DNA from: Campylobacterales bacterium | GTDB taxonomy: Bacteria; Campylobacterota; Campylobacteria; Campylobacterales; Nitratiruptoraceae | Assembly: GCA_027082175.1 (NCBI GenBank) | Contig: JALWIX010000075.1 | Span: 1 to 36,569 of the forward strand | DNA length: 36,569 nt | Reading direction: 5' to 3' | In this document: piece by piece, positions 1-36,569 of the stretch | Layout: the number at the start of each line of letters is the position of its first letter | Numbering within the stretch: position 1 is the stretch's first letter | Made by a program: the position numbers and the translations under genes | Notes under the pieces: generated by a model | Told to the model about the DNA's origin: nothing | The model's database searches: none | Seen by the model: only the letters and a program-made list of their open reading frames with translations

Positions 1-445
1 TAGTGATATCGGCTATATTTTCATACTCTCTTACTCTTTGCTCATATAGTTTTTTTGCATTTTCGTAAGATTTAAAAAGCGGTCTTTTTTTTATCTTTTT
101 CTTTGCGTTTTTGCTTTTTGTTATGCGTTCGTATATCCAGTCAAAATCGGCTTTTAGATAAACTACGGTACCTATATCTTTTATATTTTTTATTTTATAA
201 AATCCACCGCCTGTAGATATGATGGTGTTTTTAACTGAAGATGCAAGCCAGTCGGCCGTTTTTTGCTCAAGTTCCCTAAAATATTTCTCTCCCTGTTTTG
301 CAAAAATTTTTTTTATTTTCTTATTGGTTAGACTCTCTATCAAATCGTCTGTATCTATGGCAAAAAGTTTAGTTTTTGCGCTCATAGCTCTAGCAAGTGT
401 TCCTTTGCCAACTCCCATAAATCCTATAAGAACAATATTTTTCAT
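1..445 (-). CDS. aroK: Shikimate kinase, 3' end cut by the window edge
   Basis: Reading the minus strand from ATG at 445 gives 148 residues with no stop before base 1, so the C-terminus is missing. The product would phosphorylate shikimate to shikimate 3-phosphate with ATP in the cytoplasm (chorismate pathway). Seen in the protein: an N-terminal P-loop GFMGVGKGT, a DTDD motif typical of the shikimate-binding region, the STGGG glycine-rich motif, and a lid-region RPLF. The order and spacing match the shikimate kinase family, which is usually about 165-175 residues. A strong ribosome site (AGAGGAG) precedes the ATG. The gene is divergent from dnaE with 155 bases between their starts. The P-loop carries GKG-T rather than the more common GKS-T, which is tolerated in the family. 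Confidence 0.93.
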   Translation of the reverse strand, partial: MKNIVLIGFMGVGKGTLARAMSAKTKLFAIDTDDLIESLTNKKIKKIFAKQGEKYFRELEQKTADWLASSVKNTIISTGGGFYKIKNIKDIGTVVYLKADFDWIYERITKSKNAKKKIKKRPLFKSYENAKKLYEQRVREYENIADIT

Positions 446-521
446 AGCTCCTCTTTAGCAAAATTTTTCTATAATGTTAGCAAAATTTAGATAAATAGTT
501 GATGGTTGATAGTAATTTGTT

Positions 522-560
522 ATTGGTGTATTGGAAAAGATAAATTGATATACCAATATA
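522..560. repeat. ATTGGTRTATTGG-type repeat upstream of dnaE
   Basis: ATTGGTGTATTGG lies at 522-534, and a partial reverse-oriented copy, ATACCAATAT, lies around 550-559. The same 13-mer family occurs as an inverted pair just after dnaE (4169-4181 and 4213-4225). The right arm here runs into the putative dnaE -10 element. The function is unknown. Confidence 0.55.
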
Positions 561-562
561 AT
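557..562 (+). promoter_or_regulatory. Putative -10 element for dnaE
   Basis: TATAAT lies 38 bases before the dnaE start. No convincing -35 hexamer is visible, which is common for sigma-70 promoters in Campylobacterota. A second TATAAT at 470-475 is also possible but further away. Confidence 0.4.
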
Positions 563-600
563 GAATTCTCAAATATCCTAGAGATATCAAAAGGAAACTG

Positions 601-3600
601 ATGAGCATAAAATTTACCCACCTTCATTTGCATACCGAATATTCGCTTCTTGATGGAGCAAACAAGATAAAAGCGCTTGCCAAAAGATGCAAAGAGCTTG
701 GAATGGATTCGGTTGCAATCACGGATCATGGAAATATGTTCGGCGCCATTGACTTTTACAAAGCGATGAAAGCGGAAGGTATAAAACCTATCATAGGAAT
801 AGAAGCATATCTGCACAATCAAGAGGATTTAGGAGATAAATCAACAAAACAGAGATTTCACCTTTGCCTTTTTGCTAAAAACGAAATCGGATATAAAAAT
901 CTTATGTATCTTAGCTCTCAAAGCTATATAAACGGTTTTTACTACTATCCAAGAATAAACAAAAAACTTCTAAAAGAGCACTCACAAGGGCTTATCTGTA
1001 CTAGCGCTTGTCTTCAAGGAGAGGTGAACTGGCACCTAAATCTCAATAGCGAAAGAAATAAAAAATTTGGCGCAAAAGGGTATGAAGAGGCAAAAAAAAT
1101 AGCTTTGGAGTATAAAGAGATTTTTGGAGACGATTTCTATCTTGAGCTTATGAGACACGGTATCCACGACCAGCAATATATAGACGAACAGGTTATAAAG
1201 CTATCTTTAGAAACCGGTATAAAAATAGTGGCTACGAACGATACTCACTATCTGGTTCAAGAAGATGCGGAACCCCACGAAGCTTTTATGTGTATAGCGA
1301 TGAACAAACTTTATGACGATCCAAATCGTTTAAGACATTCAGTTCATGAGTTTTATCTAAAATCCCCTCAAGAGATGGCAAAACTTTTCGCAGATATCCC
1401 TGAAGCTTTAGAAAACACCCAAGAGATCGTTGAAAAATGCAATCTTGAGCTAGACCTTGGAAACCCAACGCCGCCAAATTTTAAATTTACCAAAGAGTAT
1501 GCTAAAAAAGAGGGGGTAGAACTTCCAGAAGATAATACATATAGTTTAAAAAACGATGCGGTTTTGTTTGAATATGAGTGTAAAAAAGGTCTTGAAAAAA
1601 GGCTTCAAAACATACCTAAAGAAGAGCATAAAAAGTATTGGGAGAGACTCAATCACGAAATAAACATTATAAATTCAATGAAGTTTCCGGGCTATATGCT
1701 AATAGTCTGGGATTTTGTGAGAGAGGCTAAAGAAAGAGGCGTTCCGGTTGGACCCGGAAGGGGTTCGGCTGCTGGAAGTTTGGTGGCTTACGCACTGGAG
1801 ATAACAGATATTGATCCTTTAAAATACAATCTACTTTTTGAGAGGTTTTTAAATCCTGAGCGTGTAAGTATGCCCGATATCGATATGGACTTTTGCCAAG
1901 AACGCAGAGGCGAAATCATCGATTATGTGGTAGAAAAATATGGCCGTTTTAATGTCGCTCAAGTTATAACTTTCGGTTCTTTGCTGGCAAAAGGGGTTAT
2001 TAGAGATGTGGCAAGAGTTTTGGGAATGAGTTATGCCGATGCGGACAAGATGGCAAAACTGATTCCAGACAAGCTAGGAATAACTTTGCAAAAAGCTTAT
2101 GAGCAAGAGCCAAAAATCAAAGAATTGATAGAAAATGACCCTCTCGCGGCTAGAGTTTGGAAGTTTGCTCTAGCGTTAGAGGGACTTAAAAGGAATGCTG
2201 GAATGCACGCAGCGGGTGTCGTTATAAGTAACGAAGAGCTTTGGCGCAAAACCCCTCTTTATAAACCATCCGGCGAAGACACTTTGGTTACTCAATACTC
2301 TCTTAACTTTTTAGAAGATGTGGACCTGATAAAGTTTGATTTTTTAGGTTTGAAAACCTTAACTGTTATAGATAACGCTTTAAAACTTGTTGAAAAGAGA
2401 TATGGGAAAAAACTGGACTGGAATAAAATAGACATTAACGACAAAAAAGTTTATGATCTTATTCAAAGCGGACATACTCTGGGACTGTTTCAGATAGAAT
2501 CTCAAGGTATGCAGCGTTTAAACGCAAGGTTAAAGCCGACAACATTCGAAGATATTATCGCGGTGTTGGCTCTTTACAGGCCTGGACCGATGGAATCAGG
2601 GATGCTTGAAGACTTTATAGAGAGAAAACATGGAAGAAAAAAGATATATTATCCTTTTGAAGAGGTGAGTTTTGATGAGTTAAAAGAGACTTTAGAACCC
2701 ACATATGGGATGATCGTTTATCAAGAACAGGTTATGCAGATAGTGCAGATTATCGGCGGATTTAGCCTTGGCGAAGCAGATATTATCCGACGTGCTATGG
2801 GTAAAAAGAAAAAAGATTTGATGGAGGAGTACAAAAAGGATTTTGTCAAACGTGCCAGTGAGAGAGGATTTGATCCCGAAAAAAGTCGCGTATTGTTCGA
2901 GCTTATAGAAAAATTTGCCGGATATGGATTTAACAAATCCCATTCGGCGGCTTACGCTATGATAACTTTTCAGACTGCATATCTCAAAGCCTACTATCCT
3001 CAAGAGTTTATGGCTGCGCTTTTGACGAGCGAACAGGATAATACAGATAAAATCGTTAAATATGTGGATGAGGTCAAAAGACTCAAAATTAAACTCTTAC
3101 CTCCAGACATAACAAAGTCGTCATTAGAGTTTAGCGCCACAAAGATTAATGGTGAAGATGTGATCTTGTTTGGGCTAGGCGCTATTAAAGGAGTGGGTGA
3201 AAGCGCCGTGTTATCCATACTCGAAGCGAGAGAAGAAAACGGCTTTAATGATCTTGATGACTTTTTACACAAAATTGACCCATCAAAAGTTAACAAAAAA
3301 GTTATAGAGTCTTTGATAAAATCCGGAGCTATGGATGTTTTTGGATATAGCAGAAAGACACTGCTTCACAATATCGAAAAGATTGTAGATACCAGCCACG
3401 AGATAGCAAGAGCGAAAAAGATGGCGGAAAACTCTCTTTTTGGGGACATAGAAGAGATGACCGCCATCAAGATAGAGCTTGAAGACTTAGGAGAGTTTGA
3501 TCTAAAAACCATTTTGGAACTTGAAAAAGAGACTTTAGGGTTTTACGTATCGGGACATCCTTTGGATAATTTTAGAGAAGAGCTAGAAAAGATAAATTAT

Positions 3601-4131
3601 ACGCTTTCAAGCGATCTTGAAAATATTGCCGATGGCAGTGACGCTCTTTTTGTAGGTAAAGTTGAAGAGATAAAAACCAAAATCAGCAAAAAAGGAAACA
3701 AGTTCGGCATTGTAAATATTATGGACCTACATGGCAACATTGAGCTAATGCTCTTTTCAGACAAATTAGAAGAGCTTGAAAATATGGATATAGAGCGTCC
3801 AATAGCCTTTAGAGCTTATATTACGAAAGATGGAGATTTTACAAGAATCAGATGCGATAAGATAATGACTTTGGAAGAGGCTAAAGGAGAGAGAATCGAT
3901 ACGAAAATAGAAGAAAAATATGAGGAGCCTCTTGTTGTAAAATTAGAGCTAACGCATGAGCTTAATCTTCTAGAAGAGCTTTACAGAATAGCTCAAAACC
4001 ATCCTGGAAGAAGGCCGTTGAAGCTTATAATCACTTCAAAGCTTCAAGAAGTAGAGATTGAATCAAGCGTTTATGTAAATAGCGATTTAGTCAAAGAGTT
4101 ATCAAAGATTGAAGGGGTTTATGTTGCGTAG
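601..4131 (+). CDS. dnaE: DNA polymerase III alpha subunit
   Basis: This is the replicative polymerase of 1176 residues, a full-length member of the DnaE family. The N-terminal PHP domain begins with HLHLHTEYSLLDG (residues 7-19) and includes TDHGN near residue 42. The palm has PGRGSAAGS and the catalytic PDIDMD (D426 and D428), with the third catalytic Asp at D580 in KFDFLGL. A clamp-binding-like motif, ENSLFG, sits near residues 943-948. A C-terminal OB-fold is seen as FVGKVEEIKTKISKKGNKFG and the strands that follow. AAGGAAA lies about 10 bases before the ATG. The gene ends at TAG, and an AT-rich inverted repeat separates it from a convergent gene. It is transcribed away from aroK. Confidence 0.98.
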   Translation: MSIKFTHLHLHTEYSLLDGANKIKALAKRCKELGMDSVAITDHGNMFGAIDFYKAMKAEGIKPIIGIEAYLHNQEDLGDKSTKQRFHLCLFAKNEIGYKNLMYLSSQSYINGFYYYPRINKKLLKEHSQGLICTSACLQGEVNWHLNLNSERNKKFGAKGYEEAKKIALEYKEIFGDDFYLELMRHGIHDQQYIDEQVIKLSLETGIKIVATNDTHYLVQEDAEPHEAFMCIAMNKLYDDPNRLRHSVHEFYLKSPQEMAKLFADIPEALENTQEIVEKCNLELDLGNPTPPNFKFTKEYAKKEGVELPEDNTYSLKNDAVLFEYECKKGLEKRLQNIPKEEHKKYWERLNHEINIINSMKFPGYMLIVWDFVREAKERGVPVGPGRGSAAGSLVAYALEITDIDPLKYNLLFERFLNPERVSMPDIDMDFCQERRGEIIDYVVEKYGRFNVAQVITFGSLLAKGVIRDVARVLGMSYADADKMAKLIPDKLGITLQKAYEQEPKIKELIENDPLAARVWKFALALEGLKRNAGMHAAGVVISNEELWRKTPLYKPSGEDTLVTQYSLNFLEDVDLIKFDFLGLKTLTVIDNALKLVEKRYGKKLDWNKIDINDKKVYDLIQSGHTLGLFQIESQGMQRLNARLKPTTFEDIIAVLALYRPGPMESGMLEDFIERKHGRKKIYYPFEEVSFDELKETLEPTYGMIVYQEQVMQIVQIIGGFSLGEADIIRRAMGKKKKDLMEEYKKDFVKRASERGFDPEKSRVLFELIEKFAGYGFNKSHSAAYAMITFQTAYLKAYYPQEFMAALLTSEQDNTDKIVKYVDEVKRLKIKLLPPDITKSSLEFSATKINGEDVILFGLGAIKGVGESAVLSILEAREENGFNDLDDFLHKIDPSKVNKKVIESLIKSGAMDVFGYSRKTLLHNIEKIVDTSHEIARAKKMAENSLFGDIEEMTAIKIELEDLGEFDLKTILELEKETLGFYVSGHPLDNFREELEKINYTLSSDLENIADGSDALFVGKVEEIKTKISKKGNKFGIVNIMDLHGNIELMLFSDKLEELENMDIERPIAFRAYITKDGDFTRIRCDKIMTLEEAKGERIDTKIEEKYEEPLVVKLELTHELNLLEELYRIAQNHPGRRPLKLIITSKLQEVEIESSVYVNSDLVKELSKIEGVYVA

Positions 4132-4140
4132 TTAAGTATA

Positions 4141-4230
4141 ATATATTAGTATATTAGTGTATTAGTGTATTGGTATATTGGTAGAATAATTTTTTTGCCA
4201 ATACACCAATAACCAATATACCAATAACCA
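4141..4230. repeat. Degenerate tandem and inverted ATTGGTRTATTGG repeat after dnaE
   Basis: The segment starts with short units like TATTAGTG and TATTGGTA in tandem. It then carries ATTGGTATATTGG (4169-4181) and its perfect reverse complement CCAATATACCAAT (4213-4225), with a T-rich spacer at 4191-4196. It lies between two convergent genes, so it may act as a bidirectional, G+C-poor terminator. A related 13-mer lies upstream of dnaE at 522-534. Confidence 0.65.
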
Positions 4231-4267
4231 AATATCCTACTCTACTCACTATTCTTGTTCAATAAAA

Positions 4268-5200
4268 TCAAAACTCAAAAGAATATGGGATTTTTTCTTT
4301 TTTTCTATATGGGGCTTTTCTGCCAGCCCACTCTTTTAAGTCCTCTAAATCAAAAAGCAAGATATTTTTATCTCTGTTTTTTAGAAGTTCGTTGCTAAAG
4401 CCGCTTTTTGAAAAAAGGGCGAAAAAGTCCGCTTCAATATTTGCCGCTTTGCATTTTTTTTGTAAAGATGTAAGAGTTTTTTTGCATATTTTGCTGTTTT
4501 TCCATTTGCACTCACCAACCACAATTTTACCGTCTTCCAAAGCCGTCAATATATCTAGTTCTATTTTTATATCCCAGTAGCTGCCGGTTGAGAGAATGTT
4601 TGTAAATCTATCTTTTATAAGTTCGTTTGAAAGTTCTTCATAGGTTAAAGAAACGAAATTTTCAAAATCGTTTTGTATAAGCTTTAAAACTTTTTCGAAA
4701 TTATTCTCTTCCAAATCGTTAATATTTGGTTCTATATATCTGAACCAAAATCTAAAAAAAGGTTTTTCAAATCTGATCTTATGTGAAATTCTGTATTTTC
4801 TTAGATTTCTTTTCAGTTTCTGTTTTGGATGGCTTTTTTTTATAGGTTTTTCCCTAGAATACTCTTTTTTAACTATTCTATTTTTTATCAAAGACTCTAT
4901 TTTGTTTTTTGCCTCAAAGTCGCTTAAACTTGTTTTTTTAACAGCGCTGTTTATTTTTCTGTCACCTATGGCAAAAATGGATAGAAGCTCGTTTGTTGAG
5001 AGATGTTTTGATTTTATCAGCTTGTTTTTTATCTCTTTGAAGTTTTTTAAGACATTCTCTTCGATTTGGGAAAATATCTCATCTTCGAAATCGAGTTTAA
5101 AAAAATCTTGAACACCGCCAAATACTGAATAAAACTCTATAGCTTTTTCTATATCTTCTCTTTTGAAGTTGTTGTAAAATTTTAAAAACTCTTTTTTTAT
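4268..5200 (-). CDS. DUF234 / PD-(D/E)XK-like protein with apparent AUA start
   Basis: The minus-strand frame is open from a TAA just upstream (about 5221) down to the stop at 4268. It contains no ATG, GTG or TTG until a TTG at 4891, deep inside the protein. An AAAGGA ribosome site lies 8 bases before an ATA codon at 5200. Starting there gives 310 residues beginning (M)KKEFLKFYNNF and containing FYSVFGGV near residue 23, which resembles the N-termini I recall for this family in related bacteria. The C-terminal half has an EKPFFRFWFRYIEPN segment and a nuclease-like pattern of ELDIL followed by VVGECKW, matching D...ExK of the PD-(D/E)XK fold in DUF234 proteins. No P-loop ATPase domain is present, unlike the larger DUF234 ATPases. 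The role is unknown. The start could be a decayed ATG (pseudogene), a sequence error or genuine AUA initiation. Confidence 0.7.
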   Translation of the reverse strand: MKKEFLKFYNNFKREDIEKAIEFYSVFGGVQDFFKLDFEDEIFSQIEENVLKNFKEIKNKLIKSKHLSTNELLSIFAIGDRKINSAVKKTSLSDFEAKNKIESLIKNRIVKKEYSREKPIKKSHPKQKLKRNLRKYRISHKIRFEKPFFRFWFRYIEPNINDLEENNFEKVLKLIQNDFENFVSLTYEELSNELIKDRFTNILSTGSYWDIKIELDILTALEDGKIVVGECKWKNSKICKKTLTSLQKKCKAANIEADFFALFSKSGFSNELLKNRDKNILLFDLEDLKEWAGRKAPYRKKEKIPYSFEF

Positions 5201-5242
5201 CTTTTTAGTCCTTTGTTTTTTTTATTATATCAAAAATTAAAG

Positions 5243-5248
5243 TATAAT
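5243..5248 (+). promoter_or_regulatory. Putative -10 element for the SYLF gene
   Basis: TATAAT lies 20 bases before the ATG at 5269, in the short gap after the divergent DUF234-like gene. No clear -35 is visible. Confidence 0.45.
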
Positions 5249-5268
5249 CACTAGAAAAAGGGATTGAA

Positions 5269-5931
5269 ATGAGAAGATTTATTATATTTTTTGCGCTCTT
5301 TGCAATCTCTCTTTTTGCTTCTTCCGAAAGAGAGAAAATTTTGGAGTCGATAAATGTTTTAGATAGATTTATGGCGATTCCGGAAGAAGGGATTTCAAGA
5401 GAGCTTTTTTTAGACGCTGAAGCAATTGCTATAATTCCTAAAACAATGAAGGTCGGTTTCATAATAGGAGGCAGATACGGAAAAGGTGTTTTGCTTATAA
5501 AAGATAGTGTTGGAAGATGGAGCAATCCTCTTTTTATAGAGTTGAAAGGGGGAAGTTTAGGATGGCAGATAGGCGCTCAGTCGATAGATATTATACTTGT
5601 TTTTAAAACCAAAGAGAGTGTAAATGAACTTTTTAAAAAAAAGATAACGTTGGGGGCTGACGCATCGATAGCAGCTGGACCGTTAGGGAGAACTGCAGCT
5701 GCCGCGACTGATGCGAAACTGCAGTCAGAGATTTACTCCTACTCGAAAAGTAAAGGTTTTTTTATAGGTCTTTCGCTAGCTGGCTCCGTAATAAAACTCG
5801 ATAAAGAAGCCATAGAGAGTTTTTACAAAATACCTTTTTCGAGAGTTAAAGATGTTATTTACCAAAAAGTAAAAAGCGGCGATCCTTTGATCGAAGAGCT
5901 TAAAAACAGACTTTATGATTATTCTAGATAG
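5269..5931 (+). CDS. Secreted SYLF-domain (Ysc84-like) lipid-binding protein
   Basis: The protein has 220 residues. An N-terminal signal peptide (RRFIIFFALFAISLFASS) predicts export to the periplasm. The rest is a SYLF/Ysc84 domain: PKTMKVGFIIGGRYGKGVLL, then GGSLGWQIGAQSIDIILVF, LGADASIAAGPLGR and a final YSYSKSKGFFIGLSLAG. The order matches the bacterial YSC84 family, whose eukaryotic members bind phosphoinositides. In bacteria the role is not settled, though an association with the envelope is likely. The ribosome site is weak (AAGGGATTGAA). It is 8 bases from the next gene and probably co-transcribed with it. Confidence 0.88.
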   Translation: MRRFIIFFALFAISLFASSEREKILESINVLDRFMAIPEEGISRELFLDAEAIAIIPKTMKVGFIIGGRYGKGVLLIKDSVGRWSNPLFIELKGGSLGWQIGAQSIDIILVFKTKESVNELFKKKITLGADASIAAGPLGRTAAAATDAKLQSEIYSYSKSKGFFIGLSLAGSVIKLDKEAIESFYKIPFSRVKDVIYQKVKSGDPLIEELKNRLYDYSR

Positions 5932-5939
5932 GAGATTTC

Positions 5940-6173
5940 ATGTTTCCCTGGGAAGAACCCTCTAAAAGAAACAACAGAAGAAAATCTTTTAGGCCAAGGT
6001 GCAAAGAGTGTAGAACCAACAAGTTTGTCGTCCCTATAGTTTACGGTTTTAAGGTGAGCGAAGAGCTTCTTGAAAAAGAGAAGTTAGGCGAGATAAAAAT
6101 AGGTGGTATTTCTAGAAGCGTGGATGCGCCAAACTGGCAGTGTAAAAATTGTGGAAAAGAGTTTTTGAGATGA
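5940..6173 (+). CDS. Small zinc-ribbon protein
   Basis: This 77-residue protein is of unrecognised function. Two CxxC pairs (C21/C24 and C68/C71) at opposite ends form a likely zinc ribbon. The intervening segment, VVPIVYGFKVSEELLEKEKLG, is an extended strand and helix. The N-terminus is rich in basic residues (KRNNRRKSFRPR). A good ribosome site (AGGAG) lies just before the ATG. Its TGA overlaps the ATG of the following cupin gene (ATGA), so the two are probably translationally coupled. Confidence 0.75.
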   Translation: MFPWEEPSKRNNRRKSFRPRCKECRTNKFVVPIVYGFKVSEELLEKEKLGEIKIGGISRSVDAPNWQCKNCGKEFLR

Positions 6174-6457
6174 GATATGAAAAAACGGGTATCACAGATG
6201 TTGGAAAAATAAAAAAGATTTTAGAAGATGAAGGGTATTTTAATATTTTTGTCTGGAAAGATACGAAAGGAACCTTTTATCCTACACATACCCATCCTTA
6301 CGATGAGGTTAGATGGGTCATTGAGGGAGAGATAATTATAGCTAATGATGAAGCGGAGTTTATACTAAGTCCCGGAGATAGACTAAACTCTCCGCCAAAC
6401 ACTCCCCACTGGGCAAAAGCGATAAGTAACGTTACTTATGTATGCGGTTCAAGATAG
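6170..6457 (+). CDS. Small single-domain cupin
   Basis: The protein has 95 residues from the ATG at 6170, which overlaps the previous stop as ATGA. A TTG further upstream (6149) is in frame but lies inside the zinc-ribbon gene and is less likely. The first cupin motif fits the textbook pattern G(X)5HXH(X)3E(X)6G exactly: G34, H40, H42, E46 and G53. The second has G69, P75 and H80. The metal ligands are therefore probably H40, H42, E46 and H80. Short cupins of this type bind metal and may be sugar isomerases, dioxygenases or ligand sensors. Nothing in the sequence decides the substrate. The last codons encode a perfect 18-base palindrome. Confidence 0.85.
   Translation: MRYEKTGITDVGKIKKILEDEGYFNIFVWKDTKGTFYPTHTHPYDEVRWVIEGEIIIANDEAEFILSPGDRLNSPPNTPHWAKAISNVTYVCGSR
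6422..6439. promoter_or_regulatory. Perfect 18-base palindrome inside the cupin gene
   Basis: ATAAGTAACGTTACTTAT equals its own reverse complement. It lies in the last coding part of the cupin gene, about 300 bases before the response-regulator start. A related interrupted palindrome with the same half-site core lies at 6552-6568. It could be a dimeric regulator site, but a binding role is inference only. Confidence 0.4.
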
Positions 6458-6733
6458 GAAATATTTTACTAAAGATTCTGTAATCAAATTCTACTTAAAG
6501 TTGTTAGATTTCACTTTGGGGAGCTGGATTATAAAAAGTCGTATGTTCCGAAAGTTACCTAGTAACTTAGTAATATTTAAAAATTTAAATATTCAATTAT
6601 AATCATAATATAATAATAATTTTATATAATTAGAAAATGATAAAGAAGATATATTTTTTTGATATGTTCTCTAACCTAAAATTTTAAGGTAAGATTTTCA
6701 TCCTATAAATTTGTCGAATGAGGTTGTAGTCGT
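6458..6733. promoter_or_regulatory. AT-rich regulatory region before the response regulator
   Basis: This non-coding stretch is extremely A+T-rich between about 6575 and 6660. It holds an inverted repeat, AAGTTAC-CTA-GTAACTT (6552-6568), and a near-palindrome, CCTAAAATTTTAAGG, around 6676-6690. The ribosome site for the next gene is GAGG near 6719. The region probably carries the response-regulator promoter, but no single -10 stands out. Confidence 0.45.
6552..6568. promoter_or_regulatory. Interrupted inverted repeat, possible operator
   Basis: The half-sites AAGTTAC and GTAACTT flank a 3-base spacer. They share the AAGTWAC core with the perfect palindrome at 6422-6439. The site lies about 170 bases before the response regulator start. 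Confidence 0.4.
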
Positions 6734-7381
6734 ATGAAAATTGTAATATTAGAAGATGAATTTGAATTAAGCTATGCTATAAAATTGTTACTTGAATCAA
6801 ATGGACATCAAGTATATAATTTTCATACCATAGATCAATTTACTGAACAGATTGAATCTATAAGGCCTATAGATCTTATAATATTAGATATATCTTTGCC
6901 GGATGGAAATACTTTAAAAATGTTAAAATCTTTTCCACATATTGTGCAAGATAGTAAACTTTTGGTTATATCAGGGCATACGGAAATAGAAAATATTAAA
7001 TCATCTTTTGAACTTGGAGCTGAAGATTTTATAAAAAAACCTTTCAATCCTGAGGAGCTTCTTTTAAGAATCAATCGTATATTCAACTTGCTTCAAAAAA
7101 ATATTCAACGCTTCGCAGATATTTTTTACTACGATTGGAATGCTAAAATGCTTTATAACTCCCATACTCCTATAGTTTTAAGCCGAACCGAAGTAGAACT
7201 TTTGGAACTTCTTCTACGAAATAAAGGTAGATTTTTGTCTCCTGAGACTATAGCTGAGTATATTTGGAAAGAGAGTGTTTCAAAAAATACCGTTGCGGCT
7301 TTAGTAAATAGATTAAGAAAAAAACTTAAAAAATCCAATATTATAGTCTCAAAACGAGAAATAGGATACGCCATATTATAA
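6734..7381 (+). CDS. OmpR-family response regulator
   Basis: The protein has 215 residues. The receiver domain (1-115) has the acidic pair E7/D8, phospho-acceptor D52 in LIILDISLPDG, the conserved S80 and K102 in IKKPFNPEE, so all switch residues are intact. The C-terminal half is a winged-helix DNA-binding domain (LSRTEVELLELLLRNKGRFLS at about 148-168, then NTVAALVNRLRKKL and a final GYAIL hairpin). It is a cytoplasmic two-component transcription factor. No kinase is adjacent. The nearest is the FecR-fused kinase at 8803, beyond the OmpA gene and a terminator, which makes it a candidate partner. Targets may include the OmpA gene 65 bases downstream and the exopolysaccharide genes. Confidence 0.93.
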   Translation: MKIVILEDEFELSYAIKLLLESNGHQVYNFHTIDQFTEQIESIRPIDLIILDISLPDGNTLKMLKSFPHIVQDSKLLVISGHTEIENIKSSFELGAEDFIKKPFNPEELLLRINRIFNLLQKNIQRFADIFYYDWNAKMLYNSHTPIVLSRTEVELLELLLRNKGRFLSPETIAEYIWKESVSKNTVAALVNRLRKKLKKSNIIVSKREIGYAIL

Positions 7382-7446
7382 ATTTTGTCATTTTCATATC
7401 ATCTAGCTAAAGTAAAATATTTTTAAAAAAATCGGAGGAGTAATTT

Positions 7447-8685
7447 ATGAAAAAAGTGATAATGTTTGCAGTTGTTGCGCAAATTGTATGCGGTAATGCG
7501 TTTGCGAAAGAGAATAATTATGAGGTTCAAGCATTAGGTTCCGTAGAATTTACGGATAACAAAACTGCTTTGGAAGACTCTTTTAAAACGTTTGGCATCA
7601 GAGCCAATAAAAGATTTTCTAATGAGTGGTTGGCAGGTGTTGAATATTCGAAAACTAATGATGCAGAATTTGAAAATCTAAATCTTAAAACCGATATAAA
7701 TAGGTTTTTTATAAATGCGTTTTACGAATTCGATAAGGATCAAGATTATGTTCCATATCTTATCGGAGGATTTGGATATCAAGATGTAGATAACGAGTTA
7801 AATAGTTTTGAAAGCGGTTTAATCGCTCAAGCCGGCATAGGTTTTAAAACAGATATAACTCAACATCTACAATTTTTATTGGAAGGTAAATTTCTTAGAG
7901 ATTTTGAAAATGCCGCCAACGATTTCATAATAAGCGCCGGTTTGTCAATACCTTTTGGATATGAGTCAAAACCCGCACCAAAACCTAGCGATAGTGATAA
8001 TGACGGGATAATAGATAGTGAGGATCAATGTCCTAATACGCCTCCTAGAGTAAAAGTGGGTCCTAACGGATGTCCTCCAGATAGCGATAAAGACGGAGTG
8101 TACGATTATGAAGATAGATGTCCCGCTACTCCGGAGGGAGTTAAAGTCGATAACGATGGATGTTGTTTAGATAGCGATAATGACGGCGTTGCTGATTTTA
8201 AAGATAAGTGTCCCGAAACTCCAAAAGGAGCAAAAGTCGATAACGATGGATGTTGTTTAGATAGCGATAATGACGGTGTTGCTGATTTTAAAGATATGTG
8301 TTTGGATACTCCAGAAGGTTTTAAAGTCGATGATAAAGGTTGTCCTATAACTTATAATTTTTTGATAAATTTTGATACAAACAGCGCAAAAATCAAGTCT
8401 GAATATATGCCTAAAATAGAAAAATTTGCTAAGTTTATGAAGGAGCATCCTTCTTATAAAGCGGAGATACAAGGTCATACCGATAGTATAGGCTCGGATG
8501 AATATAACAATATTTTGTCTTTTAAACGAGCCAAATCAGTATATGATATGTTGATAAAATTTGGAGTGGAAGCAGATAGACTTACGTATGTAGGTTATGG
8601 TGAAGAAAAACCTATTGCAAGTAACGATACTGAAAGCGGTAGAGCTAAAAATAGAAGAGTAGAAGCGCATCTTTTTACAAAATAG
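7447..8685 (+). CDS. OmpA-family outer-membrane protein with thrombospondin type-3 repeats
   Basis: The protein has 412 residues. A signal peptide ends in GNAFA. Residues of about 25-175 form an OmpX/OmpA-like beta-barrel. Residues of about 180-300 hold four calcium-binding TSP3-type repeats (DSDNDGxxDxxDxCPxTP). Residues of about 300-412 are the OmpA peptidoglycan-binding domain, with FLINFDTNSAKI, GHTDSIGSDEYN, LSFKRA and GRAKNRRVE. It should anchor the outer membrane to the cell wall through diaminopimelate. Two repeats are almost identical in DNA and carry an unusual Cys-Cys pair (GCCLDSDNDG) where CP-x is usual. A very strong ribosome site (GGAGGAG) suggests high expression. A rho-independent terminator follows. 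Confidence 0.93.
   Translation: MKKVIMFAVVAQIVCGNAFAKENNYEVQALGSVEFTDNKTALEDSFKTFGIRANKRFSNEWLAGVEYSKTNDAEFENLNLKTDINRFFINAFYEFDKDQDYVPYLIGGFGYQDVDNELNSFESGLIAQAGIGFKTDITQHLQFLLEGKFLRDFENAANDFIISAGLSIPFGYESKPAPKPSDSDNDGIIDSEDQCPNTPPRVKVGPNGCPPDSDKDGVYDYEDRCPATPEGVKVDNDGCCLDSDNDGVADFKDKCPETPKGAKVDNDGCCLDSDNDGVADFKDMCLDTPEGFKVDDKGCPITYNFLINFDTNSAKIKSEYMPKIEKFAKFMKEHPSYKAEIQGHTDSIGSDEYNNILSFKRAKSVYDMLIKFGVEADRLTYVGYGEEKPIASNDTESGRAKNRRVEAHLFTK
8143..8301 (+). repeat. 90-base tandem duplication in the OmpA-like gene
   Basis: The segments 8143-8211 and 8233-8301 are identical except at two bases, with a period of 90 bases (30 residues). They encode two TSP3 repeats. The high identity points to a recent in-frame duplication, so repeat number may vary between strains. 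Confidence 0.85.
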
Positions 8686-8693
8686 TAAAAATC

Positions 8694-8735
8694 AAAGATG
8701 GCGGTTAAGTTTTTTAACCGCATCTTTATTAAATT
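8694..8735 (+). terminator. Rho-independent terminator after the OmpA-like gene
   Basis: The arms 8694-8708 and 8714-8727 pair over 14 base pairs (AAAGATG-CGGTTAA against TTAACCGCATCTTT) with one bulged G at 8701 and a 5-base loop. An A/T-rich tail follows. It lies 9 bases after the stop codon and separates the OmpA gene from the exopolysaccharide operon. Confidence 0.8.
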
Positions 8736-8802
8736 TTTTATAAATACTTAAAAAAAATCTTAACTTCCCGATAATGAGTATAAATATCTATAAGGTAATA
8801 TC

Positions 8803-10698
8803 GTGCTGAAAAAAACTCAATCTTTTGCCAGCGCTTTTTATCACGACATTAAAAATAAACTCGGAACTATACGTTTTAGCTTAAGCCTACTTATAAACAA
8901 TGTGATTGAAGATCGGTTAGAAAAAGAGAAACTTCTAAAAAATGCGTTATTATCCGTAGAGAAAACAATAGATATGCTTCAAGATTTTATAGAGTTGCAA
9001 CGTTTTAAACAAAATAGGAGATTAAAACAGGAGACTATTAATTTAATAGAGCTTTTTAATGAGATAAAAGATGAGCTTGAGCCTGATTTACTGAGTAAAA
9101 ATATCAAGCTTTTTATCTTTAGCGATTTACAAGAGGCTGTTGTTAAAAGCAATAAGCTTTGGTTAAAAAAGGCTTTTTTTAATCTAGTCCATAATGCGGT
9201 GAAATATAACAAAACCGAAGGCAAAGTAACTATACACATACATTATTATAAGAACGGCTGGTTAATAAAGATTGAGGATACGGGAAAGGGCCTTGACGAT
9301 GATGAAGCAAAAAAGATTTTTGAAAAATATTTTAGCACTTCCCAAAAAGAATCGGGAACAGGCTTAGGGCTGACTATGACTAAACGAGTGATCGAAAACT
9401 TTGGCGGAAAATTGGAATTTAAAAGTAAGCCGGAAGTTGGAACGACTTTTTACGTATATCTTCCAAAGATTTCGAAACAGATAAAAATAAAACGTCTATC
9501 CGCAGCTTTAACTCTTTTTTTTGCAATAACTCTTTTTAGTTTCGATTATTACTACTGTTTGATACCTCAAAATGCCGATATTAGAAAGTCAAATGAACAG
9601 ACTGTTATACGACTAGAAAATGGTTTAATAGCTCGCTTAAATAATAAAGACATATATAAAGTTTCAGCGTATAAAAATCTACTTAATACAAAGACAAGAA
9701 CGGAGATATTCTTAGATAAAGCCGATCTTTATCTAACGACCGCCTCAAATCCGGTAACGGTTTATACTAAAAAAAGCGCTTGGCAAAATCTTGGAACCGA
9801 ATTTGAGACGGTCGTTGATGAGAAAGATACTTCCGTTAGCGTATATAAAGGCGCGGTAGCTTCAAAAGATTTAAAGGTAAAACAAAATGAAGGAGTAATC
9901 TACACTCAAAAAGGTTTTATAAAGAGTCCATTGCCAAAAGCGGTTGAAGGTCTTAGAATAAATAGAGATAAAGAGGGCGTTATTACTCTTATCTGGATTA
10001 GTCCTTATAAAAGTTTTAGAGTGATAGCAAGTAGAGATAAATTTTTTGCATTGCCCGGTAGAGTTATTTCTAGTTCAAAAAAAGAGGTTAGATTTAACTC
10101 TTTGGATGACGGAATATGGTACTTTTTGGTTCAAGCCGAAGAGAAAAAACTTTTTGGTATGCCAAAGAGAACAAAAATATTGTCTCTTACAAACTACTTG
10201 AAAGCTAAAAAAGCCTTTGAAGAGAATGATTTGCTGCTTGCAACAGTTTTTATCAAAAAGAGTATTTCAACAATCAACGAAGTCGACTCAAGGCCATATA
10301 CTCTATATGGAGAGATATTTTATAAACAAAAGATGTATTTAAAGGCGTTAAAATTTTTTCAAAAGGCTATTGAAATTGGCGATAAAGACGAAGATCATTT
10401 TTGGAAAGTTAAAGCACTATATCGATTGAAGAAGTATAAAGAGGCAATTAAAAGTGCAAACCATCTACTCTTATCTACAAAGTATAAAAACTCGTCAAAA
10501 CTTTATATAGTATTGGCAAAAAGCTATTTGGAGTTAAAGGATATTAAGAATGCGGAAAAATATTTGTGGAGAGTTTTAGAAAACAACCCAAAAGATAAAG
10601 TTGCCCTAGATTTAATGCTTAGATTACAAAAACAAAAAGGGGATAAATTTTTAATAAAAACTTTTGAAGAATTATTAAGGGATGATTATGACAATTGA
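8803..10698 (+). CDS. Histidine kinase fused to periplasmic FecR-like and TPR domains
   Basis: The protein has 631 residues from a GTG with AAGG upstream. The order of parts is unusual. A cytoplasmic kinase comes first, with phospho-acceptor H14 in FYHDIKNKLG, the N box around N127/N131 (NLVHNAVKYN), the G1 box DTGKG (159-163) and the G2 box GTGLGL (185-190). One membrane segment follows (about 232-254). The rest is predicted periplasmic: a FecR-like domain (about 295-360, with AWQNLGTEFETVVDEKDTSV), an Fn3-like segment (about 385-455) and TPR repeats (about 497-605). There is no N-terminal sensor, so the periplasmic C-terminal part probably senses. The gene opens the exopolysaccharide operon and overlaps the next gene by 11 bases. 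Its response regulator may be the one at 6734. Signal and partner are inference; the domain calls come from visible motifs. Confidence 0.85.
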   Translation: MLKKTQSFASAFYHDIKNKLGTIRFSLSLLINNVIEDRLEKEKLLKNALLSVEKTIDMLQDFIELQRFKQNRRLKQETINLIELFNEIKDELEPDLLSKNIKLFIFSDLQEAVVKSNKLWLKKAFFNLVHNAVKYNKTEGKVTIHIHYYKNGWLIKIEDTGKGLDDDEAKKIFEKYFSTSQKESGTGLGLTMTKRVIENFGGKLEFKSKPEVGTTFYVYLPKISKQIKIKRLSAALTLFFAITLFSFDYYYCLIPQNADIRKSNEQTVIRLENGLIARLNNKDIYKVSAYKNLLNTKTRTEIFLDKADLYLTTASNPVTVYTKKSAWQNLGTEFETVVDEKDTSVSVYKGAVASKDLKVKQNEGVIYTQKGFIKSPLPKAVEGLRINRDKEGVITLIWISPYKSFRVIASRDKFFALPGRVISSSKKEVRFNSLDDGIWYFLVQAEEKKLFGMPKRTKILSLTNYLKAKKAFEENDLLLATVFIKKSISTINEVDSRPYTLYGEIFYKQKMYLKALKFFQKAIEIGDKDEDHFWKVKALYRLKKYKEAIKSANHLLLSTKYKNSSKLYIVLAKSYLELKDIKNAEKYLWRVLENNPKDKVALDLMLRLQKQKGDKFLIKTFEELLRDDYDN

Positions 10699-12085
10699 GA
10701 ATGCAATAAAAAAATCGGAACTTATTTTAACAGAAGGTGAAAACAAAAGCGGTAAATTAACCTTTGCTCTGTTTGCTACGGCAAATATTTTTTCCGACCG
10801 TAGCTTAGTTATGTTTTCATCTTTTCCAAAATCTTTGATGTTAAAAAGATTAAGCGCTATTGCGGATTTGGGAGATAAAAAAGTCGTTAATATCATAAAT
10901 TCGATGAAAATCCTATGTTTAAAAGAGAATTTCAAAGAGCTAAAAAGAAGATTTGGATATAAATTTATGATAGAGGATATAAAAAGGGTTATCGAAAAAG
11001 ATAGCTGTAAAACACTACTTTTTCATAGACTTGATCTTTTTTTTGAAATTCAAGAGAGAGATGATGCGGAGCAGTTTATAGAGGAGCTTATTGAGGTTAA
11101 AGAGTTGTACGATATAAGGCTTTTAATAACTTCATCAGCTCCCAATAACCCAAACAACTTTATTAATGAGATTTTAGAAAATTATACCGATATGAATCTT
11201 TATATAGAAAAAGAGAATCGTATTGAGATAAAAGTTCAAAGTTCAATTTTTCCCGTACATCATTTAAGATATCTGTTTCAATTAGAAAACAAAACTCTAG
11301 AACTAAAACCTTTAAAAGATAATAAAACAAATCTCGTTACACAAGAAACTCAAGCAGAAAAACCTTTAAAAAAGATTTTGCTCATTTCGCAAGATAAGGA
11401 ACTTATAAATTTACATAGATTTTTGTTTGAACGAAAGGGCTATTCTTTTGAAACTGCTTCAACGCTTTCAGAAACTATCCAAAAAATACTTAAGGGACCG
11501 GATCTAATCATTTACAATCCGCCTGATGAGAGTTACGATCTAGAGGTTTGCACTATCGTAAAAAACAACAATTTAAAATCTAAACTTATTTACATAGTAA
11601 ACAAAGATTATGTTAGGCAAAGCGATAAAATGAATGCGGTTAATGCCGGTTGTTACGAGATATATTCTAAAAATTTTATATTTGAAGAGTATATTTTAAC
11701 ATTGGAGAGAATTATACAAAACCATTTTTATACTACTTTAATACAACAACTCCCGTCTCAAAAAGAGACTATTAAAAGTATAAGACATTTTTGCAATATA
11801 ATCGACGGTTTTTCGCACAATAGAATCTACGCCAGCATAATCTCGGCAAAAACTAATATTCCCAAAGAGATTCTGTTTTCAAAAATAAGAGAGAAAGATA
11901 TAATGTTTTATGATGAGAATATAGTTATATTTTGTTTGATAAGTCTCAGAAAAGAGAGAGCCAAAACGGTAATAGACAAAATGAGAGCTATTACTGACGA
12001 TACTAAAGAGTATTTTTTTAAAATAGGGCATATAATCGATACAACGATGTGGAAAGAACATAAAGAGGAGATATGTGAAAAATGA
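10688..12085 (+). CDS. Degenerate NTPase-receiver-GGDEF protein, probable c-di-GMP receptor (BcsE/PelD-like role)
   Basis: The protein has 465 residues from the second ATG (10688), which sits 6 bases after AAGGG. The first ATG (10682) abuts the ribosome site. Residues 1-190 look like a RecA/KaiC-type NTPase fold with a Walker-A-like GENKSGKLT (17-25) and a Walker-B-like TLLFHRLD ending at D116. Residues 227-344 look like a receiver whose phospho-Asp is replaced by N277 (DLIIYNPPD). Residues 350-465 look like a GGDEF fold with no GGDEF signature. They keep R401-E-K-D404, the RxxD inhibitory c-di-GMP site, at the expected place. The same order (NTPase-like, REC-like, GGDEF-like) occurs in BcsE of cellulose synthesis. 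A cytoplasmic role activating the synthase on binding c-di-GMP is inferred. Its stop overlaps the porin gene start as ATGA. Confidence 0.68.
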   Translation: MTIENAIKKSELILTEGENKSGKLTFALFATANIFSDRSLVMFSSFPKSLMLKRLSAIADLGDKKVVNIINSMKILCLKENFKELKRRFGYKFMIEDIKRVIEKDSCKTLLFHRLDLFFEIQERDDAEQFIEELIEVKELYDIRLLITSSAPNNPNNFINEILENYTDMNLYIEKENRIEIKVQSSIFPVHHLRYLFQLENKTLELKPLKDNKTNLVTQETQAEKPLKKILLISQDKELINLHRFLFERKGYSFETASTLSETIQKILKGPDLIIYNPPDESYDLEVCTIVKNNNLKSKLIYIVNKDYVRQSDKMNAVNAGCYEIYSKNFIFEEYILTLERIIQNHFYTTLIQQLPSQKETIKSIRHFCNIIDGFSHNRIYASIISAKTNIPKEILFSKIREKDIMFYDENIVIFCLISLRKERAKTVIDKMRAITDDTKEYFFKIGHIIDTTMWKEHKEEICEK

Positions 12086-15000
12086 AAAAGATATTAACTT
12101 TGATTTTTTTTATATTTTTTACTATTGGCTATGCTTTTGATTTAGATGTAACGACATTGATGAAAAAAGTATCAAATAATCCTAATGATATAGAAAACAG
12201 ATTGGTTTTAGCAAGATATTTTTTAGAAAAAAATCAGTATGAAGAGGCAAAAAAATTGTTGAAAGAGATTTTAAAAGTTGAGCCTACCAACAAATATGCA
12301 AAAAGTATGTTACAAAAGATAAATGCGGCCGAATATATATCTTCGTTTATACAAAATTATAAAAATTTAGATAATTTGGTTGAAGAGTTATACCGAAAAA
12401 GCAGATATAAAGAGCTTTTGAATTTTTATAAAAATTTTAATCTTATTTATACTTCAAAAGAGAATCTATTTAAAGACTCCTCTTATATTAAAATAGCCAG
12501 AGTTGCTATGTGGGAAGGAGAATATAATCTATCTTTAAAAGTTTTAGAAAAGGTAAAAGATAAAAAAAGTTTGGACTTTTTTGAAATAAAAGCGGCAGAC
12601 TGCTACTATTTATCTAAACTGAAATGCGCAAAAAGGTACTATCAATATCTTTTTCAAGCTACGGGAGATTTGGAGTATGGTAAAAAACTTTTAGATATCT
12701 ATATAGCCGACGGTGAAATTGAGCGGGCAAAAAAGATGCTTTACTCTTTAAAGCGGATAAAAAAGAGCGGTTTTATCTTAAAGTACCAAGAGAAAATCGA
12801 TAAACTTGAAAGAAAGTATTTGCAAAATTTATGGGATAAATATAAAAAAGATCCATCATTTGAAAATATGCAAACTTTGGTTTATGTACTCTATAACGAG
12901 GATCCGCAAAAAGCTATCTCTCTTATAAAGGGATACATAAAAGAGAATCCTACCGATAAAAACGCAAAACTGCTGTTAGCAAAGATACTCTCTTGGAGAG
13001 GCGATAATAAAGAGGCTATGGAACTTTTAGCGAAATTTCAAGAGAGTGACGACAATAGAGCCAAACTTCTATTTGGCAAGATACTTGCTTGGCAGGGAGA
13101 TTACGATAGAGCCGTACATTTTCTATCTGATGTTTACGCTAACGGAACTGAAAAACAAAAATATGAAGCAAAAAAGATGTTAGGATATGTCTATATGTGG
13201 AAAGATCAAAAAGATAAAGCGAAAGAGATTTTTGAAGCTCTACTAAAAGATAATCCTAATGATGAAGAGGTTAAAGAGTCTTTATTGGTTATTAAGGGTG
13301 AGGTTAAACCACTTATAAAAAAGTATGAGAAAGAGTTGGCTAAAGATCCAACAAATGAGACAATTATCTTAAAATTAGCCGATTACTATTATATGATAAA
13401 AGAGTATGAAAAAGCGGCAAGCTATTATGAAAAGTATCTAAGACTGCATCCGGAAAAAGTAGAGATATATAAAACTCTCGGCGATATTTACTTGGAGCTA
13501 AAAGAGTATTATAAAGGGTTTGGCTACTGGGAGTATTACGCTAACTACTTAAATACGAAAGAGTCATTTTATCAACTAGCTCAACGATACTACTGGAATG
13601 GATTTAATAATGAAGCGCTGTTAGTTTTAAACGAACTTTTAAAAAAGTATCCAGATTATAAAGAAGCCGCTCTATTAAAGGCGAAGATATTGAAAATCAA
13701 CCCAAGATTTGTAACTTCAAAAAGTTCCGCTACTATCGATGAATACTTTCAAGATAAAAGCAAAAAGATTTTGGCAATGGCAGATAGGGTTTACTTTGCA
13801 AATCTTTATGAGAGCGCGGCTAGCTACTATAAAAGTTATCTAACGCTTGAACCGGAAGATTACGAGGCAAGAGAGAAGTATGCTTACGCGTTGGAGTTTT
13901 CTAAAGATTACGCAAAAGCGGCAGGAGAGTTTTATCTACTTTTTTGGATTAAAAAGACTCCCTTGATAGAGTATCATTATGCGTATAATCTGCAAAAAAT
14001 GGGAGATATAAAAAAAGCCGAAAAGATTTATAAGAAACTTATAAAAGAGGTTCCAAAACCGGTTCCCCCTTTTATTAAAAAATTTTTAGAGGAGTGGAAA
14101 AAAGCTTGGGAGTCGATGGATATAAAAGAGTATATAAATTTTTACGATGATAAAATTGCAAAAAATACGGCTTGGAGATTGAGAAAAGAGGCTCTTTTTA
14201 GAAAAAATGGATTTGTTTCCGTATCTATTTACGATCCGCTTTTAGTTTATAAAGAGGGAAACCTATATGAAGTTAAGTTTTATCAAGTGTATGCTTCAAA
14301 GATTAAAAAAGATGAAGGGTATAAAACTCTGCTCATTAAGTGTGAGGATGATCGTTGCAAAATATTAAAAGAGAGTTGGAAGCCGGGAAAATATACTCCG
14401 TACAAAAAAGATAGCAGTTTGGAGTTTTACATCAAAGAGCGCCTAAATGAGATTGAAAAGAGGAAAAAAAAAGGCGATAAAAAAAAGAATGTAAAAGGTA
14501 AAAGTATAGAGTTGGATAAAGGTGTTAAAAAAAATCCTAAAGAGGAGGAAAAAGTATTAAACATCAATCATTTGGAACCGGTAAAATTAACTAAGAAAAA
14601 AGTCGTACCCAAAACGTATGTAAAAAAAGAGAAAATTATAGATAGTTATGATTGGGAGATAGAGGGCGGTTTAGACTATTTTCACGACAATCAAGATATA
14701 GATATGTTAACCCATAGTTTAAAGATTTCAAAAAATATAAACAATACTTTTTGGATTTACGCCTTTTTAAAGGGGTATAATCTAACTGATAACGATGAGA
14801 GTTGTAGCGGCAACTACTTTGGATTTGGTTTAAAAAAAGAGAACTATTTTGGAGATGTTGTTTTTGATAAAAGCGGCTCAAACAGTAATATCGGGTGGAG
14901 TTTGGGCTATAATACTCTTTTTTTGGGAAATAGTTTAACTTTTAAACTAGATAGAAAAAATCTTGTCTATTCAAGAAGAACTTGTTGTTCAAATGAGCTT

Positions 15001-15483
15001 ATGAGAGTAAAGGGTGAAGTAAGCGGTTATAGACAGTTAAGTCAAAAGAGAGGGTTATGGTGGTCTTTGGCTTATGAAGATATTGAAGATGATAATAGGG
15101 TTTTAACTCCCCAATTTGATTATGAGTTTTATGATAAGAGTTTTGGTAAGTTAGACTCTATATACTATCTATCCGGATGGTATCAATTTAACGACAAAAC
15201 TACTTCTTGTTATTACTCACCTGATAAAATAGACAACAATCTAATCGGCATAAAAGCCTATTATCCGGTAAATAAAAAGTTAACTCTTCAAGCAAAAGGG
15301 GCGTTGGGTTACAGTTTTTGGGAAGAGACTTTGCTTTATAAAGCCGGATTTTGGTTAAAGAGTGATTCAACTATAAAATATTTTGCACAGATAGGTTGCG
15401 ATTTTAGCAATAGCTCTACCTCTGGTACACAAACGGGATATCAGAGTTTTGAGTGTGGTTTACAGGTAAGGAAGACGTGGTGA
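12082..15483 (+). CDS. TPR-rich outer-membrane exopolysaccharide export protein (PelB/PgaA/BcsC-like)
   Basis: The protein has 1133 residues. A signal peptide (MKKILTLIFFIFFTIGYA) leads into many TPR repeats (about 20-665; for example AKKLLKEILKVEPTN and AASYYEKYLRLHPE). An NTF2-like domain follows at about 671-770 (WKKAWESMDIKEYINFYDD), the type found at the C-terminus of Csd6. Next come a lysine-rich linker (about 780-850) and a C-terminal beta-barrel (about 853-1133) ending in an aromatic residue (RKTW), as outer-membrane proteins do. Length and plan resemble PelB (about 1190) more than PgaA. It would guide polymer through the periplasm and across the outer membrane. The NTF2-like insert is not usual in known exporters. 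ATGA and GTGA overlaps on both sides imply translational coupling. Confidence 0.83.
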   Translation: MKKILTLIFFIFFTIGYAFDLDVTTLMKKVSNNPNDIENRLVLARYFLEKNQYEEAKKLLKEILKVEPTNKYAKSMLQKINAAEYISSFIQNYKNLDNLVEELYRKSRYKELLNFYKNFNLIYTSKENLFKDSSYIKIARVAMWEGEYNLSLKVLEKVKDKKSLDFFEIKAADCYYLSKLKCAKRYYQYLFQATGDLEYGKKLLDIYIADGEIERAKKMLYSLKRIKKSGFILKYQEKIDKLERKYLQNLWDKYKKDPSFENMQTLVYVLYNEDPQKAISLIKGYIKENPTDKNAKLLLAKILSWRGDNKEAMELLAKFQESDDNRAKLLFGKILAWQGDYDRAVHFLSDVYANGTEKQKYEAKKMLGYVYMWKDQKDKAKEIFEALLKDNPNDEEVKESLLVIKGEVKPLIKKYEKELAKDPTNETIILKLADYYYMIKEYEKAASYYEKYLRLHPEKVEIYKTLGDIYLELKEYYKGFGYWEYYANYLNTKESFYQLAQRYYWNGFNNEALLVLNELLKKYPDYKEAALLKAKILKINPRFVTSKSSATIDEYFQDKSKKILAMADRVYFANLYESAASYYKSYLTLEPEDYEAREKYAYALEFSKDYAKAAGEFYLLFWIKKTPLIEYHYAYNLQKMGDIKKAEKIYKKLIKEVPKPVPPFIKKFLEEWKKAWESMDIKEYINFYDDKIAKNTAWRLRKEALFRKNGFVSVSIYDPLLVYKEGNLYEVKFYQVYASKIKKDEGYKTLLIKCEDDRCKILKESWKPGKYTPYKKDSSLEFYIKERLNEIEKRKKKGDKKKNVKGKSIELDKGVKKNPKEEEKVLNINHLEPVKLTKKKVVPKTYVKKEKIIDSYDWEIEGGLDYFHDNQDIDMLTHSLKISKNINNTFWIYAFLKGYNLTDNDESCSGNYFGFGLKKENYFGDVVFDKSGSNSNIGWSLGYNTLFLGNSLTFKLDRKNLVYSRRTCCSNELMRVKGEVSGYRQLSQKRGLWWSLAYEDIEDDNRVLTPQFDYEFYDKSFGKLDSIYYLSGWYQFNDKTTSCYYSPDKIDNNLIGIKAYYPVNKKLTLQAKGALGYSFWEETLLYKAGFWLKSDSTIKYFAQIGCDFSNSSTSGTQTGYQSFECGLQVRKTW

Positions 15484-16793
15484 TAAAGGGTTTTATAGTA
15501 ATCTTTTTAAGTCTCTTTTTAATTTTGGCTCTTGGTAGTTTACTATATTTTTATTATAACTATTTTTATCATATACAAAATATTTTTGTTCAGATAGGCG
15601 TTGGCATTGTTCTGTTTTTTACCACGCTAGTAATAATGAGATATATGTTATTGCTTTTTTTCTCGATATTAAAGACTATCCAAAAGAGTGCCGATGAAGA
15701 GGATAGACCAAAAAAGGGCGAACTTAAAAGGGTTACTATAATAGTGCCGGCTTTTAACGAGGAGGTTGTGATAGAAAAGTCGTTGCAGTCGTTAATTGAG
15801 CAGACATACCCAAATTTGGAGATATTGGTTGTTGATGACGGATCAAAAGATAGAACTTATGTTAAAGCTAAGAAGTTAGAGTTTACAAAGAGTAACAGAA
15901 GTTTGAAGGTTTATAGGAAGAAAAACGGAGGCAAAGCGAATGCTATAAATTTCGGGATAGAGCATGCAAGCGGAGAATTGATAATGGTAGTAGATGCGGA
16001 TTCAAAACTTGATAAAAACGCCGTGTGGTTGATGGCTGCCTATTTTAACGATGAAGAGATTGCGGCTGTTGCGGGATCGGTTTATGTTAGCAATCAAAAC
16101 AGTCTTCTTACCAAACTTCAAGCCCTTGAGTATATAGAAGGGCTTAACATGGTAAGAAACGGACAGGCTTTTTTGCAGCTTGTCAATATTATCCCGGGTC
16201 CTATAGGAATGTTTCGAAAGAGCGCACTGATAGAAGTTGGGATGTATGATAACGATACTTTTGCGGAAGATTGCGATGTGACTCTTAAACTGATTGCAAA
16301 TGGTTATAAGATAGAGTTTGAATCAGATGCGATATCTTATACCGAAGCGCCAGAACATCTATTTGATCTTATAAAACAGCGCTACAGATGGACGAGAGGT
16401 ATATTGCAATCCATTAGAAAACATAAGAAACTGCTTTGGCACTTTAAAAAATCTCCCTCAGTTTCATTCGTACTTTGGTATATGCTTTTTGAAGCGGTTT
16501 TTTGGCCATTTATGGATATTTGGGCAAATATTTTTTTAATAAATATGGCTTTAATATCCGGTGTAAGTATGCTAATCTTTTTTTGGTGGGCAATGTTTAC
16601 TATTTTAGATATGGCAGGGGCATTGTACTGTGTGCTTATAACCGGTGAAAAGCTCTCTTTAGTTTTTTATGCTATTTTTTATCGGCTCTTTTTTATTACG
16701 ATTATAAATATTTCAAAGATTTTGGCGACTGTTGAGGAGTGGTTCGGTATAGAGATGAGCTGGGGAAAACTTGAAAGAAAGGGAAATTTATGA
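15480..16793 (+). CDS. Processive GT2 polysaccharide synthase (PgaC/HasA/NodC-like)
   Basis: The protein has 437 residues from the GTG at 15480, which overlaps the previous TGA as GTGA and has AAGGA 7 bases upstream. Two N-terminal membrane segments (about 4-24 and 38-62) precede the GT2 domain, and three or four more lie in 325-420. Catalytic motifs are complete: D119-D120-G, D172-A-D174, acceptor-side E263-D264 and Q300-R-Y-R-W304. The last is the QxxRW signature of processive beta-glycan synthases. No PilZ domain is fused, so c-di-GMP control would have to come through the separate degenerate GGDEF protein. The nearby deacetylase points to an N-acetylhexosamine polymer, but the donor sugar is inferred. 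It acts in the inner membrane. Confidence 0.9.
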   Translation: MIKGFIVIFLSLFLILALGSLLYFYYNYFYHIQNIFVQIGVGIVLFFTTLVIMRYMLLLFFSILKTIQKSADEEDRPKKGELKRVTIIVPAFNEEVVIEKSLQSLIEQTYPNLEILVVDDGSKDRTYVKAKKLEFTKSNRSLKVYRKKNGGKANAINFGIEHASGELIMVVDADSKLDKNAVWLMAAYFNDEEIAAVAGSVYVSNQNSLLTKLQALEYIEGLNMVRNGQAFLQLVNIIPGPIGMFRKSALIEVGMYDNDTFAEDCDVTLKLIANGYKIEFESDAISYTEAPEHLFDLIKQRYRWTRGILQSIRKHKKLLWHFKKSPSVSFVLWYMLFEAVFWPFMDIWANIFLINMALISGVSMLIFFWWAMFTILDMAGALYCVLITGEKLSLVFYAIFYRLFFITIINISKILATVEEWFGIEMSWGKLERKGNL

Positions 16794-16972
16794 ATCTACT
16801 CGGTTTTTTGTCCATACTGATTTTAATTATCACGATAATGACGTTAGTTTTTGGCGTTATCGCCTATTTTCTATATAAAGCCAGAGAAAAAAAGAAAAAA
16901 GCTTTATCCAAAGGGATTACATACGAGGAGGCACTTCGGCAGGTAGGCGATGAATATGTATATTTTGAGTAG
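16790..16972 (+). CDS. Small single-pass membrane protein, possible synthase accessory subunit
   Basis: The protein has 60 residues. One long hydrophobic segment (about 4-29) is followed by a basic stretch (KAREKKKKALSK) and a short acidic tail (YEEALRQVGDEYVYFE). The ATG overlaps the synthase stop (ATGA), so it is made together with the synthase. Its position recalls PgaD, the small partner of PgaC. PgaD has two membrane helices and is longer, so this is an analogy and not a family assignment. Confidence 0.65.
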   Translation: MNLLGFLSILILIITIMTLVFGVIAYFLYKAREKKKKALSKGITYEEALRQVGDEYVYFE

Positions 16973-16982
16973 GGAGCAAAAA

Positions 16983-18782
16983 GTGTATAACCGATATGGT
17001 CCATTGGTTTTTTTTTATATATTTTTGTTTATTGTAATATCCGGCACTATTTTTTACTATCTTCTTCCAAATACGAAAATACCGTCAAATATTTTGTTTT
17101 CAACTGAGAAAAACTCAAATATTTATATTTTGGAATCTGATGAGACTCTTAAGTTTTTGCAAGAGACGGGCTATGATAAAAATGAATATTTTGAACGTTT
17201 GAGCGAGTTTAAGAGACGTCTAGAAAAGATAGGAATCAAATACGATGTGATAAAAGAGTCCGATATAGATAGTTTACCGGCAACGAGTACGATTTTAGCT
17301 TTAGATATATTTGCCTTGTCAAAAGAGAGTAGCGGGGCAATACTTAACTTTTTAAAAAGAGGGGGAAATCTACTTTTTAACTACCATTTTGCCTATTTTC
17401 AAAACAAAAAGATCTATCAAGGCAGTAAATTGATAGAGGCTATAACCGGATTGAGTTATATTAAAAACGTAAAAAACAAAAAAGGGCTATTTTTTATACC
17501 AAAAATTTTATCGCCTATAATGTTATCTAACGAAAATGCTAAAAGATACGACTTGATACTATACGATTCTATACCTCTTTTTGAATCAAAAGAGAATACT
17601 CCAGATGCGATACTAACTAACTGGGCTGTTACATCTACGCCTATGTTCGACAATAAAAAGGTTCCTATGAAACAAGCTGGTATAGTTTGGCATGGATTGT
17701 ACGGCAAAGGGAGTTGGATATACTTTAGTTTTCCGTTATACTCTTTTTTAGATATGCCGTTAAATGAATTTGAGTTATTGATGAAAAATATAATAAACTA
17801 TTTAAACGAGTCCGTTTCATTGGCAAAGTATCCATATCTAGATACTAAAAAGGCCGTGTTTATATCCGAAGACACCGAGTATAAATATGAAAATCTAAAA
17901 CGTTACGCTACTCTAGCTCAAAAATATGGCATCGATACTACTCTTTTTTGCGTGGCAAACTTGGCCGAGCAGTATTCGGATATAACTAAAGAAGTAGCCG
18001 CTTTTTCTCATATAGAGATTGGCTCCCACAGCTACTCTCATACTAAAATATTAGGGGAAAACGAAAAAAAAGTGGAAAAAGAGATAGCCTATTCTAAAAA
18101 AGTTTTAGAAGATATTACCGGCGAGAAAGTTTACGGGTTTAGACCGCCTCGAGAAGAGATTGATGAAAAGATGATCTTTTGGTTAAAAGAATCGGGTTAT
18201 TTATATACTATGGAGCGCTCAAAAGATTATCTACTACCAAAAGAGGAGATTTTGGGTTTGATAACTTTGCCTAGACACGGTACGGACGATTATATATATC
18301 TTATAAATCTTGATTGGGATAAAGATGCTATCTTAAATCAGATTATTTATGAGACGGAGCTTTTAACCTCTTTTAACGCCCTTTATACATTAAGTATCCA
18401 CACTCATTTGTTAAGTTATAAAAACAATATCGATATAGTTGAAAAATTTTTCAAATATTTACAAACAAGAAAAGATATTAAACCGTTAAAGGGTAGAGAC
18501 TTGGCGATAAGGGCTAAACAGTTAAAAAATATTGATCTTTTTTATAAAAAAAATCTAAAGAATCTATTTGTAAACATAGAAAATAGAAACGATACTTCCG
18601 TAAAAAATTTTACGTTTAGACTCTATTGGCACAATCTTAAAAAGATTGGTAAAATCAGGTCTGAAATACTAAATATTAAAGTAGAAGAGATTAAAAGAGA
18701 TAAAAAAGAGAAGTTTAGTGATATAAGAGTCAAAGAACTAAAACCAAATTCAGTGATAACTTTAATAATCCCTTATGAGTAA
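16983..18782 (+). CDS. Membrane-anchored NodB-type polysaccharide deacetylase
   Basis: The protein has 599 residues. The GTG at 16983 is chosen because AGGGAG lies 6 bases before it and it directly follows the previous stop. ATGs at 16950 and 16956 lie inside the preceding gene. An N-terminal membrane anchor (about 8-29) is followed by a class-I-amidotransferase-like fold (about 45-275, with LNFLKRGGNLLFNYHFA) and then a NodB deacetylase domain (about 285-510). NodB motifs: motif 1 is ISED (E296-D297) where TFDD is usual; motif 2 is H349-S-Y-S-H353; motif 3 is RPPR (387-390); motif 5 is LSIHTH. The metal triad Asp-His-His is intact, but Glu replaces the usual catalytic Asp. It would remove acetyl groups from the nascent polymer in the periplasm, as PgaB and PelA do. 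A beta-strand-rich tail (about 530-599) ends the protein. Confidence 0.83.
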   Translation: MYNRYGPLVFFYIFLFIVISGTIFYYLLPNTKIPSNILFSTEKNSNIYILESDETLKFLQETGYDKNEYFERLSEFKRRLEKIGIKYDVIKESDIDSLPATSTILALDIFALSKESSGAILNFLKRGGNLLFNYHFAYFQNKKIYQGSKLIEAITGLSYIKNVKNKKGLFFIPKILSPIMLSNENAKRYDLILYDSIPLFESKENTPDAILTNWAVTSTPMFDNKKVPMKQAGIVWHGLYGKGSWIYFSFPLYSFLDMPLNEFELLMKNIINYLNESVSLAKYPYLDTKKAVFISEDTEYKYENLKRYATLAQKYGIDTTLFCVANLAEQYSDITKEVAAFSHIEIGSHSYSHTKILGENEKKVEKEIAYSKKVLEDITGEKVYGFRPPREEIDEKMIFWLKESGYLYTMERSKDYLLPKEEILGLITLPRHGTDDYIYLINLDWDKDAILNQIIYETELLTSFNALYTLSIHTHLLSYKNNIDIVEKFFKYLQTRKDIKPLKGRDLAIRAKQLKNIDLFYKKNLKNLFVNIENRNDTSVKNFTFRLYWHNLKKIGKIRSEILNIKVEEIKRDKKEKFSDIRVKELKPNSVITLIIPYE

Positions 18783-18787
18783 AATCG

Positions 18788-19783
18788 ATGAGAATATTCG
18801 TATATTTAACGCTAATATCTTTAAGCTTAGTTGCTTCGGAGTTTGTTTTGGGAGTAGGCGGCTTTAAAGTATGCGAAAATAGATATGGAGCCTCTTATTT
18901 CAAACAGTGCTCTATAGATAAAAGAAAAAATATTGCCACTCTTTTAAAAAAGGAGTTACCGAACGTTAACGCCGTATCTATGTGGATAACAAGAGACTGG
19001 AAAGAGGAGTGGTACTCTGAAAAAGAGATAAACGATAAATTGGTTCAAAAAGGTTATGTGCCTATTTTTATCTTCTACTGGTTTGCGGATGATATTTCTC
19101 CATCCTTTGTAAAAAAACATAAAAAAGGGTACTTTCAAACTTTGAAAAGATTTTCAAAATATCTCCAAAAGATTAAAGGTAAAAAGATAGTTATCCTAAA
19201 TCCGGAGTTTAATGAAAACGGTATAGTAAATAGTAGGGAGTTTGACCTTTTACAGATAAACTCCATTTTTTTGATAAAAAAAGAGAACCCGGATGCCTTG
19301 GTTGGTATATGTTTAGGCGATTTTGGAGACTATTCGGTTATTTGGGATGAAAAAAATTGGAAGTTGTATAAACCTTCCATGTTATACAGTGCCAAAATAG
19401 CCGATTTTATAGCGTTTCAAGAGATGAGAGCGTTAAATAAAAACTCTACAGAAGAGATTTTAGATGCTCCTTTAAGAGCGTTGGCTTTTGCCACATATCT
19501 ACATAAAACCTATAAAAAACCGACCTTTTTGGCCTATTTGGCGATTTCTTCCTACGGGAAAAACGGTGAAAAGATCCAAAAAAAGGTTGTTAGGGATTTT
19601 AAAAAACTTTTGCCGCTTTTTAGAGCCAGCGCTGACTTAATGGGGGTAAATCTTTTTCATTTTATTGATTTTCCTAAGCATAATGGTTATTTTGGCAAAG
19701 CTGAAAAGTTTTTCGGTATCAAAAAGGCAAACGGAAAACCAAAACCGGCTTTTTATGAGTTTAAGAGGATTAAGATAGATTGA
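18788..19783 (+). CDS. Secreted glycoside-hydrolase-like TIM-barrel protein
   Basis: The protein has 331 residues. A signal peptide (MRIFVYLTLISLSLVAS) predicts export. I do not recognise the family with certainty. The layout suggests a TIM-barrel glycoside hydrolase: strands such as AVSMWIT, VPIFIFYW, KIVILNPEFNENG and ADFIAFQEMRAL end in acidic residues. E140 and E212 are spaced like the acid/base and nucleophile pair of clan GH-A enzymes. As the last gene of the exopolysaccharide operon, 5 bases after the deacetylase, it would fit the periplasmic hydrolase found in most synthase-dependent systems (BcsZ, PelA, PgaB). Its stop lies 2 bases from the convergent csd4 stop, with no visible terminator between them. 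Confidence 0.68.
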   Translation: MRIFVYLTLISLSLVASEFVLGVGGFKVCENRYGASYFKQCSIDKRKNIATLLKKELPNVNAVSMWITRDWKEEWYSEKEINDKLVQKGYVPIFIFYWFADDISPSFVKKHKKGYFQTLKRFSKYLQKIKGKKIVILNPEFNENGIVNSREFDLLQINSIFLIKKENPDALVGICLGDFGDYSVIWDEKNWKLYKPSMLYSAKIADFIAFQEMRALNKNSTEEILDAPLRALAFATYLHKTYKKPTFLAYLAISSYGKNGEKIQKKVVRDFKKLLPLFRASADLMGVNLFHFIDFPKHNGYFGKAEKFFGIKKANGKPKPAFYEFKRIKID

Positions 19784-19785
19784 TA

Positions 19786-21072
19786 CTATTCAAATGAGAC
19801 TATAACAGAGCCGCAAAAGCTCTTGTCTTTATAAAACTCAACTCTATATTTTTTATGCAGTTTATCTATAGAGTATCTCTCTTGACACTCTTTTTTTTCT
19901 ATCTCAATACCGTTTTCGTTTTTAAAACCTTTTTTGCTGTAACCTATAACGTTTACCCTTATATCTTTGCTAGCTAAAACTTTAAAACTTTTTTTAACGT
20001 TGATAATGGAGGGAATCGGTATATATTTTTTATTTTCGTCAACTACAAAAGTGACATTTTTGATTTTGCAATCAGGTTTAAAATATTGGGGATATAAGGT
20101 GGTTAGCTTTTTATAGGCTCTATAAATAGCGTAGTTTTTTCCCACTTTTATTACCGTTACTAACGGGTCATTGCTTTCGTAACGAATGTTTTTTTCCGTT
20201 ATAGGGAAAAATCCAACACTTTTTTTAATATTTTTCAGTGGTAAAACACTATTTTTATTTATTACTATATTTCCTAAGTCGTTATTTAGCAGCTCATTTA
20301 TTGTTTTTACATCTAGTTCAAATTTTCTTTCAAACTCAATCTCTAAAATCTTCATAAACTCTTCAATAGCGTTTAACTGATAGTAGATTTTTGTTGCTAA
20401 ATCTTTTATATGTTTGCTTGTTTCTATAGCAAGAGCCGGTTTATTGTGAGTGATGGCGAAATATGTCAAAGAGAGTCTCATCTGCTCATCTTTAAATTTT
20501 GTTTTTGTGTTTTTAATGTGAAAAGCGTGATGCCTCTTCTTTAATCTTTTATTTAGGGCGTTATTAACTTTTTGAGCGATTTCGTTTAGATTACCAAATC
20601 TGCAACCGTCTATCTCTTTTTGATCGATTATACAGGCTTGTCCCCACGCGTATGGATTAAATATGGTATTTTCCCATTTTTCCCTATAATATCCTCTGCC
20701 ATCGTGAAGGTTTAAAATAAGATCAACATTTTTACTGAGTATTATCTCTTTTATATCTTTGACTATTTTAAAGTCTGGATCACTTTCTTTAATCGCAGCA
20801 AACTTTCGGTTCATATCACCGTATATACCGCGCCTAAATTTAACAATCGAATCAAAATTAAGATTTGGAACTATCCAAAGAGCCCCTTTTTTTATATCGT
20901 AATACTTTACTAAAAAAGAGGCGGCAAAGTAGCCTCCGGGTTCATCTCCGTGAACGCCTCCGATAACTAAGAGTGTATTGCTTGGATTGAGTGATTCTTT
21001 TTTGTAAAGTTTAAAATGGAGTTTTGCTCCCCAAACCGAAGAGAAGATAAAAAGTAGTAGCAAAATTCTCAC
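19786..21072 (-). CDS. Csd4/Pgp1-type peptidoglycan D,L-carboxypeptidase (M14-like)
   Basis: The protein has 428 residues from the GTG at 21072, which follows a GAGAG ribosome site. An ATG at 21099 would add nine charged residues ahead of the signal peptide (MRILLLLFIFSSVWG) and lies inside the upstream gene. Csd4 of Helicobacter and Pgp1 of Campylobacter trim peptidoglycan tripeptides to dipeptides, which is needed for helical shape. Zinc-site residues are H41 and E44 (GGVHGDEPGG) and H123 (NLHDG). NR at 88-89 is the substrate-binding pair and E217 (LAIETSK) the catalytic Glu. From memory, the H. pylori Csd4 residues are Q46, E49, H128 and E222, a constant offset of five. Here the first ligand is the ordinary His rather than Gln. 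It is co-transcribed with the Csd6-type gene, whose stop is only 2 bases upstream. Confidence 0.9.
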   Translation of the reverse strand: MRILLLLFIFSSVWGAKLHFKLYKKESLNPSNTLLVIGGVHGDEPGGYFAASFLVKYYDIKKGALWIVPNLNFDSIVKFRRGIYGDMNRKFAAIKESDPDFKIVKDIKEIILSKNVDLILNLHDGRGYYREKWENTIFNPYAWGQACIIDQKEIDGCRFGNLNEIAQKVNNALNKRLKKRHHAFHIKNTKTKFKDEQMRLSLTYFAITHNKPALAIETSKHIKDLATKIYYQLNAIEEFMKILEIEFERKFELDVKTINELLNNDLGNIVINKNSVLPLKNIKKSVGFFPITEKNIRYESNDPLVTVIKVGKNYAIYRAYKKLTTLYPQYFKPDCKIKNVTFVVDENKKYIPIPSIINVKKSFKVLASKDIRVNVIGYSKKGFKNENGIEIEKKECQERYSIDKLHKKYRVEFYKDKSFCGSVIVSFE

Positions 21073-21074
21073 GA

Positions 21075-22040
21075 CTATCTCTCTACCAGAATTTTCCATC
21101 CATCCGTAGTCTTTACGACATAAAGCTCTTTATCACCTTCAAATCTATAACTTTTTGAGCGATATTTTTCATGGAAGTTTACTCTATATATCTTTTCGTT
21201 ATCTGGCGTTTGATAGGGAATGATATTGATATCTGTAAAAACTATTTCGATTTTTTGTCCTTTCTTTGAGGAAAAAATATTTTTTTTCATTTCGGAAAAC
21301 TCTTTGAGGTTTTTGCCGTCAAATCTGATAAATTTTGGGTGGTAAAATTGTAGGTAACTGTTTATGTCGCTATTTTTCCAAGCGTATCTCCATTTATATA
21401 GCATAGATAAAATCTGAACAATATCCTCTTTATTTGCGATGTCTGGTTTATCTTCGTTGATGAGTAGGATAGTTTTTTTAAGTTCTAGTATGCTTTCAAG
21501 TTTTTTAAGCTCTTCGTTTTCCATTGCTATGCATCCTTTAGTACCAGGTTCTCTTTCGCAATTTTCAGGCATACCGTGTATCCAGATCCCATATCCGTTT
21601 TTGCCTCTTATCTTGTCGTAAAGATTTGGATACGTGGTTACAAAGGCAAAAGGACCGTAGTAGTCGTCAAGATTTGTTAGTTTTCTAATGAGCCTATATA
21701 CGCCTACCGGTGTGCGCAGATCGCCCTCTTTTACCTTATCGCCGCTGTTTTTGCCTACAATCACTTTTATAGTTTTGATATTTTTAAGTTCTTTGTTGTC
21801 TATTTTGTATATATCGAGTTTTTTTCTTTTTTTATTGCAAACAAGTATATAGTCCATATTGCTATAATATCCAAAACGTACATCTTTGTCGTCTATAACT
21901 TTTTGCCAATATTGAAGCTTTTGCAGCTGCTTATCTAGCAAGTCTATAGCCGCTTCCGAGCCTTTTTCTCTATAAATGTCTATAATATTTGCAAAGATAA
22001 AAGAGGTAAAAAAGATAAAAAATAGAAAAAATTTTTTCAT
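21075..22040 (-). CDS. Csd6/Pgp2-type L,D-carboxypeptidase (YkuD fold plus NTF2-like domain)
   Basis: The protein has 321 residues, close to Csd6 and Pgp2. A signal peptide (about 1-17) predicts a periplasmic location. The YkuD domain (about 60-195) carries the catalytic pair H155 in IWIHGMP and C170 in GTKGCIAM. The C-terminal NTF2-like domain (about 205-320) begins MLYKWRYAWKNSDINSYLQFY. Family members remove the terminal D-Ala from tetrapeptides to give tripeptides, the substrate of the neighbouring Csd4-type enzyme. GGAGG lies 5 bases before the ATG. The two genes form a unit converging on the exopolysaccharide operon. Similar NTF2-like sequence occurs inside the exopolysaccharide porin at 12082. 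Confidence 0.92.
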   Translation of the reverse strand: MKKFFLFFIFFTSFIFANIIDIYREKGSEAAIDLLDKQLQKLQYWQKVIDDKDVRFGYYSNMDYILVCNKKRKKLDIYKIDNKELKNIKTIKVIVGKNSGDKVKEGDLRTPVGVYRLIRKLTNLDDYYGPFAFVTTYPNLYDKIRGKNGYGIWIHGMPENCEREPGTKGCIAMENEELKKLESILELKKTILLINEDKPDIANKEDIVQILSMLYKWRYAWKNSDINSYLQFYHPKFIRFDGKNLKEFSEMKKNIFSSKKGQKIEIVFTDINIIPYQTPDNEKIYRVNFHEKYRSKSYRFEGDKELYVVKTTDGWKILVER

Positions 22041-22073
22041 AAAACCTCCAAAAGTTCAAAAATCTTGGGAGGT

Positions 22074-22079
22074 ATTATA
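22074..22079 (-). promoter_or_regulatory. Putative -10 element for the csd6-csd4 unit
   Basis: On the minus strand TATAAT lies about 34 bases before the Csd6-type start. No clear -35 is visible. Confidence 0.4.
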
Positions 22080-22176
22080 ACAAAGGTAACTTTGAAAAAT
22101 GAACTTGAAAACGAGAGGTTTTATTTGATAGAAAATTATCTACATTGAAATTTTACACTATTGTAAGCTGTTTTGT

Positions 22177-22182
22177 TATATT
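22177..22182 (+). promoter_or_regulatory. Possible -10 element for the capsule operon
   Basis: TATATT lies 28 bases before the kpsM start in the 169-base divergent gap with csd6. TTTACA at 22152-22157 is a weak -35 candidate with a long spacer of 19 bases. Confidence 0.3.
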
Positions 22183-22209
22183 ATTTTGTAAAAAAGTAGA
22201 GATTAGCAA

Positions 22210-22986
22210 TTGAAAAGAAAACCTTTTACTATTTTTAAAGCTGTTGTAAAAGCTTTGGTTTTAAGAGAAGTCCAGACAAGATTTGGTTCGCAAAAGCTTG
22301 GCTATCTTTGGGCTATCATAGACCCGATGGCTATGATAGTGGTTTTTTCTTTTATAAAAACAATTATTTCTCATGCTTCTATGCCGGGTATAGACTATCC
22401 CGTTTTTTTAGCTACAAGTTTTTTGGCTTATAATCTGTTTAAAAACATATCTCTTCGCTCTATGGACGCTTTTGTGGCCAATAAGGGTCTTTTTGTTTAT
22501 AAACAGGTAAAACCTTTTGATACCCTAGTTTCAAGAGCTATAGTAGAATCGTTGATAATAGGAGTGGCAACTATAATTTTTATATGTATCGGGCTATATT
22601 TTGGTTTTGATATGGAAGTTAAAGATCTAAATATGGTAATACTAGGTTTTTTGTGGATTGGGATTTTTGGCTTTGGTTTGGGAGTTTTATTTGCAGTTAT
22701 TGGAACATTTTACGAAAACTTTAAAAAGATAATTAGCCTTATGTTTTTGCCTCTCTTTTTTCTTTCCGCTCTTTTTTATACTGTAGAGAATTTGCCGCCA
22801 ATTGCTAGAGATATAGTGCTTTTTAATCCCGTAGTTCATTTTATAGAGTTTATACACGGAAGTTTTTTCCCTGAACTGGATACAAATTACGTTGATTTTA
22901 CGTATATGGCGTTTTGGACTTTGATACCCTTTTTTCTAGGGCTTTGGCTCTATACAAAATCTGAGAGAAAGATAGTTATGTCATGA
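22210..22986 (+). CDS. kpsM: Capsule ABC transporter permease
   Basis: The protein has 258 residues from a TTG start; no nearer ATG precedes the conserved N-terminus (KRKPFTIFKAVVKALVLREVQTRFG). It has an amphipathic N-terminus, the LGYLWAIIDPMAMIVVF segment typical of KpsM/ABC-2 polysaccharide permeases, and about six membrane helices. It forms the inner-membrane channel that exports lipid-linked capsular polysaccharide, paired with KpsT. The stop overlaps the kpsT start (ATGA). It is the first gene of the capsule locus and divergent from csd6. Confidence 0.95.
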   Translation: MKRKPFTIFKAVVKALVLREVQTRFGSQKLGYLWAIIDPMAMIVVFSFIKTIISHASMPGIDYPVFLATSFLAYNLFKNISLRSMDAFVANKGLFVYKQVKPFDTLVSRAIVESLIIGVATIIFICIGLYFGFDMEVKDLNMVILGFLWIGIFGFGLGVLFAVIGTFYENFKKIISLMFLPLFFLSALFYTVENLPPIARDIVLFNPVVHFIEFIHGSFFPELDTNYVDFTYMAFWTLIPFFLGLWLYTKSERKIVMS

Positions 22987-23645
22987 TAGTTTTGGAAAAC
23001 GCAACCAAATACTATAAAATGAAAAATGAGAAAAAATATATACTAAAAAATGTATCTTTAACTATACCTGGTGGTATCAACGTAGGTATCTTGGGAAGAA
23101 ACGGTGCCGGAAAGTCAACTCTTCTTAGGATGCTAGGGGGTATCGATTTTCCAAATTCGGGAAAGATATATTCAGATAAGAGATTTTCCTGGCCTATGGG
23201 GCTTGCTGGAGGGTTTCAAGGAAGCATGACAGGCAGACAAAATGTCAAATTTGTGTGCAGAATCTTTGGCAAAAGCCAAAAAGAGATAGATGAGGCGGTT
23301 GAGTTTGTAAAAGAGTTTAGCGAACTTGGAGAATATTTTGATATGCCGATAAAAACCTATTCAAGCGGTATGAGGTTACGCCTTAGTTTTGGTTTGAGCC
23401 TAGCTTTTGATTTTGACTATCTTTTGATAGATGAGACTTTGTCCGTAGGAGACAAACACTTTAAAGAGAAATCAAAAAAAGCTTTGAGGGAAAAGATTGA
23501 AAAAAGCAACGTACTTCTTGTTAGCCACGCTATGCCAATACTTAGAGAGCTTTGTGATGCTGGTATCGTGGTGCATGATGGACAGATAAAGTATTTTGAC
23601 AATATTGACGATGCTATAAAAGAGTACAACCAAATAAACAGGTAG
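22983..23645 (+). CDS. kpsT: Capsule ABC transporter ATP-binding protein
   Basis: The protein has 220 residues. Walker A is GRNGAGKST (38-46), the signature is YSSGM (126-130) and Walker B is LLIDE (147-151, catalytic E151), followed by SVGD and the switch His in VSHAM. This matches the short KpsT/Wzt-type ATPases, with no C-terminal carbohydrate-binding domain, as expected for KpsM partners. It powers capsule export at the inner membrane. It is coupled to kpsM by a 4-base overlap and lies 3 bases from kpsE. Confidence 0.95.
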   Translation: MIVLENATKYYKMKNEKKYILKNVSLTIPGGINVGILGRNGAGKSTLLRMLGGIDFPNSGKIYSDKRFSWPMGLAGGFQGSMTGRQNVKFVCRIFGKSQKEIDEAVEFVKEFSELGEYFDMPIKTYSSGMRLRLSFGLSLAFDFDYLLIDETLSVGDKHFKEKSKKALREKIEKSNVLLVSHAMPILRELCDAGIVVHDGQIKYFDNIDDAIKEYNQINR

Positions 23646-23648
23646 GAT

Positions 23649-24728
23649 ATGATGAGATTTTTAAGTATTAAAAAGACGATTTTTTTTGTATCATTTATAA
23701 GTTTGGCTATCTATATACTTTTTATAAAATCGGAACTTTATGAGTCATCTTCAAGTGTTATTATAAAAAACTTAGAGAGCAAACAGAGCGATTTGGGACT
23801 TTCTCTTTTTGTATCTGGTACAACTTCTTCTTTGCAGGATTCTAAGATTGTGGAGACCTATCTTAGCTCTTTTGATGAACTTCAAAAACTAGATAAGCTC
23901 TTTGGTCTTAAAAAACATTACAGTAGTGAAAAAGTAGATCCGGTAGATAGGCTCTATAGTTGGTCAAAAAGAGAGGATTTTTTGAAACTTTACAGAAAAA
24001 GACTACAGCTTATGTACGATGAGATGTCAGGGATACTTAATATTGGCTTTTTGCATACTGAACCAAAAACGGCAAAAGCTATAGTAGAACAACTCATACG
24101 CGATGCAAATGAACAGATAAATATTTATAACAAAACAGTTGCTCAAAAACAGCTCTCTTTTATCCAAAAACAGGTTGAAACAAATAAGAGGGAACTAGAA
24201 GAGTCCATAAAAGCTTTGGAAAAGTTTCAAAACTCTCATACGCTGTTAGATCCTACTCAAGATGCCCAGACTAAACACTCTTTGGTAGCCGCACTTGAAT
24301 CTGGTCTGATAGAAAAGAGGGCAAAACTAAATGAACTTAGAAACTACATGAATGAAGAGAGTTTTGAGATCATAAGGCTAAAACATGAGATTGCGGAGAT
24401 AGAAAGAACTTTAAAAAAGATAAGACAAAAGATGGCAAATCCAAAAAAAGAGGCTTTAAACACATATATATTTGAGTATGAAAGGCTTAAAAATCTAGTA
24501 GAGTTAAACAAAGAGCTATATAAACAGTCTCTTTTGCAGCTTGAAGCGATAAAAGCAGATCTTCATAAAAACTCAAAGACCCTTTTGGTACTTACGAAAC
24601 CTTATCTGCCAGATGGTTACGCTTATCCGCAAAAAGCAAAAGCGATACTCACTTTAGCGTTGATTTTGGGTCTATTGTACGGGATAGTTTCATTGATCGA
24701 AGCTATTATCAAAGAACATTTTGACTAG
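23649..24728 (+). CDS. kpsE: Capsule export inner-membrane protein (PCP-3 type)
   Basis: The protein has 359 residues. Two membrane segments, near the N-terminus (about 7-26) and C-terminus (about 332-350), bracket a periplasmic coiled-coil-rich domain (for example KQVETNKRELEESIKALEKF). This is the plan of KpsE/CtrB polysaccharide co-polymerases, which link the KpsMT transporter to the outer-membrane KpsD channel. Two adjacent ATG codons (23649 and 23652) are both possible starts after AGGTAGG. It sits between kpsT and kpsD. Confidence 0.93.
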   Translation: MMRFLSIKKTIFFVSFISLAIYILFIKSELYESSSSVIIKNLESKQSDLGLSLFVSGTTSSLQDSKIVETYLSSFDELQKLDKLFGLKKHYSSEKVDPVDRLYSWSKREDFLKLYRKRLQLMYDEMSGILNIGFLHTEPKTAKAIVEQLIRDANEQINIYNKTVAQKQLSFIQKQVETNKRELEESIKALEKFQNSHTLLDPTQDAQTKHSLVAALESGLIEKRAKLNELRNYMNEESFEIIRLKHEIAEIERTLKKIRQKMANPKKEALNTYIFEYERLKNLVELNKELYKQSLLQLEAIKADLHKNSKTLLVLTKPYLPDGYAYPQKAKAILTLALILGLLYGIVSLIEAIIKEHFD

Positions 24729-24743
24729 TTTGGAGGAAAATAG

Positions 24744-26366
24744 ATGAAAAAGATTTTGATAATTACGGTTTTTTTACTAAAAGCTCTTTTTGCGGTAGAT
24801 ATAGCTATGAGCCAGGAGCCAACAGTTGACTTAAACGAAACGGAAGTTTTTTCTAAAAAGATCAAAGTTTTTGGAACAAATCTTTTTAACGGAAGTTTTT
24901 CCGACGTCAGACAGTACAAGTACAATCCAAACTACAGGATAAACATCGGTGACGTTATCAGCATAAAGTTTTGGGGAGCGTACGATGCCGAGATAAAAGC
25001 TGCGGTTGATACTCAAGGAAATATATTTATACCGAAAGTTGGAACTATTCATATATTGGGCGCAAAAAACGAAAATATCAGTAAAATCATAAAAAAAGCC
25101 GTAGAAAAAGTTTATAAGAAAAATGTTTACGTTTACGCAAATCTTGACAATTACCAGCCTGTATCCGTTTTTGTTACAGGCAGCGTAAACAAACCGGGAC
25201 TTTATGAGGGTCTATCTTCAGACTCAATCATACAGTTTTTGGATAAAGCCAAAGGTATAAAGTTTGAAGATGGAAGTTTTCGATATATAACTATTTTGAG
25301 AGACAACCAGAAGTTAAAAGAGATTGATCTATATGAGTTTTTGCTATACGGAAAACTTGGATTTTTCCAGTTTAAAAACGGTGACGTAATATTTGTAGAT
25401 AGTATAAAGTATTATGTAACTGTTAGCGGCGACGTAAAGCGTCCTTATAGATTTGAACTGACCGCTCCTTCTATAACTTTAAAGGAGCTAAGCAAACTTG
25501 CGTTGCCAAATGAAACGGCTACAAACGTTATAGTATCTAGATGGACAAAGGATCATAAAAAGATTGTAAAAAAACTCTCTTTAAATGAAAACAAAAACTT
25601 TAGCGTCCAAAGTGGCGATGAGGTGCAGTTTATCCCCGACCATAACGCATACACCATAGAAGTAAACATAGAGGGAGAACATACAGGATCCCATAAACTG
25701 GTTGTGCCAAAAGGAACTACTCTTCAAGAAGTTATAGACAAGATAGAGTTTAGCCCTTTATCGAACAAAGATGCGATACAGCTTTTTAGAAAGAGTGTAG
25801 CGAAACTTCAAAAACAGCTTATAGACTCTCAACTAAGAGATCTTGAAGCTATGGTTTTAACAACGGGTTCTGCTACAACGGAAGAGGCAATCATAAGAAA
25901 ACAAGAATCCCAGCTGATTTTAAACTTTATAGAGCGAGCCAAAAAGATAGAGCCAAAAGGCAGAGTCTATCTAAACGATAAAAGCGACTTTAAAAAGATA
26001 GTTTTAGAGGATCAAGACACTATTTATATACCAAAAAAGAGCAATATTGTAACAATTCAAGGAGAAGTTAAGCTTCCAGGAGCCCAAACTTACGTGAAAG
26101 ATTTGAAGTTTGAAGACTATCTAAAATCGGTAGGCGGTTATAACTTTAGAGCAGACAAATCAAATATACTTATCATACGACAAAACGGCCAAGTTATAAA
26201 CTATGACGCAACATCATTTGCATCAAAAACACCAACGATAAAACCTGGAGACTCTATACTTGTACTTGGAAAACCCGATACGAAAAATCTCCAGCTTGCT
26301 AAAGATATAACACAGATAATCTATCAGATAGCGGTTGGAGCTGCGGTTGTACTTAATGCGTTTTGA
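24744..26366 (+). CDS. kpsD: Capsule polysaccharide export protein with SLBB domains
   Basis: The protein has 540 residues. A signal peptide (MKKILIITVFLLKALFA) is followed by the polysaccharide-export domain (YRINIGDVISIKFWG near residue 65) and several SLBB beta-grasp repeats (for example VFVTGSVNKPGLYEG and VTIQGEVKLPGAQTY). A C-terminal hydrophobic segment ends the protein. This matches KpsD, the outer-membrane or periplasmic capsule channel. No lipobox Cys is seen at the signal peptide end, unlike Wza. A strong GGAGGAAAA ribosome site precedes the ATG. An 87-base gap separates it from the glycosyltransferases. Confidence 0.93.
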   Translation: MKKILIITVFLLKALFAVDIAMSQEPTVDLNETEVFSKKIKVFGTNLFNGSFSDVRQYKYNPNYRINIGDVISIKFWGAYDAEIKAAVDTQGNIFIPKVGTIHILGAKNENISKIIKKAVEKVYKKNVYVYANLDNYQPVSVFVTGSVNKPGLYEGLSSDSIIQFLDKAKGIKFEDGSFRYITILRDNQKLKEIDLYEFLLYGKLGFFQFKNGDVIFVDSIKYYVTVSGDVKRPYRFELTAPSITLKELSKLALPNETATNVIVSRWTKDHKKIVKKLSLNENKNFSVQSGDEVQFIPDHNAYTIEVNIEGEHTGSHKLVVPKGTTLQEVIDKIEFSPLSNKDAIQLFRKSVAKLQKQLIDSQLRDLEAMVLTTGSATTEEAIIRKQESQLILNFIERAKKIEPKGRVYLNDKSDFKKIVLEDQDTIYIPKKSNIVTIQGEVKLPGAQTYVKDLKFEDYLKSVGGYNFRADKSNILIIRQNGQVINYDATSFASKTPTIKPGDSILVLGKPDTKNLQLAKDITQIIYQIAVGAAVVLNAF

Positions 26367-26453
26367 TTTTGAAACAGATTTGAAACATTTTTTTATTACA
26401 ATTTTGTCTTTAAAAAGTTTAGAAAAATTCAAGTATAAAGGCTTCAATACCTA

Positions 26454-28412
26454 ATGATAGATAAATTTTTACATATAGCTTTTAATGATTTAAAAAAAGG
26501 TGAAGATTTTTTTAGAATTTTTAAAAAATCTTACGCCAGATATAAAAAACACGGGTTTAAAGGGATGTACTCTAGGCTTGAAAAAGAGTATAAGGCCTTA
26601 AAACCTAGTAAAAAGATTAATGATTTTGGTACTAACTATCATAAATGGATTAAGAAAAATGAAAAAGACATATATTTATATGACGAGTCTATACTAAAAC
26701 AAAAACCGATTATTTCTATAATAATGCCCGTTTACAATACAAAAGCCGATTTTCTTAAAAAAGCTATAGAATCTGTTTTTTTACAAACTTATCCTTACTG
26801 GGAACTATGTATAGCTGATGATGCTTCAAATGATAAAGAAACTATTTCTGCGCTTAAAAAGTACGAAAAAAGAGACAAGCGGATAAAAGTTATATATCGT
26901 GAAAATAACGGTCATATCTCTGCTGCTTCAAATAGTGCTTTAAGTTTAGCAAAAGGTGACTGGGTAGCGTTTTTGGATCATGATGACATGCTTGCTCCTA
27001 ACGCATTATACGAAATCGCAAAAGCCATAAATATAAACCAAAGAGCAAAACTTATCTACTCTGATGAAGATAAGATAGATGAAAAAGATAAGCGTCACAC
27101 TCCACACTTTAAGTCAGACTGGAATCCTGATATGTTTTTTTCACAAAACTATATAAACCATTTATGCGCTATAAAGAAAGATATAGTAGATAAGATAAAA
27201 GGTTTTAGAGAAGGAGTGGAAGGCAGCCAGGATTATGATCTAATCCTTAGAAGTTTACCGTATATCAAAGATGATGAAATAGTACATATTCCAAAGATTC
27301 TTTACCATTGGCGCTCAATCATAGGTTCAACCGCATTTGACCCACAAGAGAAAGAGTATACGACAAAAGCGGGTATAAAAGCTCTGCAAGACTATTTTGA
27401 TATGGTTCGTCCAGGAGTAGTAGTGCTTGAGGGACTTTTACCAAACACCTACAAACCCATCTATCCTATACCCGGTATAGATATAAAGGTTCAGATAAAA
27501 CCATATATAGAAAAATCTAAAATAAATAGAGAGATATACAAAACCATCCACCATCCAAAATCCAACACCCAAAATCCACCCTTAGTTTCTATCATCATCT
27601 CTACACGTGACGGATATGAAATATTGAAAAAGTGCGTTGAGAGTATTTTGAAAAAGACAGATTATCCAGATTACGAGATCATTATCGTAAACAACCGTTC
27701 TAGTGATGAAAAAACGATCAATTATTTAAACTACTTAAAAGAAAAATATAATAAAATTATAACAATTATAAATTATAACAAATCGTTTAATTTCTCAGCT
27801 ATAAATAATTTTGCCGTTATGCAGGCAAAAGGGGAAGTGATTTGTCTTTTAAATAACGATATTGAGATAATTTCGCAAATGTGGCTCACTGAAATGGTTC
27901 AACATGTTTTGCGCCCGGAAATCGGTGTGGTGGGTGCTAAACTTTACTATGCTAACGATACTATCCAACATGCTGGCGTTGTTTTGGGTATAGGTGGGGT
28001 TGCCGGGCATTCGCACAAATATTTTCCAAAAGATCATCACGGGTATTTTTCTAGACTCAAGATTATCCAAAACTATTCTGCCGTAACCGCGGCTTGTTTA
28101 GTGGTTAGAAAATCTCTTTATGAAGAAATTGGCGGTTTGGATGAAAAAAATCTCAAAGTAGCTTTTAATGACGTGGATTTTTGCTTAAAAGTATTGAAAA
28201 AAGGGTATAGAAACCTTTGGACGCCTTATGCTGAAGCTTACCACTATGAATCACTAAGTAGAGGCAAAGAAGATACTCCTGAAAAACAAAAAAGATTTAT
28301 GAAGGAACTTTTGTTTATGAAAGAAAAGTGGAAAAGCAAACTTTTCAATGATCCATGTTACAGTCTACATTTAACCTTGGAAAGAGAAGACTTTTCAATT
28401 AAAGGAAATTAG
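26454..28412 (+). CDS. Double-domain GT2 glycosyltransferase (paralogue 1)
   Basis: The protein has 652 residues. Two GT2 domains are in tandem. The first starts near residue 84 (IISIIMPVYN) with a DxD-like LDHDD; the second starts near residue 376 (LVSIIISTRD) with LLNNDIE and FNDVDFCLKVLKKGY. Such proteins add sugars, often rhamnose or hexosamines, to capsule or O-antigen chains in the cytoplasm. The linker between the domains holds a C-rich imperfect repeat in the DNA (27544-27581). It is closely similar throughout to the next gene, sharing the ending LTL-x-REDF-xx-KG. The ribosome site is poor, with AAAGG too far upstream. Sugar specificity cannot be read from the sequence. Confidence 0.88.
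   Translation: MIDKFLHIAFNDLKKGEDFFRIFKKSYARYKKHGFKGMYSRLEKEYKALKPSKKINDFGTNYHKWIKKNEKDIYLYDESILKQKPIISIIMPVYNTKADFLKKAIESVFLQTYPYWELCIADDASNDKETISALKKYEKRDKRIKVIYRENNGHISAASNSALSLAKGDWVAFLDHDDMLAPNALYEIAKAININQRAKLIYSDEDKIDEKDKRHTPHFKSDWNPDMFFSQNYINHLCAIKKDIVDKIKGFREGVEGSQDYDLILRSLPYIKDDEIVHIPKILYHWRSIIGSTAFDPQEKEYTTKAGIKALQDYFDMVRPGVVVLEGLLPNTYKPIYPIPGIDIKVQIKPYIEKSKINREIYKTIHHPKSNTQNPPLVSIIISTRDGYEILKKCVESILKKTDYPDYEIIIVNNRSSDEKTINYLNYLKEKYNKIITIINYNKSFNFSAINNFAVMQAKGEVICLLNNDIEIISQMWLTEMVQHVLRPEIGVVGAKLYYANDTIQHAGVVLGIGGVAGHSHKYFPKDHHGYFSRLKIIQNYSAVTAACLVVRKSLYEEIGGLDEKNLKVAFNDVDFCLKVLKKGYRNLWTPYAEAYHYESLSRGKEDTPEKQKRFMKELLFMKEKWKSKLFNDPCYSLHLTLEREDFSIKGN
27544..27581 (+). repeat. C-rich imperfect repeat in the glycosyltransferase linker
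   Basis: Units like CCATCCA, AAAATCC, ACACCC and AAAATCC repeat over 38 bases, encoding a HHPKSNTQNPP linker between two GT2 domains. Base composition differs sharply from the surrounding gene. The paralogue downstream lacks it. Confidence 0.5.
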
Positions 28413-30508
28413 TGAGCGCTTATAATAGTTTAAAAAATTTTAAACAAAAATATTTGTATGGGTTAAAAAATAAAACTATCTTTAGACAAAGAAGAAAAAA
28501 TTTTAGTAAAAAGTTAAAAAATATACCTTCTAGTTTTTGGAAAGTTTTTGATGAACATAGTTATTTGGCTATAAATCCAGACGTAAAAGAGGCTATAGAG
28601 CAAAGAGTTTTTGAGAGTGCCGTGGAGCATTTTATCATTTTTGGATATAAAGAAGTTAAAGAAGGAAAAAGAAGAATAGGGAAAGAGTTTTCTTATTTTA
28701 GTGAAGACATATATTTAAAATATAATACTGATTTGCAAGAAGTTAAAAAAAACAATCCTAAATTTGATTTATATAAACATTTTTTAGAATTTGGATATAA
28801 AGAAATATTACAGGGAAAAAGAAAAGTTTTTCAAAATGAAAATATTTATATTTATCAAGAACCTAAATTTACGGAAAATATAAAAAAAAATATAAAAAAA
28901 TTTAAACAAAAACCGTTAATATCTATCATAATGCCTGTTTACAATGTTGATGTAAAATGGCTTGATTTGGCTATAAAGTCTGTTGAAAAACAGTGGTATA
29001 AAAACTGGGAATTGTGTATTGTTGATGATGCTTCTACTAAAGAAGAGACTAAAAAGTATTTAGAAAAGTTAAAAAACCCAAAAATAAAAGTAAAATTTCT
29101 TGAAAAAAACCAAGGCATTTCTGAAGCTTCAAACGAAGCACTAAAATTGGCAAAAGGGGAATATATTGCACTTATGGATAACGATGATGAACTCACTCCT
29201 GATGCACTTTATGAAGTCGTAAAAGCGATAAATGATACTGGTGCTGAGTTTATTTATAGTGATGAAGATTTTATCTCACCTGAAGGTAATTATATTAACC
29301 CACATTTTAAACCTGATTTTTCCCCAGATCTTCTTTTGTCTCATAATTATATTACACATCTAGCGGTAGTACATAGAAGAGTTATAAGTTTGATAGATGG
29401 TTTTAGAAAAGAATATGATGGAGCACAAGATTATGATCTGTTTTTAAGAATAACAGAAAATACAAAAAAGATAAAACATATATCAAAAATTCTATATCAT
29501 TGGAGGCAACTGCCAAGTTCTACAAGTTTTGATGCTAAAATTAAACCAGAAGCCATTTTAGCAGGGAAAAAGTCTTTAGAAGATGCCATTAAAAGAAGAA
29601 AATTAAGAGCTAAAGTTATGAATGGAAACTTGCCCCACTATTTCAGAATAAAATATGAGATTATAGATAAACCGTTAGTTAGTATTATTATTCCTTTTAA
29701 AGACAAGCCAGAACTTTTAAGACAGTGTATAAAATCTGTTTTAGAAAGAACTAACTATGAAAATTTTGAGATAATTGGAATAAGTAATAATTCCGAGGAA
29801 AAAGAGACTTTTATAGAGATGAAAAGGCTTGAGAATCTTGATAAAAGAGTAAAGTTTTATGAATACAACATACCTTTTAACTACTCAAAAATAAACAATT
29901 ATGCGGTTAAAAATTTTGCCAAAGGAAGACATATTGTATTGATGAACAACGATATAGAAGTTATAAATGATGTTTGGCTAGAAAGCATGCTAGAACATTC
30001 TCAAAGAGAAGAGGTAGGGTGTGTTGGAGCTAAACTTTTTTATCCTAACGATACAATTCAGCATGCTGGGATAATTATAGGTCTTGGAGGATATGCAGCA
30101 CATTCTCATAGATTTTTTCCAAAAAACTCTTTTGGATATTTTAATAGATTAAATATAATTCAAAATATTAGTGCGGTAACAGCAGCACTTTTAATGGTAA
30201 AAAAAGAGATTTATCTGGATTTAAATGGAATGGATGAAGAAAATTTCAAAATTGCATATAATGATGTTGATTTCTGTTTGAGAGTTTTAAAAAAAGGATA
30301 TTTAAATATTTTTACACCATATGCATTAGCTTATCATTACGAGTCGCTTTCAAGAGGAGATGATAATACAGGAGAAAATAAGAAACGTTTTGATAAAGAA
30401 AAAAAAGCTCTTTTTTTATTACACGGAGAGATTATTAAAAATGGTGATCCATACTATAATCCAAATTTAACATTAAGCAGAGAAGATTTTGGTTTAAAAG
30501 GAAGTTAA
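28412..30508 (+). CDS. Double-domain GT2 glycosyltransferase (paralogue 2)
   Basis: The protein has 698 residues from a GTG overlapping the previous TAG by one base, with AAAGGAAA upstream. An N-terminal region (about 45-150) has two copies of a motif of the form YLxxNPDVxxA...HFxxFGYKExxxGKR, often found ahead of capsule glycosyltransferases. Two GT2 domains follow: ISIIMPVYNVD near residue 170 with LMDNDDE, and VSIIIPFKDKP near residue 420 with LMNNDIE and YNDVDFCLRVLKKGY. It is a tandem paralogue of the preceding gene but more A+T-rich. The role is capsule backbone or branch synthesis; the sugar is unknown. Confidence 0.88.
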   Translation: MSAYNSLKNFKQKYLYGLKNKTIFRQRRKNFSKKLKNIPSSFWKVFDEHSYLAINPDVKEAIEQRVFESAVEHFIIFGYKEVKEGKRRIGKEFSYFSEDIYLKYNTDLQEVKKNNPKFDLYKHFLEFGYKEILQGKRKVFQNENIYIYQEPKFTENIKKNIKKFKQKPLISIIMPVYNVDVKWLDLAIKSVEKQWYKNWELCIVDDASTKEETKKYLEKLKNPKIKVKFLEKNQGISEASNEALKLAKGEYIALMDNDDELTPDALYEVVKAINDTGAEFIYSDEDFISPEGNYINPHFKPDFSPDLLLSHNYITHLAVVHRRVISLIDGFRKEYDGAQDYDLFLRITENTKKIKHISKILYHWRQLPSSTSFDAKIKPEAILAGKKSLEDAIKRRKLRAKVMNGNLPHYFRIKYEIIDKPLVSIIIPFKDKPELLRQCIKSVLERTNYENFEIIGISNNSEEKETFIEMKRLENLDKRVKFYEYNIPFNYSKINNYAVKNFAKGRHIVLMNNDIEVINDVWLESMLEHSQREEVGCVGAKLFYPNDTIQHAGIIIGLGGYAAHSHRFFPKNSFGYFNRLNIIQNISAVTAALLMVKKEIYLDLNGMDEENFKIAYNDVDFCLRVLKKGYLNIFTPYALAYHYESLSRGDDNTGENKKRFDKEKKALFLLHGEIIKNGDPYYNPNLTLSREDFGLKGS

Positions 30509-31737
30509 TGGAAAAATTAAAAAATAGTGGTATAGAATTTATTGGAGATTTTAACTCTGAAGAAAAGACAATTGTCGTTGTAGGTGTAGCTAGAAGTGGA
30601 ACATCTTTGGTAGCAGGTGTATTAGATAAAATAGGTGTTTTTACAGGAGAAAAATCCAAATCCCCGGTTTTTGAAGATATAAAACTTTCAACAGCTATTG
30701 AAAATGACAATGAAGAATTAATTGATAAAATTATTGAATCCTACAATAAAAAATATAAAGTTTGGGCTTTTAAGAGACCATCAATTGTTAAATATTTGGA
30801 AAAAATGCATAGTAAATGGAGAAATCCTTATTATATATTTATTTTTAAAGATGTTGTTTCTATTGCAAATAGAAATAAAATATCAATGAATATGAATTTT
30901 TTAGAAAATATGTTTTATGTCTATAATGAAATAGGCAAAATAGTAGATTTTATAAGAAATAATAGAGAAAATATAAATGGTATGTTTTTGTCATATGAAA
31001 AAGTGATAAATAAGCCGGAAGATTTTTTAACCAATCTTTTAAAAGTAATTAAAATAGACATTTCCGATATAAAGAGAAAAGAGGTTTTAAATTTTATTAG
31101 TCCGGATCCGGTTGAATATTTGGATAAAACTAGGATAACAAAAGCAGTTGGTAGAGTAGATTTGGTAAGTGCTAAAAAAGTTACAGGTTGGGCAAAATGG
31201 ATGTATAAAAATGAACCTGCTGAAGTTTGTTTAATGATTAATGATAAAACTGTTTTGAAAACAAAAGCAGACAAAATGAGAAAGGATTTAAAAATAAAGA
31301 AAATTCATCCTAACGGTGAATGCGGATTTGAGTTTTTTTTGGAAGAGAGGCTAAAACCTTATGATAAACTAGAAGTCAAAGTTGTCAATGAAGTTAAAGC
31401 TTTAGAATTTTCAATGAAAGCTAAAAAATTTTTTATAAAAGGAAATGTGGATAGAATATATAAAAGAAAGATTATAGGTTGGGCTTTTTACGGTAATCAA
31501 ACGGCTGAAGTTCAATTATTTGTCAATAATAGATTAGTACTAAGCAAAAAAGCAGATATGTTTAGAAGAGACTTGAAAGAAAAAGGAGTACATTATACAG
31601 GAAAATGTGGTTTTGAGATAAAACTTGACTTTGACTTGTTACCTGATAACAATGTTGTATTGAAAGTAGGTGAAGTTGAGTTACCTTTTGGAGAAAAAGC
31701 TAAAGAGTTCTTCCGTGAGAAAAATCAAGTTATTTAA
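30508..31737 (+). CDS. Sulfotransferase-like protein with two C-terminal GWA modules
   Basis: The protein has 409 residues. The N-terminal 205 resemble PAPS-dependent sulfotransferases: a 5'-phosphosulfate loop VGVARSGTSLVAGVL (25-39) and a 3'-phosphate-like FIFKDVVSIANR (111-122). Two copies of a beta-rich module follow at about 213-302 and 311-396. Each has G-x-VD, GWA, AEV, KAD-xx-R-x-DL, H-xx-G and CGFE in the same order. The module recurs in the next two genes, and its function is unknown; carbohydrate binding is a guess. The start overlaps the previous TAA (TAATG). The probable role is transfer of sulfate to the capsule in the cytoplasm. Confidence 0.78.
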   Translation: MEKLKNSGIEFIGDFNSEEKTIVVVGVARSGTSLVAGVLDKIGVFTGEKSKSPVFEDIKLSTAIENDNEELIDKIIESYNKKYKVWAFKRPSIVKYLEKMHSKWRNPYYIFIFKDVVSIANRNKISMNMNFLENMFYVYNEIGKIVDFIRNNRENINGMFLSYEKVINKPEDFLTNLLKVIKIDISDIKRKEVLNFISPDPVEYLDKTRITKAVGRVDLVSAKKVTGWAKWMYKNEPAEVCLMINDKTVLKTKADKMRKDLKIKKIHPNGECGFEFFLEERLKPYDKLEVKVVNEVKALEFSMKAKKFFIKGNVDRIYKRKIIGWAFYGNQTAEVQLFVNNRLVLSKKADMFRRDLKEKGVHYTGKCGFEIKLDFDLLPDNNVVLKVGEVELPFGEKAKEFFREKNQVI

Positions 31738-32596
31738 TTTTCATGATTTAATTTTAGAAAATTGTTATATAGAGTTTTTTTCAAGTCCTATTAGAGGATT
31801 TAAACGAGAATCTGACTGTTTATATATAGTAATAGTTAGAGAACCGGTAGAATATTTTAATTTTTTGTTAAACAAATTAATGCAAGAAAACAGCAATTTG
31901 GAAATAATTCAAAAAATGAAACTAAATTTAAGCAAAATGGAGGAAGAAGAGTTTATAAAATGGCTTAAAAGTTTAAATTTCACCATTCTATATAATCCAC
32001 AAACTTTTCATTTGGATAGTAGGAAAAGAGTCAAAGTTGCCGTAAAAAACTTAGAAAAGTTTGATTATGTTTTACCCTATGTATATATTAAACAGTATTT
32101 AAATGAAAAGTTAAATTGTAAAGTTATTACAAAAGATTTTTCAATGTATATAAAAAATAAAGAATTGATTAAAGATTTTATTTATAAAGATGAAGAACTA
32201 TATAACGTTACAACTAACATTTGGGAACAAATAGAGACTAACAATTATCAATCTTTTGTTAAATTAAGTTGTTATAAAGGCATAGTAGATAAAATTGAAG
32301 GCAATATTATTGGAGGGTGGATTGTAAAAAAAGGAACAGATGAGTCGTTAAACGTAGAGATATATAAAAATGACAAGCTTATAAGAAAAGTAAAAGCTGA
32401 TTTGTTTAGAAAAGATTTATTTGAACAAAAAATTCACCCTACAGGTAAATGTGGTTTTTTAGTAAGATTTAATAAAGAAGTATTTAAACCCGGTGATGAT
32501 ATTAAAGTAAAAATCCAAAAAATTGGTTATTGTCTTCGTTTAGGGGAAAAAGTTGTCAGGTATTTAAAAGGAGAAATAAATGAATTTTGCAATTGA
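31715..32596 (+). CDS. Sulfotransferase-like protein lacking the P-loop, with one GWA module
   Basis: The protein has 293 residues from a GTG at 31715, which has AAAGAG 7 bases upstream and overlaps the previous gene by 23 bases. In-frame codons further up (31670) lie deeper inside that gene. Residues around 38-60 (LYIVIVREPVEYFNFLLNKL) resemble the 3'-phosphate-binding strand and helix of sulfotransferases. No GxxKTGTT or similar 5' loop precedes it, so it may be a degenerate or structural relative. Residues about 188-285 form one GWA module (GIVDKIEGNIIGGW, KADLFRKDL, GKCGF). Catalytic activity is doubtful. Confidence 0.62.
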   Translation: MRKIKLFNFHDLILENCYIEFFSSPIRGFKRESDCLYIVIVREPVEYFNFLLNKLMQENSNLEIIQKMKLNLSKMEEEEFIKWLKSLNFTILYNPQTFHLDSRKRVKVAVKNLEKFDYVLPYVYIKQYLNEKLNCKVITKDFSMYIKNKELIKDFIYKDEELYNVTTNIWEQIETNNYQSFVKLSCYKGIVDKIEGNIIGGWIVKKGTDESLNVEIYKNDKLIRKVKADLFRKDLFEQKIHPTGKCGFLVRFNKEVFKPGDDIKVKIQKIGYCLRLGEKVVRYLKGEINEFCN

Positions 32597-34205
32597 TACT
32601 GTAGGGATTGTGAATGAGAAAAAAATAATAATCGGATGGGTACAAGATGAAAATGTTGATATAAAGGCTTATTATAATGATGGTAAAGTTTTAGAAGATA
32701 CAAAAGTATTGAAGTTTATTAGAAAAGATGTCAATGAACAGCTTAAATTGGATAAAAACTCAAGAACCGGTTTTATAGTTATAACAAATTTAGATTGCAA
32801 TTTTTTAAAGTTCAATAATATAAAAGTAGAAGCTAATCAAGAACATGATAGTTTTCAACAAGTATTAAATGAGTATTTGAATTATCCTATTGAAGAAGTA
32901 AAAGTATTTGTCAAAAAATTAATAAAAAACGATATACAAGCGTTTATAGATTATTTTTTTGAGATAGGAAACAACAGATATTTTTTTAGTGGCTGGCGAT
33001 ATTCAAAAGATGGCGAAAGTGTTAAAGTAGTAGTAAAAGATGGAAATTTTCAATATTTTGATTGTTCTCGAGACGATTTAAAAAATCTAGAAAATATAGG
33101 TGAGTGTTATAAAAACGCTGGTTTTTATGGAGTTGTTGAGCTTAACAAAATTTTCAATGATAAAATAGAGTTTATATTTGAAAGCAACACAGAAATATTG
33201 AGAGTAAAAAAAGATATAGATAAAAAAAATATTCCTCCAAAAGAAAAATCCCAAATTATGCTAAATTGTATTGATATAAATAAAAAAGAGTTCAAAGAGA
33301 TTTTTGATAAAGTTTATGGTAAAGCGTTACAGGATATGTGGAGTGAGTATTTTAACAATTTAGATTTACAAATAGAGGTTAAAAGTTATGGTGAAATACC
33401 TAAAAATCCACAATTATCCATAATAGTGCCTTTATATGGAAGAGTAGATTTTGTTGAGTTTCAAAATGCTGTTTTTTCAACGGACAAAGACTTTCTTGAA
33501 AATGTTGAACTTATTTATGTACTGGACGATCCAGAAAGATTTTATCCAACAATTGATGAGTATTTAAAAAGTCGATATGATATTTATAATGTTCCTATGA
33601 AACTTATTAAATATAACTACAATTTAGGTTATGCTAGGGCAAACAATATTGGGGTAAAATATGCTACTGCCGATAAAATACTACTATTGAACTCAGATGT
33701 TTTTCCGAAACAAAAAGGATGGGTTAGTGAAATAATCAGAAAATATGAAAATTTAGAAAAGCCTGGTGTTTTGGGATTTAAACTACTTTATGAAGATGAA
33801 ACTATACAACATATTGGTATGGAGTTTAAAAAATCAGAATATCTAAGCAATATGTTTATCAATTATCATCCTCACAAAGGTCTTCCAGATATTGACAAAA
33901 GTGAAAAGATTGAAGAAAAAGAGGCTGTAACTGGTGCATGTATGTTATTGGAAAAGAAAAATTATGTGAAGATAGGTGGTTTTAGTGAAAATTATATTAT
34001 AGGTGATTTCGAAGATAGCGACTTGTGTCTTAAACTTAGAGAAAAAGGATTAAAGATATATTACTCTTCAAAACCAGAATTTTACCATCTAGAAAGACAA
34101 TCACAAGATTTATTTGATGATAAAAACTGGAAGTTTAAAATAACTATTTATAACTGCTGGCAACAAATGAATAAATGGTCAAAATTAATTGAAGGTGAAA
34201 GATGA
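32580..34205 (+). CDS. GT2 glycosyltransferase with two N-terminal GWA-like modules
   Basis: The protein has 541 residues, with a strong AAAAGGAG ribosome site and a start that overlaps the previous gene by 17 bases. Residues about 5-95 (GIVNEKKIIIGW, FIRKDV, RTGFIV) and about 125-205 (FFSGWRYSKDG, SRDDL, AGFYGVV) are two diverged copies of the module seen in the two preceding genes. The GT2 domain starts near residue 277 (LSIIVPLYGRVDF) with LLLNSDV as DxD equivalent, a VTGACMLLEK segment and FEDSDLCLKLREKG. It resembles the second domains of the double GT2 proteins upstream. Its role would be capsule chain assembly. Confidence 0.82.
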   Translation: MNFAIDTVGIVNEKKIIIGWVQDENVDIKAYYNDGKVLEDTKVLKFIRKDVNEQLKLDKNSRTGFIVITNLDCNFLKFNNIKVEANQEHDSFQQVLNEYLNYPIEEVKVFVKKLIKNDIQAFIDYFFEIGNNRYFFSGWRYSKDGESVKVVVKDGNFQYFDCSRDDLKNLENIGECYKNAGFYGVVELNKIFNDKIEFIFESNTEILRVKKDIDKKNIPPKEKSQIMLNCIDINKKEFKEIFDKVYGKALQDMWSEYFNNLDLQIEVKSYGEIPKNPQLSIIVPLYGRVDFVEFQNAVFSTDKDFLENVELIYVLDDPERFYPTIDEYLKSRYDIYNVPMKLIKYNYNLGYARANNIGVKYATADKILLLNSDVFPKQKGWVSEIIRKYENLEKPGVLGFKLLYEDETIQHIGMEFKKSEYLSNMFINYHPHKGLPDIDKSEKIEEKEAVTGACMLLEKKNYVKIGGFSENYIIGDFEDSDLCLKLREKGLKIYYSSKPEFYHLERQSQDLFDDKNWKFKITIYNCWQQMNKWSKLIEGER

Positions 34206-35449
34206 AAGTTCTAATAATAAGTCACGGACATCCAAAATATAGTAAGGGCGGTGCTGAGATAGCTGCATACAATCTTTATAATGAATTAAACAATCAAGGG
34301 GTTGATACATATTTTTTAGCATCACATAAAATGCCTGAAATAACTCACGGCGGAACACCATTTAATGCTATAAATGAAAAAGAGACTTTATACTATTCAA
34401 CAATGCAGGATTATTTTCTAACTATTTTACAAAATAGAGCAGTATCATGGAATGAATTTTTTGATTTTCTTGATTATATAGATCCTGATATTGTTCATTT
34501 TCATCATTATGTACATATTGGAATAGAACATTTAAAAACTGTTAAAAATTGGGCTAAATTAAAGGATAAAAAAATAAAAGTTTTTTTAACATTGCATGAA
34601 TACATCCCCATTTGTTGGAATAGAGGACAGATGATAAAAACTAATACCGACAAGCTATGTTATGAATCTAACCCAATTGATTGTAATAGATGTTTTCCGG
34701 AGATTCCTCCATCTCAATTTAAACTTAGAGAAATTTTTTATAAGTCCTATTTTGATGAGGTGGATCTTTTTATATCTCCTAGCTATTTTTTAAAAGATAG
34801 ATATATTAAGTGGGGAATTGATGAAAAGAAGATAGTAGTTATTGATAATGGACAACCCAAAAGAGAAAAACTTCCAAAAAGAGAATTAAAAGAGGGTGAA
34901 AAAAGGAGAGTTTTTGCATACTTTGGCCAAATAAATCCTTTCAAGGGTTTAGATATCTTACTTGAAAGTTTGGATTTTATGGATAGAAAAGAGAGAAAAG
35001 AAGTTTTGATCCATATATTTGGAACTGGATTAGAGCATCAAGAAGATAGATTTAAAAATAAAGTAAATCACTATATGGATAAATATAAAGAAAATATTAA
35101 ATATTTTGGTCCTTATGAACCTGAAGAACTTGGTGGTTTGATGAAAAATATAGATTATGTAGTTATGCCTTCGATATGGTGGGAGAACTCTCCTTTAGTT
35201 ATACAAGAGGCTTTAAGCTTTGGAAGACCCCTAATTGTAAGTAATATTGGAGGTATGGCGGAAAAAGTAGAACATATGATAAATGGTATTCATTTTCAAT
35301 ACAAAAATCCGCTAGATTTGGCAAACTGGATGGTTAAGTGTAAAAACCCTGAATTTTATGATAGTTTGTATGAAAATATAGAGCATCCTTTAACTATTGA
35401 ACAGGTAGCTAAAGAGCATATAAATTTATATAAAACTAAAAAACAATAA
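34202..35449 (+). CDS. GT4 glycosyltransferase
   Basis: The protein has 415 residues and a GT-B fold. The N-terminal half has GGAEIAAYNLYNEL near residue 16 and a CYES...CNRCFPE cysteine cluster near residues 150-165. The C-terminal half has FAYFGQINPFKGLDILLESL, HIFGTGLE and the EX7E nucleotide-sugar motif region ENSPLVIQEALSFGRP. This is a retaining cytoplasmic glycosyltransferase for capsule assembly. The cysteine cluster (C-x7-C-x2-C) could bind metal and occurs in some family members. The ATG overlaps the previous stop (ATGA). Confidence 0.9.
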   Translation: MKVLIISHGHPKYSKGGAEIAAYNLYNELNNQGVDTYFLASHKMPEITHGGTPFNAINEKETLYYSTMQDYFLTILQNRAVSWNEFFDFLDYIDPDIVHFHHYVHIGIEHLKTVKNWAKLKDKKIKVFLTLHEYIPICWNRGQMIKTNTDKLCYESNPIDCNRCFPEIPPSQFKLREIFYKSYFDEVDLFISPSYFLKDRYIKWGIDEKKIVVIDNGQPKREKLPKRELKEGEKRRVFAYFGQINPFKGLDILLESLDFMDRKERKEVLIHIFGTGLEHQEDRFKNKVNHYMDKYKENIKYFGPYEPEELGGLMKNIDYVVMPSIWWENSPLVIQEALSFGRPLIVSNIGGMAEKVEHMINGIHFQYKNPLDLANWMVKCKNPEFYDSLYENIEHPLTIEQVAKEHINLYKTKKQ

Positions 35450-35459
35450 AAGGTAGTCT

Positions 35460-36569
35460 ATGGAAATATTGCTTCATATTGGACTTGAAAAAACTGGAAC
35501 TACTTCAATACAAAATTATTTAACTAAATATAGAGAGCAACTTAAAAGAAAAGGTATTTTATATCCATCTTCTTTACATTTACCTAATAATGAGTTTTTA
35601 ACTGTTGCTTTTAGAGATATAGATAAATTAGATGATTTAAGAATCAAACATCAAATAACAGATAGAGATAAAATACTGCATTTCAGAAATAAACTATTTG
35701 AAGACTTTAAACAAGAGATAGAGTCCAACAATCCTGATAAAATTTTAATTTCCAATGAACATTTATCATCTAGATTGGTATCTGAAAAAGAGGTAATGGA
35801 TGTAATAAATTTTCTAAAGCACTTTTCTGAAGATATTAAAATCATAGTTTATTTAAAACGGCAGGATCGTTTTTTAGAAAGCTTATACTCAACATCGATT
35901 ATTTCTGGTAATACTTATGATTTTAAGAAATTTAAAGTACTTTTGATGAAGAGACATGATTTGTATTTTTACACATTTTTAAAAAAGTGGGAAAAGGCGG
36001 TTTCGAAGGAAAACGTTACTGTAAGGATATTTGAAAAAGATAAGTTAAAAAATTTCAACGTAATTTCAGATTATTTAGAAACAATAGGAGTAGATTTTTT
36101 GCCTGAAGAAAATATAAGAGAAAATAGCTCTTTAGGTTTTAAAAAAATAGAGTTTTTAAGACTTTTTAATATGTATCAACCGGTTATAAAAGATAAAAAA
36201 ACAAATCCTTTAAGAGGGAATATCGTTGAGATATTAAAGAAAACTGATTTAGAAGATTTTCCTATAAGACTTAGTTCAGAAGATAGGAAAAAATTAATGA
36301 GTTTTTATGAAGATGAAAATAAGAAAGTTGCACGGGAATATTTTGGAACAGAAAAGCTGTTTGAAGAAGATTATAGTACGGAAAATCTTGAAAAAAAATT
36401 ATCAAATACAGATATTATGAAGATAGTAAATAACATATGGATAAATAAACAAAAGAAAATCAAAGAGATGGAATATAATAATCTTTTAATGAGATTTGAA
36501 CTCGCTTTGCTAAAAAATAACTTGCAATTATGTAAAGATTTATATCCTAGATTAGATTTACATTTTAAA
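35460..36569 (+). CDS. Sulfotransferase-like protein, 3' end cut by the window edge
   Basis: The frame is open from ATG 35460 (AAAGG upstream) to the last base, giving 370 residues without a stop. The N-terminus has a clear 5'-phosphosulfate loop, HIGLEKTGTTSIQNYL (6-21). A 3'-phosphate region follows near residues 135-150 (IKIIVYLKRQDRFLESLYS). This is the bacterial sulfotransferase type found in capsule and lipopolysaccharide loci, which transfers sulfate from PAPS. The downstream part (about 290-370) is not recognised. It begins 10 bases after the GT4 gene in the same operon. Confidence 0.82.
   Translation, partial: MEILLHIGLEKTGTTSIQNYLTKYREQLKRKGILYPSSLHLPNNEFLTVAFRDIDKLDDLRIKHQITDRDKILHFRNKLFEDFKQEIESNNPDKILISNEHLSSRLVSEKEVMDVINFLKHFSEDIKIIVYLKRQDRFLESLYSTSIISGNTYDFKKFKVLLMKRHDLYFYTFLKKWEKAVSKENVTVRIFEKDKLKNFNVISDYLETIGVDFLPEENIRENSSLGFKKIEFLRLFNMYQPVIKDKKTNPLRGNIVEILKKTDLEDFPIRLSSEDRKKLMSFYEDENKKVAREYFGTEKLFEEDYSTENLEKKLSNTDIMKIVNNIWINKQKKIKEMEYNNLLMRFELALLKNNLQLCKDLYPRLDLHFK

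Follow-up and report, generated by a model that had tools for sequence, protein, structure and literature searches.

Five synthase-dependent exopolysaccharide (EPS) systems have been listed, those for cellulose, acetylated cellulose, PNAG, Pel, and alginate, and the parts that such systems encode in one operon are a synthase, a c-di-GMP receptor, periplasmic modification enzymes, and a TPR protein with an outer-membrane pore (PMC7112194). E. coli BcsE is treated as a receptor of the cellulose system (PMC8461298, PMC7439463). Its two RxxD motifs jointly bind intercalated dimeric c-di-GMP with an affinity of about 140 nM (PMC11470070), and the closest fold to its degenerate GGDEF domain is that of PelD (PMC7439463).

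We analyzed a window of 36,569 nucleotides from a Campylobacterales bacterium. It contains a locus with the parts of a synthase-dependent EPS system, recognized by sequence, fold, and synteny: a synthase (C), a putative receptor (D), modification enzymes (N and H), and a presumed exporter (B) whose pore is predicted. The locus is most likely a further kind of c-di-GMP-gated synthase-dependent EPS system and none of the five already listed (PMC7112194). Searches of an open-access library turned up no description of the gene set. A 2014 paper on the GIL domain and a 2015 review of cellulose operons reportedly describe bcsE as a gene of cellulose operons in Gamma- and Betaproteobacteria, and they may mention loci of this type.

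The seven-gene locus and its neighbors

A sequence-only reading of this DNA had described seven tightly packed genes between 8803 and 19783, and ORF calls placed all seven there, on the plus strand. As called, the joints in the order K-D-B-C-s60-N-H measure −17, −4, −31, −4, −23, and +5 nt, so that five of the six are overlaps. The ORF called for C runs from 15453 to 16793, but the start conserved in relatives is probably the GTG at 15480, which would make a GTGA overlap with the stop codon of B. A terminator-like hairpin at 8701-8721 (plus strand) separates the set from the OmpA-family gene on its upstream side, and K is preceded by a promoter-like site at 8748-8775 (plus strand); both come from a pattern scan in which neither promoter nor terminator patterns were more numerous than in shuffled sequence. 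No Rfam family matched anywhere in the window.

The domain make-up that had been claimed for K, B, C, and N was borne out by Pfam and NCBIfam. K (8803-10698) has HisKA/HATPase, FecR, and TPR domains. Its kinase motifs are kept, with the histidine in an FHDIKNKLG-type motif, and a single predicted transmembrane segment is followed by the FecR and TPR regions, an arrangement suggesting that the C-terminal part of the kinase is a periplasmic sensor. The OmpR-type response regulator encoded at 6734-7381 on the plus strand (Pfam Response_reg and Trans_reg_C), which the sequence-only reading had omitted, is its presumed partner; a regulator of this type adjoins K directly on its 5′ side in relatives.

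B (12082-15483) combines TPRs, a Cds6_C NTF2-like domain, and a barrel-like C-terminal region ending in a tryptophan, and we presume from this sequence that it is a TPR exporter through the outer membrane. An hmmsearch against the PDB found no solved relative of the barrel. B had been called a PelB-like TPR porin with an NTF2-like domain. The TPR and NTF2-like parts stand, but "PelB-like" is unspecific, as none of the exporter family models recognizes B; against the PgaA model, TIGR03939, it scored 35 bits, where the cut-off is 366.65. In three loci (L037, L043, and L044), the TPR-NTF2 part of B and its barrel-like part are encoded by separate genes.

C (15480-16793) proved to be the PgaC-like GT2 synthase that had been claimed, with GT2 motifs, QRYRW, and no PilZ domain. 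Its closest NCBIfam model is PgaC/IcaA, but it scored 202 bits against the PgaC equivalog TIGR03937 (cut-off, 422), and its identity to E. coli PgaC was 29% across 322 residues. The BcsA-type model CelA gave 78 bits (cut-off, 699). Searches of plasmid and E. coli collections found no close relative of C. The 60-residue membrane protein s60 (16790-16972) has a single transmembrane segment and keeps its position behind C in nearly all loci. The candidate identifications of s60 as a BcsF or PgaD homologue were unsupported; hhalign against PgaD gave an E value of 0.23.

N (16950-18782) is a membrane-anchored NodB/CE4 deacetylase (Polysacc_deac_1) with an extra N-terminal domain, and it matched no PgaB model in NCBIfam. 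Its NodB-type active-site residues are kept in all aligned sequences, and from these we infer that the polymer is N-acetylated. H (18788-19783), predicted to be secreted, fell below the cut-off of every Pfam and NCBIfam family, and its sequence had no significant match in the PDB, so that the fold search alone was informative. Its model is a confident TIM barrel (pLDDT, 90.4), for which Foldseek gave GH53 galactanases and clan-A enzymes, including PslG, as the nearest folds, the families matched being GH53, GH39, and GH10. The invariant residues E140 and E212 map to strands four and six of the barrel. No nucleophile is evident on the seventh strand, which makes catalysis uncertain. Viral contigs held no relative of H. 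The claim of a secreted hydrolase-like protein thus gains a glycoside-hydrolase-like TIM-barrel fold, but H is part of the set in some versions only.

The genes around the locus were also cataloged. An OmpA-family protein with thrombospondin-type-3 repeats is encoded at 7447-8685, between the response regulator gene and K; the one compared locus that shares it at this place is that of a near-identical congener. Downstream, a convergent pair on the minus strand (19786-22040) encodes an M99 carboxypeptidase of the Csd4-like cell-shape kind and a YkuD protein, which shares with B the internal Cds6_C NTF2-like domain of the exporter. In locus L022, too, the pair is found close to the operon. The rest of the window, 22210-36569, holds a second polysaccharide locus with an ABC-2 permease and ATPase (KpsM/KpsT-like), a chain-length-determinant-like protein, an SLBB exporter of the Wza/KpsD-like kind, several GT2 and GT4 glycosyltransferases, and sulfotransferase-like proteins.

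A BcsE-like protein beside a PgaC-like synthase

The only family match of D (10682-12085) in Pfam and NCBIfam was a weak one to a receiver domain, below cut-off, and a search of its own genome with the Pfam BcsE family, PF10995, did not find D. An AlphaFold model made with 24 sequences (pLDDT, 88.7), compared with PDB folds, gave a degenerate KaiC/RecA-like NTPase domain, a degenerate REC domain, and a degenerate GGDEF domain, in that order. All five top PDB matches of the model were E. coli BcsE chains, with E values of 1.6e-15 to 1.3e-12, and KaiC came next. By hhalign, D and BcsE were collinear over 379 columns with an E value of 0.0027, although the reported probability was just 11%. In this alignment, made with no structural input, R312xxD315 of D falls on R306ATD of BcsE and R403xxD406 falls on R415TGD, and a joint alignment repeated the superposition. 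Both motifs, the I-site R403xxD406 in the degenerate GGDEF domain and R312xxD315 in the degenerate REC domain, are invariant in 24 of 24 D proteins. Only eight positions are invariant across these sequences, and four of them are the R and D residues of the two RxxD motifs.

A second line of evidence came from loci outside the Campylobacterota. Pfam assigns the second gene upstream of C to CBP_BcsE in Undibacterium umbellatum (251 bits) and in a Gallionella MAG (249 bits; cut-off, 25), and phmmer found homologues of this betaproteobacterial BcsE upstream of the same synthase C in 26 loci of the betaproteobacterial type. The joint alignment showed that these proteins keep the I-site, while the second motif retains the R but not the D. 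The C profile detected no second GT2 near C in three loci (L068, L069, and L086), and so there is no BcsA nearby.

D is a distant BcsE, which we term BcsE-like rather than certified BcsE because PF10995 misses it. The BcsE-like control proposed in the sequence-only reading has therefore been strengthened by the fold, by the dual RxxD motif, and by the presence, at D's place in betaproteobacterial loci, of a true BcsE that PF10995 recognizes. The genome has 19 GGDEF-domain matches, from which it follows that c-di-GMP is made, and D is very likely its receptor, judging from the motifs and the model.

In four further loci, the D slot upstream of B and C is filled by Pfam-recognizable KaiC plus GGDEF proteins (L063:3830-5545, L079:5117-6802, L080:3270-4964, and L098:4539-6230), three of which also have a REC domain. 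These are possibly less degenerate relatives of BcsE. We suggest, tentatively, that BcsE may have originated outside cellulose synthesis, as the KaiC-REC-GGDEF switch of a non-cellulose EPS system spread over several phyla, and been recruited later by cellulose operons of the E. coli type; we regard this as a minority possibility.

Recurrence of the gene set across genomes

C was present in 14 of 100 related genomes, scattered within genera and including three of the five genomes of its own genus. D accompanied it in all 14 (one copy being cut at a contig end) and occurred in 3 of the 86 genomes without C, the other 83 lacking D. This co-occurrence gave a Fisher p value of 1.5e-14, calculated on related, nonindependent genomes with phylogeny ignored. 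In 13 other genomes, D, B, C, s60, and N lie together as far as the contigs extend; H was found in 7 and K in 5 of these 13 loci, one of which is that of the near-identical congener. In an evenly drawn sample of Campylobacterota, C was present in 11 of 397 genomes and 8 of 68 genera.

Searching genome contigs with a profile of aligned C sequences gave 80 loci. Among those of Campylobacterota (Nautiliaceae and Campylobacterales MAGs), some have the gene order D-B-C-s60-N and another subset has B-D-C-s60-N. Outside this phylum, C, s60, and usually N were found in Betaproteobacteria (Undibacterium, Noviherbaspirillum, Rhodoferax, and Gallionella), as well as in deltaproteobacterial and Myxococcota MAGs, Gemmatimonas, Calditrichota, and others, with the homology of N beyond Campylobacterota being weak in part. 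This distribution comes from uneven sampling of related genomes, and some MAG contigs may be misbinned. A case in point is L073, a Methylococcales-binned contig of 34% G+C with a full Campylobacterota-like operon, which may reflect horizontal transfer or misbinning.

Two findings had been named beforehand as refuting the sequence-only reading: that the genes fail to co-occur in other genomes, or that the locus has already been described. The set recurs in Campylobacterota and also across phyla, and the library searches gave no account of it, so the reading withstood both tests. Its core is the BcsE-like receptor, the exporter, the synthase, s60, and the deacetylase, and K, the response regulator, and H are accessories. 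The idea of a built-in sensor kinase was not upheld, since K belongs to some Campylobacterota versions and is missing from most of the core-bearing loci.

D-like proteins were also seen apart from the synthase. Family f7 gave six extra hits, spread over five genomes of which three lack C, and most of these hits covered only the C-terminal half. Those in L114 (8603-9403), L115, L116, L117, and L118 are mostly the degenerate REC-GGDEF half and lie distant from the synthase; the neighbors of the L114 gene encode a class-II DAHP synthase and the beta subunit of glycyl-tRNA synthetase.

A proposed mechanism and its alternatives

We are highly confident that the locus secretes an EPS. We consider it likely that, as a whole, it is a self-contained, c-di-GMP-gated, synthase-dependent machine making a partly deacetylated N-acetylhexosamine polymer. 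Taken singly, the identity of the product as such a polymer, predicted from the enzymes encoded, is probable rather than assured, and we lean to the same degree toward a product not identical with PNAG. As c-di-GMP rose, D would bind it, probably as a dimer between the two RxxD motifs as in E. coli BcsE, and would activate the inner-membrane synthase C, perhaps docking via s60. C would polymerize UDP-N-acetylhexosamine and extrude the chain, from which membrane-anchored, periplasm-facing N would strip some acetyl groups; H might trim or release chains, and B would lead the polymer along its TPR scaffold and out through the barrel. Transcriptional control may be added in this genome by K and the response regulator, with K sensing the periplasm by its FecR and TPR regions. 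The operon has no BcsQ- or BcsR-like partner, and so the mode of action of E. coli BcsE cannot be transferred whole.

Because PgaC/IcaA is the best model for C (202 bits) and the roles encoded are those of pgaABCD, the locus could instead be a very diverged PNAG operon making ordinary poly-beta-1,6-GlcNAc, with the functions of PgaB divided between N and H, B standing for PgaA, s60 for PgaD, and only the receptor new. We think this distinctly less probable than a separate system, though it deserves serious consideration: C reaches 202 of the 422 bits set for PgaC at 29% identity to the E. coli protein, B reaches 35 of 367 for PgaA, and N and s60 match no PgaB or PgaD model, the E value of s60 against PgaD being 0.23. 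A cellulose-like or Pel-like polymer, with the BcsE-like protein marking a cellulose origin, would fit the fact that BcsE is known from cellulose systems and that Pel too has a degenerate-GGDEF receptor and a TPR porin. It is improbable, however, for an operon that lacks BcsA/PilZ, BcsB, BcsZ, PelF, and PelG, whose synthase scores 78 of 699 bits with BcsA models, and whose NodB deacetylase implies N-acetyl groups.

The KpsM/KpsT-like, chain-length-like, and Wza/KpsD-like genes and glycosyltransferases close by, from 22210 onwards, raise the question of whether the block is an auxiliary of that ABC-transporter capsule locus, one that would modify or retain capsule and make no polymer of its own. 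This is the least credible reading, as the block carries its own synthase and exporter, two convergent genes lie between the loci, and the D-to-N block has other surroundings in relatives. Two described clusters were also rejected as the identity of the locus: the sfz/sfb stalk clusters, which differ in gene content, and Rubrivivax EmbRS/psc1, an unrelated cluster of the Wzx/Wzy type.

If the reading of a separate c-di-GMP-gated system is correct, it adds a further phylum-spanning EPS system with a BcsE-type switch, shared by Campylobacterota of vents and by Betaproteobacteria of fresh water, cultured Undibacterium among the latter. It would offer a tractable route to how BcsE activates a synthase without PilZ and BcsRQ, and a candidate matrix polymer for chemolithoautotroph biofilms.

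The sequence-only reading had held that the combination is unlike bcs, pel, pga, and alg, and indeed the D-B-C-s60-N set matches none of them. D resembles E. coli BcsE in its order of degenerate NTPase, REC, and GGDEF domains, its collinear profile, and both RxxD motifs, but it is too diverged for PF10995, its partner is a PgaC-like synthase without PilZ, and its operon lacks BcsRQ, BcsB, and BcsG. With PNAG systems (pgaABCD, hms, and ica), the locus shares the roles of a TPR-barrel exporter, a deacetylase and a TIM-barrel hydrolase, a GT2 synthase, and a small membrane protein; here, however, all PNAG models are missed or fall far under cut-off, the deacetylase and hydrolase are separate genes rather than a fused PgaB, and a separate BcsE-type receptor takes the place of the PgaC-PgaD site. 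Pel likewise has a degenerate-GGDEF receptor with RxxD (PelD) and a TPR-barrel exporter (PelB), but the seven genes include no PelF (GT4), PelG, or PelE, and D is predicted to be soluble, with REC and NTPase-like domains and without the GAF domain and transmembrane segments of PelD. The sfz/sfb stalk clusters of iron oxidizers are also candidate c-di-GMP-linked GT2 EPS loci of environmental bacteria, but they have a BcsB-like Sfz1 and an EpsE-GT2 fusion, Sfz2, and no BcsE, NodB, or TPR exporter has been reported for them (PMC8250860).
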